Shown: piece by piece, positions 1 to 64,000 of the stretch
Layout of the letters: each line of letters begins with the position of its first letter
How positions within the stretch are numbered: the first letter of the stretch is position 1
Origin: an uncultured Pseudomonadales bacterium
GTDB lineage: Bacteria; Pseudomonadota; Gammaproteobacteria; Pseudomonadales; Balneatricaceae
Length of the DNA stretch: 64,000 nt
NCBI GenBank assembly: GCA_943787595.1
Contig: CALSNA010000001.1
Coordinates: 62,001 to 126,000, forward strand
Direction of reading: 5' to 3'
The notes under the pieces: model-generated
Seen by the model: only the letters and a program-made list of their open reading frames with translations
The model's database searches: none
What the model was told of the DNA's origin: nothing
Program-made: the position numbers and the translations under genes

Positions 1-652
1 CTTGGGGTTGTATCCATATCAGGCCTGCTTAGAGGCAATGCAGAAATTCACCGGTCAACGCGATGCTGCTACTATGGATGAGATTTGGCTGCTGCAGCAC
101 CTGCCAGTTTTCTCCCAGGGTCAAGCTGGCAAGCCCGAGCATATATTGTCCCCTGGGGTGATCCCTATAGTACAATCAGATCGTGGTGGTCAAGTGACTT
201 ACCATGCGCCAGGTCAGCTGGTTGTTTACTTGTTGCTGAATCTTAAGCGCTTGCATTTGGGGGTGCGCCAGTTGGTAAGTATTATGGAGAACTCCATCAT
301 TGCGTTGTTGCACGAATATGGGATACAGTCCAACATCAAACATGCTGCTCCTGGTGTATATGTGGCTGGACGTAAACTTGCGTCACTTGGATTGCGAGTT
401 CGTAGAGGCTGTAGTTTCCATGGATTGGCCCTAAATGTGGATATGGATATGCACCCTTTCAAACAAATCAATCCGTGTGGTTATCCAGATCTTTCCATGG
501 TGCAGTTATGTGATTTGTACCCAGATTGTGATATTGATCGGGTAGAGATAAGCTTACTGGATCAACTATGTCATCATCTGGGCTATAATAAGCGTCTGGA
601 GTCCATTGTTGTTAATGAAACGCTGATATCAGCACCTATTGGCGCTTGTTAA
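1..652 (+). CDS. lipB: Octanoyl-[ACP]:protein octanoyltransferase LipB (5' end outside window)
   Basis: LipB moves the octanoyl group from acyl carrier protein to lipoyl domains of 2-oxoacid dehydrogenases and GcvH, the first step of endogenous lipoate synthesis in the cytoplasm. The visible 216 residues follow the E. coli protein nearly end to end: [14 protein letters not shown], a conserved Lys in [22 protein letters not shown] and the catalytic Cys in INPCGYPDL. The reading frame is open at the left edge, so the N-terminal residues lie outside the window; the TTG at position 2 is not the start. lipA follows 306 bases downstream, the usual neighbour and next enzyme of the pathway. Confidence 0.95.
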
Positions 653-958
653 GCATATTCACAATGTTTTAATTAAACCAACAGATAAACTCAAACTAGT
701 GTTATTATTTTGAGTGACATGTGGTTCAGTAAATCATTGTTATACCTGTTTTTCCGTAAGTGTTATTTACTTTAGACAGCCCCGGATAAGGTCGTACGTG
801 AAGGTTCGACTAGCCACATCTGGGTACAACCCACGTTGTTTGTCATCTTATGGGTTAGACTTGGCTCTAGTGCTGTATTGGCATACATTATTGATGTGTG
901 GAAGTTCCTTAAATGCACAGAAACTGTTTCATATTTAATATATCTAGACAGGATAACC
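653..958. other. Spacer between lipB and lipA, no gene seen
   Basis: About 300 bases without a convincing coding frame, tRNA-like fold or clear terminator. The open frame reaching upstream of lipA through this stretch has no similarity to LipA N-termini and is taken as chance. Confidence 0.6.
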
Positions 959-1915
959 ATGGTCACTTTAAACAAGGTTAAAACCGGCGTTAAACTACGT
1001 GGTGCAGATAAAGTTGCCCGTATTCCCATCAAAGTGCTACCCACCACAACTATGCCTCGTAAACCAGATTGGTTGCGTATCAGAGTGCCCGCATCCCCAG
1101 CGATTAGTCAGATTAAAAATATATTGCGCAAACATAAACTGGCTTCAGTATGTGAAGAGGCTAGCTGTCCTAACCTGAGCGAATGTTTCAGTCATGGCAC
1201 AGCAACCTTTATGATAATGGGAGAAATATGCACGCGCCGCTGTCCATTCTGTGATGTGGCTCATGGTCGTCCCCATGCTCTTGATAGTGGTGAGCCTATT
1301 GAACTGGCTACTGCTGTAACTGAGATGGCACTAAGGTATGTGGTGATTACTTCCGTTGATCGGGATGACCTGCGTGATGGTGGGGCGCAACACTATGTCG
1401 CTTGTATCAAGGCTATCAATCAACTTGCACCAACCACTAAGATTGAAATACTGGTGCCGGACTTTCGTGGGCGCATGGATATTGCTCTTGATATACTGAA
1501 ACAACATCCACCGCATGTATTTAATCACAACCTTGAGTCAGTACCTCGATTGTACAAAAAGATTCGTCCTGGGTCTGATTATCTCTGGTCATTGAAGTTG
1601 CTGCAGCGATACAAACAGTGCTGCCCCCAAGTATTAACCAAATCAGGCCTGATGGTCGGGTTGGGCGAAAGCAATGAGGAAATTATTCAAGTACTTAGAG
1701 ATTTGCGGGCACACGATGTTGATATGCTGACTCTGGGACAATACTTACAGCCTAGTTCCAGCCATCTGGCTGTTGAGCGATTTATGCCTCCAGCTGAATT
1801 TGACGAGTTGGGCGATATAGCACGTAAGCTTGGCTTCCAGAGTGTCGCTAGCGGGCCATTAGTACGTTCATCGTATCATGCTGATATACAGGCTAGAGGT
1901 GATATTGTTAGCTAG
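959..1915 (+). CDS. lipA: Lipoyl synthase LipA
   Basis: Radical-SAM enzyme that inserts two sulfurs at C6 and C8 of the protein-bound octanoyl chain made by LipB. It carries both cluster motifs: the auxiliary-cluster cysteines [12 protein letters not shown] (CX4CX5C) and the radical-SAM motif CTRRCPFC (CX3CX2C). The C-terminal RSSYHAD supplies the conserved serine ligand region. ATG 959 was chosen because CAGGA lies five bases upstream and the 318-residue product matches the usual length (E. coli 321); the frame is open further upstream but that extension has no LipA character. Confident identification. Confidence 0.96.
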
Positions 1916-2027
1916 CTGGATCAGCTACTTGTTAGAACAATGATGGAACTCTGTCCAAGTGTTCTGAAGTAAGTTGGATTCGCCAGATGCTGTGAGTAAA
2001 AATTGCTGGCTAAATATTGGTTTTGCC

Positions 2028-2071
2028 ATGATAGATAGCTTGATAAGATTCTATCTATCATTGCAGCTTTT
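2028..2071 (+). terminator. Possible terminator hairpin between lipA and ffh
   Basis: An 11-bp perfect inverted repeat, ATGATAGATAG (2028-2038) and CTATCTATCAT (2051-2061), with a 12-base loop and a T5 run at 2067-2071. The stem is AT-rich and the T-run is offset by about five bases. It could end lipA transcription or simply be a leader hairpin of ffh. Confidence 0.35.
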
Positions 2072-2089
2072 TCTTAGGTAGGTATGTTA

Positions 2090-3469
2090 ATGTTTGATAA
2101 TTTGACTAAACGCCTTGGTGAAACGCTACGAAGTATTCGTGGTCAAGCTAGATTAACCGAGGAAAATATAAATACTACTTTACGCAAAGTACGTATAGCT
2201 CTGCTGGAAGCTGATGTTGCTTTGCCAGTGGTTAAAACATTTATTAACCAGGTTCGACAACGGGCAATTGGTACTGAGGTTAGCCGCAGTCTCAGTCCAG
2301 GACAGCAATTTATCAAAATTGTTCAGCAGGAATTGATAGCTATTATGGGGGCTGCCAACGCAGAGCTCAACTTGGCTAGTCAGCCACCAGCTGTGATATT
2401 ACTGGCAGGCTTACAGGGTGCTGGTAAAACCACTGTGGCAGCAAAGCTGGCTTATTTTCTGTTGCAACAGAAAAAGTCTGTACTGCTGGTCAGCGTGGAC
2501 ATTTATCGTCCGGCAGCAATCAAGCAACTGGAAACTTTAGCAACAAATATTGGGGTTAGCTTCTTCCCAAGCAGTAGTGACCAGCTGCCTGTAACAATTG
2601 CTTGTCATGCTCTGACCTATGCTCGTCAACAACATATAGATGTACTAGTTGTCGATACCGCTGGTCGTTTGCATATCGACCATGACATGATGTCTGAGGC
2701 GCAAGCTCTGCATGCGACATTAGACCCTGTAGAAACCTTGTTTGTAGTAGACGCAATGACTGGCCAGGACGCTGCAAATACTGCCCAGGCATTTAATGCA
2801 GCCTTAGATTTGACCGGAGTGATCCTGAGTAAAACGGACGGTGATGCCCGTGGTGGTGGTGCCTTGTCAGTACGTCATATTACTGGTAAACCCATCAAAT
2901 TTATGGGTGTTGGTGAAAAGGTGGAAGACCTGGAACCATTCTACCCAGACCGGGTGGCATCACGAATTCTCGGTATGGGCGATGTACTCTCCTTGATCGA
3001 AGAAGTCGAACGTAAAGTTGACAAGTCCAAGGCAGGACAGTTAGCCAACAAGCTGAAACGTGGCAAGGGTTTTGATTTGGCCGACTTCCGTGATCAGTTG
3101 CAGCAGATGAAAAATATGGGTGGTATGGCTGGATTGATGCAGAAGTTGCCAGGAGCATCTGATATGGCTAAGGTTGCGCAAAATGCCGAAGCTGAACAAC
3201 ACATTGGGCAGATGGAGTCCATTATTAATTCCATGACTCCCCGTGAAAGGGCCTTTCCTGATACTTTGAACGGTTCTCGTAAACGGCGGATTGCTGCTGG
3301 TTCGGGAACCCAAATTCAGCATGTCAACCGACTTCTTAAACAACATAAACAGATGCAGAAAATGATGAAAAAAGTATCTGCCAAAGGTGGTATGCAGAAA
3401 ATGATGCGTGGATTGCAGGGTAAGTTGCCATCAGATATGAGTGGCTCAGGAATTCCTCCATGGAGCTAG
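2090..3469 (+). CDS. ffh: Signal recognition particle GTPase Ffh
   Basis: Protein subunit of the signal recognition particle; it binds 4.5S RNA and signal sequences of nascent membrane proteins and docks with FtsY. Domain order is the standard N-G-M. The G domain shows GLQGAGKTT, DTAGRLH, TKTDGDARGGG and GMGDV; the C-terminal M domain is methionine-rich with GSRKRRIAAGSG and repeated KMM motifs. Start ATG 2090 is preferred over ATG 2084 because AGGTAGG (2076-2082) is then seven bases away and the protein begins MFDNLTKRL as in E. coli. The 459-residue length is normal (E. coli 453). It precedes rpsP, as in many gammaproteobacteria. Confidence 0.97.
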   Translation: MFDNLTKRLGETLRSIRGQARLTEENINTTLRKVRIALLEADVALPVVKTFINQVRQRAIGTEVSRSLSPGQQFIKIVQQELIAIMGAANAELNLASQPPAVILLAGLQGAGKTTVAAKLAYFLLQQKKSVLLVSVDIYRPAAIKQLETLATNIGVSFFPSSSDQLPVTIACHALTYARQQHIDVLVVDTAGRLHIDHDMMSEAQALHATLDPVETLFVVDAMTGQDAANTAQAFNAALDLTGVILSKTDGDARGGGALSVRHITGKPIKFMGVGEKVEDLEPFYPDRVASRILGMGDVLSLIEEVERKVDKSKAGQLANKLKRGKGFDLADFRDQLQQMKNMGGMAGLMQKLPGASDMAKVAQNAEAEQHIGQMESIINSMTPRERAFPDTLNGSRKRRIAAGSGTQIQHVNRLLKQHKQMQKMMKKVSAKGGMQKMMRGLQGKLPSDMSGSGIPPWS

Positions 3470-3640
3470 AATGAATGCTTTTCTTTAGCGGGCATTTTCT
3501 GTAGAATACTTGCCCTGATTTAAAATGCCGTGTCCGCATAAGTGGCTGTCTATCAAGATCGATATAGGTGGCTATATGTGGACTCTATTGAATAACTGTG
3601 GGTCATTGCAAAAGCCCGCTTGACACGAAAGGGATAATGC

Positions 3641-3892
3641 ATGGTAACCATTCGTTTAGCCCGTGGGGGCTCAAAGAAGCGTCCATTTTATCATTTAACA
3701 GTTGCTGATCAACGTAACCCACGTGATGGTCGTTTTATTGAGCGTATTGGTTTCTTTAACCCCGCGGCACGTGGTCAACAAGAAGCTACCCGAATTAATT
3801 TATTACGTGCCGATCATTGGTTGGGGCGGGGGGCTAAGCCCAGTGCCACTGTGGCAAAACTAATTAAGCAAGCGCGTAAGCCTGTTCAATAA
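3641..3892 (+). CDS. rpsP: 30S ribosomal protein S16
   Basis: Small-subunit protein S16 (83 residues) with the family start [19 protein letters not shown] and the IERIGFFNP motif. AAAGGG sits seven bases before ATG 3641. It opens the conserved rpsP-rimM-trmD-rplS operon, which couples ribosomal protein supply to 16S maturation and tRNA methylation. Confidence 0.97.
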
Positions 3893-3924
3893 TCAGGTTC
3901 TGTCAAGGCCGGACTGAAAGATAA

Positions 3925-4470
3925 TTGAGGATTGTCGGTTTAGTGGATACACGTGTGTTATTGGGGCGTATCACCTCAGTATATGGTGTACAAGGCTGGG
4001 TTAAAGTACATTCCAGTACCGAACCCATAGACAATATCTTCAACTACAGGCCCTGGCAGGTGCGTCTTGCTGATCGCTGGCATACCGTTGAGTTGCAGCA
4101 CGGAAAGCGTCATGCTAAGCATAGCAAGATATTGATTGCAAAACTGGCTGGTTGCTATGATCGTGATAAAGCGCGACAGTACTGTGGCGCTGATATTGCA
4201 GTTGACCAATCTCATTTGCCAATACTTGGTCCTGATGACTATTATTGGCAGCAGCTAATTGGTTTGGCGGTTAAAACTACATCGGGTATACAGCTTGGTG
4301 ACGTTGATTACTTGATGACTACTGGAGCCAACGATGTTTTGGTAGTTCAGGGACAAGCTGACAGTATTGATTGCAAACAGCGTCTTATACCTTGGTTGCC
4401 TGGCAAAGTTATTATAAGTACTGATATCACGGCAGGTGTTATTCTAGTTAACTGGGATTCAGAGTTCTAA
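3925..4470 (+). CDS. rimM: Ribosome maturation factor RimM
   Basis: RimM binds S19 and helps mature the 3' domain of 16S rRNA. The N-terminal RimM barrel begins LGRITSVYGVQGWVKV and the PRC-barrel part contains DDYYWQQLIGL and GANDVLVV. The start is uncertain: TTG 3925 gives 181 residues; GTG 3943, with GAGG twelve bases upstream, gives 175. No ATG is available. The stop codon directly abuts the GTG of trmD, so the two are translationally linked. Confidence 0.93.
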   Translation: MRIVGLVDTRVLLGRITSVYGVQGWVKVHSSTEPIDNIFNYRPWQVRLADRWHTVELQHGKRHAKHSKILIAKLAGCYDRDKARQYCGADIAVDQSHLPILGPDDYYWQQLIGLAVKTTSGIQLGDVDYLMTTGANDVLVVQGQADSIDCKQRLIPWLPGKVIISTDITAGVILVNWDSEF

Positions 4471-5217
4471 GTGAAGTTTGGCATCGTCGCTCTGTTTCCT
4501 GGTATGTTACAGGCAGTCACTGAATATGGCGTCACAGGTCGCGCTGTTCGGAATAGCTGCATTTCAATAAATAGTTATAACCCAAGAGACTTTACGCAAG
4601 ACAAACATCGTAAAGTAGATGATCGACCCTATGGCGGTGGCCCAGGGATGTTGATGAAGGTCCAGCCTTTACGTGATGCTATAGCCAAGGCCAAACAGGA
4701 GTTGGATCAACCCAAGGTAATCTACCTATCGCCCCAAGGGCGACGCTTGGATCAATCGGGAGTGGTGGAATTAGCCAGTTTGAAGAGTTTGATATTGGTA
4801 GCGGGACGTTATGCAGGCATTGATGAACGTTTGCTGCAAACTGACATCGATGAACAGTGGTCCTTGGGAGATTTTGTTCTGAGTGGTGGAGAGTTAGCAG
4901 CTATGGTATTCATCGATGCCGTAGTTCGTCAGTTGCCCGGTGTGCTAGGATGCCAGGAATCGGCAGCAGCAGATTCTTTTGCCAATGGCTTGTTAGATTG
5001 TCCACGTTATACCCGGCCTCAGACCATTGACGGGCTGGCTGTGCCGAAAGTACTTACTAGTGGTAACCATGACAATATTGCATTTTGGCGAATCCGGCAG
5101 CAATTGATTTGTACTTGGCAAAAACGGCCCGACTTGCTAGAACATCTAGTCTTAACCACTGAGCAAGAGCAATTTTTGAAAGAATTTATTCGTTCGACGA
5201 AGACATTAGATAGTTGA
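4471..5217 (+). CDS. trmD: tRNA (guanine-37-N1)-methyltransferase TrmD
   Basis: SPOUT methyltransferase that makes m1G37 in tRNAs reading CNN codons and some others, preventing +1 frameshifts. The knotted SAM site is recognisable ([31 protein letters not shown]) and Asp168 in [12 protein letters not shown] is kept. GTG 4471 follows the rimM stop without a gap. Two positions that are nearly invariant in the TrmD sequences I know differ here: GRYEGID reads GRYAGID (residue 115) and SGGELPAM reads SGGELAAM (residue 143). Length 248 is normal. Confidence 0.95.
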
Positions 5218-5233
5218 AATACAGGAGTGAGTC

Positions 5234-5596
5234 ATGAGTGGTAAAAATGCAATTATTCAGCACATTGAAGCTGAGCAGATGAATAAGGTAATGCCTGACT
5301 TTGGTCCTGGTGATACTGTCGTAGTTCAAGTCAAAGTGAAAGAAGGTAGTCGTGAGCGTCTGCAGGCTTATGAAGGGGTCGTGATTGGTAGACGCAACCG
5401 CGGCCTTAATTCTGCCTTCACAGTGCGTAAAATATCTTATGGCGTTGGGGTTGAGAGAACTTTCCAGACCTACAGCCAGCAGGTGGACAGTGTTGTAGTC
5501 AAGCGTCGAGGCGATGTACGTCAAGCTAAGCTTTACTACCTACGTAATCTGTCAGGTAAGGCTGCCCGTATCAAGGAAAAATTGACCAAGCATTAG
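5234..5596 (+). CDS. rplS: 50S ribosomal protein L19
   Basis: L19 lies at the interface of the 30S and 50S subunits. The 120-residue product shows the family motifs [33 protein letters not shown] and RAKLYYLR-like [24 protein letters not shown] is placed seven bases ahead of ATG 5234. Last gene of the rpsP operon. Confidence 0.97.
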
Positions 5597-5645
5597 TCTT
5601 AACTGATTGCATATATTGTGCTGGCTGATTGTAGTGATATTGAAT

Positions 5646-6587
5646 ATGGCCACAAATCTTGATGGCACTGGCAAATTCAAGTCTATATCCAACCAAGACA
5701 TTGACCAGTGCGCTCTAGATGCCTATATTGATGCCCTTTGGCTTGAACGAGGTCTAAGTAACAACACTCGTGATAACTACCGGCGTGATCTACGGCAATT
5801 CGCTGATTGGCAGCTGGGTTATCATCGTTCCCTATTAGGCGCTAAGGTTTCTGATGTGCTGGGTTACTTGGCAGAACGTTCCATGGCTAACCACAAACCT
5901 GCGTCAATTGCACGTAGTTTGTCTGCTTTGAAGGGTTTCTTCCGTTATCACCTACGTGAATCCAATATTGCGCTTGATCCCACCCAACAGATTAAGCCAC
6001 CCAAACTGGGTCGGTCACTGCCTAACTCAATTACTGAAGCTGATGTGGAAATTTTGTTAGCCGCACCAGATGTGGCCACTGATCTGGGTTTGCGTGATCG
6101 TGCCATGCTGGAACTTCTGTATGCTTGTGGCTTAAGGGTCACAGAACTGGTGGAGCTAGAATTAGCTCAGATCAATTTCCCCCAAGGGGTAGTGAAAGTG
6201 ATGGGTAAAGGAAGCAAAGAAAGGCTGGTACCTTTGGGGCAGGTTGCCTTGCTCTGGTTACAGCGATATCTGCATCAGTCCCGGCCACAGTTATTGCAGA
6301 TGGGACTCAGTCAAATCCTATTTCCTAGTACACGGGGGAGGCAGATGTCTCGTCAGACTTTTTGGTATCGTGTTAAGCGACATGCACTGAAGGCTGGTAT
6401 TAAGAAGCCCTTATCTCCTCATGTTTTGCGGCATGCGTTTGCAACTCACTTACTGAATCATGGTGCTGATCTACGTATTATTCAGTTACTGCTTGGACAT
6501 CGTGATTTATCCACTACACAGATATACACTCATGTTGCTACCCAGCGCTTGCAAATGCTGCATCAGTCTCATCACCCCCGCGGATAA
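5646..6587 (+). CDS. xerD: Site-specific tyrosine recombinase XerD
   Basis: With XerC it resolves chromosome dimers at dif at the septum under FtsK control. An N-terminal SAM-like core-binding domain (residues about 20-105) precedes the catalytic domain. All six catalytic residues are visible: Arg164 (CGLRVTEL), Lys188 (MGKGSKER), His259 and Arg262 (SPHVLRHAF), His285 (LGHRDLS) and Tyr294 (TQIYTHVA). ATG 5646 gives 313 residues, about 15 longer at the N-terminus than E. coli XerD. The xerD-dsbC-hom order matches pseudomonads. Confidence 0.95.
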   Translation: MATNLDGTGKFKSISNQDIDQCALDAYIDALWLERGLSNNTRDNYRRDLRQFADWQLGYHRSLLGAKVSDVLGYLAERSMANHKPASIARSLSALKGFFRYHLRESNIALDPTQQIKPPKLGRSLPNSITEADVEILLAAPDVATDLGLRDRAMLELLYACGLRVTELVELELAQINFPQGVVKVMGKGSKERLVPLGQVALLWLQRYLHQSRPQLLQMGLSQILFPSTRGRQMSRQTFWYRVKRHALKAGIKKPLSPHVLRHAFATHLLNHGADLRIIQLLLGHRDLSTTQIYTHVATQRLQMLHQSHHPRG

Positions 6588-6735
6588 AGCTAGATTTAAT
6601 ATATCATTGACCAGATTATTACCTTGCTAGAGTAGATTCATTGCCGCTATGATTAGATTAAGGCTATACCACAATTATAGCTGCAATTTATTGTGTTAAT
6701 TTTGCCACTGTTTTTTTGATAAGTTGAGCATCATA

Positions 6736-7485
6736 ATGACATATTTTACAAGAAAATTTACCTTATTTGTGTTGCTGATTTTAGATTCCAGTCTAGCCTG
6801 TTCTGACGATATGGCAGCCATCAGAGCCAGTTTGATACGTATTGAAGCGGGCCTGACGGCTCAAGAGATAAACTCAACCCCTATGCCAGGCATATACCGA
6901 GTTCAGTTATCACCTACACGAACTATATACATGAGTGCTGACGGCGAGTTTTTTTTTAGCGGCGATATGTATCACAATAGCAACTCTCAGGGACTGCAGA
7001 ACTTAACCCAGTTCGATCAGCAACGAATTCGCAGAGGGCTGTTGGCTACAGTATCTGATAATAGCGGCTGGATGTTTGCGCCAACTGGTAAAACCAAAGC
7101 CGTAATTACTGTTTTTACTGACGTGGATTGCTACTATTGCCAGAAATTACACCAGGAAATCAAGCAGATTAATGACTTGGGTATTGCAGTGCACTATTTG
7201 GCTTTTCCGCGAGCTGGAATTGGCAGTGATGCCTATGCCCAGATTGCTTCAGCCTGGTGTGCTGATGATCGTAATGAAGCCATAACCACTGCTAAAATTA
7301 AAGCTCAGAATGGTGGACTATCTGAAAGCCCTTACTTCGAATGTGATCATCCAGTCACAGAACACTATGAATTAGGTAAAATGATGGGAATTACTGGTAC
7401 ACCAGCCATAGTGACTCAGGCAGGGCTTATGATCCCGGGCTACTTGCCCGCTGCTGCCTTGGCTAAGCGTTTAAATCTGCTCTGA
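6736..7485 (+). CDS. dsbC: Thiol:disulfide interchange protein DsbC
   Basis: Periplasmic disulfide isomerase that reshuffles wrong disulfides and is kept reduced by DsbD. It has a signal peptide (positive start TRK, hydrophobic core about residues 8-20, probable cleavage near SLA/C), an N-terminal dimerisation domain with the GIYRVQLSP stretch, and a C-terminal thioredoxin fold with active site DCYYC and cis-proline motif GTPAIV. Start ATG 6736 was preferred to TTG 6724. A second cysteine pair follows (AWCADD, FECDH), as in E. coli DsbC. 249 residues. Confidence 0.92.
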   Translation: MTYFTRKFTLFVLLILDSSLACSDDMAAIRASLIRIEAGLTAQEINSTPMPGIYRVQLSPTRTIYMSADGEFFFSGDMYHNSNSQGLQNLTQFDQQRIRRGLLATVSDNSGWMFAPTGKTKAVITVFTDVDCYYCQKLHQEIKQINDLGIAVHYLAFPRAGIGSDAYAQIASAWCADDRNEAITTAKIKAQNGGLSESPYFECDHPVTEHYELGKMMGITGTPAIVTQAGLMIPGYLPAAALAKRLNLL

Positions 7486-7492
7486 TCCTAGT

Positions 7493-8272
7493 ATGGAAAG
7501 TGGCTTTTTCTATATTGCTAAGCTGACGTGGCTACTGATCGCGCCAGAAAGCCTGTTGTTGTTTTGGTTATCTTGGTGTTTATTATGTCTGTGCCTTGGA
7601 TCGTTACTTTATGCACGGCGCTTGTTGCTTGGGCTAACATTTACTTGTTTGTTGATTGGTTTTTTTCCAGTTGGAGAGTGGCTGCTGTATCCATTGGAAA
7701 GCCGTTATCAGGCTAATCCACAATTCAATCAAGTGGATGGTATCATTGTGCTTGGTGGTGCAGAAAATGTTCGCCTTGCCAGTATTTGGCAGCAGACATC
7801 GGTGAATGCGGCAGGGGAACGCTTGCTTGCACTGCTCTCTTTGTTGCAGCGTTACCCGCAGTCTAAAGTCATTTTTACTGGGGGTTCTGGCAGTATGACG
7901 GCACAGCATTACAAGTCTGCTGATATGGTGCATGCCATGCTACAACAGTATGATGTATCACTAGAGCAGGTTGCATTTGAGTCGAAATCACGCAATACCC
8001 ATGAAAATGCATTATTTAGCAAAACTTTAATGCAGCCTTCAAAGGATGAAACTTGGTTGCTGGTAACCAGTGCTTGGCATATGCCCAGAGCCATGGCAGT
8101 ATTTTGTCAGGCCGATTGGGCCGTCTTACCTTATCCGGTAGACTTTCGTAGTCTAAGGCACCATTTGCTAAGGTTGGACTGGGGCTTTGCCAAACATTTG
8201 GGTAACCTGAATCAAGCTGTCAAAGAATGGGTGGGCCTTTTAGCGTACCACTGGACTGATAGAAGCTGTTAG
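7493..8272 (+). CDS. YdcF/ElyC-like membrane protein (DUF218)
   Basis: Two N-terminal hydrophobic segments (about residues 6-30 and 40-62) are followed by PLESRY and a DUF218 domain: VDGIIVLGG, KVIFTGGSGS, SKSRNTHENA and LVTSAWHMPRAM. This is the architecture of the ElyC/YdcF family, inner-membrane proteins linked in E. coli to envelope and undecaprenyl-phosphate homeostasis. Which paralogue it matches cannot be decided by eye. It starts seven bases after the dsbC stop and is probably cotranscribed with it. Confidence 0.85.
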   Translation: MESGFFYIAKLTWLLIAPESLLLFWLSWCLLCLCLGSLLYARRLLLGLTFTCLLIGFFPVGEWLLYPLESRYQANPQFNQVDGIIVLGGAENVRLASIWQQTSVNAAGERLLALLSLLQRYPQSKVIFTGGSGSMTAQHYKSADMVHAMLQQYDVSLEQVAFESKSRNTHENALFSKTLMQPSKDETWLLVTSAWHMPRAMAVFCQADWAVLPYPVDFRSLRHHLLRLDWGFAKHLGNLNQAVKEWVGLLAYHWTDRSC

Positions 8273-8426
8273 CTGTGTTTTTCTGTGTGTGGCACTCAAT
8301 TCATGGTAATGCAATTGTGTTGATAGGCTTATGGCGATAAAATCGTATGCTCTTGAACATCTATCTCGTTGATCTGCTAGTCTGATTGACCGATCTTTGT
8401 TATACCTGCAATGGTGAGGTTTTTCT

Positions 8427-9728
8427 TTGCAAGCAATTAGAATTGGCATTTGTGGTTTTGGTACCGTTGGCGGTGGAACTTTTAATGTATTGCAGCGCAA
8501 CAGCAATGAGATAGCCCGCCGTACTGGCTGTCCCATTGTCGTTGAGCAGATTGCCATGCGTCGGACTAATCCAAATTGTAATATTGGCAATACAATGACC
8601 ACCGATGATATTTTTGAAGTGGCCAATAACGCTACTATTGCTGTGTTGGTTGAACTTATCGGTGGCCATCAGCCAGCCATGGACTTGATCATGACAGCCA
8701 TCAAGAATGGCAAACATGTGGTGACTGCTAACAAGGCATTGATTGCGGAGCACGGCAACGAAATATTTGCTGCAGCGCGAGCCAATAATGTGATTGTTTC
8801 CTATGAAGCTGCGGTAGCTGGTGGTATTCCTATTATTAAGACCCTACGGGAAGGGCTATCTGCTAACAATATCAACTGGTTGGCAGGTATTATCAATGGC
8901 ACTAGCAATTTTATCCTCACTCAAATGCGTGATCATACGCGGGCTTTTGCCGATGTGTTACAAGAAGCACAGCAATTGGGTTATGCTGAAGCTGATCCAA
9001 CCTTTGATGTTGAAGGTATTGATGCGGCTCACAAACTGACCATCCTAGCCTCTCTGGCCTTTGGGATCCCTCTCCAATTCAGTAAGTGTTATACCGAAGG
9101 CATCAGCCAGATTACTGCAGAAGATGTTACCAATGCTGAAAAATTGGGTTACCGCATTAAACATCTTGGACTGACACGACGCACTCCTGATGGCATTGAA
9201 TTACGGGTACACCCAACCTTAATTCCTGAAAAATGTTTAATTGCCAATGTCCATGGAGTTATGAATGCTGTACTAGCCAATGGCGATGCGGTTGGTTCAA
9301 CCTTATATTATGGGGCTGGGGCTGGGGCTGAGCCTACGGCATCCGCCGTTGTGGCCGATTTGGTTGATGTTGTACGTGATCTGGCGCTAGATTCTGATTC
9401 ACGTGTGCCATCATTAGCGTTTCAGCAGGGCGCTTTATCAGATAGCCCGGTATTACCTATGTCACAGATAACCACTGCCTTTTATTTGCGTATGATGGTT
9501 AGAGAACGCCCTGGAGTGCTGGCTCAGGTGACCCGCATACTGGGTGAGCGTGGTATTAGCATTGAAGCCATTCAACAGCAAGAACATCATTGCGAACCAG
9601 TTCCGGTAATTATACTGACTCGGCCTGCCAAGGAACAATTTATGAATGAAGCTATCGTAGCTATTGAAGCACTAGCGGATATTGCAGGGGAAGTGACCCG
9701 CATTCGGGTGGAAGAACTCGATAGTTAA
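8427..9728 (+). CDS. hom: Homoserine dehydrogenase
   Basis: Reduces aspartate semialdehyde to homoserine, the branch point to threonine and methionine. The Rossmann motif is GFGTVGGGTFNVL near the N-terminus, the catalytic domain contains GGIPIIKTLREGLSAN and ADPTFDVEGIDAAHK, and a C-terminal ACT domain (about residues 352-430, starting FYLRMMVRERPGVLAQV) suggests threonine feedback. It is the monofunctional type without an aspartokinase. The start is TTG 8427, with GAGG eight bases upstream; no ATG or GTG fits the conserved start of the Rossmann fold. 433 residues. thrC follows after ten bases. Confidence 0.96.
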   Translation: MQAIRIGICGFGTVGGGTFNVLQRNSNEIARRTGCPIVVEQIAMRRTNPNCNIGNTMTTDDIFEVANNATIAVLVELIGGHQPAMDLIMTAIKNGKHVVTANKALIAEHGNEIFAAARANNVIVSYEAAVAGGIPIIKTLREGLSANNINWLAGIINGTSNFILTQMRDHTRAFADVLQEAQQLGYAEADPTFDVEGIDAAHKLTILASLAFGIPLQFSKCYTEGISQITAEDVTNAEKLGYRIKHLGLTRRTPDGIELRVHPTLIPEKCLIANVHGVMNAVLANGDAVGSTLYYGAGAGAEPTASAVVADLVDVVRDLALDSDSRVPSLAFQQGALSDSPVLPMSQITTAFYLRMMVRERPGVLAQVTRILGERGISIEAIQQQEHHCEPVPVIILTRPAKEQFMNEAIVAIEALADIAGEVTRIRVEELDS

Positions 9729-9738
9729 AGGATCTGTC

Positions 9739-11136
9739 ATGCGTTATATAAGTACTCGAGGTCAAGCTCCAGAGCTGGGTTTTGAAGCAGTATTGCTAAC
9801 TGGTTTGGCCAATGATGGTGGGCTTTATGTCCCCGCCAAACTGCCTGTGTTCAGTGCAGAAGAAATTGCTTCTTGGGCTGGTCTTGGTTATGCCGAGCTA
9901 GCCCAAAAAGTTATTTTACCTTTCGTGGAAAAGGATATCAGTGCTGATGAATTAAAAACCATGATTAATGCTACCTATGATTGCTTCAAACATCCTGCAG
10001 TAGCCCCATTGGTGCAATTGGGTCATAATGAATGGGTCATGGAATTGTTCCATGGCCCAACCCTATCCTTCAAGGATTTTGCGTTACAATTGTTAGGCCG
10101 TTTGGTGGACTATATATTGGCCAAGCGTGATCAGCATCTAGTAATTATGGGTGCCACCTCCGGTGATACCGGTTCGGCAGCCATTGAAGGCTGCCGTCAT
10201 AGTCAGCGGGTTAAACTGTTTATCTTGCATCCCCATGACAGGGTATCTGAAGTTCAACGACGCCAAATGACAACTCTACTGGGTGATAATATCTATAATA
10301 TTGCAGTACGTGGTAACTTTGATGACTGTCAACGCATGGTTAAACAAAGTTTTGCGGATCAATCATTCCTCATGGGCGGTCAACTGGGTGCTGTAAACTC
10401 TATTAATTGGGCCCGCATTATGGCTCAAATCGTCTATTACTTTTATGCAGGCATAGCCCTTGGTAGTCCTCATCGGCCTGTTTCATTCAGCGTCCCAACA
10501 GGAAACTTTGGTGATATATACGCAGGTTACTTGGCTTGCCAGATGGGCCTTCCCATAACACAACTGGTAATAGCTACTAATGCTAACGATATTTTGCATC
10601 GTTGTATCAGTAATAATCAATATGCCAAGCAGGCTCTGGTCAAGACCTATTCCCCCAGTATGGATATTATGGTTTCCAGTAATTTTGAACGTCTGCTATT
10701 TGACCTATATGACCGTGATGGAGCTGCATTATCGCAGTGCATGACCAGACTGAGCAAGGATAAGGTTCATGCTCTTGACCCTAAACGTTGGCACCGTGCA
10801 CGACAGCTTTTCGATAGTTGTCGGGTTAGTGATGTTGAAACCTGTGATATGATCAGGGAGGTGTCACAACAGTACCGCTATTTACTCGATCCTCATAGTG
10901 CCATCGGAGTTAAAGCGGCACGGCAATGCCGACGCAATACCCAGACACCGATGATTACTATGGCTACGGCACATCCAGTAAAATTTCCTGCCGCTGTGGT
11001 AAAATCTGGTTGCCAGCAACCAGCTATGCCTGATCATATGGCTGACTTGTTTGAACAACCCGAGTCCTATCAGGTATTCGATAATGATTTAACAGCAGTA
11101 CAATCTTATATGACAACTAGCGTTAGGTCGCAATAG
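9739..11136 (+). CDS. thrC: Threonine synthase
   Basis: PLP enzyme converting O-phosphohomoserine to threonine. It closely resembles the Pseudomonas enzyme: start MRYISTRGQAPELGFE, PLP lysine in LSFKDFALQLLGR, GATSGDTGSAAIEG and the phosphate loop SVPTGNFGDI. 465 residues, the normal length of the long proteobacterial form. It forms a two-gene operon with hom; no thrB is in this window. Confidence 0.97.
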   Translation: MRYISTRGQAPELGFEAVLLTGLANDGGLYVPAKLPVFSAEEIASWAGLGYAELAQKVILPFVEKDISADELKTMINATYDCFKHPAVAPLVQLGHNEWVMELFHGPTLSFKDFALQLLGRLVDYILAKRDQHLVIMGATSGDTGSAAIEGCRHSQRVKLFILHPHDRVSEVQRRQMTTLLGDNIYNIAVRGNFDDCQRMVKQSFADQSFLMGGQLGAVNSINWARIMAQIVYYFYAGIALGSPHRPVSFSVPTGNFGDIYAGYLACQMGLPITQLVIATNANDILHRCISNNQYAKQALVKTYSPSMDIMVSSNFERLLFDLYDRDGAALSQCMTRLSKDKVHALDPKRWHRARQLFDSCRVSDVETCDMIREVSQQYRYLLDPHSAIGVKAARQCRRNTQTPMITMATAHPVKFPAAVVKSGCQQPAMPDHMADLFEQPESYQVFDNDLTAVQSYMTTSVRSQ

Positions 11137-11657
11137 ATTCATTAAAGCCCACCGATAATCCTCGCAGGTAATGGTAATAACCTTGTGAATTTTGAGCCTG
11201 AGACTCTAACTTACACTGATTTTATTCCAGTATACTATTTTTTTCTAGCGCCTTGGTAGTCAGACTACGGGACGCTACCTTAAGGATTTTCTGCAAATCC
11301 AGAGCCACATGAAAAGTGCACTCTGATGCTGATTCATGTTTGTTTTAATATACTAAACAACGGTTGGTTATCTTGTAATGTCATGCTTTTTTAAGCTGAG
11401 GTATACTTGCTTCATTATTCTTAACATAATTTAAACTGCTATAGTTTAGATCCAGCTCATCTTGAGAAATAAAATGAGGCTTCCAGGGTGATCTTGAAGC
11501 ATATCGCCAGCTAAGTTAAGACAAGGCTAGAAACTGATGAAATACCTTAAAATATTCGTAACTTTTACAGGTAATAAGCTCAACCAAAATATATTGGTGA
11601 TCAATCTAGATTTTGATCCGATGTTAACGCCATAATATGATGACAGGAAAATAGTTT
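11137..11657. other. 521-base spacer between thrC and fumarase, no gene seen
   Basis: No coding frame of meaningful length and no tRNA-like fold. Small palindromes occur, such as GTAGTCAGACTAC at 11266-11278, without terminator or riboswitch character that I can recognise. It probably contains the fumarase promoter. Confidence 0.5.
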
Positions 11658-13160
11658 ATGACAATAATTCGCCAGGACGATCTGATCAATAGTGTTGCTG
11701 ATGCCTTGCAATTCATATCCTATTACCATTCTATTGACTTTATCCAATCGGTTCATCAAGCCTACTTACGTGAGGAATCGCAGGTTGCCCGTGATGCCAT
11801 AGCACAAATTTTGATCAACTCCCGCATGTGCGCTGAAGGTAAGCGGCCTCTGTGTCAGGATACTGGTATTGTTACCGTATTTGTAAAGCTAGGTATGGAG
11901 GTGCTTTGGGATGCAAACATGACTCTGGATGAAATGATTAATGCCGGTGTACGGAGTGCTTATACCCACCCTGACAATCCACTGCGCGCCTCAATTTTAG
12001 CCGATCCTGCTGGATTGCGCAGTAATACAGGTGATAATACTCCTGCGGTTATTCATGTTAGTTTGGTACAAGGCAATACCTTAGAAATTCAAATAGCTGC
12101 CAAGGGAGGGGGATCGGAAAATAAATCCAAGCTGGTTATGCTAAACCCTTCTGATAGCATAGTCGACTGGGTTGTGAAGACTGTTCCCATGATGGGAGCA
12201 GGTTGGTGTCCACCAGGAGTGCTCGGCTTGGGTATTGGGGGCACTGCTGAAAAGGCAGCTGTATTGGCCAAATCAGCATTGATGGACCCTATTGATATCC
12301 ATGAGCTACAAACCCGTGGGCCAGATAACAGGCTGGAAGAACTTCGCTTGGAATTGTTTACTGCTGTCAATGGTTTAGGCATTGGTGCCCAAGGGCTAGG
12401 TGGCTTGACTACAGTACTCGATGTTAAGATCAAAGACTATCCTACTCATGCAGCATCTTTGCCTGTATGTATGATTCCCAATTGTGCAGCTACCCGGCAT
12501 GCTCATTTTGTACTTGATGGTTCAGGTCCTGCCCTGCAAACACCGCCTAGTCTGAAACATTACCCACAAGTTACTTGGCAAGCAGGTACTGGTGCTCGCC
12601 GGGTTAATCTGAATGAGATATCTACAACTGATGTTCGGCATTGGCAGCCTGGTGAAACTTTACTGCTATCCGGCAAGATGTTGACTGGACGTGATGCTGC
12701 TCATAAACGTATGGTGGAATTGCTTGATCAGGGTGAAACTCTACCAGTAGACTTGAAGGGGCGCTTTATTTACTACGTTGGTCCAGTGAATCCGGTAGCT
12801 GATGAAGTGGTAGGACCTGCTGGCCCCACTACATCCACCCGAATGGATAAATTCACCACTACTATGCTTGCTAAAACTGGCCTGCTGGGGATGATTGGTA
12901 AGGCAGAACGAGGTCAGGTTGCAATTGATGCTATCAAGGCACACCAAGCGGTTTATCTGATTGCGGTCGGAGGTGCAGCTTACCTTGTTTCTAAAGCCAT
13001 CAAGCAAGCTAGGGTACTGGCATTTGCTGAGTTGGGCATGGAGGCCATCTATGAATTTGAAGTAGTAGATATGCCAGTTACTGTTGCTGTTGACTCATCA
13101 GGTAGCTCTGTACATCAGACTGGTCCAGCCAAATGGTACCAAATTATCCACAGTCAGTAA
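11658..13160 (+). CDS. Class I (iron-sulfur) fumarate hydratase
   Basis: Hydrates fumarate to malate in the TCA cycle using an oxygen-sensitive [4Fe-4S] cluster. The fused alpha+beta layout of class I enzymes is clear: an N-terminal part with PLCQDTGIVTVFVK and GAGWCPPGVLGLGIGG, a cysteine in VCMIPNCAATRH, and a C-terminal swivelling part with YYVGPVNPVADEVVGPAGPTT and KAERGQ. Three cluster cysteines can be placed. The 500-residue length fits the Pseudomonas-type enzyme. L-tartrate dehydratase is the related alternative, but the single-chain form favours fumarase. Confidence 0.92.
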   Translation: MTIIRQDDLINSVADALQFISYYHSIDFIQSVHQAYLREESQVARDAIAQILINSRMCAEGKRPLCQDTGIVTVFVKLGMEVLWDANMTLDEMINAGVRSAYTHPDNPLRASILADPAGLRSNTGDNTPAVIHVSLVQGNTLEIQIAAKGGGSENKSKLVMLNPSDSIVDWVVKTVPMMGAGWCPPGVLGLGIGGTAEKAAVLAKSALMDPIDIHELQTRGPDNRLEELRLELFTAVNGLGIGAQGLGGLTTVLDVKIKDYPTHAASLPVCMIPNCAATRHAHFVLDGSGPALQTPPSLKHYPQVTWQAGTGARRVNLNEISTTDVRHWQPGETLLLSGKMLTGRDAAHKRMVELLDQGETLPVDLKGRFIYYVGPVNPVADEVVGPAGPTTSTRMDKFTTTMLAKTGLLGMIGKAERGQVAIDAIKAHQAVYLIAVGGAAYLVSKAIKQARVLAFAELGMEAIYEFEVVDMPVTVAVDSSGSSVHQTGPAKWYQIIHSQ

Positions 13161-13352
13161 GGACATCAGCAGTAAATAACTGACTCGATTGACTTTACCT
13201 GTTATCAGAAATTTACGCCAGAAATGTCCTATACGTGCTGACATGCGTCATGATGCTTGGACCGCATAATTTATCGTAGAGCCTGCTTGACCTTTCGTTC
13301 ACGCCTGTACAGTTATGGGCGTCACTTGTAATCTAATTTAGACTTGGCTTAG

Positions 13353-13860
13353 CTAATTTGATTCGATGCATTCAAACCCAGACGTTTCATCTGGCTCAAA
13401 GCGTGTATTGCGTAAGATCTGTTTGACTTTCCGTAGGTGAGCATGGAAATCTTTGCGACGCCTTAGGATAACTCCAGTAGCTAAAACATCCAATAGGGTC
13501 AACTGCACTAAACGTGACTGCATAGGCATATAGATATTGGTATCTTCCGGCGCATTGACAGCCAAGGTCATGCTGGCAATGTGTGTCAGAGGCAAATCAG
13601 CTTTAGTAATGGCAATGGTTACAACACCTGCTTGGCGAGCAATCTGGGTTACCTCTACAGTCGCTCGAGTAAGGCCGGTAAATGACAACAGGACCATCAC
13701 ATCGCCCCGGCGGCAGGTTGATGCCACCATCCTTTGTATAAGAAAATCATCGTGGGAACTGACAGTTATATTAAAGCGAAAAACTTATGTTGTGCATCTT
13801 TGGCAACTGCACCAGATGCACCCATTCCGAAAAAATAAATCTGCTGAGCTTGGCTAAAGT
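13353..13860 (-). pseudogene. hexR: Broken HexR-type (RpiR family) regulator remnant
   Basis: On the minus strand the DNA encodes the SIS sugar-phosphate-binding half of HexR, the repressor of glucose catabolism genes: [19 protein letters not shown] (near 13785-13845), then a one-base loss near 13777 shifts frame, and the match resumes with MVASTCRRGDVMVLLSFTG and PEDTNIYMPMQSRLVQLT. The N-terminal helix-turn-helix half (about 130 residues) is absent; a stop lies directly upstream of the first recognisable residues. The gene cannot make a functional repressor. Confidence 0.85.
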
Positions 13861-13972
13861 AATCCTAGTGTACGCCACATGCATAAGAAGCGCATTAATA
13901 AGGTTAGGTTTTATTGTTGATTGATGTTAGCTGGTCTATAGTTGAAAGAACCATTGAAACAGAATATTTTAA

Positions 13973-14006
13973 TTGTCATATTCTTGTCATATTTAAATAT
14001 TATATT
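13973..14006 (+). promoter_or_regulatory. Pho box and -10 element of the pst promoter
   Basis: TTGTCATATTCTTGTCAT (13973-13990) is a direct repeat of TTGTCAT with 11-base periodicity, matching the PhoB consensus CTGTCATA-AWA-CTGTCAY closely. A TATATT -10 candidate lies ten bases further (14001-14006). PhoB boxes replace the -35 element in such promoters. The pstS ATG is about 50 bases downstream and phoB-phoR are in the same cluster, giving an autoregulated phosphate-starvation module. Confidence 0.85.
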
Positions 14007-14056
14007 ATCCTTTTGTTAAAACCATTCAATCTTTAGTAATTACATAGGAGTTACTG

Positions 14057-15046
14057 ATGAAAAGGACAAAATTAATGTCTGCTGTTATGCCAGCCCTGGC
14101 TTTGACGATTGCCAGTTTAGCTGCTTGCGTTCAGGCAACTGACTCACTGGATAACAACCTAGCTACATATCAAAAATCCAGTGGTGTTTCTGGCAACATT
14201 TCCAGTGTTGGATCTGATACCCTAGCTAACCTTATGACCCTTTGGGCAGAAGAGTTTAAGCGCTACTACCCTAATGTGAATATCCAGATTCAGGCAGCTG
14301 GCTCTTCTACTGCACCACCTGCCCTGACAGAGGGGACTTCCAACTTGGGCCCTATGAGTCGCAAGATGAAAGATAAGGAGCTCGAAGCCTTTGAAAAGCG
14401 ATTTGGTTACAAGCCTACAGCCATTCCAGTGGCCATTGATGCCTTGGCTGTCTATGTACACAAAGATAATCCAGTTCCGGGTATGAGTATTGCTGATTTG
14501 GATGCAATATTTTCCTTAACACGCAAATGTGGTGGTGAACAAGATATCACCAAATGGGGTGATTTGGGTGTTGGCGGTAGTTTGGGTAAAAAAACCATAC
14601 AACTGTATGGTCGTAACTCCGTTTCTGGAACCTATGGTTATTTCAAGCAGCGGGCGTTGTGCAAAGGGGATTATCGTAGTAACGTTAATGAGCAGCCAGG
14701 TTCTGCTTCAGTAGTTCAGTCTGTCAGTACTTCCGTCAATGGCATTGGTTATTCTGGTATCGGTTACAGGACTTCTAGTGTGCGTGCTTTACCACTGGCT
14801 AAAAAGTCTGGTGAAATCTTTATCGAAGCCAATGCTGTCAATGCCGTGACTGGTGCTTATCCCCTATCTCGATTCTTGTATGTTTACATAAATAAGGCTC
14901 CCAATAAGGATTTAGCCCCACTAGAGCGTGAATTTGTAAAACTAATCATGTCCATGGAAGGTCAGCAGGTTGTAGTTAAAGATGGCTATATTCCACTGCC
15001 AGCTAAAGTAGCTGAAACGCAATTTAAGGCACTGGGTATAAATTAA
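14057..15046 (+). CDS. pstS: Phosphate-binding protein PstS
   Basis: High-affinity phosphate receptor feeding the PstCAB importer. Phosphate-binding motifs are [27 protein letters not shown] and [13 protein letters not shown]. The signal peptide (KRTK, hydrophobic core to residue 20) ends in a lipobox-like LAAC at residues 21-24, so it could be a lipoprotein; cleavage at VQA/T is the non-lipidated alternative. TAGGAG six bases before ATG 14057. It is the first gene behind the Pho box and is followed by a candidate terminator that would let it outproduce the permease genes. Confidence 0.95.
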
Positions 15047-15130
15047 TCTGAGTTTATGGATGTGCACTTTGCAAATATATTTTTATCTGGGTATGACACT
15101 AAGATTTGATACTTAGATGCATTATGATAG

Positions 15131-15157
15131 AAGGGGGGATATAATCTTCCCCTTTTT
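15131..15157 (+). terminator. Candidate terminator/attenuator between pstS and pstC
   Basis: AAGGGG (15131-15136) pairs with CCCCTT (15149-15154), followed by T5. The stem is short and extended only by G-T pairs, so partial termination is likely. This would explain how a periplasmic receptor is made in excess over membrane subunits from one promoter. Confidence 0.55.
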
Positions 15158-15195
15158 ATTACCGTACTGCCATATTTGAAAATTATCCTTGCCGT

Positions 15196-17493
15196 ATGAA
15201 AAAAGACACCTCTAAAATAAGCCTGCCCGAAATCAATTTTGATACTCCAGCATTAGTGCGACATCGAAAATCACGCGCTGTGGGCGAACGCTTGACAGCT
15301 TGGTTTGTAGGTTTCGGTGGTATTAGCGTCATTTTGGCTATAATGTTGATCTTTATCTATCTTCTATACGAAGTGGTGCCCCTGTTCCGAGGTGCTGCTA
15401 TTGTGTCATGGATACAGGATGAACAGGTTAGGGATTCTTACATATTACAGGATTCAGTCCATCCATCAATCCATCTATCATTAGAAGAACAAAACACAGT
15501 AGCTTTGAAAATAGATCGACAAGGCAATGCTATATTCTTTAATGCTGTTACTGGGCAAATACGAAACCGTGTGTTGCTCAACTCGCCGAACAATAGTTCT
15601 ATTACCGCGTTTGCTCTGGATACTGATGCCAGCCATTTGTTTGCTCTTGGTCTTGATAATAGTCAGGTTCTAATTGCCAAACATCAATATGATGTGAGCT
15701 ACCCTGATGATGCACGTCTAATTACTCCGAAAATTATCTACCCTTATGGTGAAGCACGCGTTGATTTTGGTGCTGATTTTGGTGCCCTGCAACGACTAGC
15801 CATCAGTGATCAAGATAATACCCTGATCTTGGTTGCCAGTAACACTGAGCAAAAACTGGGTATGTTAGTGTTGTCCAAAGAAAAAAATTTTATTACTGAG
15901 GAAGTACAACTCAGTCCCCAGTTTTACAGCCTGCCCGAGTTGTCAACTCAGCCTGAATATCTATTTATTGCCCCTGATCAACACTGGCTCTTAGCTCTTG
16001 ATCGAGCTGGAAACCTAAGCTTGATTGATATCCGTAAACCAAACCATACTCGCCTGGCATCGGTTCACAAAGCTTCACGAGGACATGTTACTGATGCAGC
16101 CTTGTTGCTGGGTGGGGCATCCCTGATGATAGCAGATAATCAGGGCTATATTAGTCAGTGGATGTTGGTGCGAGATCAGAATAATGACTGGGACCTTAAT
16201 TTGGTACGGGATTTTATTGCAAGTACAGACAGCCCGGTTACCAATCTGGCTATGGAACATCGTCGTAAGGGATTTGCTGCTGTTGATGTGGATGGTGTAG
16301 TCAGTATTTACAATTCTACTGCCAGCAACCAAGTCTTAAGCCAACCTTTACATCCAGGCCCAATACACACACTGGTATTTTCACCACGGGCCAACGCGTT
16401 GATGGTGGAGGATAAACAAGGTGCCCTACGATTGTGGCAAGTTGATAACCAATACCCAGAAGTATCCTGGTCAGCTTTGTGGAAAAAAATCTGGTATGAA
16501 GGTTATGCGACGGAAGATTATATCTGGCAATCTTCTGCTGCTACCACAGACTTTGAACCTAAATATAGCTTAATGCCACTATCATTTGGCACTCTAAAGG
16601 CAGCATTTTATGCTATGTTAATGGCGATGCCATTAGCAATTTGTAGCGCTATTTACACTGCTTATTTTATGGCTCCGACCCTGCGTCGTAAGGTCAAACC
16701 ACTGATTGAACTAATGGAAGCTGTCCCAACAGTTATCTTGGGTTTCTTAGCTGGGTTATGGTTGGCGCCGCTGGTGGAAACTCGGTTGGCTGGGATTTTT
16801 ACTATCTTATTGGTTGTGCCAGTGGGTACGCTGATATTTGCTTACCTGTGGTCACAATTACCGAAAACATCTCGTTGGCAACTGCCAGAAGGCTGGGATC
16901 TAGTGCTGCTGATCCCATTGATCATGGCCCTAGTGGCCGTGTCAATACCATTAAGTAGTCTACTGGAAGATACGTTTTTTTCTGGCAGCTTGCGCCAGTT
17001 TATAACCTACGATATGGGTATTGATTATGACCAACGTAATGCACTGGTGGTAGGCTTGGCTATGGGATTCGCTGTAATTCCAACGATTTTCTCCATCACT
17101 GAAGATGCTATATTTAGTGTTCCAAAACACCTGACTCAGGGTTCGCTGGCGTTAGGAGCGACGCCCTGGCAAACGCTTGTGGGTGTAGTACTTCTAACCG
17201 CTAGCCCCGGTATATTTTCAGCAGTGATGATTGGTATGGGCAGGGCTGTTGGTGAGACGATGATTGTGCTTATGGCTACAGGCAATACGCCTATTATGGA
17301 TGTCAATATTTTTGAAGGCATGCGTACTTTGGCGGCTAATATTGCAGTGGAAATGCCAGAATCGGAAGTAGGTAGTTCACACTATAGGATTTTATTCCTG
17401 GCAGCACTAGTTTTATTTATGTTTACCTTTGTGGTAAATACGTTGGCAGAATTAGTCCGCCAAAGGCTACGTGTAAAGTATGGTTCCTTGTAG
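15196..17493 (+). CDS. pstC: Phosphate ABC transporter permease PstC, large Pseudomonas-type form
   Basis: Membrane subunit of the Pst importer. A first transmembrane segment (about residues 40-65) leads into a periplasmic domain of nearly 400 residues (about 66-440) that reads like a beta-propeller with repeated hydrophobic blades (LFALGLDNSQVLIAK, WLLALDRAGNLSLIDI, ALMVEDKQGALRLWQ). The permease core follows with several membrane helices and the ATPase-coupling EAA loop GSLALGATPWQTLVGV. At 765 residues it is more than twice E. coli PstC; enlarged PstC is known in pseudomonads. pstA follows 40 bases later. Confidence 0.92.
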   Translation: MKKDTSKISLPEINFDTPALVRHRKSRAVGERLTAWFVGFGGISVILAIMLIFIYLLYEVVPLFRGAAIVSWIQDEQVRDSYILQDSVHPSIHLSLEEQNTVALKIDRQGNAIFFNAVTGQIRNRVLLNSPNNSSITAFALDTDASHLFALGLDNSQVLIAKHQYDVSYPDDARLITPKIIYPYGEARVDFGADFGALQRLAISDQDNTLILVASNTEQKLGMLVLSKEKNFITEEVQLSPQFYSLPELSTQPEYLFIAPDQHWLLALDRAGNLSLIDIRKPNHTRLASVHKASRGHVTDAALLLGGASLMIADNQGYISQWMLVRDQNNDWDLNLVRDFIASTDSPVTNLAMEHRRKGFAAVDVDGVVSIYNSTASNQVLSQPLHPGPIHTLVFSPRANALMVEDKQGALRLWQVDNQYPEVSWSALWKKIWYEGYATEDYIWQSSAATTDFEPKYSLMPLSFGTLKAAFYAMLMAMPLAICSAIYTAYFMAPTLRRKVKPLIELMEAVPTVILGFLAGLWLAPLVETRLAGIFTILLVVPVGTLIFAYLWSQLPKTSRWQLPEGWDLVLLIPLIMALVAVSIPLSSLLEDTFFSGSLRQFITYDMGIDYDQRNALVVGLAMGFAVIPTIFSITEDAIFSVPKHLTQGSLALGATPWQTLVGVVLLTASPGIFSAVMIGMGRAVGETMIVLMATGNTPIMDVNIFEGMRTLAANIAVEMPESEVGSSHYRILFLAALVLFMFTFVVNTLAELVRQRLRVKYGSL

Positions 17494-17533
17494 CTTAGTG
17501 GCCATATCTCATGGCGGTTCTGGAGAATAATTG

Positions 17534-19210
17534 ATGAAAATTGGCTTAAGGCAGTGGGTTGCTAGTGGCTCTCCCTGGATTTGGCTCAACGGAGCTGCTG
17601 TTGCCGTCTGTGTTTTCATGGTGATCGGGATACTGTTATTGATCGCTGTACGTGGTTTAGGTCACTTTTGGCCGAGTGATATTCTCTTGGCCCAGCATCA
17701 AATTAAGGACAGAAGTAGCCGCATCATTGGTGAGATTGTTGATCGTGAACAGGTTAATGCCCAACAGTTACGTGATGCTGGCTTTGTTATTGAAAATCAG
17801 ATAGACAGCTTACCTCGTGTGTTGTTAAAAGTTGGCAATCGCGATGTTACAGGAACTGACTTTATTTGGGTGTTAGAGGAGCAATTAAGACAAATACAGT
17901 ATGCTCCGTACTTGTTCGCCATAGAACGGCGTGAGTGGGGTAATTTTTACGGCATATTGCATGCGGTAAATGAAAGTAGCCAGCCTGTAGCTACTAATAT
18001 TGATGATGGTGATGCAGTCGTTTGGCAGGTTTTAAAAAGTCGCATTGCTCGTGCGCTAGAAATTCGTGAGCAGATCCATACCATTGAAAGCCAAACCATC
18101 GGTGCGATTAACTATGGTCTTGAACGGCTGCGGTTACGGACACGAGAATTGCAGTTGGAGAATCGGCTTACAGCAGTCGAATCCGCACTGATTGATGAAC
18201 AGCGCCATGCCTATCAAGAACAGTACGCAGATTTGCAAGAGCAACTGGTGATACTCTACACATCTGTTGAGCGTGACAGTCTGGTGGCTGAAACAATGGA
18301 TGGACAATCAGTTGAGATCAAACTCAGTAAAGTAGTACGGGCATACCACCCGAATACTATGTCTTGGTTAGACAAGGTGATATTTTATTTTAATAAGTTG
18401 CATGAATTCATTACTGAAGAACCTCGTGAAGCTAACACTGAGGGGGGTATATTTCCAGCTATTTTCGGCACCGTTATGATGGTGCTGCTTATGTCAGTCC
18501 TGGTCACTCCGTTTGGAGTGATTGCAGCAGTTTATTTGCGGGAATATGCCCGTCAGGGTACTCTAAATCGATTAATTCGTATTTCTGTTAATAATCTGGC
18601 TGGAGTGCCATCCATTGTTTACGGTGTATTTGGATTGGGTTTTTTCATCTATTTTCTGGGTGGCAATATTGATCAGCTGTTTTTTCCTGAAGCTTTACCA
18701 GCACCGACTTTCGGAACTCCAGGTATGCTTTGGGCATCCTTGACTTTGGCATTACTGACAGTGCCAGTAGTTATTGTTGCGACTGAAGAAGGCTTATCAC
18801 GGATTCCTCGTTCATTTCGGGAAGCCAGCCTGGCTTTAGGCGCTACTAAGGCTGAAACTTTGTGGCGGGTGGTGTTGCCTATGAGCACGCCAGCTATTAT
18901 GACTGGTGTGATTTTGGCCGTAGCACGAGCTGCAGGAGAAGTGGCTCCACTTATGTTAGTAGGTGTAGTCAAGCTAGCCCCATCTCTGCCTGTGGATGGT
19001 AATTACCCATTTTTTCATCTGGATCGCAAATTCATGCATCTCGGATTTCATATCTACGACGTTGGTTTTCAAAGTCCTAACGTAGAGGCAGCCCGTCCCC
19101 TAGTATATGCCACAGCCTTGCTGCTAGTTGTGATTATCGCCTTGCTGAATCTTTCTGCAGTAGCGATTCGTAATCGCTTGCGGGAAAAATATAAAACCCT
19201 TGAGAATTAA
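17534..19210 (+). CDS. pstA: Phosphate ABC transporter permease PstA, large form
   Basis: Second membrane subunit of the Pst importer. After one transmembrane helix (about residues 18-42) a roughly 250-residue extracytoplasmic insert includes a probable coiled coil (about 165-250, rich in E, L, Q and R). The permease core begins near residue 305; its EAA loop is [22 protein letters not shown] 17534 preferred (TGGAG eight bases upstream). 558 residues, about twice E. coli PstA; the added domain probably packs against that of PstC (inference). Confidence 0.92.
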
Positions 19211-19214
19211 TATC

Positions 19215-20045
19215 ATGTCGCCGACACGCCAACCTAAGATCAGTATTAAGACCACAGAGCGTTGTCTTCAACCCTTGGTACTGAGTCAAGAGACCATTGC
19301 CGTTGAAATCAAAGAGCTGAATCTTTATTACGGCGATAAACAAGCGCTAAATTGCATCAATATGTCCATTCCGCGGCATCGTGTGACGGCTTTTATTGGC
19401 CCCAGTGGTTGTGGAAAATCAACTTTATTGCGTTGCTTTAATCGTATGAACGACTTGGTAGACTTGTGTCGAGTGAGAGGTATTATAAGCCTTGAAGGCA
19501 AAGATATTTATGATCGCAAAGTAGATGTGGCTGAGTTGCGTCGGCGTGTCGGCATGGTATTCCAGAAACCTAATCCGTTTCCCAAGAGTGTGTATGAAAA
19601 TGTTGCCTATGGATTGCGCATCCAGGGTATTCGTAAAAAGCACGTGATTGATGAAGCTGTTGAATGGGCACTGCGTTCGGCGGCCTTGTGGGATGAAGTC
19701 AAAGATCGTCTACAAGAAAGTGCATTGGGGCTGTCTGGTGGCCAACAGCAACGTTTGGTCATTGCCCGGTCCATTGCGGTTAAACCTGCAGTTCTTCTAT
19801 TGGATGAGCCTGCTTCAGCTCTGGATCCCATTTCCACTTTGAAAATTGAACAACTGATTCATGAGCTCAAAGATCGTTTCACAATTGTTATTGTAACGCA
19901 TAATATGCAGCAAGCAGCCCGAGTATCGGATTATACAGCCTTCATGTATATGGGTGATCTAATTGAATTCGGATCCACTGACGATTTGTTTACTAATCCA
20001 CACAAAAAACAGACTGAAGATTATATTACTGGGCGTTATGGTTGA
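19215..20045 (+). CDS. pstB: Phosphate ABC transporter ATPase PstB
   Basis: ATP-hydrolysing subunit of the Pst importer. Walker A GPSGCGKS (residues 62-69), Q-loop [11 protein letters not shown], signature LSGGQQQR, Walker [13 protein letters not shown] and H-loop [10 protein letters not shown] are complete. ATG 19215 lies four bases past the pstA stop. The N-terminus is about 15 residues longer than in E. coli (276 residues). It also takes part in phosphate signalling through PhoU and PhoR. Confidence 0.96.
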
Positions 20046-20109
20046 TATTTGGCGAATGCGTTCATGAAGTGAGTCATTGCAACTAGATGTAAACAGGAGC
20101 AAGAGCCCC

Positions 20110-20823
20110 ATGAAATTTGACAAAGCATCCCATTCAGAACATATCTCTACCCACTTTGATGCTGAGTTGGAACAAATCAAAAGTAACTTGATGGCCATGG
20201 GTGGTCTAGTTGAACAACAATTGGCTGACGCACTTGCTGCACTGGCTAGCCGTGATGCCCTTTTAGCTGAAAGAGCGCAGAAGTCAGATAATAAAATCAA
20301 TCAGATGGAAATCACCATTGATGAGGAATGCATTCGCATTATTGCCCGCCGCCAGCCGGCGGCCAGTGATTTACGACTAGTTGTTGCTATAAGTAAAGCT
20401 AACCGAGATTTGGAACGGGTTGGAGATGAAACCTGTCGCATTGCCCGCTATGCTACCAAGATGCTTAGGGAGGGTGTTCCCAGTAATACAGAGGTTCGTC
20501 ATATTGGCCGCCATGTCAGTGAAATGGTGCGTAACTCCCTAACAGCCTTTGCACGTTACGACACCGAACTGGCCTATCAGGTGGCTCGCGAAGACTTTAA
20601 TGTTGATGAAGAATACAAGTTCGCCATGCGGGCTCTGGTCACTGATATGATGGAAGAACCACGACATGTTGCCCGCAACATGAATATCATTTGGATACTG
20701 CGTAGCTTGGAACGCATTGGCGATCACGCCTGCAATATTTCTGACCATCTGATTTACTTGGTTAAGGGAATTAATGTCAGCCACAGTTCTCTGGAGCAGA
20801 TCAAAGAAACTGTGCGAGAATAG
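20110..20823 (+). CDS. phoU: Phosphate signalling regulator PhoU
   Basis: Two-repeat helical protein that links Pst transport activity to PhoR and keeps the Pho regulon off in phosphate-rich conditions. The two metal-binding repeats are recognisable: ERVGDETCRIARYATKM and LERIGDHACNISDHLIYL. AGGAG lies upstream of ATG 20110; TTG 20077 was rejected. 237 residues (E. coli 241). Confidence 0.95.
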   Translation: MKFDKASHSEHISTHFDAELEQIKSNLMAMGGLVEQQLADALAALASRDALLAERAQKSDNKINQMEITIDEECIRIIARRQPAASDLRLVVAISKANRDLERVGDETCRIARYATKMLREGVPSNTEVRHIGRHVSEMVRNSLTAFARYDTELAYQVAREDFNVDEEYKFAMRALVTDMMEEPRHVARNMNIIWILRSLERIGDHACNISDHLIYLVKGINVSHSSLEQIKETVRE

Positions 20824-20886
20824 CAGCTATAGTGTGTATGGGTAATCGTCAGTTTGTACCTAACGATTAATCTAGAAGTGATTTAG

Positions 20887-21597
20887 ATGGACAGTAAACG
20901 AATATTGATTGTTGATGATGAAGAATCAATCCGAGCTATGTTGCGTTTAGCGCTAGAGACTGAAGGTTATGAATGCTTGGAAGCAGAGACAGCAACGATT
21001 GCCCATATATTGATTATTGATCAACATCCAGACCTTGTGTTGTTAGACTGGATGCTACCTGAAATCAGTGGCATTGATCTAACCCGGCGCCTAAAGAAGA
21101 GTGAGTTAACAAAAAAATTGCCGATTATTATGTTAACCGCCCGAAACGAGGAAAAAAATAAACTCCTCGGCCTGGATGCAGGTGTTGATGACTACATAAC
21201 CAAACCATTCTCTCCCCGAGAACTGCTGGCCCGAATCAAGGCAGTATTGCGTAGAACTTCGATCAATACCCATCAAAAAATGATCAATGTGAATGATCTA
21301 GTGTTAAACACAGTCTCTCACTGCATTACAGCCAAAGGCTTAGTAATTGATGTTGGGCCTACAGAATACCGTATGCTGCACTTTTTTATGACCCACCCAG
21401 ATAGGGCATTTACCCGTAATCAATTGCTTGATCATATTTGGGGTGGCAACATCTACATTGAAGAACGTACGGTTGATGTCCATATTCGTCGCCTTCGCAG
21501 AACGTTGGGACTAACTTATGCCCCCTTGATTCAAACTGTACGAGGTATCGGTTACCGATTTTCACTCATAAATTGCAGTAGTGATTATTTATCCTAG
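20887..21597 (+). CDS. phoB: Phosphate regulon response regulator PhoB
   Basis: Receiver plus winged-helix regulator. Receiver: acidic pocket VDDEE, phosphoacceptor Asp54 in LLDWMLPEISG, IIMLTAR and KPF switch region DYITKPFSP. DNA-binding domain: TRNQLLDHIWGGNIYIEERT and VRGIGYRF. It should bind the Pho box ahead of pstS. A short inverted repeat TAATCGT/ACGATTA lies upstream at 20843-20869 but no Pho box was found there. 236 residues. Confidence 0.95.
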   Translation: MDSKRILIVDDEESIRAMLRLALETEGYECLEAETATIAHILIIDQHPDLVLLDWMLPEISGIDLTRRLKKSELTKKLPIIMLTARNEEKNKLLGLDAGVDDYITKPFSPRELLARIKAVLRRTSINTHQKMINVNDLVLNTVSHCITAKGLVIDVGPTEYRMLHFFMTHPDRAFTRNQLLDHIWGGNIYIEERTVDVHIRRLRRTLGLTYAPLIQTVRGIGYRFSLINCSSDYLS

Positions 21598-21806
21598 CCT
21601 GGTTTTTAAAGTTAACCTTCGTGGCTCACCTGACATTAATCGTTGTTCTAAGTGTATCGTCAATCAAGCGTTATATAAAACTCGAACTTAACGTTTTGGC
21701 TGCAACCATTTTAGTTTCGGTTATATACGCTATAAAATACATCTGTATTTAGATGCACATCTTGGGGTAACTGATCATTTTAGTCTACGCTTTGCAGTTC
21801 CTATTA

Positions 21807-23078
21807 ATGAGCCTGATTACAGGCAGTTTGTTTGTCTTACTTCTGGGTTCTATTTCTTGGGGATTTTTTCTGGGATTACTCGTGATGACGGTATGGCAAT
21901 TGCGCTACCTTTATCGGCTGATTTTGTGGTTGGAGGCCGGTCTCAGAGATGAACCACCCGATGTTCCCGGTGCTTGGGCAAATATCGTTGATAGAATCTA
22001 TCAGTTGAAGCAAAAGCATACCCAGTCCCAAACCCAATTGCGGCATGCTTTGCGACGTATCAGACAGTCCACCAGTGCCTTGCAAGAAGGTATAGTGATG
22101 TTGGACGCTCAGGGCAACTTGGAATGGTGGAACCCTTCAGCACGCGAATTATTGGGGCTGCGCCGTCCCCATGACTTGGGAATGCCTATAATTAACTTGT
22201 TACGTAATCCCTGCTTCGTACGCTATTTTCATCAGCGCCATTATGCTGAGCCCATTGAGTTGACATCCCCACTGTATCGTCAGCATAGATTAATGTTTTC
22301 AATTGCTGAGTTTGGTCGCAGTGATCGCTTGCTGGTGGTTAGAGATGTAACCCGTATCCATCAGTTAGAAGTCATGCGACAGGGCTTTATTGGCAATGTA
22401 TCCCATGAACTCAAGACTCCAATCACGATTATACAGGGTTATATTGAAACCTTTTTGAGCCAGCTTGGAGAACAACCACCACATCTAACTAAGGCTATGT
22501 ACCGTATGTTGTTGCAAACACAACGTATGAGTGAACTGGTAAATGACTTTTTGACCTTGCTACAACTGGAAACCAGTGACCAGGCTAATAACCTACAACC
22601 CATTGATATTGGGCAAATGTTAGTGGAATTGCGACAAAGCGCACAAGAACTATGCAACAGACAAAAAAAGCAACAAGATATTGCTATTGAGATAGCATCT
22701 GACGTTTGGCTGGTTGCTAATGAGCAGGAAATTTTTAGTGCCTTTTCCAATTTAGTGTACAACGCCGTCAAGTACACAACGGAAACCGGTACGGTATCCC
22801 TACGCTGGTGGACTGATGAGGCAGGTGGCTATTTTGCGGTTTCGGATACTGGTGTTGGCATTGCTGCCCACCATTTATCTCGATTAACGGAACGCTTTTA
22901 CCGTGTTGATCAAAGTCGTGCCCGCAGTAGTGGTGGCACTGGATTGGGGTTGGCCATTGTCAAGCACGTACTCAAGCGCCATCATGCTCATCTAAAGATT
23001 CAAAGCACGCCAGGTCAGGGGAGTGTATTTACTTGCCACTTTCCACTACAAGCCATCTCTAAAGGTCAACATGACTAA
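21807..23078 (+). CDS. phoR: Phosphate regulon sensor kinase PhoR
   Basis: Membrane histidine kinase partner of PhoB. A short hydrophobic hairpin (about residues 1-45) is followed by a linker, a PAS domain (about 92-180, GIVMLDAQGNLEWWN), the dimerisation region with His200 in GNVSHELKTP, and an ATPase domain with N-box FSNLVYNAVKY, DTGVGIA and GGTGLGLAIVKH. The start is uncertain: ATG 21807 has no good ribosome site, and TTG 21792 is an alternative. About 210 bases separate it from phoB. Confidence 0.93.
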   Translation: MSLITGSLFVLLLGSISWGFFLGLLVMTVWQLRYLYRLILWLEAGLRDEPPDVPGAWANIVDRIYQLKQKHTQSQTQLRHALRRIRQSTSALQEGIVMLDAQGNLEWWNPSARELLGLRRPHDLGMPIINLLRNPCFVRYFHQRHYAEPIELTSPLYRQHRLMFSIAEFGRSDRLLVVRDVTRIHQLEVMRQGFIGNVSHELKTPITIIQGYIETFLSQLGEQPPHLTKAMYRMLLQTQRMSELVNDFLTLLQLETSDQANNLQPIDIGQMLVELRQSAQELCNRQKKQQDIAIEIASDVWLVANEQEIFSAFSNLVYNAVKYTTETGTVSLRWWTDEAGGYFAVSDTGVGIAAHHLSRLTERFYRVDQSRARSSGGTGLGLAIVKHVLKRHHAHLKIQSTPGQGSVFTCHFPLQAISKGQHD

Positions 23079-23329
23079 TCGGGTATAAGTGCTAGCATGG
23101 ATCTTTGGTCAGCATGGGCCATATTTATATGGCTACGCATTTTGCAGGCCAGTCCCCTAATGCTTCAACAACTATAAATACCCAGATAATGGTACAACTT
23201 ATCTTGCGGTGCCATTTCAATTGTAATGCTATCAGTATTTAGCTTTAATTACACGATGCTTCATACTTGAATAAGCTGGTGAACGAGCAGTTGAGTTAGA
23301 TTTTAGCTGTCGAGAATATTATGTAATGG

Positions 23330-23623
23330 CTACTCATGGCCGTTTGAATTTTGTACCAGTGCTACTTTCTCAGTATGACTCATGCGTTTGATTATTGCTT
23401 CACGCCGACTAGCACTGCTTCGATCACGATGAGGCTGACGATACACCACTTTGACAGCTGTATCACTACGAAAAAATCGGGCACCACGTTTGCCACATGC
23501 TTGATGTTCTTGTAGGCGACGTTCTATATCAGTGGTAATCCCAGTGTAAAGGCGGCCACTCGCAGTTAAAATAATATAAACCCACCAATCGGCTTGAATC
23601 ATATTTTTATCTTGTGATTTCAT
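23330..23623 (-). CDS. GIY-YIG family protein, YhbQ-like
   Basis: A 97-residue single GIY-YIG nuclease domain of the UPF0213/YhbQ type: WWVYIILTASGRLYTGITT, an arginine in DIERRLQEH, and a late glutamate in SRREAIIKRM. The cellular role of this family is unclear; E. coli YhbQ has been reported to cleave DNA. ATG 23623 chosen over GTG 23632. It sits alone after phoR, facing it. Confidence 0.85.
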   Translation of the reverse strand: MKSQDKNMIQADWWVYIILTASGRLYTGITTDIERRLQEHQACGKRGARFFRSDTAVKVVYRQPHRDRSSASRREAIIKRMSHTEKVALVQNSNGHE

Positions 23624-24145
23624 AATTAACACCAGCCTATAGTTATAATCTATGCATTGACCATAACAGACTCCAGACCCATTTTCTTATATCACCACGG
23701 TAAATTATCGGTAAGGTTTAGCTAGTTTTAATAAAGCAGCATTCAGTTCATGCAAAAAACCTTAGCGATACACAACTTGCAGATTATTGCATCCATGATG
23801 AGTTGACGCCAAAAGTAGAATTTTACCGTAACATAAACACAAGCGGTTCGGCAGGAAACAGTCTAAATATTCACATAGCCAAATCATGGCTATCCTTAAA
23901 CCAACCGAAGCGTGCACCCCTGTACCTCAACTTTACCTGGAATATAGTATAAATTTAGCGACTTTATTAGTTTTGATTCAGGTACGGTGGCAGGGATGCA
24001 TTGTTAATGGCTTGATTAAAGCAGATAGAAGAGAAAGTTGTCAGCTTAAGATAATAGTGAAACCTCTAAAAAATTAAATGGTGCAGGAAGCTCTGACAAA
24101 AAAGTAGTCAAGCCATCTCCGTGCAAAGAGATTGCTCAGTGCGCC
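23624..24145. other. 522-base stretch with no recognisable gene
   Basis: Frames are short and have no family resemblance. The codon pattern looks random. It lies between the YhbQ-like gene and an IS remnant and is probably decayed DNA. Confidence 0.5.
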
Positions 24146-25163
24146 TGTAATCCCTCCATTTATAATATCAGTCACAAGTAGAGGATAAATCCACATCCAG
24201 TAATCGACGAAGCGGTATGTCTCCAATTGCAGTATGTGGCCGTTCGTTATTGTATGCCCAAAGCCACTGTGTCGCTAATAATTGCGCATGCTTGATATTG
24301 TTAAATAGATGCAACTCCAGCCACTTATGTCGAGCCGTTCGGTTAAATCGTTCGATACAGGCTCATTATTACAGCGTATCACATGAGGCTTTACCTCCCT
24401 CACCATCTGATGACTTGTTTCAGTGCGCTTTTACACGAAAGACCGGCAGCAACAGATCAACTTCAATACCCAGACCTTCACTGTGGTAATCGTCAATGAC
24501 GTTAAATGTGCGCAAAGGACGATCATCAGCCAATACATCACTCATAACATTCATCGACCATACCTGGATTACCGCTGTGGGAACACTGAGTACATCGGGC
24601 TTGTCGCGTTTTATTCTACCCTTGGCTTCATCCTTAGGTTCAGCTCTAGCTCACGGTAAATACGGTACACACGCTTGTAATTCCAGCCATAGCCTTTGAT
24701 GTTACGTAAATATAAAAAATAACCCAAAGCCCAGCGTATTGTTAATACTGGTTAAGGGTAACAACCAGTCCGCAATTTCTGCATTTTCGTCTGACAGTTT
24801 ACGCTGATAGTGATAGCAGCCCAGTAAAATAGAGAAAACCAGACAAGCCACGCGAATACTCACCAAGTAATCATTACAGGCACGCAGTGACATCTCTCTA
24901 CGTCGAGATAGTGTGACCACTTTTTTTCAATAGCTTCGCGAGCAATTTCAGATTTAAGCTTTTCTTCGGCATATATTTTCTTGAGGTGGCAATTGTAGAA
25001 AGCCACACTCCTCATGCCATGTTTTCGACACAGGTCTGTGATGGCAGAGCCTGACTCTGCTTGCTTTAAGTCGGTATAACGTGATTGTTTCATAGAAAAA
25101 TCATTTGGCTAGTTTACAAGTATTTTCTAATTATAACTGATCCGATTTTTCGGGGAGATTACA
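24146..25163 (-). mobile_element. Decayed IS3-family element A
   Basis: Ends are recognisable: TGTAATCCCTCC at 24146 and GGGGAGATTACA ending at 25163, which are imperfect inverted repeats. Inside, on the minus strand, lies an internally deleted OrfA (25093-24860: start MKQSRYTD, KQAESGSAITDLCRKHGM, YAEEKLKSEIAREAIEKKW) and a frameshifted OrfB whose C-terminal stretch (about 24370-24190) reads IERFNRTARHKWLELHLF and TQWLWAYNNERPHTAIG, with the catalytic Glu. Several deletions and stops make it inactive. At about 1,018 bp it is shorter than the apparently intact relative at 46748. Confidence 0.85.
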
Positions 25164-25410
25164 CTTCAACTGCATCACTATGCTTACGTTTGGTTGTCAC
25201 TTTGTAGGCCACCCGTTGTATGACGACCAGACTAAGCGTCTTCATCAGTTTTTGCCTGCCATATCCTGCTTTGCTTGAATATTGCCTTGGCTCGACGATA
25301 TCAATGCAACTTCTTCTTGCTTGAGTTCATTGAAATGATTTCTATTTTTTCTTTTAGTCACATACACCTCCATTTCAGAATTCTATTCCTTTATTGAAGT
25401 GTCCGGTTTA
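25164..25410 (-). mobile_element. Fragment of a second IS3-type element (B)
   Basis: This segment is nearly identical to 63024-63330 in the window but lacks an internal stretch of about 60 bases. On the minus strand it starts with a degraded transposase N-terminus (KRKNRNHF, then ISSSQGNIQAK-like). It directly abuts element A, so A probably inserted into or recombined with it. No intact reading frame remains. Confidence 0.8.
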
Positions 25411-25813
25411 GAGACCATTATCGGATTCTTTAAATCGTAGTGAAAATCCAAGGCTGTTATCAATATAAGGTATTTTACTGAAATTGCCATTATCAGTGGT
25501 TTAGTATTTTATATAGCCCAAACGATCATATATCTCAGTATTAAAACTGGGTTTCGACGATAGTTTTTTAAGTATGTGACTTAAATAACTGAGATATTTC
25601 CCAGTTTTTAGAATTTTCATTGATTTTTAGAAAAAGCTTCGAATTATTTTCTATTCACTGTGCTTATACCCATAAAAGTTCATAATGAGCAGATAAAAAT
25701 TCTAATTTAAAATATTTTACGACACTCAAAAGATAGATGATCAATACATGTCAGCAAATCATGACTGGTAAAAATGGCAATAATAAGATAACCCATTTAG
25801 CTTAATCATGGAA
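25411..25813. other. AT-rich spacer with two interleaved inverted repeats
   Basis: No gene is seen. Two perfect inverted repeats are interleaved: ATATCTCAGT (25530-25539) with ACTGAGATAT (25588-25597), and AAAACTGGG (25543-25551) with CCCAGTTTT (25600-25608). The order A-B-A'-B' excludes two simple nested hairpins, so an RNA could form a pseudoknot or two alternative stems. No promoter was identified. Confidence 0.6.
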
Positions 25814-26626
25814 TTAGCTATACTCAGTTACTTTCTTCTGATATAAATCAGGGCGTATGTCTTGATAAACTTTTATTTGATTACGCACTTCTTTTATATT
25901 ATTCAAATTGATTTCAGCAGAAACTAGTGATTCGTGTATTTGTGAAGAAGAGGCAATCGCCACACCGTATGGGTCGTAAATAGTGCTTGTTCCGCAAAAC
26001 TGTAAGCTGTATTCAAAATCACGGCCAATCCTACTTGTAGCAGCGACAAATATTTGGTTTTCAATTGCTCTCGAGCGAGTTAAGGTTTGCCAGTGAGAAA
26101 GCCTTACAAGGGGAAAAGCTGCTGGAATAACAATTACATCTGCTCCTGAAGATGCTAATTTCCTAGCTATCTCAGGAAATCTAATTTCATAACAAGTCAT
26201 AAGACCAACTTTCATCCCTTCAATTTTACAAATTACAAGTTCCTGTCCAAAACCTAAATATTTCTCTTCATGTATTGGAGAAGCAGTAATCAAATGGGTT
26301 TTTCTATACTTACCAACGATTCGCCCATTTTTATCAATTACAACTATCGTATTAAAAACTGAAGAATCTTCTCTTTCTGATAATCCAGCGATAATATTAA
26401 TATTTGAATCTTCAGCATACCTACATAAATATTTTACTGGACCGTTTTTCCAAGTGGCAGCTACATCCAGTATTGTAGTCATATCATATCCAGTATCACA
26501 CATCTCAGGAAAAACGACTATATCAGCATCTTCCTCAGATGCTTTAATAATCCACTCTTTCATTTTTAACAAATTATGATTAGGGTTACCGGAAGAAATA
26601 TTTATTTGTGCAAGTGATAATTTCAT
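25814..26626 (-). CDS. Carbon-nitrogen hydrolase (nitrilase superfamily amidase)
   Basis: A 270-residue single-domain nitrilase-superfamily enzyme, cytoplasmic (no signal peptide). The catalytic triad is Glu41 (VVFPEMCDTGY), Lys109 (VGKYRKTHL) and Cys145 (GLMTCYEIRFPE). Length and motifs fit omega-amidase/YafV-like or general aliphatic amidases; the substrate cannot be read from sequence. The gene is markedly AT-rich compared with the housekeeping genes, stands alone, and lies between IS debris and gene-free AT-rich DNA, which suggests acquisition by transfer (inference). Confidence 0.88.
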   Translation of the reverse strand: MKLSLAQINISSGNPNHNLLKMKEWIIKASEEDADIVVFPEMCDTGYDMTTILDVAATWKNGPVKYLCRYAEDSNINIIAGLSEREDSSVFNTIVVIDKNGRIVGKYRKTHLITASPIHEEKYLGFGQELVICKIEGMKVGLMTCYEIRFPEIARKLASSGADVIVIPAAFPLVRLSHWQTLTRSRAIENQIFVAATSRIGRDFEYSLQFCGTSTIYDPYGVAIASSSQIHESLVSAEINLNNIKEVRNQIKVYQDIRPDLYQKKVTEYS

Positions 26627-27643
26627 ATATTAAGTCCAACAAAATAATAATTTAATACATACAATTTAATAAAAAATAATGTTTACCAAATAAAATAATT
26701 ATAAAACCTCTGACAAGAGGTTAAATATTTCATGCATAATCAGCATCCAATAAAAAATATATGTAGGGCTGGTTGCTTTAATAAATTGGTAGCATGATAA
26801 TAGCATTGCAAGCAAAAAGGGTATCAGTCAGTGCCAAAATTCAAAATAATAACAACTCATAATGATTGTGTGGCCTTGTGTATTCCTTGTCTTAATTATT
26901 CACATAATTTCCAATCATGGTTCCATCTCTGAGTTTACTCACGCTAATAAGAGATACCTATCTATCCAAAATTATCCTTTCCATAGATTTTACTTCAAAT
27001 CAAGGTAATAAAAAAATATTTCCTTGGACGTAAGGCTATATAAATATATTTTTAATGCTGTACATCGAAACTAACTAAAATAAAAAATGTGCATGGCCTT
27101 TATTTTCCCCTATTTATAAAAAATTAACTTGATATTATTCTTATATATCCAAACACACTTATTTAAATTCAGTGTCTATTGATTTATAAAATACTATAAA
27201 TACTGCTCATCGATAATCCGCTAAAAATACCAGACTATACAGCAAAAATCATATTATAAATATTTTTTATATAATCACTAATTGCACTTTTTTAAGCTAC
27301 AATAAATACTAAATTAATCCATATAAATTGAAATAATAATCATTATTATATAGTCATTTTTTAAAATTTAATAACTATTGTATGACATTCAATCATATTT
27401 ATCTAAGTACTATAAAAGAGTTCACATTAAGTTTTATAATGTTAAATTTTATTGAGTGATATTTACAATCGAGTAAAATACTACAATTTTATTTACCCTA
27501 TTTTAGAAAATAGTATTGATTTTTTCTGAACCATAATCCAGAATATTGATATATCAATAAATCCAAGATGATTGCCTTTAAGTATGGTAATCCACTAGGT
27601 ATATTGAAAAATCTGCAATTTCAATAACATTAAATTTTATAAT
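26627..27643. other. 1-kb AT-rich gene-free region
   Basis: Very AT-rich, with no frame of 60 codons and no recognisable RNA. It separates two genes facing away from each other, so promoters for both (26626 leftwards, 27644 rightwards) must lie here, but TATA-like matches are too frequent to name one. Confidence 0.5.
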
Positions 27644-29419
27644 ATGAAAATTCATCTATTCAAAATTTTATTAACAACGATCATATTTTTATCAGCAACA
27701 GTATCCAAATGTCATGGTGACAAAGACTTTGTTAAATTTGATATCAATCGAGTCTGGCCAGTTCCAAAAGCAATAAAAACATTCTTCGTTGATAGTATCA
27801 ACGGCAATGATCATAATAGTGGTATTGAGGAAAACAAAGCTTGGCAGACACTCCATAAGCTATCAAGTATGACATTCCAACCAGGCGACCAAGTTTACTT
27901 TAAAAGAAATAGTCAATTTTCAGGATGCCTTACTGTAAATGGCAATGGAACTGAAAAAAACCCAATTGTCATAGGTGCTTTTGGCCAAGGTAACGCACCC
28001 AAATTCACCAATCAAGACAATAACTATCATCACGGAAATGCCATTCAGGTTCGCGGTGATCACCAAATTATACAGAATCTTTATTTTCACCACACAGCTC
28101 CTGCAAAAGAGAATGCTAATTTTATCGAAGTATGGGATACCGGAGCCTTGCATGTAAGCCTGGGAAATGACTATGTCATAATTCGAGGCAACCAGTTTAA
28201 GTCAACCCCAAAAGCAATCCAATCATACAGTGAACATAGTTTAATCAGCCACAATTACATAAAGGATAGTAATAATTTGCAACAAGAAGGTTTTCTTTCT
28301 AAACCATTTTGGGGACCAATTGGTATTGATATTGGTATAGGTAATCAGGAAATTGCCTATAACATTATCGAAAATATGTTTGTCCAAGGAGGTGAATGGG
28401 ATGCTGACGGGGGTGCTATTGAAATCGATGATGGACGCTATCACAAGAACAACATTCACATTCATCACAACATGACCTTACATAATATGGGGTTTCTGGA
28501 AATCAGTTGGAAACATGATATCAAGATGAGACCCACCCATAATATTATTGTCGAACATAACATAATCCGAGATTATCAAGATTTCGTATTATGGTGGGCT
28601 CATAACAGTAATAGTCAAATTAATCATAATACAATAATCCGAACTGATCAGATAAATGGTATGTTTACCGACACTGTTTTCTTTCTTGATGGACAAGATA
28701 TAGATATCAACCATAATATTATTGTAGTTAGTGATAGAACATCGAGTCCAGTTTTTCAGGGTGACCATGCCAAAATTGCCATACACAATAATAATTTATA
28801 CTGGAATATTGATGGAGGAGATGTCAACCTGGCAGTTAAAATGGGGAAAAATGAATTTACAGGAAACCCCTTGTTTATAGACTTTTGGGGACAAGACTAC
28901 CGATTAAGATCAGATAGTATTGCTTCAGGTCTGGGAGCCTGGACTCAAGTCAAAAAACAGTTTGATGCAAAAACAGTAAGCTTGGAACAAAATTTTAAAC
29001 CTTTAGTTAGTTACAATACCCTTAGAGAGACCACTTTGAACACAGTGAAAACCATTGAGGAATGGGTAAAAGTTGAAAATACGGATAACCGTTTGAGTAT
29101 CAATGGCGGTAATACCTGGTATGGTCACAATGCACAAAATTCTGGTGGTTCAACACAAACACTATGGACTAAAGGCGATTCAATCATGTTAAAGTTTGTA
29201 GGCACAAAAGTCCGATTTCATGGTTTAAAAGGCAACTATATGAACACTTTTGACATTGTCATTAATGGAAAGGTAGTTGCTAAAAGAATACCTGCTTCTG
29301 GTAACAATGAATTTCAAGCCATTTTATGGGAATCAGAAATACTTCAAGCCGGTATTCATTCGGCAAAATTGATCTCAAATGGGGATACAGTAGAAGTTGA
29401 CTTTATTACTTATCAATAA
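27644..29419 (+). CDS. Secreted right-handed parallel beta-helix protein with C-terminal carbohydrate-binding-like domain
   Basis: 591 residues. A signal peptide (KIHLFKILLTTIIFLSATVS, cleavage near residues 20-26) is followed by FFVDSINGNDHNSG, a typical start of secreted beta-helix proteins, then about 11 coils (about residues 60-400) rich in Asn-His-Asn repeats such as ISHNYIKD, IHIHHNMTLHN, IIVEHNIIRDY and IDINHNIIVV. The last 130 residues (GDSIMLKFVGTKVRFHGLKG, then AGIHSAKLISNGDTVEVDF) resemble a jelly-roll domain found after glycosidases. This suggests polysaccharide lyase or glycan binding outside the cytoplasm; catalytic residues cannot be assigned. No good ribosome site before ATG 27644. 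AT-rich like the nitrilase gene. Confidence 0.8.
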   Translation: MKIHLFKILLTTIIFLSATVSKCHGDKDFVKFDINRVWPVPKAIKTFFVDSINGNDHNSGIEENKAWQTLHKLSSMTFQPGDQVYFKRNSQFSGCLTVNGNGTEKNPIVIGAFGQGNAPKFTNQDNNYHHGNAIQVRGDHQIIQNLYFHHTAPAKENANFIEVWDTGALHVSLGNDYVIIRGNQFKSTPKAIQSYSEHSLISHNYIKDSNNLQQEGFLSKPFWGPIGIDIGIGNQEIAYNIIENMFVQGGEWDADGGAIEIDDGRYHKNNIHIHHNMTLHNMGFLEISWKHDIKMRPTHNIIVEHNIIRDYQDFVLWWAHNSNSQINHNTIIRTDQINGMFTDTVFFLDGQDIDINHNIIVVSDRTSSPVFQGDHAKIAIHNNNLYWNIDGGDVNLAVKMGKNEFTGNPLFIDFWGQDYRLRSDSIASGLGAWTQVKKQFDAKTVSLEQNFKPLVSYNTLRETTLNTVKTIEEWVKVENTDNRLSINGGNTWYGHNAQNSGGSTQTLWTKGDSIMLKFVGTKVRFHGLKGNYMNTFDIVINGKVVAKRIPASGNNEFQAILWESEILQAGIHSAKLISNGDTVEVDFITYQ

Positions 29420-29543
29420 GTTAAACCCCAATTAAATGTAATTAACATAATAGTTATGTGGCTATTAAAAATAATTTCTAGTAAAAATATATTTTTCAAC
29501 CAAATATATTTGAGTTATTTTCTTCCAAATCAGTTAATGATTT

Positions 29544-29575
29544 AATAGGTGGATAAAAATTATCCACCTATTTTT
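29544..29575 (+). terminator. Rho-independent terminator after the beta-helix gene
   Basis: Perfect 13-bp stem: AATAGGTGGATAA (29544-29556), loop AAA, TTATCCACCTATT (29560-29572), running into T5 (29571-29575). The right arm contains TTATCCACC, one base from a DnaA box. Confidence 0.85.
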
Positions 29576-29615
29576 GGACTGCTTTTAAGCAACGCTGACC
29601 GCCGATATTTCGGCC

Positions 29616-29741
29616 TCACTGACCTAGTTCTGTGGCTGCTTTTTCGCTGTTTTCCAAGACAGATACCCAGCGATAAAATCTAGATTGGCTGGCGCCTAAT
29701 AAACTGGCTATTTTTAAGCTGAAAACACCCTTTTCGCGCAA
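29616..29741 (-). pseudogene. Possible remnant of a helix-turn-helix protein
   Basis: A 41-codon minus-strand frame reads SLKIASLLGASQSRFYRWVS, which looks like the helix-turn-helix of ParB/KorB-like or transposase-associated proteins. The preceding bases, read in another frame, give LLSDLVARKG, a plausible continuation broken by a frameshift at AAAAGGG. Too short and damaged to assign. Confidence 0.35.
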
Positions 29742-30109
29742 CTAAATCACTTAATAGCAGATCTGTTACTAGGCTTCAGAGGATAATCTTCTAACATCTT
29801 TTTTGATGTAGGAAGGATGGTATAAATTATGCTATTTAATCATCAATTTAATGGCACGCAAAGGCGACAGCACAGTTGATGATTTTTAGCCATATTAATT
29901 CACCCAAAACTATATAAAAACGGTGATCATAGCAATCACAGTTGAAAATTTCATATGGATGATCGTAGCACATTAAATTTTATTGCAATGAATGATTGAC
30001 CATGAAAGCGTTTCAGTTTTCGACTGTAATAGTTTAGTCAGAAAGAAAAAAAGAGAAAGTAGCTTTATTTGCATCCTATACAATATAAATATTATCATTG
30101 AAATCGATT

Positions 30110-30366
30110 TTATCCACATTATAAACAGTTAATCCACAGTTTTTAATAGGATTTTTCATAGGGTAAATTAAAAATTTATAAATATAATAAATGTCTGTTT
30201 TATATATAAAAAATTATATCAAATACCTGTTTAAAAAATACCCATTTAACAGTTAAATTTAGAAGTAAAGGTAAAATTTGGATCAATTGGTTAAGTAAGC
30301 TATCTAACTATGGTAGTTAAAACTGTGAATAAGAACACTATTATATTTATAACAAGCTGTGCATAA
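30110..30366. other. Probable replication origin (oriC) with DnaA boxes
   Basis: Three exact TTATNCACA boxes are visible: TTATCCACA (30110-30118), TGTGAATAA (30324-30332, minus) and TGTGCATAA (30358-30366, minus). A one-mismatch box TAATCCACA lies at 30130-30138. The flanks from about 29880 to 30690 are extremely AT-rich, suited to unwinding, and carry no gene. mnmG, rsmG, parA and parB directly downstream are the classic origin-proximal genes. IHF sites and GC-skew could not be judged. Confidence 0.72.
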
Positions 30367-30697
30367 TTTAAATACTCAAAAAATTTAACTATCTATCAAT
30401 AGCTTACCCATAGCATTAAATACTACCTAGACAATGTTATAATTTTTGTAACTACATATTATAAAAGGATTTTTTTTAGTTAATTACAGTTAATATGATG
30501 CTATATTATAGTAGTAATAAGAATTAATATAATTTAAATAATTCTTTATAAAGAAGCTAAACATTTTCAATATGTAGATGTACTAAAATAGTCATAAACC
30601 ACTAAATATTAGTAACCTATGTCATATATCTTATGTTTAAAAGCCATAAAATTGGCTATAATACCAACCGTAATTGGTTAGGATAGGGCCTCATAAA

Positions 30698-32602
30698 GTG
30701 AAATTTCCGGATCAGTTTAATGTTATTGTTATTGGTGGTGGTCATGCTGGTACAGAAGCAGCTTTGGCTGCTTCTCGCCTGGGAGCAAAAACCTTATTGT
30801 TAACTGATAACCTTGATACCCTTGGGCAGATGTCATGTAACCCAGCTATTGGTGGTATTGGTAAAAGCCAGTTAGTACGAGAAATTGACGCTCTTGGTGG
30901 AGTTATGGCACGAGTAACCGACCAAGCTGGTATTCAATTTCGTGTATTAAATGCTCGTAAAGGTCCTGCTGTCAGGGCAACTCGTGCCCAAGCTGATCGC
31001 TCTCTTTACCGCCAGGGTATTTATAAACAGCTACAACAACAAGTCAATTTGACGTTGTTTCAGCAATCTGTTGATGACTTGTTGGTAGAAAATGGCCAGA
31101 TCAATGGTGTTGTAACCAAACTGGGGGTGCAATTTCACAGCCAGCAGGTTATTTTGTGTGCAGGTACTTTTCTAGGTGGGATAATTCATATTGGATTACA
31201 GCATTACCAAGGCGGACGAGCTGGAGATCCACCATCTAATAATTTGGCCCTAAGGTTACGAGAATTGTCGTTACAGGTGAAGCGTCTCAAAACAGGTACT
31301 CCGCCGCGTATTGACCGACGTAGCGTTGATTTCTCTGTAATGCAACAACAGCCAGGAGATACACCAACACCAGTTATGTCTTTTCTGGGAAAAGTAGATG
31401 AACATCCACGTCAAGTCTGTTGCTACATTACCCATACTAATAGCAAGACCCATAATTTTATTCGATCTGGACTGGATCGTTCACCTTTGTATACGGGAGT
31501 CATTGATGGAGTTGGTCCTCGATATTGCCCGTCTATTGAGGATAAAATTGTACGCTTTGCTGATAAAGAGAATCACCAGATATTTGTTGAGCCAGAAGGA
31601 TTAGATAGTGTCGAACTTTATCCCAATGGAATATCGACTAGTTTACCTTTTGATGTACAACTGCAATTGGTTCGTTCCATTAAGGGCTTTGAAAACGCCC
31701 ATATAATTCGCCCTGGTTATGCCATCGAATACGACTATCTTAATCCTCAGGATTTGAAGCCAAGCCTGGAAACAAGGGTACTTCAAGGTTTATATTTTGC
31801 GGGTCAGATTAATGGTACAACCGGCTATGAAGAAGCTGCAGCACAAGGTTTGCTTGCCGGTACTAATGCTGCGCTGCGTTCGCAAGATCGAGATAGTTGG
31901 TTGCCCTTACGTAATGAGGCTTATTTGGGGGTTATGGTGGATGATTTGATCACTAACGGTACAAGTGAACCTTACCGCATGTTTACTAGCCGAGCTGAAT
32001 ATCGTCTGTTGCTGCGTGAGGATAACGCAGATATCCGACTTACTGAACAGGGTTATAAGATCGGCTTGGTTGATACAGAACGCTGGCGTTTATTGTGTGA
32101 AAAACGTGAACAAATTGAGTTACAAAAACAACGCATGATCGATATTAGAGTGAACCCTAATAATGGTTTGGGCCACGTTATTGGCCAGCATCTTGGCCAA
32201 CCTCTGACTAAAGAAACTCACTTACTTGAGTTATTAAAACGCCCACAACTTCAATATTCCCAATTAAGTAAATGGGCTCAGCTGCCAGAAGTAGAGCAAC
32301 AAGTTGGTGAACAAATACAGATAGACATTAAATATGCGGGCTATATTGATCGTCAAAAACAAGAAATTGAACGTTTACAACGTAATGAAAATACCATTAT
32401 ACCAATGACAACTGATTATAAAGCCATCAGTGGTTTATCGACTGAAGCTTGCACTAAACTCATAAATCAGCGTCCAACAACCTTGGGTCGAGCTAGTCGT
32501 ATTCAAGGAGTTACTCCAGCAGCTATATCTTTGCTGCTTATTCATTTGAAAAAAAACAAAATGCAACAGGTAGATACTACAAAGACTAATGATTTGGATT
32601 AA
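30698..32602 (+). CDS. mnmG: tRNA uridine 5-carboxymethylaminomethyl modification enzyme MnmG (GidA)
   Basis: FAD enzyme acting with MnmE to place the (c)mnm5 group on U34 of tRNAs. FAD motif [17 protein letters not shown] at the N-terminus, [20 protein letters not shown], the conserved Cys in [28 protein letters not shown], and a C-terminal helical domain with [13 protein letters not shown] and [11 protein letters not shown]. The start is GTG 30698 ([11 protein letters not shown], as E. coli MFYPDPFDVII), with AGGATAGGG upstream; TTG 30674 is rejected. 634 residues. First gene after the origin region. Confidence 0.97.
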
Positions 32603-32607
32603 CGTCG

Positions 32608-33264
32608 GTGGATAAGGAAACAAAAAATAGCAAGCTTTATAAACAACAGCTTGAGCAAGGTTGCCAAAAACTGGGTTTACAGCTCAGTTCAATCCAATAT
32701 GACCGATTGATTAATTACTTGCAACAACTGAAACAATGGAATCAAATTTATAATTTTACTGCCATTCATCACTTACAAGATATGGTAAATCTGCACTTAT
32801 TAGATAGTTTATCTTTAGTGTCCGTACTTTTGGATAAGACAATTAGCCGAATTATTGACGTGGGAACCGGAGCTGGATTGCCCGGATTAGTTTTAGCTAT
32901 CGTAATGCCAGATAAACAATTTACCTTATTAGATGCAAATGGTAAAAAAATACGTTTTTTGAAACAGATTAAACACGATCTTCAACTAGATAATATTAAT
33001 CTACAATTAACCAGAGCAGAGCAATTCAAGCCTGATCAATGCTATGATCGGGTAATATCAAGAGCTTTTGCTTCCTTACCTGATATGCTGTGTCAAACGA
33101 GTCATCTGGTTTGTCAAACGGGCCAGTTTATTGCCATGAAGGGTCGCTATCCAGAGTCTGAAATAGCTTGTTTACCAGATCAATTCATTTTGCTGAATAG
33201 TCAAGCATTAAGAGTCCCTGGTATAGCAGCACAACGCTATCTGATTTATGTGGGCTTAAAATAA
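32608..33264 (+). CDS. rsmG: 16S rRNA (guanine-527-N7)-methyltransferase RsmG (GidB)
   Basis: Class I SAM methyltransferase that makes m7G527 in 16S rRNA. The SAM motif is IIDVGTGAGLPGLVLAIV; NFTAIHHLQDMVNLHLLDSL, TLLDANGKKIRFLKQ and VISRAFASL are family signatures. GTG 32608 begins five bases after the mnmG stop, in the usual mnmG-rsmG-parA order. 218 residues. Confidence 0.95.
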   Translation: MDKETKNSKLYKQQLEQGCQKLGLQLSSIQYDRLINYLQQLKQWNQIYNFTAIHHLQDMVNLHLLDSLSLVSVLLDKTISRIIDVGTGAGLPGLVLAIVMPDKQFTLLDANGKKIRFLKQIKHDLQLDNINLQLTRAEQFKPDQCYDRVISRAFASLPDMLCQTSHLVCQTGQFIAMKGRYPESEIACLPDQFILLNSQALRVPGIAAQRYLIYVGLK

Positions 33265-33310
33265 GTTTGATTGATTAAATAGTTCGATCAATATGTAACT
33301 GGAAAAATTT

Positions 33311-34078
33311 GTGCGCAAAATAGTAGCAATAACTAATCAAAAGGGTGGCGTTGGAAAAACCACCACTTGCGTTAATCTTGCAGCTTCTTTAGCAGCCAAC
33401 GGAAACCGAATTTTGTTGATTGATCTTGATCCTCAGGGCAACGCTACTACGGGTAGTGGCATTGATAAAAACCAGTTGCGTTACTCAATGCTAGATGTTT
33501 TGAGTAACCCTGAAAATATACGCCAAGTCATACAACTAAAAACACCTGCCGGTTATGACTTGTTGCCCGCTAACAGTGATCTGACAGCATCAGAGGTTTC
33601 CTTGCTTGAATCCGATAACAAAGAAGCTCGTCTTAAGATAGCAGTTCAAAAAGTACTACAAGATTATGATTTTGCTTTAATTGACTGTCCCCCGTCATTA
33701 AACATGCTTACTGTTAATGCTCTGGCTTGTGCTAATAGCGTATTAATCCCCATGCAATGTGAGTACTATGCTCTGGAAGGGATCAGCGCTTTGTTGAATA
33801 CGATCAAGGTAATTAAGCAAAGCATTAATCCTAAGCTAATCATTGAGGGCATTTTACGAACTATGTATGATCCCCGCAATAGTTTAACCAATGATGTTTC
33901 ACGTCAATTGATCAATCACTTTAGTCACTTGGTCTACCGTACAGTGATTCCACGTAATATACGTTTGGCAGAGGCCCCCAGTCATGGTCTGCCAGTACTG
34001 TTATACGATAAACATTCCCGTGGTTCAGCAGCTTATCGAACGCTTGCTAATGAATTTATTCGCGAACAAAACGGCTAA
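33311..34078 (+). CDS. parA: Chromosome partitioning ATPase ParA (Soj)
   Basis: Deviant Walker-type ATPase that moves the origin by cycling on the nucleoid with ParB-parS. Deviant Walker A NQKGGVGKTTTCVNLA, Walker A' IDLDPQGNATTG and Walker B LIDCPPSLNMLT. 255 residues without an N-terminal helix-turn-helix, so it is the chromosomal small type. Start GTG 33311 preceded by CTGGAAAA. parB follows 28 bases after the stop. Confidence 0.95.
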   Translation: MRKIVAITNQKGGVGKTTTCVNLAASLAANGNRILLIDLDPQGNATTGSGIDKNQLRYSMLDVLSNPENIRQVIQLKTPAGYDLLPANSDLTASEVSLLESDNKEARLKIAVQKVLQDYDFALIDCPPSLNMLTVNALACANSVLIPMQCEYYALEGISALLNTIKVIKQSINPKLIIEGILRTMYDPRNSLTNDVSRQLINHFSHLVYRTVIPRNIRLAEAPSHGLPVLLYDKHSRGSAAYRTLANEFIREQNG

Positions 34079-34106
34079 TTTGGACAGTAATAGGAGTGTC
34101 TTGTTA

Positions 34107-34982
34107 ATGGTTAAAAAACGTGGCTTAAGTCGGGGTTTAGAAGCACTTTTACAGGGATCCAGCAGTCTAGATACTGATTTTAATTCACAGCAAAGTGACA
34201 ATAATATAAGGGAAATACCTGTTGAGTGGTTACAACGAGGCAACTTCCAACCTAGGCGTGATATGGATCAAGATTCTCTAGCAGATCTGGCTAGTTCTAT
34301 TAGCAACTATGGTATGATGCAACCAATCACAGTTCGATCTGTTGGTATAGATCGTTATGAGATTATTGCTGGCGAACGTCGTTGGAGAGCAGCTCAACAG
34401 GCTTGTTTAACTACCGTGCCAGTACTAATTCGTAATGTTACTGACGAAGATGCCCTGGCTTTGGCTCTGATAGAGAATATCCAGAGAGAAGATCTTAATC
34501 CTATTGACGAGGCAATGGCACTGCAGCGACTGCAAACTGAATTTGCCATGACTCAACAGCAACTGGCTAATACAGTGGGTAGGTCTCGTAGTACCATTGC
34601 CAATATACTACGTTTGACAAAATTGAAGCTAGAAGTTCAGCAGATGATAAAACATGGTGATCTAGAGATGGGCCATGCTCGCGCTTTACTATCTTTGCCA
34701 CAAGACCAGCAATATGAATTGGCTCGGGAAATATCTGAAAAGGGTCTATCTGTTAGACAAACTGAAGCATTAGTGCGTAAAAGACTGAATCAATCGAAGC
34801 AAAAAACCGTATCTAAGCACACTGATCCAGATATGCAAAATCTTGAAGAAAGTTTATCAACCTTTCTTGGATCGTCTGTGCTCATTCAGCAAACAGCCCA
34901 AGGCAAGGGCAAACTTGTTATTAAATACGCAAGCTTTGATCAATTGGACGGCATTATCGAACGCTTTGATATCAAGCCTTAG
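34107..34982 (+). CDS. parB: Chromosome partitioning protein ParB (Spo0J)
   Basis: CTP-dependent clamp that loads on parS sites and recruits ParA and SMC. The N-terminus KKRGLSRGLEALL is typical of chromosomal ParB. The ParB/Srx CTP-binding domain holds IPVEWLQRGNFQPRRDMD and IIAGERRWRAAQ; the helix-turn-helix is QQLANTVGRSRSTIANILRL; a C-terminal dimerisation domain ends the protein. ATG 34107 with TAGGAG ten bases upstream; the longer open frame overlapping parA is rejected. 291 residues. Confidence 0.96.
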   Translation: MVKKRGLSRGLEALLQGSSSLDTDFNSQQSDNNIREIPVEWLQRGNFQPRRDMDQDSLADLASSISNYGMMQPITVRSVGIDRYEIIAGERRWRAAQQACLTTVPVLIRNVTDEDALALALIENIQREDLNPIDEAMALQRLQTEFAMTQQQLANTVGRSRSTIANILRLTKLKLEVQQMIKHGDLEMGHARALLSLPQDQQYELAREISEKGLSVRQTEALVRKRLNQSKQKTVSKHTDPDMQNLEESLSTFLGSSVLIQQTAQGKGKLVIKYASFDQLDGIIERFDIKP

Positions 34983-35137
34983 AAATTAAGACTAAAATCA
35001 AACTGAGTAATGATGATTCAATAATGATGTTAATTAACCCAAAATTATTGAGTTTGACGAACAAATTCATTATAATATCGATCAAATTTTTAAGCATTAA
35101 ATGTTATAAAATATCACTTTAGAAGTAAGATTGCTCC

Positions 35138-35515
35138 ATGAGCGCCATAGATAAGGCAACTGTTCGTATATCCAGAATACTGTGGGTACACTTAATACTA
35201 ACGTTGTCACTTTCAATAGTGGTATGTGTATTTAATGAAATAATTGGTTATTCAGTTCTACTAGGTGGATTAATTTATAATCTTCCCGCGCGACTGGCTC
35301 TAAAGAGAGAACAATTCGCGAGCAAAAAAGAAAAATTTGATGCTAGCAAAGTACTAGGCTGGATGTACCGAAACGAATTGCTAAAGATAGGTTTAACTAC
35401 GGCTCTCCTGACAGTGGTTTTTGTTTTTTTACGACCTATTCATAGCCTAGCTCTATTATGCACTTACATTGGTTCGCATGTCTTAGCAAATGTTCTTTCA
35501 GTGCTTATAGATTAA
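35138..35515 (+). CDS. atpI: ATP synthase protein I (AtpI)
   Basis: Small membrane protein (125 residues) at the head of the atp operon, thought to help assemble the c-ring. It shows four hydrophobic segments (about 12-32, 36-48, 80-96, 100-122) with charged linker KREQFASKKEKFDASKV. Sequence conservation in this family is low; the call rests mainly on position and topology. Confidence 0.85.
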   Translation: MSAIDKATVRISRILWVHLILTLSLSIVVCVFNEIIGYSVLLGGLIYNLPARLALKREQFASKKEKFDASKVLGWMYRNELLKIGLTTALLTVVFVFLRPIHSLALLCTYIGSHVLANVLSVLID

Positions 35516-36376
<861 letters not shown>

Positions 36377-36385
36377 CTGAATTAA

Positions 36386-36652
<267 letters not shown>

Positions 36653-36693
36653 TAAGCCATCTATTTTCAACCTGAACCAAAAGAGGTGTAGGT

Positions 36694-37164
36694 ATGAATA
36701 TCAACATGACCATCATTGGTCAGTTAATTGCTTTCATCATTTTTGTGATGATATGCATGAAGTATATTTGGCCAGTACTGATTGAAACTCTAACTGAGAG
36801 ACAACAGAAAATTGCTGAAGGCCTAGAAGCTTCTGATCTTGCCAAGCGTGATTTGGAAAAAGCACAGCAGACAGCGAATGAGACTATAAAATCCAGTAAG
36901 CTGCAGGCTGCAGATATCATTGATCAAGCAAATAAGCGCGCTAACCAAATTATCGATGAGGCCAAAGTCAACGCTCAAACTGAAGGCGATCGTATCAAGG
37001 TTATGGCACAGGCAGAAATTGAACAAGAAACGAATCGTGCGAAGGAAGCGTTGCGAGGTCAAGTTGCTACTTTGGCTGTTGCTGGAGCAGAAAAAATCCT
37101 AGGTGCTTCAATTGATATGGCACATCATCAGAAGATCGTTGATAAATTGGCAACAGAACTCTAA
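36694..37164 (+). CDS. atpF: ATP synthase F0 subunit b
   Basis: Peripheral stalk subunit: one N-terminal membrane helix (about residues 5-26) and a long, charged coiled coil thereafter with [18 protein letters not shown] and KANQIIDEA-like repeats. 156 residues, exactly the E. coli length. Start ATG 36694. Confidence 0.95.
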
Positions 37165-37176
37165 GTGGGGTAAATG

Positions 37177-37719
37177 ATGGCTGAATCCACTACTATCGCT
37201 CGACCCTACACCAAAGCTGTTTTTGAAACAGCATTAATACAGGACGATTTATCCGGTTGGTCAGCAATTTTGAGTCTAGCTTCATCAATAGTATCTGAAG
37301 CACGAGTCAAACTTGTACTGGACAATCCATCGCTAACTGCTGAACAGAAGGCCCAGATGTTAATTAACGTTTGTGCTAAAAGTCTGTCTTTATCGAAACA
37401 GGCTAAAAATTTCCTACATCTGTTAGCCCAAAAACAACGCTTATCATTTCTGCCTGAAATTTACCGGCTATATGAACTAATGAAAGCGAACCAAGAAAAA
37501 TCAGTCGATGTTTCTATTACCAGTGCCTTTGACCTAAGTCATGCACAACAAGATCATTTGGCTCGGGTATTGAGCTCCAAGTTATCCCGCAATGTTAACA
37601 TTAGTAGTACTACTGACCCATCTTTACTTGGAGGTGTTATGATTCGATCCAATGATCAAGTCATTGATGGTTCTGTACGTGGAAAACTGGGAAAACTGGC
37701 TGAAGCCATGAATGCCTGA
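37177..37719 (+). CDS. atpH: ATP synthase F1 subunit delta
   Basis: Stalk subunit joining b to the top of F1. [19 protein letters not shown] at the start and [20 protein letters not shown] near the end are diagnostic. Tandem ATGs occur at 37174 and 37177; the second has better spacing to GTGGGG and gives the Pseudomonas-like N-terminus. The gene runs to within 16 bases of the atpA start. Confidence 0.94.
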
Positions 37720-37735
37720 GTATGAGGAAAAAAGC

Positions 37736-39280
37736 ATGCAGCAACTGAATCCTTCAGAGATCAGCGAAATAATCAAGAAAAATATTGAACAGCTTGATGT
37801 CTCTTCCGAGGCCCATAATGAGGGCACTATAGTCAATGTATCCGATGGTATCGTTCTTATACATGGATTGGCTGAAGTTATGTACGGGGAAATGATTGAA
37901 TTTCCTGGCCGTATCTATGGTATGGCTCTTAATTTGGAGCGTGACTCGGTAGGTGCCGTGGTTTTGGGTGATTATGAAGGTCTTATTGAAGGCCAGACAG
38001 CCCGCTGTACAGGTCGAATCCTAGAAGTACCAGTAGGTCCACAATTACTGGGCCGGGTTGTAGATGGTTTGGGTAACGCTATTGACGGTAAGGGCCCGAT
38101 TGAAGCCACGTTAACTGATGCAGTTGAAAAAGTTGCTCCTGGGGTTATTGAACGTAAGTCTGTTGATCAGCCAGTACAAATTGGTCTCAAGGCAATTGAT
38201 GCTATGGTCCCTATTGGCCGTGGTCAGAGAGAGTTAATTATAGGTGATCGTCAAACTGGTAAATCAGCAATTGCTATTGACGCTATTATTAACCAGAAAG
38301 GTACTGGTATTAAGTGTATCTATGTTGCCATTGGCCAGAAGCAGTCTACCGTTGCTAGCGTAGTACGCATGCTAGAACAGCATGATGCTATGGAGCATAC
38401 TATCGTGGTTAACGCAGGAGCAGCAGATTCTGCCGCTATGCAGTTTCTAGCACCTTATGCTGGATGTACTATGGGTGAATACTTCCGTGATAGGGGTGAA
38501 GATGCTTTAATTATTTATGATGATCTAACCAAACAGGCTTGGGCATATCGTCAAATATCTTTATTGCTGAGGCGTCCGCCAGGTCGTGAAGCTTACCCTG
38601 GCGATGTGTTTTATTTACATTCACGGTTGCTTGAACGAGCCTCTCGAGTCAACTCAGATTATGTGGAAGAGTTTACTAACGGAGCAGTCAAGGGAAAAAC
38701 AGGGTCTCTAACTGCTCTGCCTGTGATTGAAACACAAGCAGGTGATGTGTCAGCCTTTGTACCAACCAACGTTATTTCGATTACAGATGGTCAGATATTT
38801 TTGGAGACAGATCTATTTAACTCAGGTATTCGTCCTGCTATAAATGCTGGGCTATCCGTTTCCCGAGTCGGTGGTGCTGCACAAACAAAAATTATCAAAA
38901 AATTGGGTGGTGGTGTACGTTTGGCGTTAGCCCAGTATCGTGAGTTAGCTGCTTTTGCCCAGTTTGCATCGGATCTTGATGATGCTACTCGGGCCCAGCT
39001 AGAGCACGGACAGAGTGTTACTGAGTTAATGAAGCAAAATCAATATTCACCCATGAGTGTGGCTCAAATGGCGATTAGTCTATATGCTGCTAACGAAGGC
39101 TACTTGGAAGACATTGAGCTCAACAAGTTGGGTGATTTTGAATCTGCTTTATTAGCATATATGAACAGTGAACATAGTATAGTGATGGACCATGTCAATC
39201 AATCAGGTGATTATAATGACGATATCGCTGCTCAATTGAAAGCTTGTGTAGAGCAGTTTAAGGCAACCCAGTCGTGGTAA
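37736..39280 (+). CDS. atpA: ATP synthase F1 subunit alpha
   Basis: Non-catalytic nucleotide-binding F1 subunit. Start [20 protein letters not shown]-loop [26 protein letters not shown], and the arginine finger in [22 protein letters not shown] 37736 with GAGG eight bases upstream; the longer frame from 37712 overlapping atpH is rejected. 514 residues, ending KATQSW as in E. coli. Confidence 0.97.
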
Positions 39281-39340
39281 CCGTAGTCTGCGATGGTAGA
39301 TTATTGATTAAATCAGGGAATTAAATAGTAGGTAAGGAAT

Positions 39341-41622
<2,282 letters not shown>

Positions 41623-41659
41623 TAGGGCTTGCAGACTAAATTTGGGTGAGGACAGTAAT

Positions 41660-42085
41660 ATGGCAACAACGGTACATTGTGATATCGTTAGTTCAGAGAA
41701 ATCGATCTTTTCTGGCCAGGTTGAATTTGTTTCTCTGACTGGAAGTCTGGGTGATCTAGGAATTACTCCGGGTCATGCCCCACTACTTAGTGGTATTAAA
41801 CCAGGCCCAGTTGAACTGCGTACTGCAGAAGGTAAAGAAGAAGTTTTTTATATTTCTGGTGGGTTTTTAGAAGTTCAGCCTCAAAAAGTCACTTTATTGG
41901 TTGACACGGTTCTACATTCTCATGATTTGAATGAAGTTGCTGCAGAAGAAGCTCGGCGTTACGCCCAACAAGCAATGACAGATCAACCTGCTAACTTTGA
42001 GTATTCTAAAGTGGCTATTCAGTTGGCCGAAGCAACTGCACAACTACGTACATTACGCCAGATTCGAAAAAAGTTGGGGCAATGA
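41660..42085 (+). CDS. atpC: ATP synthase F1 subunit epsilon
   Basis: Regulatory rotor subunit with a beta-sandwich ([38 protein letters not shown]) and a C-terminal helical hairpin. ATG 41660 with GTGAGGA upstream; the longer frame overlapping atpD is rejected. 141 residues. Last gene of the atp operon, followed by a terminator. Confidence 0.95.
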
Positions 42086-42139
42086 TCCAAAATATCTGTC
42101 CTAGTAATTGAAAGTTTAGTATACAAATGTGCATAGGTA

Positions 42140-42166
42140 AAAGGTGGCTTTAGCCACCTTTATTTA
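42140..42166 (+). terminator. Terminator of the atp operon
   Basis: AAAGGTGGC (42140-42148) pairs with GCCACCTTT (42153-42161) around a TTTA loop, followed by the T-rich tail TATTTATT. A compact GC-containing stem 55 bases after atpC. Confidence 0.8.
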
Positions 42167-42287
42167 TTGTGAAATTAATAATTTCTAATTTTACAATTCA
42201 GTTATTTATTTAACTATTTGAAAATTGCTTGGGCATAAATATTAGCCTTGGGTATTTTTTTGTAGAAAAATACCATATGGAATTATT

Positions 42288-43640
42288 ATGGCGCTAAACG
42301 TAATTATCTTGGCTGCTGGTCAAGGCAGTCGTATGAACTCCCAAAAGGCTAAGGTGCTTCACTTATTGGCTGGAAAGCCTATGCTTTTGCATGTTGTTGA
42401 TTCGGCTTTACAACTGAATCCAGAAGCATTACATGTTGTTGTTGGCCATCAGAAAGAGCAAGTACAGCAGAGCCTACGGCACTTTCCAGTTAACTGCATC
42501 TCCCAAGATCAGCAGTTAGGCACTGGTCATGCTGTTGCCCAGGCTTTGCCTCATATTGATGACCAATCTGTCGTTTTGGTACTGTATGGTGATGTTCCTT
42601 TGGTGCCAGTGCAGATCTTACAAAAACTAGTTTCATGTGTATCTGACCAACAAATAGGCCTCCTTACCGTGGAGTTGCGTGATCCTTCTGGATACGGACG
42701 TATACTGCGTAATACTAGTGGTATGGTGAAGGCTATTGTTGAGCATCGGGACGCTTCTGCCGAACAACAAGCGATCCATGAAGTTAATACAGGTATTATG
42801 GCCATCAAAGCACATTGTCTGCATTCCTGGTTACCATTGCTCAGTGCCAAAAATGCTCAGCAGGAACTTTATCTGACTGACATTATTGCCAGTGCTGTTG
42901 CTAACCAGATTAGTATAGCTACTATATCTCCTCAGCTTGAACAGCAGGTAAAAGGGGTTAATGATCTGGTACAGCTGGCTCAATTAGAGCGTTGGTATCA
43001 GTTGCAGCAAGCACATCAGTTTATGCAGCAGGGTTTGCAATTAGCTGATCCAGAGCGTTTTGATTTGCGTGGCGAATTGATATTAGGACGTGACATTAGC
43101 ATTGATATTAATGTGGTCTTAGAAGGTCATATCTCCTTGGCAGACGGTGTTATTATTGGTCCTAACTGCAGCTTGAAGAATGTGCGAATTGGTTCTGGGG
43201 TTAAAATCAAAGCCAATAGTGTGCTGGAGGATGCTGAGGTAGGTGATAGTTGTGAAATAGGTCCCTTTGCTCGCCTGCGACCCGGTACTAAAATGGCTGC
43301 TGGTGCTAAAATAGGTAATTTTGTAGAGACTAAACAGTCTAATATTGGTACTGGAGCTAAAGTTAACCATTTTACTTATTTAGGCGACTGCCAAGTAGGC
43401 CAACACAGTAATGTTGGTGCAGGCACCATTACCTGTAACTATGATGGTGCTCAAAAACATACGACTATCATAGAAGAAAACGTGTTTGTAGGATCTAATA
43501 CTGCACTGGTAGCTCCGGTAAGAGTTGGTTCTGGTGCTACTATAGGTGCTGGGTCTACTGTAACTAAAGATGTTCCTGCAGATCACCTAGCTATAGGTCG
43601 TGGGCGCCAAGTTAATATCGGTCATTGGAAAAAAAAATAG
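42288..43640 (+). CDS. glmU: Bifunctional GlmU: glucosamine-1-phosphate acetyltransferase / UDP-GlcNAc pyrophosphorylase
   Basis: Makes UDP-GlcNAc for peptidoglycan and lipopolysaccharide. The N-terminal uridylyltransferase domain (about 1-228) has LAAGQGSRMNSQKAKVLH and QLGTGHAVAQALP; the C-terminal left-handed beta-helix (about 250-450) has RLRPGTKMAAGAKIGNFVET and the acetyltransferase region GAGTITCNYDGAQKH. 450 residues (E. coli 456). A small hairpin (42251-42274) lies just before its weak ribosome site. glmS follows, the conserved pairing. Confidence 0.97.
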   Translation: MALNVIILAAGQGSRMNSQKAKVLHLLAGKPMLLHVVDSALQLNPEALHVVVGHQKEQVQQSLRHFPVNCISQDQQLGTGHAVAQALPHIDDQSVVLVLYGDVPLVPVQILQKLVSCVSDQQIGLLTVELRDPSGYGRILRNTSGMVKAIVEHRDASAEQQAIHEVNTGIMAIKAHCLHSWLPLLSAKNAQQELYLTDIIASAVANQISIATISPQLEQQVKGVNDLVQLAQLERWYQLQQAHQFMQQGLQLADPERFDLRGELILGRDISIDINVVLEGHISLADGVIIGPNCSLKNVRIGSGVKIKANSVLEDAEVGDSCEIGPFARLRPGTKMAAGAKIGNFVETKQSNIGTGAKVNHFTYLGDCQVGQHSNVGAGTITCNYDGAQKHTTIIEENVFVGSNTALVAPVRVGSGATIGAGSTVTKDVPADHLAIGRGRQVNIGHWKKK

Positions 43641-43810
43641 TAATTGTATAAGCCACTATTAGTTAATAATAACTAAACTGCTAATTGCATCAACTTTGAC
43701 GTTCTTTTACATCCACTGCAATATCAGTAAAATAAATTTACATAGAGTTGAAAATTTTTTTTAGATCTTCATTATCAAAATAAACTTCTGCTTAATTACA
43801 GAGACAATGT

Positions 43811-45640
43811 ATGTGTGGAATAATGGGAGCCACTGCCCAAAGAAATATTACTCCAATTTTGCTTGAGGGGCTGGAGCGATTGGAATACCGTGGATATGAT
43901 TCTGCTGGGCTAACTGTATTGGTTGATGGGCAGCTGAAGTGTTTGCGTCGAACTGGTAAAGTAGCCCAGTTAAAGCAACTTTTAAAGCAAAATCCTGTTG
44001 CTGGTAATCTGGGTATAGCGCATACTCGTTGGGCCACTCACGGGGTACCTACTGTAACTAATGCGCATCCACACCAATCTCATCAGCGCATTGCATTAGT
44101 GCATAATGGTATCATTGATAACTACGAAGCGATTAGAACTGAACTAACTAGCAAAGGCTATGTCTTTGCTAGCCAGACCGATACCGAAGTTATTGTTCAC
44201 CTGATTCATTCCTATTGTGCCAGAGGTCTTGATCTAGTTTCAGCAGTAATCCGAGCTACTAAACGCTTTACCGGCGCTTACGCTATTGGGGTAATTGATC
44301 TACAGCAGCCAAATCGTTTGGTGGCTGCTCGTATGGGGAGCCCTCTGGTAGTAGGAATTGGTAGTGGAGAAAGTTACATTGCTTCCGACCAGCTGGCACT
44401 GTTGCAGGTGACTGACCAGTTTATGTTCTTGCAGGATGGTGATGTTGCTGACTTGTCCCTAGATGACGTTACTGTGCTAGATCGAGCTGGTCAAATTGTT
44501 CAGCGTACTGTGAGCAGATTTGAATACAGCAACGAAAGTGCTGATAAAGGGTACTATAAACATTACATGCTCAAGGAAATTGATGAGCAACCAGTGGTTA
44601 TTGCCAATGGATTGGGCCAATATCTAACGGATTGGGATACCTTAGAAACATTATTTTCTAAGAATGCACATAACCGTTTGATGGCAGCCAAGCGGGTTCA
44701 GATAGTTGCTTGTGGTACTAGTTATCATGCTGGACTAGTTGCGCGTTACTGGATTGAATCTTTATCTGGATTACCTTGTCAGGTTGAATGTGCTAGCGAA
44801 TTTCGTTATCGACAACCGGTGTTGTTATCAGATACCTTGCTGATTCTTTTGTCTCAGTCTGGTGAAACAGCTGATGTATTAGCAGCTCTGCGCCATATCG
44901 ATACAGATTATTTAGTGGCCAGTCTAGCCATTTGCAATGTGCCCAGCAGCAGTTTGGTACGAGAATCAGATTTATCACTTCTAACCCGGGCGGGTCCAGA
45001 AATCGGGGTTGCTTCAACCAAAGCATTCACCACCCAGCTCGTTGCCTTACTAATATTAACTTTGGTTTTAGCAAGAACTCGCCAGAGCTTGCCAAAACCT
45101 GAATGCCGGATGTTGGTACAGCTTGCAAAATTACCCGATCTATTACAACAAGTATTGCAACTTAAGGATGTGATTGAGACTTTGGCTGGACATTTTGCCA
45201 ATAAGCACCATGCTTTATTTTTGGGTCGAGGAAGTCTCTATCCCATTGCTCTGGAAGGCGCCTTAAAGCTGAAGGAAATTTCTTATATCCATGCTGAAGC
45301 TTACCCCGCTGGTGAACTTAAACACGGCCCTCTAGCTTTAGTTGACCGACATATGCCAGTGGTGGCAGTGGTGCCAGATAATTCATTGCTAGAAAAACTA
45401 AAAGCTAACTTACATGAAGTTAGAGCTCGAGGTGGAGAACTATTTTTATTTGTTGACCAGTTAGTTAATATACCTACCGATGAAGCTGTTCATATCGTTC
45501 GCCTTCCAAGAGTCGATCCACTTCTGGCGCCCATATTATATACTTTGCCTTTACAACTATTAGCTTATCATGTCGCGGTGATTAAAGGGACTGATGTTGA
45601 TCAGCCCCGTAATCTGGCTAAATCTGTCACAGTGGAGTAG
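43811..45640 (+). CDS. glmS: Glutamine--fructose-6-phosphate aminotransferase GlmS
   Basis: Makes glucosamine-6-phosphate, the entry to amino sugars. The N-terminal glutaminase domain starts MCGIMGATAQRN, so Cys2 is the catalytic nucleophile after Met removal; HTRWATHGVPT and the GLD-type region follow. Two SIS isomerase domains (about 285-600) carry CGTSYHAGLVA, LSQSGETADV and HAEAYPAGELKHGPLAL. 609 residues, as in E. coli. It ends in LAKSVTVE. Confidence 0.97.
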   Translation: MCGIMGATAQRNITPILLEGLERLEYRGYDSAGLTVLVDGQLKCLRRTGKVAQLKQLLKQNPVAGNLGIAHTRWATHGVPTVTNAHPHQSHQRIALVHNGIIDNYEAIRTELTSKGYVFASQTDTEVIVHLIHSYCARGLDLVSAVIRATKRFTGAYAIGVIDLQQPNRLVAARMGSPLVVGIGSGESYIASDQLALLQVTDQFMFLQDGDVADLSLDDVTVLDRAGQIVQRTVSRFEYSNESADKGYYKHYMLKEIDEQPVVIANGLGQYLTDWDTLETLFSKNAHNRLMAAKRVQIVACGTSYHAGLVARYWIESLSGLPCQVECASEFRYRQPVLLSDTLLILLSQSGETADVLAALRHIDTDYLVASLAICNVPSSSLVRESDLSLLTRAGPEIGVASTKAFTTQLVALLILTLVLARTRQSLPKPECRMLVQLAKLPDLLQQVLQLKDVIETLAGHFANKHHALFLGRGSLYPIALEGALKLKEISYIHAEAYPAGELKHGPLALVDRHMPVVAVVPDNSLLEKLKANLHEVRARGGELFLFVDQLVNIPTDEAVHIVRLPRVDPLLAPILYTLPLQLLAYHVAVIKGTDVDQPRNLAKSVTVE

Positions 45641-45693
45641 TTCAGAAGAGTGTACAAACTGGTGGTGGTTTCTCTCAGTACCTATGTTTTCAT

Positions 45694-45948
45694 ATGACAA
45701 TTGGGTCTAATGATTTTTGTGCAGAACAGCAATACACTGAACAACAGCAACGCAATCACGATCTCATAAAGTCACTGCACGATAGTGGAATGGGATATTG
45801 GAGGATTGCAGATTATCTTAATGAACAGAGCATCAAGATTGTCAGAGGAAACGCTTGGAAGAACACCCAAGTGCTCTCTGTTCTTAAGAAATATCGCGAG
45901 AGATTAGACAGAATAAAGAATATTCGTCAATTCAATCATGGCGTTTAA
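45694..45948 (+). CDS. Small helix-turn-helix-like protein (paralogue 1 of 3)
   Basis: 84 residues of unknown function. The middle, SGMGYWRIADYLNEQSIKIV, then WKNTQVLSVLKKYRERLD, resembles the winged-helix part of serine recombinases (Recombinase domain) but there is no catalytic domain. It shares most of this core with the proteins at 48299 (plus) and 48056 (minus). No clear ribosome site at ATG 45694. It lies 50 bases after glmS at the edge of an accessory patch. A DNA-binding role is inference. Confidence 0.65.
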   Translation: MTIGSNDFCAEQQYTEQQQRNHDLIKSLHDSGMGYWRIADYLNEQSIKIVRGNAWKNTQVLSVLKKYRERLDRIKNIRQFNHGV

Positions 45949-46000
45949 ATAAGTAAATTCAAACTTCAATGGATAAAGGATTAGGTACAGGAAAGTGCAA

Positions 46001-46282
46001 TCAAACCCCACTCAGTTTTAAGGGGGGGGGGGGGGGGAAATATCTCATTAGGTACTTGCATTCTTTATAGATATATAAAATATTTTTCAGTTTTGGGGGG
46101 TACTTATTTTTTTTACTCTTCCAAGTTCCACCGTATTGGTAAGTATCCTCGTACTTTGATTTAATCCTTGCCAGACACTTTCCACACAAGAACACCCAAT
46201 CCTTCAAGTCTTTGTATCTACATCTGTAGAGAACTTCTTTTGCGTCCTTACAGATATCACAGTCTTTGATTCTAACTCTCAA
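46001..46282 (-). CDS. Small four-cysteine protein with a C-terminal proline tract
   Basis: 93 residues. Two CXXC pairs, CDICKD (residues 8-11) and CGKC (33-36), are spaced like a zinc ribbon, with YRCRYKDLKDWVFL between and EDTYQYGGTWKSKK after. I recall similar small proteins in marine bacteria but cannot name a family. The last 30 codons look unlike the rest and include five prolines read from the 16-G tract, so the native end may have been nearer residue 60. Its ATG at 46282 overlaps the end of the upstream gene by four bases. Confidence 0.6.
   Translation of the reverse strand: MRVRIKDCDICKDAKEVLYRCRYKDLKDWVFLCGKCLARIKSKYEDTYQYGGTWKSKKNKYPPKLKNILYIYKECKYLMRYFPPPPPLKLSGV
46022..46037. 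repeat. Homopolymer of 16 G
   Basis: Sixteen consecutive G on the plus strand, read as a poly-C/proline tract in the minus-strand gene above. Tracts of this length slip during replication in bacteria. The count itself may be wrong, since sequencers also misread such runs. Confidence 0.9.
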
Positions 46283-46590
46283 TTTTTTCTAAATGCCAAA
46301 TGATCAACAAAAAAATTATTGTATGCTTGGATTCTAATTTTTACTGTTGAACTAATAGGAGATAAGCAATCAATTATTAGTGTTTCTGATTTCATGACTT
46401 GTCCAACACTTGCTGGTGAAGTTCTTGTTGAGATATCTTCTAAAAAACTATCGATTGTTTCTACAAAAATATTTCCATTATCGGCATCAAAAAGACTAGA
46501 TTCAAGGTGAAATACCTCTTTCAATTTAGATACACCGCACTCGGGAATACCTTCAAAATACAAATGAACTGCTTCTAGTAAATCTTTCAT
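46279..46590 (-). CDS. NTF2-like / putative lumazine-binding protein, probably truncated
   Basis: 103 residues: LEAVHLYFEGIPECGVSKLK, FHLESSLF, TIDSFLEDI and VKIRIQAYNNFFVDHLAF match the cone-shaped NTF2 fold of the lumazine-binding-like family (usually 120-130 residues). The frame stops right after VDHLAFRKN where relatives continue with a final strand (typically W-I-N-K), so the 3' end is probably lost. The downstream four-cysteine gene begins at this break. Function of the family is unclear. Confidence 0.6.
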   Translation of the reverse strand: MKDLLEAVHLYFEGIPECGVSKLKEVFHLESSLFDADNGNIFVETIDSFLEDISTRTSPASVGQVMKSETLIIDCLSPISSTVKIRIQAYNNFFVDHLAFRKN

Positions 46591-46788
46591 TTTCTATTCT
46601 CAGTAAACTCAGATTCTTTGTTCAAAAGTTTCATACGTGGGTTTTTTAATCAGGAAAGCAAAAATTGAATGTTTGTTATCTTTAGTTTGGTCAGATTTAA
46701 TCTATATTTTGATAATATTTATTTATGAAAAAAATAACTCTCACCATTGTAAATACCCCATTCTTAACACAGCCACCTCGTAGACAGT

Positions 46789-47604
46789 TTAAGCTGCATT
46801 CCTATACTCAGTGGGCGTCATATCATTGAGCGAGTCATGCGGCCTTTGGGTGTTATAAATTTCAATCCATTCGTCCGTTATCTGCTTAACCTCCTGTAGG
46901 TTTTTAAACCAATATAAGTCCAATACTTCATGCCTATATGTACGATTAAAACGCTCTATATAGCCGTTTTGATACGGGCAACCAGGCTTGATATAGTCAA
47001 TTCTGATACTGTGAGCTAGAGCCCAATCGGTAAACACGCTTGACGTGAATTCACTGCCGTTATCAACCCGAATCTTCTCTGGATAACCATGCCATTCGCC
47101 CAACCTGTCTAAATAACGTATAACACGCAACGATGGAATGCTGGTGGCTATATCAATGCCTAATAGCTGGCGGTTAAAGTCATCGATGATGTTAAATGTT
47201 CTATAACGCACCTTGTTATGCAGCTGGTCACTCATAAAGTCCATTGACCATGTGTGCCCTTGATGATTTGGCACCGTTAATGGTTCGGGGTTTCTTGGCG
47301 GTAACCTTCGTTTGGATTTGCGCCTAAGGTTGAGCTTTAACTCCGTGTACACGCGATATACGCGCTTATGGTTCCAGTGATAGCCTAGCTTACGCAGCCG
47401 CTTAAAACACTTAGGAAAGCCCCACCTCTGGTGTTTTTCCACCAAGTCATTCAGTGCATCGATAATGGCACTATCATCTGTCAGCGTTGGCTGATAATAA
47501 AACGCCGTTCGGCTTATAGAAACGACTTTACAGCTCATTGTTACACCGATTTGGTGTGTGGCCTGTAACTCCTGAGCCCAGACTTTGCGCTCTGCCACAG
47601 GCAC
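46789..47604 (-). CDS. IS3-family transposase OrfB (DDE catalytic part)
   Basis: 271 residues. HTH_21 region at the N-terminus, then an rve integrase core with all catalytic residues: Asp in TWSMDFMSD, Asp in RVDNGSEFTS and Glu in NGYIERFNRTYRHEVLD, 35 residues after the second Asp as expected. GTG 47604 overlaps the OrfA stop by one base; the main product is probably the OrfAB fusion made by frameshifting. Confidence 0.93.
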   Translation of the reverse strand: MPVAERKVWAQELQATHQIGVTMSCKVVSISRTAFYYQPTLTDDSAIIDALNDLVEKHQRWGFPKCFKRLRKLGYHWNHKRVYRVYTELKLNLRRKSKRRLPPRNPEPLTVPNHQGHTWSMDFMSDQLHNKVRYRTFNIIDDFNRQLLGIDIATSIPSLRVIRYLDRLGEWHGYPEKIRVDNGSEFTSSVFTDWALAHSIRIDYIKPGCPYQNGYIERFNRTYRHEVLDLYWFKNLQEVKQITDEWIEIYNTQRPHDSLNDMTPTEYRNAA

Positions 47605-47864
47605 TACAGCTTTTTTATGATTTCTTCCTGTAGCTGAGATTTAAGACTTAAGTCAGCGTACATTTGCTTAAGCCTACGGTTCTCTTCTTCAAGCTCTTTT
47701 AAGCGTTTAACATCAGAGGCTTCCATGCCGCCATACTTTTCTCGCCATTTGTAAACAGTTGAATTGGCTACGCTATATTTACGGCAGATATCTTTTATTG
47801 CCATACCAGCGTCAGCTTCTTTCAAAATTGCCACTATTTGGCTTTCGGTCATGCGTTTGCTCAT
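47604..47864 (-). CDS. IS3-family transposase OrfA
   Basis: 86 residues. An HTH_Tnp_1 helix-turn-helix (ESQIVAILKEADAGMAIKDI, then YSVANSTVYKWREKYGG) and a C-terminal leucine-zipper (LKELEEENRRLKQMYADL) used for binding the IS ends and for oligomerisation. Confidence 0.93.
   Translation of the reverse strand: MSKRMTESQIVAILKEADAGMAIKDICRKYSVANSTVYKWREKYGGMEASDVKRLKELEEENRRLKQMYADLSLKSQLQEEIIKKL
47610..47616 (-). promoter_or_regulatory. Programmed -1 frameshift heptamer A-AAA-AAG
   Basis: On the minus strand the OrfA frame reads ATA AAA AAG CTG TAG. The heptamer is in the correct phase, and a -1 slip continues as GCT GTA GTG CCT GTG, joining the OrfB frame. This is the standard way IS3 elements produce the active OrfAB transposase. 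Confidence 0.85.
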
Positions 47865-48055
47865 CGTAAAACTGCTCTGGGATATCTTATAAAAAATTCT
47901 ACGAGTGATGTGTATTAGTTTAGGGGATAGTTACAACATGACTTTCTCATAGAAAACTCCTTTCGTTCATTTTAGTGGAATTTTCTACTTATAACTGCTC
48001 CGAATTTTTGAGGGGATCACAAATGAAAATGTGAAGAAAATCATTTGATTAAATC

Positions 48056-48283
48056 TTACCGTGCCAATCTCTTTTTAATGATTGAATGAACGTGTGCACC
48101 TCTAAAATGTTTGCCTCGCAAAGTAAGGCATCCGTTTTTGTTCAACCACTCAGTAATAGCGTCAAAGGTCATACCTTGCTCCCGTCGCTCAGAAATGGTC
48201 TGATAGACAAATAACTGGTAATCAGAATACTGACTTCCTGTCAGTACAGGAGTCCGATAAGTAATAGTGGAGTTAAATGTCAT
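48056..48283 (-). CDS. Small helix-turn-helix-like protein (paralogue 2 of 3)
   Basis: 75 residues from ATG 48283. The core QGMTFDAITEWLNKNGCLTL, then GKHFRGAHVHSIIKKRLAR follows the same pattern as the proteins at 45694 and 48299 (glycine, I--L-N--G--T--G, V-S--K) but is the most divergent. It stops 34 bases from the IS end. Read divergently from paralogue 3, with about 16 bases between starts. No clear ribosome site. Function unknown. Confidence 0.55.
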   Translation of the reverse strand: MTFNSTITYRTPVLTGSQYSDYQLFVYQTISERREQGMTFDAITEWLNKNGCLTLRGKHFRGAHVHSIIKKRLAR

Positions 48284-48298
48284 TTTGGACAATACTTT

Positions 48299-48580
48299 TT
48301 GGAAGGAGATTATTCAAGCTATCTGTTTTATGAAGTTTCAAAGAGGTTCAACAACCTTCTTCCAGAACAAAACCCAACACGATACTCACAAAAACAATTA
48401 GATATTTTCAGACTTGTCCCATCATTCCATAAGGATGGATTGGGTTATAGAAGAATTGCGAAGGTATTAAATGACAAAGGTTTGACCACCGAAGAAGGTC
48501 ACCCTTGGAAGAATACAAATGTCTATTCAGTTTTAAAGAGGTATTCAGAACGACAAGAAAGCCTGAAATTCAGAAGGTAG
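48299..48580 (+). CDS. Small helix-turn-helix-like protein (paralogue 3 of 3)
   Basis: Up to 93 residues. The core DGLGYRRIAKVLNDKGLTTE, then WKNTNVYSVLKRYSERQESL, is very close to paralogue 1. The start is unclear: the first possible codon is TTG 48299, AAGGAG lies at 48303-48308, and no in-frame ATG or GTG follows at a useful distance, so the 5' end may be damaged. Ends 13 bases from the dnaB stop, facing it. Function unknown. Confidence 0.55.
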   Translation: MEGDYSSYLFYEVSKRFNNLLPEQNPTRYSQKQLDIFRLVPSFHKDGLGYRRIAKVLNDKGLTTEEGHPWKNTNVYSVLKRYSERQESLKFRR

Positions 48581-48593
48581 CTGTGCAATTTTA

Positions 48594-49988
48594 CTAATCT
48601 GGTCTTCTGTAATCTTCATAATGGTGCAATAAATCTTCAAATCGGGTGTATTTTCCAATGAAAGCCAGGTTTATTGTGCCTATAGGACCGTTACGCTGTT
48701 TGCCAATAATAATTTCTGCTTTCCCTCGATCAGGGCTATCTTCGTTGTAGACTTCATCTCGATAGATAAACATAATTACATCTGCGTCTTGCTCAATAGC
48801 TCCAGATTCTCTCAAATCAGAGTTAACGGGCCGTTTATTAGGCCGGTTCTCCAGACTACGGTTTAATTGTGATAGTGCCAAAATCGGGCATTGCATCTCT
48901 TTGGCAAGCGCTTTGAGAGAGCGAGAAATTTCAGAAATTTCAGCCGTTCGGCCATCATTATGTCCCTGGATCTGCATTAATTGCAGATAATCAATCATAA
49001 TTAGCCCAAGCTTGCCATGTTCACGAACAATACGCCGTGCTCGTGATCTTATACTCGCAGGGCTCAGAGCAGGTGTATCATCAATGAACAAAGGTTTGTC
49101 ATGCAATAGATTAAATGCACCATTTAGATTAGTCCAGTCTTCTTGTTCGAGCTTGCCAGTGCGCACACGAGTTTGATCAATCCGGCCAAGAGATGATAGC
49201 ATTCGCATCATTAATTGCTCTGCTGGCATTTCCATACTGAAAACAAGGACAGGAGCCTGCCCCATAACGGCTGCGTTTTCTACAATATTCATAGCAAAAG
49301 CAGTTTTCCCCATGGACGGGCGACCTGCAATGATAATCAGATCAGATGACTGTAGTCCGGAAGTTTTTTTATCTAGGTCTTTAAAGTTTGTAGTTAGTCC
49401 GGTTAGATCACTTTTAGACTTAGATAATTCATCAATCCGATCCATGGTTTTGGATAAGATTGGCGTAATTAACTGCGGTTCACTCTCTTGGGTGCGGACA
49501 TCAGCAATCTGAAATACCATGCGTTCCGCTTCATCCAGAATTTCCGCGGAGCTACGACCGCCAGTATGAAAAGCTGAGTCAGAAATTTTGTCGGCAACGG
49601 TAATTAATTGTCGTAACAACGCCCGTTCACGCACAATGCTGGCATAGGCTGTGATATTACTAGCACTGGGAGTATTTTTTGCCAATTCAGTCAAGTAAAC
49701 TAGACCACCGGCATGTTCCAGTTTGTCCAAGCGGCTTAATTCTTCCGACAAGGTAATAACATCTAGTGGTTGGCTGTGCCCCGCCAGTTTTTGCATAACC
49801 CGAAAGATTAATCGGTGATCTGAACGATAAAAATCCACTTCAGCAGCGACTTCAGCTACTCTATCCCATGCATCATTATCTAGCATTAAACCACCCAGAA
49901 CTGATTGTTCAGCTTCCTGGGAGTGTGGTGGGACCTTAAGTATTTCTAAATCAGGGTCTTGTGTTAATAATTTAGTTGATTCAATCAT
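48594..49988 (-). CDS. dnaB: Replicative DNA helicase DnaB
   Basis: Hexameric 5'-3' helicase at the replication fork. N-terminal primase-interacting domain (PPHSQEAEQSVLGGLML, HRLIFRVMQKLA), linker, and RecA-like C-terminal domain with Walker A GRPSMGKTAFA, IDYLQLMQIQG, LSQLNRSLENR and LRESGAIEQDAD. 464 residues, no intein. Downstream of rplI as in many gammaproteobacteria, but separated from it by a strong terminator. Confidence 0.97.
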   Translation of the reverse strand: MIESTKLLTQDPDLEILKVPPHSQEAEQSVLGGLMLDNDAWDRVAEVAAEVDFYRSDHRLIFRVMQKLAGHSQPLDVITLSEELSRLDKLEHAGGLVYLTELAKNTPSASNITAYASIVRERALLRQLITVADKISDSAFHTGGRSSAEILDEAERMVFQIADVRTQESEPQLITPILSKTMDRIDELSKSKSDLTGLTTNFKDLDKKTSGLQSSDLIIIAGRPSMGKTAFAMNIVENAAVMGQAPVLVFSMEMPAEQLMMRMLSSLGRIDQTRVRTGKLEQEDWTNLNGAFNLLHDKPLFIDDTPALSPASIRSRARRIVREHGKLGLIMIDYLQLMQIQGHNDGRTAEISEISRSLKALAKEMQCPILALSQLNRSLENRPNKRPVNSDLRESGAIEQDADVIMFIYRDEVYNEDSPDRGKAEIIIGKQRNGPIGTINLAFIGKYTRFEDLLHHYEDYRRPD

Positions 49989-50139
49989 GACTAAGGTTCA
50001 TATAACCCATAACTATCTTGATTATTTGGTTAAATTCTAGTGATTTTGCTTACTGATAGCGCCTGATTTTATCATTTCGGTTCATGACTTGGCGTCAGCG
50101 TGTTATTGCTTATTTTAGATAATACTGCGAACAATACAA

Positions 50140-50187
50140 TTGAGCAAAAAAAACCCCACAGTTATGTTGTGGGGTTTTTTTTGCTCA
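50140..50187. terminator. Strong bidirectional terminator between rplI and dnaB
   Basis: A perfect stem of about 20 bp: TTGAGC, A8, CCCCACA (50140-50160) pairing with TGTGGGG, T8, GCTCAA (50168-50187), loop of seven bases. The A8/T8 tracts give a U-run on either strand. It ends the rpsF-rpsR-rplI transcript 15 bases after rplI. Confidence 0.92.
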
Positions 50188-50200
50188 ATCAGGTTGGGTA

Positions 50201-50647
50201 TTATTCGCCTGCTATCACCAAGTTAATGTCAACCATAACATCGGTGTGAAATTGCAGCGTGATCACATAGCTTCCTGTGCGACGTAGAATCCCTTCGGTT
50301 AGGCGTATTTCAGATTTGTCTAACTGGTGTCCCGTGGCAGTGACTGCCTCAGCAATATCGCGGATACCCACGGATCCAAATAGCTTACCACCATCGCTGG
50401 CTTTAGTTATGATGGTAACCGTTAATTCCCTTATTGCTTCAGCTCGATTTTTAGCCTCAGATAATAGCTTGGTGGCATTAGCTTCGAGCTCTGCTCGTCG
50501 AACTGTAAATGACGCTACATTAGCCTTGGTTGCAGGCACTGCTTTGCCAAAAGGAATCAAGTAATTGCGACCATAACCAGCTTTGACAACAACCTGGTCT
50601 CCTAAGTTACCCAATTTACCTACTGTTTCGAGTAGAATAATATTCAT
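50201..50647 (-). CDS. rplI: 50S ribosomal protein L9
   Basis: L9 stabilises the L1-stalk base of the large subunit. N-terminal domain MNIILLETVGKLGNLGDQV, KAGYGRNYLIPFGKAVPATK, a long helix, and a C-terminal domain with GKLFGSVGIRDIAEAV. ATG 50647 gives 148 residues (E. coli 149); the frame upstream is open by nine codons but not conserved. Confidence 0.96.
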   Translation of the reverse strand: MNIILLETVGKLGNLGDQVVVKAGYGRNYLIPFGKAVPATKANVASFTVRRAELEANATKLLSEAKNRAEAIRELTVTIITKASDGGKLFGSVGIRDIAEAVTATGHQLDKSEIRLTEGILRRTGSYVITLQFHTDVMVDINLVIAGE

Positions 50648-50707
50648 CTCGCTTACCTCTTTATTACATTGCAAAATACAAGACCGTAAACCCGTTTTTT
50701 TGCTTTA

Positions 50708-51559
50708 TTAGCGCGTTGGTAATCGTTTACGAAAATCAAACAGACTATCAGTGGCAGCAGCAAGTATCAGCATATTGACAAAAATAACGCCAAAAAAAAG
50801 GGTTGTCAGATAAAATAACGTCAATATGGGCCATCCCAGATTTAACTTCTCTATACTGCCATGAACTAACGACATGGCTGCAAATAACAGGGGTATGGTT
50901 AGCATTGGCACCCAACGAGACAGGTCAAACAGATGGCTAACAACAAAAATCAGTGTTATCAATGATCCAACAAACCAGAATGGCAGACGAAACTGGTGGA
51001 ACTCTGTCTGCCAACCACCTGGATTGAATAAGGAAGCTTGCCACCATCGTGCCAACACAAGGCTAGCTAGCAGCATAGTCATGTGAGTGGCGCCAAAAAA
51101 TCCCATTAAGACGTTGTCAAAGCCATTAGCCTGTAATATTTGAAGCTGATTTGACAGGTTACTAGTATCACTTTGTACAGCTAACTGTTCAATCATTTGC
51201 CCTATGGATGCCAGTGCTGGGTTCAGGTATATCACCATTATCAGGTTAGATACAACACCAATTAACAACCCTGCCAACAATGTCCAGGACCAATTGACCG
51301 TCTCCCTTAGTACAACGGCAATCGTCGCCACACCAAGCAGTGTCAGCAAGGCACTGGGGTCTCCGCCTGCCAGCCACATAATGCCGGGCAATAAGGCCCA
51401 AAACAGCACCTTCAGGCCTGAACTTGTTCCTTTGCGCAAAATAACTAGGGCTATTACTGCTGCACTAAGCCAGAACAGCAAAGGAATTAGAGCTGTAACT
51501 ACAGCTGCCAGTGTTGCTTCACGATGGCCACGAGTAGCGTATTGAGCCAGTGCTCGCAT
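50708..51559 (-). CDS. DUF2232 (YybS-like) membrane protein
   Basis: 283 residues, eight or so hydrophobic segments. A conserved pseudomonad neighbour between rpsR and rplI; DUF2232 proteins contain the NGFDNVLMG-like and transporter-like helix layout. No enzymatic motif is visible. Identified by position and topology rather than by motifs; function unknown. Confidence 0.75.
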   Translation of the reverse strand: MRALAQYATRGHREATLAAVVTALIPLLFWLSAAVIALVILRKGTSSGLKVLFWALLPGIMWLAGGDPSALLTLLGVATIAVVLRETVNWSWTLLAGLLIGVVSNLIMVIYLNPALASIGQMIEQLAVQSDTSNLSNQLQILQANGFDNVLMGFFGATHMTMLLASLVLARWWQASLFNPGGWQTEFHQFRLPFWFVGSLITLIFVVSHLFDLSRWVPMLTIPLLFAAMSLVHGSIEKLNLGWPILTLFYLTTLFFGVIFVNMLILAAATDSLFDFRKRLPTR

Positions 51560-51576
51560 CTGTTACAACCGTCAAT

Positions 51577-51804
51577 CTACTTGTGACTATCGGTATAAGG
51601 CAACAGGGCAATATACCGAGCACGCTTGATGGCAGTAGTCAGCTGGCGCTGATATCGGGCCTTGGTGCCAGTAATTCGGCTGGGCACAATCTTACCAGTT
51701 TCAGTCACATAACCTTTGAGGGTGTCAATGTCTTTGTAATCGATATTTGTTATGCCTTCAGCGGTAAAGCGACAATACCGTCTGCGACGAAAAAAACGTG
51801 CCAT
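51577..51804 (-). CDS. rpsR: 30S ribosomal protein S18
   Basis: 75 residues: [36 protein letters not shown] and [14 protein letters not shown] are the S18 signature. It binds S6 on the platform of the small subunit and follows rpsF in the operon. Confidence 0.97.
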
Positions 51805-51834
51805 AGGAACAATCCTCCAGTGAATTCAGTCAAC

Positions 51835-52356
51835 TTATTCCGTATCTTGCGGTGCTATTGTTGTACTTGACTTTATAGAACCTGCTTCCTTGTCGGCTGC
51901 CTTACTTGATGATTCAACTGCCACAGCAGTGTCGTCAGTAGCAGTTCCCGTTCCCTTCGCTAACTCCTCAGGAATGGTTGCCGTTTTGGCTGTTTCTGTA
52001 CGTCCAGTACGTTCGTGACGACGACGATCTTCACGATTTTCAGCAGACTTAATAGAAGATTCATCAGTTACAGCAGCCTTCATACGCATGATCATGTTTC
52101 GAATGACTGCATCGTTGTAGCGGAATGCATTCTCAAGTTCTTCAATCGCGGCACCTGAACACTCGACATTCATTAGCACATAATGGGCTTTGTGTATTTT
52201 ATTAATGGGGTAAGCCAAATGACGCCGCCCCCAATCTTCGAGGCGATGAATAAAGCCTCCATCGGACTTAACGGTCGACTTATAACGCTCAATCATTGTA
52301 GGGACTTGCTCACTCTGGTCAGGGTGAACTAAAAAGACAATTTCATAATGACGCAT
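51835..52356 (-). CDS. rpsF: 30S ribosomal protein S6 with long low-complexity tail
   Basis: The first 100 residues are canonical S6 ([53 protein letters not shown]). The remaining 73 residues are rich in Ala, Thr, Ser, Glu and Lys ([13 protein letters not shown]-like stretch, then [16 protein letters not shown]), longer than the E. coli tail (131-135 residues in total). In E. coli the S6 tail receives glutamate residues from RimK. First gene of the operon. Confidence 0.95.
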
Positions 52357-53378
52357 CGTTGCTCCTTATGGTTTGATTAGCCATCAATTTTAAATACATC
52401 AAGCCACAACAAAGAGTGTTTTCAACCCGATAGTAGTGAATGAGTCAGACAGCAAGGAGGTTTTAATCACAAAAAATGTGAGGCTAATAATTATACTTAA
52501 CACAAGACCATGAAACAAGTAGGTATTGCTTAAGTAGTAAGTCTAATTTTCTACGAATAGCGGCTGCTTAAAATTAGGGGTTTACAAGTCTATTTTTTTA
52601 AGTGCTTTTAACGGTTGGATGTATTCCTAAAGGTGAGGCCTTAAACAGTCACTGTGATCAATAACATGACTTTAAATACCAGATAGGTCTTATATCATGC
52701 TGATCCTGCCCATTCTAGGGCTGAAGCAATGCTTGGGTAGGCCAAAGATAACCCGGCGTTTCGATTTGATGGGGTGATTGCGCAGCTTTGGAGAAGTTAC
52801 TCATCGGCATGATTGGACTGAACTAAAAACCCTTATTCTAAAATACATACTATTGTTTTTAGTGCAATGATCTCAGAATAACCATGTAATAAACCTCTAA
52901 AAAAATATCTTGGTAATATTGAAGCTGAGGCAAAAGCTGTCAGACAGTTATAGCATGTAAGCAATAATTAAGTGTTCCAAGTCAGTTTTCAACCCAGTAC
53001 GGGTGGGTGTCAATTTTTGCAAAGCTTCCCTAGCTATCCATTATATGTACTGCCATAATAACTAGATTAGTCTCACTAAACTACTAGTCGATTAACGCTA
53101 ATTAGAATTAACCATTTGAACCCTGTATCTTTGTGGTGAAACCCATACCAACTGATTCGTATGGAAAAGACTATCAGTCAATGTAATTCTGTCCTCTGCC
53201 TATTGAATTATGTTCCACTCGTAGGCCGTGGTTTGCCAGCATTATGATAACACTGTATATAAATAAACACTGTACACCACTATAAAGCGGCTAGCCACTA
53301 GCATGGCACAAACACCAGCTGCTACTACCCGTGCGTCATGGTTTATGACGACAGGCTGTGTATCCTGAGAAGCTAATT
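52357..53378. other. 1-kb spacer without a recognisable gene
   Basis: Between the divergent rpsF and MATE genes. No frame of 60 codons. The rpsF leader and promoter must lie at its left. GTTTTCAACCC occurs twice (near 52417 and 52985), probably by chance. It may hold decayed genes beyond recognition. Confidence 0.5.
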
Positions 53379-54731
53379 ATGCCCAAAAAAGCTGAATATA
53401 TGGGTACGCAACCTATTACTCGGTTATTTCTGGGCTTAGCCCTGCCTATAAGTATAGGTATGTTGGTGAATGGCCTCTACAATTTTGTGGATGCAATCTT
53501 TGTGACTCGTGCCCTTGGTCCTGCCGCTATGGGCGGTGTTTCTATTGTTTTTCCCATTCAAATGTTTATTTTTGCATTAGCCAGCCTAATTAGCAGTGGT
53601 ATGGCATCTTTAGTAGCCCGAAACCTGGGTGCTAATCAAGTTGATTCTGCCCAGAAAACCGCTGATTTAGCTCTGCGCCTAGCCTTGTTAACGAGTCTGG
53701 TGCTGACAATTGGCATTGTTAGTTGTATGCAGGATATCCTAAAGTTGATGGGAGTTAGCCAATTGCTGTGGCCGTACGCTCATGACTATCTATTACCAAT
53801 TATTTTAATCGGTACTATTCTGTCTATGGTCAGCGCTGTACTTTATGATCTGCTGCGTTCAGAAGGCAAAGCCATACTCATGATGAATCTGATGGCTTTG
53901 GCGGCCTTATTAAATATTGCTTTGGATGCCGTATTTATTTTTTTTTTAGACTTAGGAGTCAGTGGCGTTGCTTACGCTACTTTAATCTCCCAAGCCGCAA
54001 GTTTGCTAATGGCTCTATGGTTTTACCTAAGTGGTAGAACTAGGCTGCAACTCAGATTATTTAGCTACCAACTAGATTGGCTGTGCATAAAGCAGATTAT
54101 ACTGCTTGGTATCCCATTGTTAATCTCTCATGCTGGAATTTCCATATTGATTACTTTAACAAACTACTCCATTACTCAATTCAGTAACATAGATAGTGAT
54201 CTAATTATCAGTGCTTATGGCATTATTGGGAGAATGATTATTTTTATAATTTTGCCTAATATTGCCATGATCATTGCCTTTCAGACGCTGTGTGGCTACA
54301 ACTATGGTGCTGGGCTGCACCGGCGAGTGCGTCACATACTGAGAGTTAGCCTCATTGCCAGCGGTAGCTACAGTTTGCTGATGAGCTTGCTGATCATGCT
54401 ATTTCTAGAATCAATTATCGGCTTATTTACTGATCATCAGCAGTTAATTGATGCAGCCAAAGACATTGCTTACACAGTATTTATGTTTTTCCCTCTGGCT
54501 AATATTCAGGCTCTGGGTGCTGCATTTTTCCAAGCCTTAGGAAAGGCTCTTCCCGCACTACTGCTATCATCAGTGCGGATTTACTTTATCCTGTTGCCTG
54601 CTTCGTTGATTTTACCGCGATGGTTTGGTATCAATGGACTTTGGTTAGCGTTTCCCTTGGCTGATGGACTAAGCTTTGTTATCGTAATGATATTTTTATA
54701 TAAGCAGTATTGCCAACTTGAACAACGATGA
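53379..54731 (+). CDS. MATE-family efflux transporter
   Basis: Twelve hydrophobic segments over 450 residues with the two-lobe MATE pattern: LGLALPISIGMLVNGLYNFVD in the first lobe and IILLGIPLLISHAGISILIT at the start of the second; GPAAMGGVSIVFPI and FQTLCGYNYGAG are typical. Such pumps export cationic compounds by sodium or proton exchange; the substrate cannot be deduced. ATG 53379 was chosen; GTG 53358 is also possible. Isolated gene with spacers on both sides. Confidence 0.9.
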   Translation: MPKKAEYMGTQPITRLFLGLALPISIGMLVNGLYNFVDAIFVTRALGPAAMGGVSIVFPIQMFIFALASLISSGMASLVARNLGANQVDSAQKTADLALRLALLTSLVLTIGIVSCMQDILKLMGVSQLLWPYAHDYLLPIILIGTILSMVSAVLYDLLRSEGKAILMMNLMALAALLNIALDAVFIFFLDLGVSGVAYATLISQAASLLMALWFYLSGRTRLQLRLFSYQLDWLCIKQIILLGIPLLISHAGISILITLTNYSITQFSNIDSDLIISAYGIIGRMIIFIILPNIAMIIAFQTLCGYNYGAGLHRRVRHILRVSLIASGSYSLLMSLLIMLFLESIIGLFTDHQQLIDAAKDIAYTVFMFFPLANIQALGAAFFQALGKALPALLLSSVRIYFILLPASLILPRWFGINGLWLAFPLADGLSFVIVMIFLYKQYCQLEQR

Positions 54732-55059
54732 TCTATGTCAGATTAGCATATGGCTTATGAAGCAATAGATCATGCAATAATCGGTGTCACAAGGGACACT
54801 CTGACCTTGGATTTTGTTCGGTAAGAATATGTGCTTATTAAATTTTAAGCTAGGCAACCTTAAATTAATCCTTTGTCAGCAGTACTAAACCTGCGTTATG
54901 TGATGGTGTCTGTATACAGGGTTTAACATGGTCACCTTTGGTAGCACTGATCATTACCAGTATCTGCACTAGAGTGGGTTGTTCCCTTATTGGCGCCGTT
55001 GCCATATTAGATAGTTGGTCGATACACTTGATTAACCTTAAATCAGGTTCCTCTGCCAT
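54732..55059. other. Spacer between MATE and J-domain genes
   Basis: 328 bases, nothing recognised. The minus-strand frame at 54865-55059 is short and has no family resemblance. Confidence 0.5.
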
Positions 55060-55533
55060 ATGAACCCAATACTTATCGGACTAGCCGCTCTGATTGTCGT
55101 ACTGGCTACTCGGATCATGATCAAGCGGGCTCCGAACCATGGTAAGCCGCTAATCCTACGGCTGGCAGTTATTCTAATGGTTTTTATCTTTGCTGGACTC
55201 ATATTGCGTAGCCTGATTCCGCTAGCGTTTAGCATTCTGGGTGGGTTAATAATATACAGACGCCCTATTTTGCAAGCCTTCGGTCTATGGAAAATTCTGT
55301 CACAACAAGGTAACCGGCAAGCCAACCGTACAACTGAACATCCTGCTATGTCTATAAAACAGGCGTACGATATATTGGGTATTGATTCAAATGCTGGTCG
55401 AGCCAAAATTATCCGGGCTCATAAGCAACTTATGGCACGCAATCATCCGGATAAGGGCGGTAGCGACTATTTGGCACAGAAGATTAATGGTGCCCGGGAT
55501 TTATTGCTAAAGCAGCCGGGCTTAAATGACTAG
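55060..55533 (+). CDS. Membrane-anchored DnaJ-domain protein
   Basis: 157 residues. Two or three N-terminal hydrophobic segments (about 2-20, 32-52 and 55-68) and a C-terminal J domain (about 98-155) with QAYDILGIDSNAGRAKIIRA and the HPD motif in ARNHPDKGGSDY, needed to stimulate a DnaK-type ATPase. The layout resembles TIM14/DnaJ-like inner-membrane proteins of gammaproteobacteria. The partner Hsp70 and role are not known from here. Confidence 0.85.
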   Translation: MNPILIGLAALIVVLATRIMIKRAPNHGKPLILRLAVILMVFIFAGLILRSLIPLAFSILGGLIIYRRPILQAFGLWKILSQQGNRQANRTTEHPAMSIKQAYDILGIDSNAGRAKIIRAHKQLMARNHPDKGGSDYLAQKINGARDLLLKQPGLND

Positions 55534-55565
55534 CTGGGTCAAAAAGTAAGCCTTCGGCTTTACCT

Positions 55566-56318
55566 TTACCCTTGGCGTTGTCGCACTACTTCAAATAAGC
55601 AGATGCCTGTTGCCACTGATACATTCAAACTGCTGACTAAACCTGCCATGGGAATATGTACTAATTGATCACAGGTTACTCGGGTCAGATGCCGCATACC
55701 CACACCTTCCGCACCTACAACCAGTGCCATGGGTCCACATAGGTTAGCTTCATACAATTTAGTTGATGCTTCACCACTGGCCGTCCCGGTAATCCAGATA
55801 CCGGCCTGCTTTAGCCATTTAAGACAGCGCACTAAATTAGTCACCTGAACGAAGGGAATGCTTTCGGTTGCACCGCAAGCGACTTTGGCCACAGTAGCAT
55901 TTAAACTAGCGGACTTATGCTTTGTAGCGATAACAGCATGAACGCCAGCCGCATCAGCAGTACGCAAACAAGCACCTAAGTTATGTGGGTCAGTAATGCC
56001 ATCCAGCGCCAATAGCAGTGGTGGGGTATCTAAACCTTGTACCAGTTGCTCCAAGAACGATTCACCTTGCACTGGAGTAGCAGAGCAAGCTGCCACGACA
56101 CCTTGATGACATCCTCCCACCCGTTGATCCAACTCTCGGCGCGAGGCATCATGCCAGACAATACCGGCTTCTGTTAACAGTTGCTGTAACTGTTGCAGGC
56201 GCTGGTCATGGCGATTCTCTTGCAACCAAACCATCTGCACCTTCTGCGGGTTACGTGCCAGGATGGCTTTAACCGCATGCAAGCCAAATAAGTAGGGCAT
56301 ATCCTCTGTTATCCTCAA
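55566..56318 (-). CDS. rlmB: 23S rRNA (guanosine-2251-2'-O)-methyltransferase RlmB
   Basis: SpoU-type methyltransferase for Gm2251 in the peptidyl-transferase P loop. N-terminal substrate-binding domain (LFGLHAVKAILARNP) and SPOUT domain with DPHNLGACLRTADAAG, VVGAEGVGM and VHIPMAGLVSSLNVSVA. 250 residues. Eleven bases after rnr, the usual rnr-rlmB operon. Confidence 0.96.
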   Translation of the reverse strand: MRITEDMPYLFGLHAVKAILARNPQKVQMVWLQENRHDQRLQQLQQLLTEAGIVWHDASRRELDQRVGGCHQGVVAACSATPVQGESFLEQLVQGLDTPPLLLALDGITDPHNLGACLRTADAAGVHAVIATKHKSASLNATVAKVACGATESIPFVQVTNLVRCLKWLKQAGIWITGTASGEASTKLYEANLCGPMALVVGAEGVGMRHLTRVTCDQLVHIPMAGLVSSLNVSVATGICLFEVVRQRQG

Positions 56319-56329
56319 ATCTAGTTATG

Positions 56330-58609
56330 TTAGTACAGGTCAGTAGCATGGTTACCGCCACTATTTTTGTTAGCTCTGCTGTCAGCCAATGCAAAATCAA
56401 TTTTCTTATTATCCAGATCAACTCGAATTACTCGAATTTGTACCAAGTCACCCAAACGAAAACTGCGACCATTCCTCTCACCATCGATACAATGTCGAGC
56501 TGCATTAAAATGGTAATAATCACTAGGCAGATTGCTGATATGCAATAAACCTTCAATATGCACATCGTTAAGTTCCACAAACAAGCCAAAACTAGTAACT
56601 GCATTGACCGTTCCCATGAAAAGGCACCCTACATGGGCCTGCATGTATTCACATTTAAGCCAGCCAGTCACATCCCAGCTAGCCTCATCAGCACGTCGTT
56701 CAGCCATGGAGCAATGTTCTCCAAGCTGTTTCATAGAATCCATATTATAAGGATATGTGATCTGTGTTGGGCTGATCTGGGTCGACAAGCGTGCTACTAG
56801 GTGAGTGTTGCAATTACTTTGGATTACGCTACGAATTGCCCGATGAACCAACAAATCTGGATAGCGACGGATAGGGGAAGTAAAATGAGCGTAGGCTTCA
56901 TGGCAAAGGCCAAAATGACCTTCGTTAACAGGAGTATAAAATGCTTGGCTCAGGGATCGCAATGTCACTTTCTGTACCAAATGAGCATCATTTCTATTCG
57001 CGGTCATGCGGAGTAAATTTTGGTAATCCATTGGTTTAGGGTCAGTACCACCGGCTAGGGTAAGTTCCATATCCTCCAGAAAACTGCGCAGGCTTTCCAA
57101 CTTGGTCAGTGTCGGTCTCATATGCACACGATACAGAGCCGGTAGATCAAGTTTGTGCAAAAAGCGTGCAGCACTGACGTTAGCGCATAGCATACATTCT
57201 TCAACCAATCTGTGAGCATCATTGCGTGGCAGTGCCACGATTTGATCGATTTTACGGTTTTCGCTAAATACAATCTGTGTTTCAGCAATAGTAAAATCAA
57301 TGGTGCCGCGTTTGATTCGTGCTTGTCGTAAGGCGCCATAGAGTCGGTATAACTCATCTATATTAGCCATCACGTTAGTATACTGTTGACGCAAAGGTTG
57401 AAAATACTGGTTACGCAAATCCAGCATAGCCGCAACCTGATTGTAAGTTAAGCGAGCATGGGAGTGAATAATACCTTCATAGAATTTATAGCCACATAAT
57501 TGGCCCAATTTACTAATGGTCATTTCACAAATCATCACCAGACGATCTACCTGTGGCTTCAAAGAGCACAGGCCATGGGACAACGCGTATGGCAACATGG
57601 GTAAAGTTCGTCCAGGAAAATAAACTGAAGTGCCACGAAGGTAAGCTTCCTGATCTAGTGTTGTTGCAGGACGCACGTAATGGGATACATCAGCAATGGC
57701 GACATACAGGCACCAATCCCCAGAGCGTTTTTTATAAGTATAGATAGCATCATCAAAATCCTGTGCATCTTTTCCATCGATGGTAACAAATGGTAACGAG
57801 CGTAAGTCAAATCGGTTGGTTTGGTCTGCTGCCATGACCTGAAGCGGCAAAGAATCACTTTTTTGTAATACATCAGCAGGCCATTGGTGAGGAATATTAT
57901 GGTTACGTATGGCCACATCAACTTCTATACCAGGAGCCATATGTTCACCGAGAATTTCCACGATCTTACCGATGGCTTGGTTGCGTTTGTCAGGCTGTTG
58001 GATTAACTCAACAACTACATACTGGCCATTACCGGCAGGTAGTGATAGTTCATGGAGCAGCTGAATATGATGACTAATACGCTGGTTATCGGGTCGCACG
58101 AATGCTATACCTGCTTTGTTGTAAAGGCGACCCACTATCTGCTGAGTGTTTCGTTCAGTTACTGCTACGATAATACCTTCCTGACGACCTTTGTGATTGT
58201 GATTGCATAGCCTGACTAGAGCTTTATCACCATCCAGTACAGTACGCATCTGGCGGTGGTTAAGAAATACATCCTCTGAATCATCATCAGGACAGAGGAA
58301 ACCATAACCATCGCGATGACCCTGAATACGACCAGCAATCAGATTTGTTGCGTCTACTAAACTATAGGCACCCTTACGATCACTGATCAACTGGCCGTCA
58401 CGTTCCATGGCTTGAAGACGTCGTCTTAATGCAGTTATAGATGCATCCTCTAGCAACCCTAGTTCGCATTTCAGTTTCTTAGCGGTTGTTGATTTACTAC
58501 GACCTTGCAGTGTTTGCAAGATATATTCTCGGCTGGGAATAGGGTTTTCGTAGCGCTTTGCTTCACGACTAGCATAAGGATCATTTATCGATGTCATGGA
58601 AAAAGACAT
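56330..58609 (-). CDS. rnr: Ribonuclease R
   Basis: 3'-5' exoribonuclease that degrades structured RNA. An N-terminal winged helix (about 25-85), cold-shock domains (about 90-250), the RNB domain (about 265-600) with the metal-binding aspartates in DGKDAQDFDDAIYTY, RNDAHRLVEECML and AHFTSPIRRYPDLLVHR, then an S1 domain (GTVNAVTSFGLFVELNDVHI). The lysine-rich tail of E. coli RNase R is missing: the protein ends soon after S1 (759 versus 813 residues). The start may be ATG 58609 or ATG 58597. Confidence 0.96.
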   Translation of the reverse strand: MSFSMTSINDPYASREAKRYENPIPSREYILQTLQGRSKSTTAKKLKCELGLLEDASITALRRRLQAMERDGQLISDRKGAYSLVDATNLIAGRIQGHRDGYGFLCPDDDSEDVFLNHRQMRTVLDGDKALVRLCNHNHKGRQEGIIVAVTERNTQQIVGRLYNKAGIAFVRPDNQRISHHIQLLHELSLPAGNGQYVVVELIQQPDKRNQAIGKIVEILGEHMAPGIEVDVAIRNHNIPHQWPADVLQKSDSLPLQVMAADQTNRFDLRSLPFVTIDGKDAQDFDDAIYTYKKRSGDWCLYVAIADVSHYVRPATTLDQEAYLRGTSVYFPGRTLPMLPYALSHGLCSLKPQVDRLVMICEMTISKLGQLCGYKFYEGIIHSHARLTYNQVAAMLDLRNQYFQPLRQQYTNVMANIDELYRLYGALRQARIKRGTIDFTIAETQIVFSENRKIDQIVALPRNDAHRLVEECMLCANVSAARFLHKLDLPALYRVHMRPTLTKLESLRSFLEDMELTLAGGTDPKPMDYQNLLRMTANRNDAHLVQKVTLRSLSQAFYTPVNEGHFGLCHEAYAHFTSPIRRYPDLLVHRAIRSVIQSNCNTHLVARLSTQISPTQITYPYNMDSMKQLGEHCSMAERRADEASWDVTGWLKCEYMQAHVGCLFMGTVNAVTSFGLFVELNDVHIEGLLHISNLPSDYYHFNAARHCIDGERNGRSFRLGDLVQIRVIRVDLDNKKIDFALADSRANKNSGGNHATDLY

Positions 58610-58802
58610 TCTCCTATTAAAAGCACATTATATGAATAAAGGTGTTCATTGTTCGCAAAAAATCAATGTGCGAACCCTTGATGTATAGAAACCAGTTAAT
58701 AAAGTTAGTGATTATCAGCCACATTCATCTGTGACTTCAGTGGTAAGGATGGCCTATATTATTGGTCTGCGTTAGCAAGAATAATTCGTATGAATGGCCT
58801 AT

Positions 58803-59693
58803 TCAGGCGCTGGCCTTGTCTGTATTGCCAGCTATTTTAGATTGATTGAGATAACCAAACAACTGCCCCTGCTGAATAGCAGCACCTGCGTAGAGCTCCT
58901 TTGGCCACTTGTTTACCCCTGGTGGAAGGCATAGAATAACGGTTGATCCAAGCTGAAAGTGGCCCATTTGTGCGCCTTTTTTCAGGTTAATGGAGCTCCT
59001 GTCTTGATAGTTGGTAGTGGTGATTTGGCGTCTAGGAGGGCAGACGGTACCAGCCCAGACCGTTGATATGCTCGCTACTACCATAGCGCCCACCAAAACC
59101 ATGCAGAGCGGCCCCACAGCAGTATCAAAAATGGCAACGACCCGCTCGTTACAGGCAAATAAACCGGGTACTTTAGCGCTTGTGGCCTGATTGACGGAAA
59201 ACAGTCTACCCGGGACATGAACCATGCTGCGCAAAGTTCCATCCAGAGGCATATGGACCCGGTGATAGTCCTTAGGTGATAAGTAAATCGTGGCAAAGGT
59301 ACCGCTAATAAAGGGCTTGGCTAATTCATGGTTGCCGCCGATCAAAGTAGTCAAGCTGTACATATGGCCTTTGGCTTGAAATATCAGATCATGGTGGATA
59401 TCCCCTAACTGACTAATACAGCCATCAGCTGGGCAAGCTAAATGTGTTGGTTCTAGTACTATGGGTCTTGCATCTGAGCGCAGAGGGCGGGTAAAGAAGT
59501 CATTAAAGCAACTGTAGCTGGTCGGATCTGGATTAGCTGCTTCATGCATATTAACCTTAAAGTGTTTGATAAATAATTGGATCAGTAGATCTTTGATCCA
59601 ACTGACAGAACTTGCCGCTAGATATCCCAAAAAGCGTGATAGCAAATGTTGGGGTATCAAGTGTTGTAGCAGTGTAAAGAGATTATCTTTCAT
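58803..59693 (-). CDS. psd: Phosphatidylserine decarboxylase
   Basis: Pyruvoyl enzyme making phosphatidylethanolamine at the inner membrane. The self-cleavage motif LGST is present in HFQLGSTVILCLPPG, and PADGCISQLG, SPKDYHRVHMPLDG and VNVERV-like NERVVAIFDT are conserved. 296 residues, proenzyme that cleaves into beta and alpha chains. It precedes the gap to rsgA's stop by 70 bases; psd-rsgA is read as one operon. Confidence 0.95.
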   Translation of the reverse strand: MKDNLFTLLQHLIPQHLLSRFLGYLAASSVSWIKDLLIQLFIKHFKVNMHEAANPDPTSYSCFNDFFTRPLRSDARPIVLEPTHLACPADGCISQLGDIHHDLIFQAKGHMYSLTTLIGGNHELAKPFISGTFATIYLSPKDYHRVHMPLDGTLRSMVHVPGRLFSVNQATSAKVPGLFACNERVVAIFDTAVGPLCMVLVGAMVVASISTVWAGTVCPPRRQITTTNYQDRSSINLKKGAQMGHFQLGSTVILCLPPGVNKWPKELYAGAAIQQGQLFGYLNQSKIAGNTDKASA

Positions 59694-59763
59694 TTAAGGG
59701 CCCAGATCCCATTAGTTTAATTCAGGAGGTAGAAAAGTTCAGGATACCATCAAGCAGCGAATG

Positions 59764-60804
59764 TTATTCGTTGTGGATATTGAACTCATTCAGTGAATCA
59801 CGGATATAATGATAATTACGCATACGTTGGGGATTAATCTTGCCCATCGTCACCGCCTCTTGTAATGCACAACCAGGCTCATGGCTGTGGCTACAGTCAC
59901 CGAAGCGGCAATGGCCAGAAAAGTCACGCATTTCACGAAATCCCAGTATTAAATCATTGGCCTCAATATGCCACAAACCAAACTCACGGATGCCAGGTGA
60001 GTCTATTACCTGACCGCCGTCCGCAATATGAAATAGGCGTGTTGTAGTTGTAGTATGGACGCCTTTCTGGTGCTGTGCTGATAGCTCGCTAACCTGTAGA
60101 TCAACTCCGGGAAGTATGGCATTAATCAATGATGATTTACCAACCCCGGACTGACCCACAAAGACACTGACTCGTTGGTCCAGATAATCTAGCAATTGTT
60201 TTAGCCCACTGCGATTTTTGGTGGATACGCAGACAATACGGTATCCCAATTGCTGGTAAAGCTCCAGTATGGGTTCAATATGGCAACTAATGTCAGTATT
60301 CATCAGATCGGTTTTATTGAGCAATATCAGTGGCTCAATGGAACTGATTTCTGCGGCCACTAGATAGCGATCAATTAAATTACTATGTGCATAAGGCTGA
60401 GGGGCAATTGTAATAACAATTTGATTAATGTTAGCTGCTACAGGCTTTAGCTTGCCATATTTATTGGGTCGGTTTAATACACTGTGGCGTTCTTCTCGTG
60501 CTATTACGACCCCGGTCAAATCAGCACAGGGACTCCAGCTGACCCTATCACCAGTAACCAGATGACCCAGATTAGAGCGAAGTTTGCAGCGATATATGCG
60601 TCCTCTGGATTTAATTTGCAGTGCTTCAACATCAACTTGACTGCCGTAATGAGCAATTACCAAACCCTGTTGTTCAGGTGCCAATTGGCTATACTTGGTT
60701 TTAGCATCAGTGACTGCTTCCTGTTTTTGAGAACGGGTGCGCTGTTCTGTTTGCAGCTTGTTGATTTGCCACTGTTGTCGTCGTGTCAGTTTGCGTTTGT
60801 TCAT
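59764..60804 (-). CDS. rsgA: Ribosome biogenesis GTPase RsgA
   Basis: Circularly permuted GTPase that checks late 30S assembly. OB domain at the N-terminus, then G4 LLNKTDLM before G1 FVGQSGVGKSSLINAI, G3 VIDSPGIREFG, and the zinc cluster in CRFGDCSHSHEPGC. 346 residues with a basic N-terminal tail (KRKLTRRQQWQINKLQ). Divergent from orn with about 130 bases between. Confidence 0.96.
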   Translation of the reverse strand: MNKRKLTRRQQWQINKLQTEQRTRSQKQEAVTDAKTKYSQLAPEQQGLVIAHYGSQVDVEALQIKSRGRIYRCKLRSNLGHLVTGDRVSWSPCADLTGVVIAREERHSVLNRPNKYGKLKPVAANINQIVITIAPQPYAHSNLIDRYLVAAEISSIEPLILLNKTDLMNTDISCHIEPILELYQQLGYRIVCVSTKNRSGLKQLLDYLDQRVSVFVGQSGVGKSSLINAILPGVDLQVSELSAQHQKGVHTTTTTRLFHIADGGQVIDSPGIREFGLWHIEANDLILGFREMRDFSGHCRFGDCSHSHEPGCALQEAVTMGKINPQRMRNYHYIRDSLNEFNIHNE

Positions 60805-60938
60805 ATTAAAGCTTAAATTTTTGGATGGTTTTCCAGCCTGAACTTTTTCAGGCCTTTATTCTAACGCGAAGTAAGGCATAATTCAGTTTTGATTCTGATA
60901 ACCAACCGTAAGATAATTGTCTACAGGTATACAGTGTT

Positions 60939-61493
60939 ATGAAACATCCCCATAACCTAATTTGGATTGATCTGGAAATGACCGGCCTTGATCCTGTTAT
61001 TGATGTCATTATTGAAATCGCTACGATCGTTACTGATGCTCATCTTAAGATCCTAGCTGAGGGGCCGGTATTAGCTATTCACCAGAGTAATTTGGTATTG
61101 GCTAATATGAACAAATGGTGTATTACTCAACATGGCCGTTCGGGTCTGACTGAAAGAGTCCGACGCAGTAACATATCTTGTGCTGAGGCTGAACAGCAAA
61201 CACTGGCTTTTTTAGAGGATTATCTGGATCCAGGTGTATCACCGATGTGTGGTAATACCATTAGTAATGATCGTCGTTTTATTGATAAATACATGCCTGC
61301 ATTAGGAGCTTTTTTCCATTATCGCAATATTGATGTCAGTACGCTGAAAGAACTAGCCCGACGCTGGCAACCCCAACTGTTACAAGGGTTTAGTAAGACC
61401 GAAAAACACTTAGCACTGGATGACGTTCGAGAATCAATTCAGGAAATGGCCTATTATCGCGAACACTTTATCCACCAACCTATTGATCTGTAG
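60939..61493 (+). CDS. orn: Oligoribonuclease Orn
   Basis: DEDDh exoribonuclease that clears dinucleotides, including pGpG from c-di-GMP turnover. Motif Exo [13 protein letters not shown], Exo [13 protein letters not shown] and Exo [13 protein letters not shown] are intact; [12 protein letters not shown] is typical. 184 residues. Its 3' end overlaps the convergent queG by 14 bases. Confidence 0.97.
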
Positions 61494-62649
61494 ACTGATC
61501 AAGATGTTTTAGTTTGTGGCTAAACTGCAATAGGCGATCTGGTGCTCTTGGGTTAACACCTGCTTGCCGTTGTTGCAGTTCTTGCAATGACCACTGCACT
61601 TGTTCTCTAACAATACTATTTGAGTGTTCAGCTTGACGTTGTAAGGCAGCAATGGCAAGGTTATCTGGTGGACCGTTGCCTAGGCCAATGGCTAGATTAC
61701 GCAGCCAGCCGAGGTAACCTGTGCGGCGGATAGGCGAGCCTTCGGTGCGACTGAGGAATTGTGCTTCTGTCCAGTTAAACAGATCCACTAGGGTAGATTG
61801 GTTGAGCTTATGGCGTGGTTTGAAATCATCCTCAGCGGTATATCTGGCGTAGCGGTTCCATGGACATACCAGTTGACAATCATCACAGCCGAAGACCCGA
61901 TTGCCAATAGGGCGGCGTAAAGCTTTAGGAATGCTCCCCTTATATTCAATGGTCAGGTAAGAAATGCACCGGCGTGCGTCCAGTACGTAAGGTTTTGGAA
62001 AGGCTTGGGTGGGGCAGACATCCATGCAGGCAGTACAGCGGCTGCAATGATCTTTGTTATAGGGCTCATCAATAGGTAGGGGCAGGTCGATAAAAATCTC
62101 TCCAAGTACAAACCAAGAACCGGAGTTACGATTAAGCAATAAAGTGTGTTTTCCCTGCCAACCCAGCCCAGCTTGTTGAGCCAGGGGCTTCTCCAACACT
62201 GGAGCGCTATCGACGAAAACTCGGTAACCCAACCCGTTCACCAACTGGACTAGATCACGAGCTACCTTTGCCAAGCGCTTACGCACGATCTTGTGATAGT
62301 CACGACCCAAAGCATAGCGTGAGATATAAGCTTGCTCAGGCTGGTTTAGTATGTTTATAGTGCTGATTTTCGGTGCCAAATAATCCATCCGCAAGCTAAT
62401 AACTCGAACTGTACCCGGAACTAGTTTTGCTGGCCGGAACCGCTTGCTGCCGTGCCGCTGCATATAATCCATATCACCATGATAACCCTGTTGCAGCCAT
62501 TGTTTGAGGCGTGATCCAGCTTCTTCAAGATTGATACCAGTAATGCCGCACGCTTGGAATCCGTGGGTTCGAGCTAGCCGTTTTACCGTATGTGCTAAAT
62601 GCTCTAATTGACTTGAGCTCAACTCTTGTGGTGGGTTTGTCCTATTCAT
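61480..62649 (-). CDS. queG: Epoxyqueuosine reductase QueG
   Basis: Cobalamin and iron-sulfur enzyme that completes queuosine in tRNA. Two [4Fe-4S] motifs: [16 protein letters not shown] and [11 protein letters not shown]. The N-terminal cobalamin-binding region includes [16 protein letters not shown], and a C-terminal HEAT-like part ends the protein. 389 residues. Adjacent to orn and near tsaE, as in pseudomonads. Confidence 0.95.
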
Positions 62650-62749
62650 AGCCGCAGTCTAACTGAAAATCTTTATTTGAACACTAGATAAAGCCATCAA
62701 AATGTAATAGAAATTGCTTAATATTTTGCATTTTAGCGAAATATTAAGC

Positions 62750-63330
62750 AATCGATAATGCTTGCTGGTATATAGCGAGCCTATGTCGCTATGGAACACT
62801 AAGCCCTTTGATGGTCGGCGTAGGTTATAGGCTGTCATCATGGCTTTGCTAATCAAGTCTGTGGTCATGCGGTGATCAATATGCTACCCCACTATTCGCC
62901 TTGAGTGTAAATCCACCACAATGGCTAAATACATCCAGGCTTTACCTGTTTTCATGTAGATCACATCACCTGCCCACACTTCGTTAGGTGCAACTGGATT
63001 GAAGTTTTGGTTCAATTGGTTATCTGCCACTGCATCACTATGCTTACGTTTGGTTGTCACTTTTTAGGCCACCCGTTGTGTGACGACCAGACTAAGCGTC
63101 TTCATCAGTTTTTGCCTGCCATATTCACTGATTGTAAAGCCCTCATTGCTCAATCGCTTACTCAACTCCCGATAGCCTGAGCTACTCCTGCTTCGCTTGA
63201 ATATTGCCTTGGCTCGACGATATCAATGCAACAGCTTCTCGCTTGAGCTCACTGGAATGATTTCTATTTTTTCTTTTAGCCATATACACCTCAATTCCAG
63301 AATTCTATTCCTTTATTGAATTGCTCGGTT
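62750..63330 (-). mobile_element. Decayed IS3-type element (same kind as fragment B)
   Basis: On the minus strand: MAKRKNRNHSSELKREAVAL near 63285, then damaged frames, KRKHSDAVADNQLNQNF, APNEVWAGDVIYMKTGKAWM, VVDLHSRRIVG, a stop, HRMTTDLISKAMMTAYNLRR and FHSDIGSLYTSKHYR. The usual HSDRGSQY has become HSDIGSLY, and the element ends there, before the catalytic Glu region. Multiple stops and truncation show it is dead. Closely similar to 25164-25410. Confidence 0.85.
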
Positions 63331-63725
63331 AAATTAAAGTAGAACAATTCTGTTTATTTTCGGCATCACGTACAAAAAAATTTGTAGTATCGATTAAACT
63401 TTGATGTTTTAAAATAGCTCTGGACGACTCTGACCTTAGCAATTTTATCATTGCTAAGGTCAGAGTCGATTAGATTACTTGTGGTATGGTGGTAACTAGG
63501 TATGATTATGTTCCACATCCTGATGTCTCTAATATGGCCACAATATAATGCAAAGTGATTATCAAAACTTCAGATGCTGATTGTGAACAATAGCTTGAAT
63601 CAATTTTTACATTGTATAATTTAATTAATGCATGATGTCTTTAATTACCTACGCTGAAGTCTCTTCGAAAAATGTCGTGATCCAAGCTGGGATAAAGTGA
63701 AATTGATTGAACCCGTATTTAACAG
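63331..63725. other. Spacer before tsaE, no complete gene
   Basis: No frame of 60 codons. It holds the 18-bp hairpin listed next. A short frame, [19 protein letters not shown] (about 63668-63724), ends right at the tsaE start and may be the tail of a lost gene. Confidence 0.45.
63425..63468. repeat. 18-bp perfect inverted repeat
   Basis: CGACTCTGACCTTAGCAA (63425-63442), loop TTTTATCA, TTGCTAAGGTCAGAGTCG (63451-63468). There is no T-run after it on the plus strand, so it is not a standard terminator. It is longer than chance hairpins and may be a binding site, an IS-derived repeat or an RNA stem. Confidence 0.8.
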
Positions 63726-64000
63726 ATGATGAATAAGAATTTTGAAACGGCATTTTTTATCGCCACTGAAACAGCGATGTTAGATGTTGGTAGATGTTTA
63801 GGCGCAGCTGTTCAGCAAGTTGGCCAAGGGGGAATAATTTTCCTAAGGGGCGACTTGGGAGCCGGTAAAACAACTCTCTGTCGTGGTATCCTGCGTTATT
63901 TTGGAGTCCGATCAGCAGTCAAGAGCCCGACTTATACTCTAGTGGAGTCCTATCAGTTCGCAAATCAAACAGTCAATCATTTTGACCTGTATCGGTTAGC
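63726..64000 (+). CDS. tsaE: tRNA threonylcarbamoyladenosine biosynthesis protein TsaE (3' end outside window)
   Basis: P-loop ATPase partner of TsaB-TsaD in t6A synthesis. The first 91 residues are in the window: [18 protein letters not shown] (Walker A), [12 protein letters not shown] and HFDLYRL, all diagnostic. Start at ATG 63726 or the following ATG 63729. The pseudomonad order is queG-nnr-tsaE; here an IS remnant stands in the nnr position. Confidence 0.93.

Follow-up and report, generated by a model that had tools for sequence, protein, structure and literature searches.

Small recombinase-type DNA-binding proteins behind glmS are probably end genes of a mobile cassette array

In the 64,000-nucleotide stretch of DNA analysed here (the window), the interval between glmS and dnaB holds three small helix-turn-helix genes, w1, w2 and w3, around an IS3 element, and the question is what such genes do at this place. 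Judged from sequence comparison, they are probably the end genes of two cassettes in a mobile array anchored at the glmS 3′ end, SCC-like or integron-like in organisation and mobilised by a serine recombinase. The parts of the interval are given below, L and R being the two types of end gene.

43811-45640, plus strand: glmS, with the insertion site in its final codons (..SVTVE*)
45629-45640, plus strand: att core ACAGTGGAGTAG, from the core pattern scan and the dyad centre of other cassettes
45637-45662, plus strand: predicted left arm of the first cassette, GTAGTTCAGAAGAGTGTACAAACTGG
45694-45948, plus strand: w1, L-type end protein copy 1, 84 aa; PF07508 E=7e-4
46001-46282, minus strand: four-cysteine small protein (ORF), read as cargo; relative in the L022 array
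46279-46590, minus strand: NTF2-like / Lumazine_bd_2 protein, read as cargo; PF12893 E=4e-11
46789-47864, minus strand: IS3-family element (orfB 46789-47604, orfA 47604-47864)
48056-48292, minus strand: w2, R-type end protein, 78 aa, inward-facing; PF07508 E=2e-5, R alignment
48299-48580, plus strand: w3, L-type end protein copy 2, 93 aa; PF07508 E=2e-5
48594-49988, minus strand: dnaB

Pairwise, w1 and w3 are 42% identical over 73 aa (E=5e-19) and w2 and w1 28% over 54 aa (E=5e-7); the w2–w3 comparison is non-significant (E=0.07), and a family profile unites the trio (E=1e-25 to 5e-31). These matches bear out the kinship claimed in an earlier note for the three ORFs around the IS3 element. The PF07508 matches cover the N-terminal half of the profile only, that of w1 falling under the curated cut-off, and the same first half is matched by 30 of 30 L/R proteins of the family. 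The resolvase catalytic domain (PF00239) was matched neither by the trio nor by these 30 members, in agreement with the note's description of a stand-alone, recombinase-like DNA-binding core without a catalytic domain. The profile search that it proposed thus found PF07508, but no family of known role.

In the whole 2.28 Mb genome the trio are the sole PF07508 matches, a protein search for w3 relatives in 36 related genomes found none, and a PDB sequence search gave no credible relative. Among phages, the tblastn matches were confined to ordinary serine integrases, from streptococcal and Marinitoga phages (34-39% across the helix-turn-helix), with none for w2; among plasmids there was none for w3, and the G221 relative led only to a Cyanobacterium recombinase (E=3e-3). 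A phage or plasmid origin of the trio was rejected, since these searches returned only serine integrases and a recombinase. The true N-termini lie further upstream than the starts in the ORF list: the w1 reading frame is open from 45622, and its conservation (FSQYLCF..., including the family motif YLCF) begins before the ATG, nearly at the glmS stop.

Scans with a three-sequence alignment detected relatives. In all, relatives occur in 19 other genomes, of SAR116/Rhodospirillaceae alphaproteobacteria and several gammaproteobacteria. In 17 of the 20 family-bearing genomes, from both classes, an array begins directly behind glmS. The arrays consist of tandem cassettes (median 1.3 kb, mostly 0.6-2 kb) whose boundaries are copies of the last glmS codons (ACNGTNGARTAR). 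This core was counted 56 times on the glmS strand and 0 times on the other, against an expected 2.2 per strand; the tandem recombinase-free cassettes, by this count, share one orientation. Genes of the L type (as at 45694 and 48299) lie at cassette left ends and genes of the R type (as at 48056) at right ends, both reading inward, and 5 of 37 cassettes have neither. An alpha- and a gammaproteobacterium share one and the same cassette together with its cargo (L077/L034, 86.5% across 720 bp), and three SAR116 genomes carry arrays of differing content at one syntenic place. Distal cassettes commonly carry pseudogenes. The R-type end pattern was unmatched in viral contigs.

The search of related genomes that the earlier note suggested therefore led not to an isolated trio but to a family whose neighbours are glmS-headed cassette arrays, and its suggestion of a small mobile gene family is upheld. 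The four-cysteine and NTF2-like genes do lie in the cassette, as it supposed, but are best read as cargo, outside any three-protein machine; a gene in the L022 array has 59% identity to the four-cysteine protein across 58 aa. The glmS-codon boundaries, tandem arrays, dyad-symmetric arms and associated large serine recombinase did not figure in that note.

Each cassette starts after the AC of one glmS-end copy and stops at the next copy, so that insertion would restore the last GlmS codons and the stop. Between cassettes in different contexts, identity leaps from background to 18-20/20 precisely at the core. Cassette-specific inverted arms, scored as matching when at least 15 of 20 positions were identical, lie on either side of the core in 17/37 cassettes at a single offset, 10, and in 0/37 at each of 20 other offsets; arms with shuffled partners gave a mean of 1.6 and a maximum of 5 matches in 500 shuffles. 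Matching arms are absent in the other 20, which suggests that many cassettes are chimeric or have other ends. The dyad is centred on the AC dinucleotide, and dyad-symmetric att sites have been described as characteristic of serine recombinases (ECC paper, PMC6222049). It is best read as an AC-centred dyad of the kind found in serine-recombinase att sites, and serine chemistry is indicated by this centre together with the association with a large serine recombinase (LSR).

The recombinases observed beside the arrays are serine recombinases. Four larger units (L015, L075, L082 and G221) each include an L gene, a small serine resolvase and one LSR, which adjoins one end of the unit; the LSR gene lies at 12315-14057 in L075 and at 10394-12145 in L082. 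The LSR profile matched in 5 of the 20 family-bearing genomes, compared with 0 of 369 class genomes; many of the 15 without a match are incomplete single-cell assemblies. The window's own genome gave no match to this profile, and LSR scans of viral contigs yielded no further unit.

In the arrangement that we favour, autonomous units would supply the LSR, which would act in trans on LSR-less cassettes (such as L081 6205-6807 and L022 4640-5498), recombining the attP of a cassette circle, arm-AC-arm, with an attB at the conserved end of glmS. Tandem arrays would then grow by repeated insertion, in the manner of SCC/ECC elements or integrons. The L and R proteins would be cassette-encoded accessory proteins, their recombinase-type helix-turn-helix binding the arms beside the crossover and helping or gating the LSR; for this role we put the chance at slightly under even.

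There is a smaller, though appreciable, probability that L and R control transcription, as (auto)regulators of their own cassettes with no recombination role, and bind the arm because it overlaps their own promoter and 5′ end. A helix-turn-helix domain without a catalytic part would suit a regulator, as would an arm located at the 5′ end of the gene. However, the inverted arm copy at the far, non-coding end is likewise kept, and L is present in 4/4 LSR units. It is rather unlikely that L and R serve for exclusion or as decoys, by which a resident protein on the site would block or redirect LSR insertion and so shield glmS and the resident. The first L gene does lie directly behind glmS on the same strand, so that occupation of the site could allow its co-transcription, but with many successive cassettes per array such exclusion would be weak, and the R genes face the opposite way.

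We consider it very unlikely that the proteins are inert serine-recombinase leftovers and the DNA repeats a by-product of homologous recombination at glmS. The truncated window copies and the frequent pseudogenes of distal cassettes would fit such decay, but dN/dS for L and R is mostly 0.04-0.3, the relatives evolving as proteins under purifying selection, and they share a complete fold; the single-offset dyad and the boundary exactly at the core likewise speak against it. Structure prediction, another check named in the earlier note, gave a beta-helices-beta fold (pLDDT 86) with its own N- and C-terminal strands, the helices aligning to LSR recombinase domains (9y66, Z 7.1; 9iu9, Z 6.0) with scores level with those of unrelated helix-turn-helix proteins. 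The note's ‘remains of a recombinase family’, in the sense of dead pieces, finds no support in these ~100-residue proteins; for the window's own copies alone it is a possible reading. Tn7-like transposition into attTn7 behind glmS shares the target gene region but is highly improbable, as the insertions lie within the last glmS codons, duplicated at every boundary, whereas Tn7 inserts past the stop and leaves glmS unchanged, and as the units carry serine recombinases. Among the 25 of 80 Pfam families listed for 117 cargo proteins, TnsABCD do not appear.

Around 18 of 25 L genes have no ATG, GTG or TTG between the core and the conserved motif. Excision that fuses a start-less L to an upstream ORF is in frame for the L075 LSR unit, but only in a minority of 24 cassettes does the circle give a start codon, and as a general explanation it was rejected. 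Nor is a −1 ribosomal frameshift out of glmS favoured: no conserved slippery heptamer was seen, and internal L genes have no upstream glmS.

Read as part of a serine-recombinase cassette array, the window copy is decayed, with nonsense or truncation in 3/3 genes and the right att site lost. In w1, a TAA at 45946-45948 breaks the family C-terminus, and ISKFKLQWIKD continues in frame to 45981; w2 is truncated at its C-terminus; and the C-terminal strand of w3 is lost at the junction with dnaB. In this reading w3 is the first gene of a second cassette. It has 87% aa identity to a SAR116 protein (L032) with a dN/dS of 0.13; the DNA match begins within the gene, and the core is absent there. A core pattern scan of 43000-50000 found a single core, at the glmS end, where the crossover dinucleotide would be the AC at 45629-45630, and the left arm GTAGTTCAGAAGAGTGTACAAACTGG resembles GTAGTTCGGAAGAGTGCTCAAATTGA from the LSR unit in L029/L075. 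Searches of the window for a right arm, second core and R-type end, with mismatches allowed, found none. The IS3 element (NF033516 E=3e-69, plus rve/HTH_Tnp_1 matches), whose ends are not sharply placed, is a later insertion unrelated to the cassettes. The likely layout is glmS, a core, L1, the cargo genes, the IS3 element and R1, followed by a deleted core, what is left of L2, and dnaB; these elements are now likely to be immobile. Among relatives, glmS is present in 22/23 and dnaB lies within the 1.5 kb flanks in none, so that no clean empty site is derivable; because of this absence, glmS–dnaB is not taken as an ancestral neighbourhood.

SCC/ECC elements insert in a conserved gene's 3′ end and leave that gene intact, with direct repeats at the boundaries, dyad att sites, composite tandem elements and an LSR in autonomous units (PMC6222049). 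As with these elements, where CcrAB LSRs act at the rlmH 3′ end, the glmS cassettes insert at a conserved gene's 3′ end with gene-end copies at their boundaries; the duplication is present in relatives, and the window retains the left copy only. The dyad site is found in the 17 armed cassettes and is missing in the window, its right arm being lost, and an LSR lies within the four glmS units only. They differ in their glmS target, in having one LSR per unit rather than ccrA/ccrB genes at rlmH, in size (mostly 0.6-2 kb against tens of kb, most without a recombinase), in the stand-alone recombinase-type helix-turn-helix gene at one end, and in occurring in Proteobacteria. With integrons they share short cassettes in tandem, all oriented alike at a single locus, with one or two genes apiece, varied cargo and no recombinase of their own, and the exchange of genes between unrelated hosts. 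Whereas integrons use a folded attC and a tyrosine integrase, the glmS cassettes have variable-sequence arms and an AC-centred double-strand dyad of the serine type, and an essential gene's coding end is their platform site. All L/R proteins have the PF07508 DNA-binding part of Bxb1-type LSRs, but lack the resolvase domain, zinc ribbon and coiled coil, and have their own terminal strands. As for Tn7, the most conserved glmS end serves as a wide-host-range target; the cassette site lies inside codons that the cassette restores, and the machinery differs.

Within the open-access literature we found no description of serine-recombinase cassettes, or of such islands, either at glmS or in SAR116. 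A bolder proposal, which we hold tentatively and with less than even confidence, is that of a serine-recombinase counterpart to the integron: any proteobacterial glmS 3′ end would be an acceptor, 0.6-2 kb recombinase-free cassettes would bring the final GlmS codons and the stop with them, an LSR would act in trans, and each cassette's own L/R arm-binder would set specificity or direction. Translation of L may then be unusual, with no standard start codon and in the −1 frame that overlaps the stop of glmS. Cassettes could cross classes because nearly all bacteria have the conserved, essential gene whose end is the acceptor. The finding points to a second, independent route to gene-cassette arrays in bacteria, and would account for a variable place behind glmS in abundant marine bacteria, SAR116 among them. 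Further gains are new serine integrases with a near-universal coding sequence as attB, and a testable role for an unannotated family visible only as a weak PF07508 match.

The three small helix-turn-helix frames that the earlier note placed around an IS3 element between glmS and dnaB are present, and this part of the window reads in order:

glmS
core, a copy of the last glmS codons
45694 (+), w1, a protein of the left cassette end (L1)
two cargo genes
IS3 element
48056 (-), w2, a protein of the right cassette end (R1)
48299 (+), w3, a second left-end protein (L2)
dnaB

The proposed kinship is significant for w1 and w3 (42% identity across 73 residues, E=5e-19) and for w2 and w1 (E=5e-7), w2 and w3 being joined only via profile. 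Each protein matches about half of PF07508, the Pfam recombinase domain of large serine recombinases (LSRs), and none has a resolvase domain. With the frames in place, their mutual similarity and these matches, the earlier observation therefore holds. They are the sole PF07508-type matches in a search of the window's genome, and w3 as query found no relatives among 36 related genomes.

A whole-genome search gave relatives in two further gammaproteobacteria, both directly 3' of glmS on the same strand, and a scan across 84,980 species genomes yielded 20 loci, most of them in single-cell genomes of SAR116 and Rhodospirillaceae or in marine gammaproteobacteria. A relative also lies behind glmS in a Methylococcaceae genome. 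The array begins at glmS in 17 of the 20 family-bearing genomes, the stretch examined in the other three not reaching that gene, and three SAR116 genomes that share their flanking genes differ in array content at this site. The alphaproteobacterial genome G795 has 14 family matches over three contigs (L071, L073 and L074); the contig of L074 shows a piece of array with no recognised anchor gene. At locus L013 (genome G144) the L gene adjoining glmS holds an in-frame TGA and is followed immediately by a type I restriction-modification operon.

The last glmS codons, ACNGTNGARTAR, are copied at every cassette boundary. Across 263 kb of array loci, the glmS strand has 56 copies of this core pattern, some of them genuine glmS ends, and the opposite strand none, against 2.2 per strand expected from first-order Markov sequences. 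Consecutive cores delimit 37 cassettes of 602-9622 bp (median 1256). Where cassettes lie in unlike contexts (L032/L035, L077/L081, L022/L079), identity climbs from background to 18-20/20 exactly at the core; at right ends it drops again beyond it. Frequently only a ~365 bp core-plus-L module is common to cassettes with unlike cargo. One entire cassette occurs, at 86.5% identity, in both L077, from an alphaproteobacterium, and L034, from a gammaproteobacterium, and a GIY-YIG-like cargo gene is common to G795 and G221 at 89%.

In many cassettes the right end, once reverse-complemented, matches the left. Using a 20-base window, arms matched at 15/20 or more at offset 10 in 17 of 37 cassettes and in none at each of 20 other offsets; shuffled right ends gave a mean of 1.6 cassettes and a maximum of five. 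Arm sequence varies among cassettes, yet is equal at both ends of a given cassette. Offset 10 puts the dyad centre between the A and C of the core. Serine-recombinase att sites are dyads with a central dinucleotide. Dyad symmetry is called characteristic of such sites in the ECC paper (PMC6222049). Some right ends (L077:9930, 13433 and 14227; L081:7787; L073:2989; L024:4812) have no inverted arm and carry instead a longer glmS-tail-like sequence (..DQPRKLAKSLTVE and stop), as if these ends were attB-like. On the reverse strand of L073, the last codons (..NTLTVE and stop) of a LAGLIDADG-like homing-endonuclease frame at 3001-4365 are the att core.

An LSR lies near one end of four units:

L075, 4428-14050, arms GTTCGGAAGAGTG at both ends
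L082, 4718-12188
L015, on a contig from a viral collection
G221, interrupted by an IS

All four also contain L and a small serine resolvase. LSR profile matches occur in 5/20 family-bearing genomes versus 0/369 genomes of the class. In L015 it is the LSR end, not the L end, that adjoins glmS. The L075 LSR (12315-14057) stops at a TGA within the core when integrated; in the predicted excised circle it would read through AC in frame into L (L075:4428), giving an LSR-L fusion. The same unit holds a row of MORN-repeat genes (5676-8231) with highly similar internal repeats.

L begins at the left end and R at the right, facing inward. Amongst the 37 cassettes, 21 without an LSR have L only, eight R only, one both and five neither; two are L-plus-LSR units. 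Full-length proteins (~100 residues) comprise a strand (YLCFxVSxRTN), PF07508-like helices, a long helix and a final strand, and 30/30 match PF07508. Their helices superpose on LSR recombinase domains (VIA-align; 9y66, Z 7.1; Bxb1 9iu9, Z 6.0, 77 residues), at scores level with other helix-turn-helix proteins, so the fold by itself is no proof of function. As dN/dS is mainly 0.04-0.3, L and R are proteins rather than the recombinase remains once suggested. Selection could operate in unsampled autonomous units, and is thus no proof of use inside LSR-less cassettes.

L is read in the -1 frame with respect to glmS. The two overlap at the glmS stop in RTAG, which resembles the ATGA overlap seen between coupled genes except that the ATG is missing. 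ATG, GTG and TTG are absent upstream of the conserved motif in ~18/25 L genes. Circularisation was rejected as a general source of a start codon, since as a rule the circle does not provide one; initiation might be non-standard or coupled, though this is a guess. Conservation here may be partly at the DNA level, because the L 5' region doubles as arm.

Among the 117 cargo proteins are MORN-repeat, DsrE, HIT, DUF805, Sel1, TPR and HNH-endonuclease proteins, DNA methylases and a McrBC component; the listed PADLOC matches are methyltransferases, and GST-like, LAGLIDADG-like and GIY-YIG-like proteins were recognised by eye. The cargo looks diverse, like that of integrons.

Most likely, an LSR recombines a circular cassette (arm-AC-arm) with the glmS end, and repeated insertion would build the arrays. 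Judging from the boundary, the bases after AC would be supplied by the cassette, rebuilding the closing Val-Glu and stop of GlmS. Insertion at a site already half cassette (attL) is beyond classic LSR rules. LSR-less cassettes would be mobilised in trans, which fits the likeness between the arms of L082, with an LSR, and of L081 6205-6807, without one. L and R most likely bind the arms, helping or gating the LSR, to judge by the type of domain they have, where they lie and their consistent occurrence in LSR units.

In the window itself, L1 has a TAA ahead of its last strand, with ISKFKLQWIKD continuing in frame beyond it, R1 and L2 are both without C-terminal ends, no core separates them and the right arms are all absent. 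L2 was most likely acquired laterally, given its 87% identity to SAR116 L032. The four-cysteine gene shares 59% identity with a gene carried as cargo in L022; a run of ~18 G (46021-46038) lies in the C-terminal part of its frame (PPPPP), and the run's length may be an error of assembly or point to a slippery tract.

No published description of such arrays was found in the literature searched, whose coverage was incomplete. The nearest kinds are SCC/ECC elements and integrons, and there is a fair chance that the glmS cassette arrays merit a class of their own.
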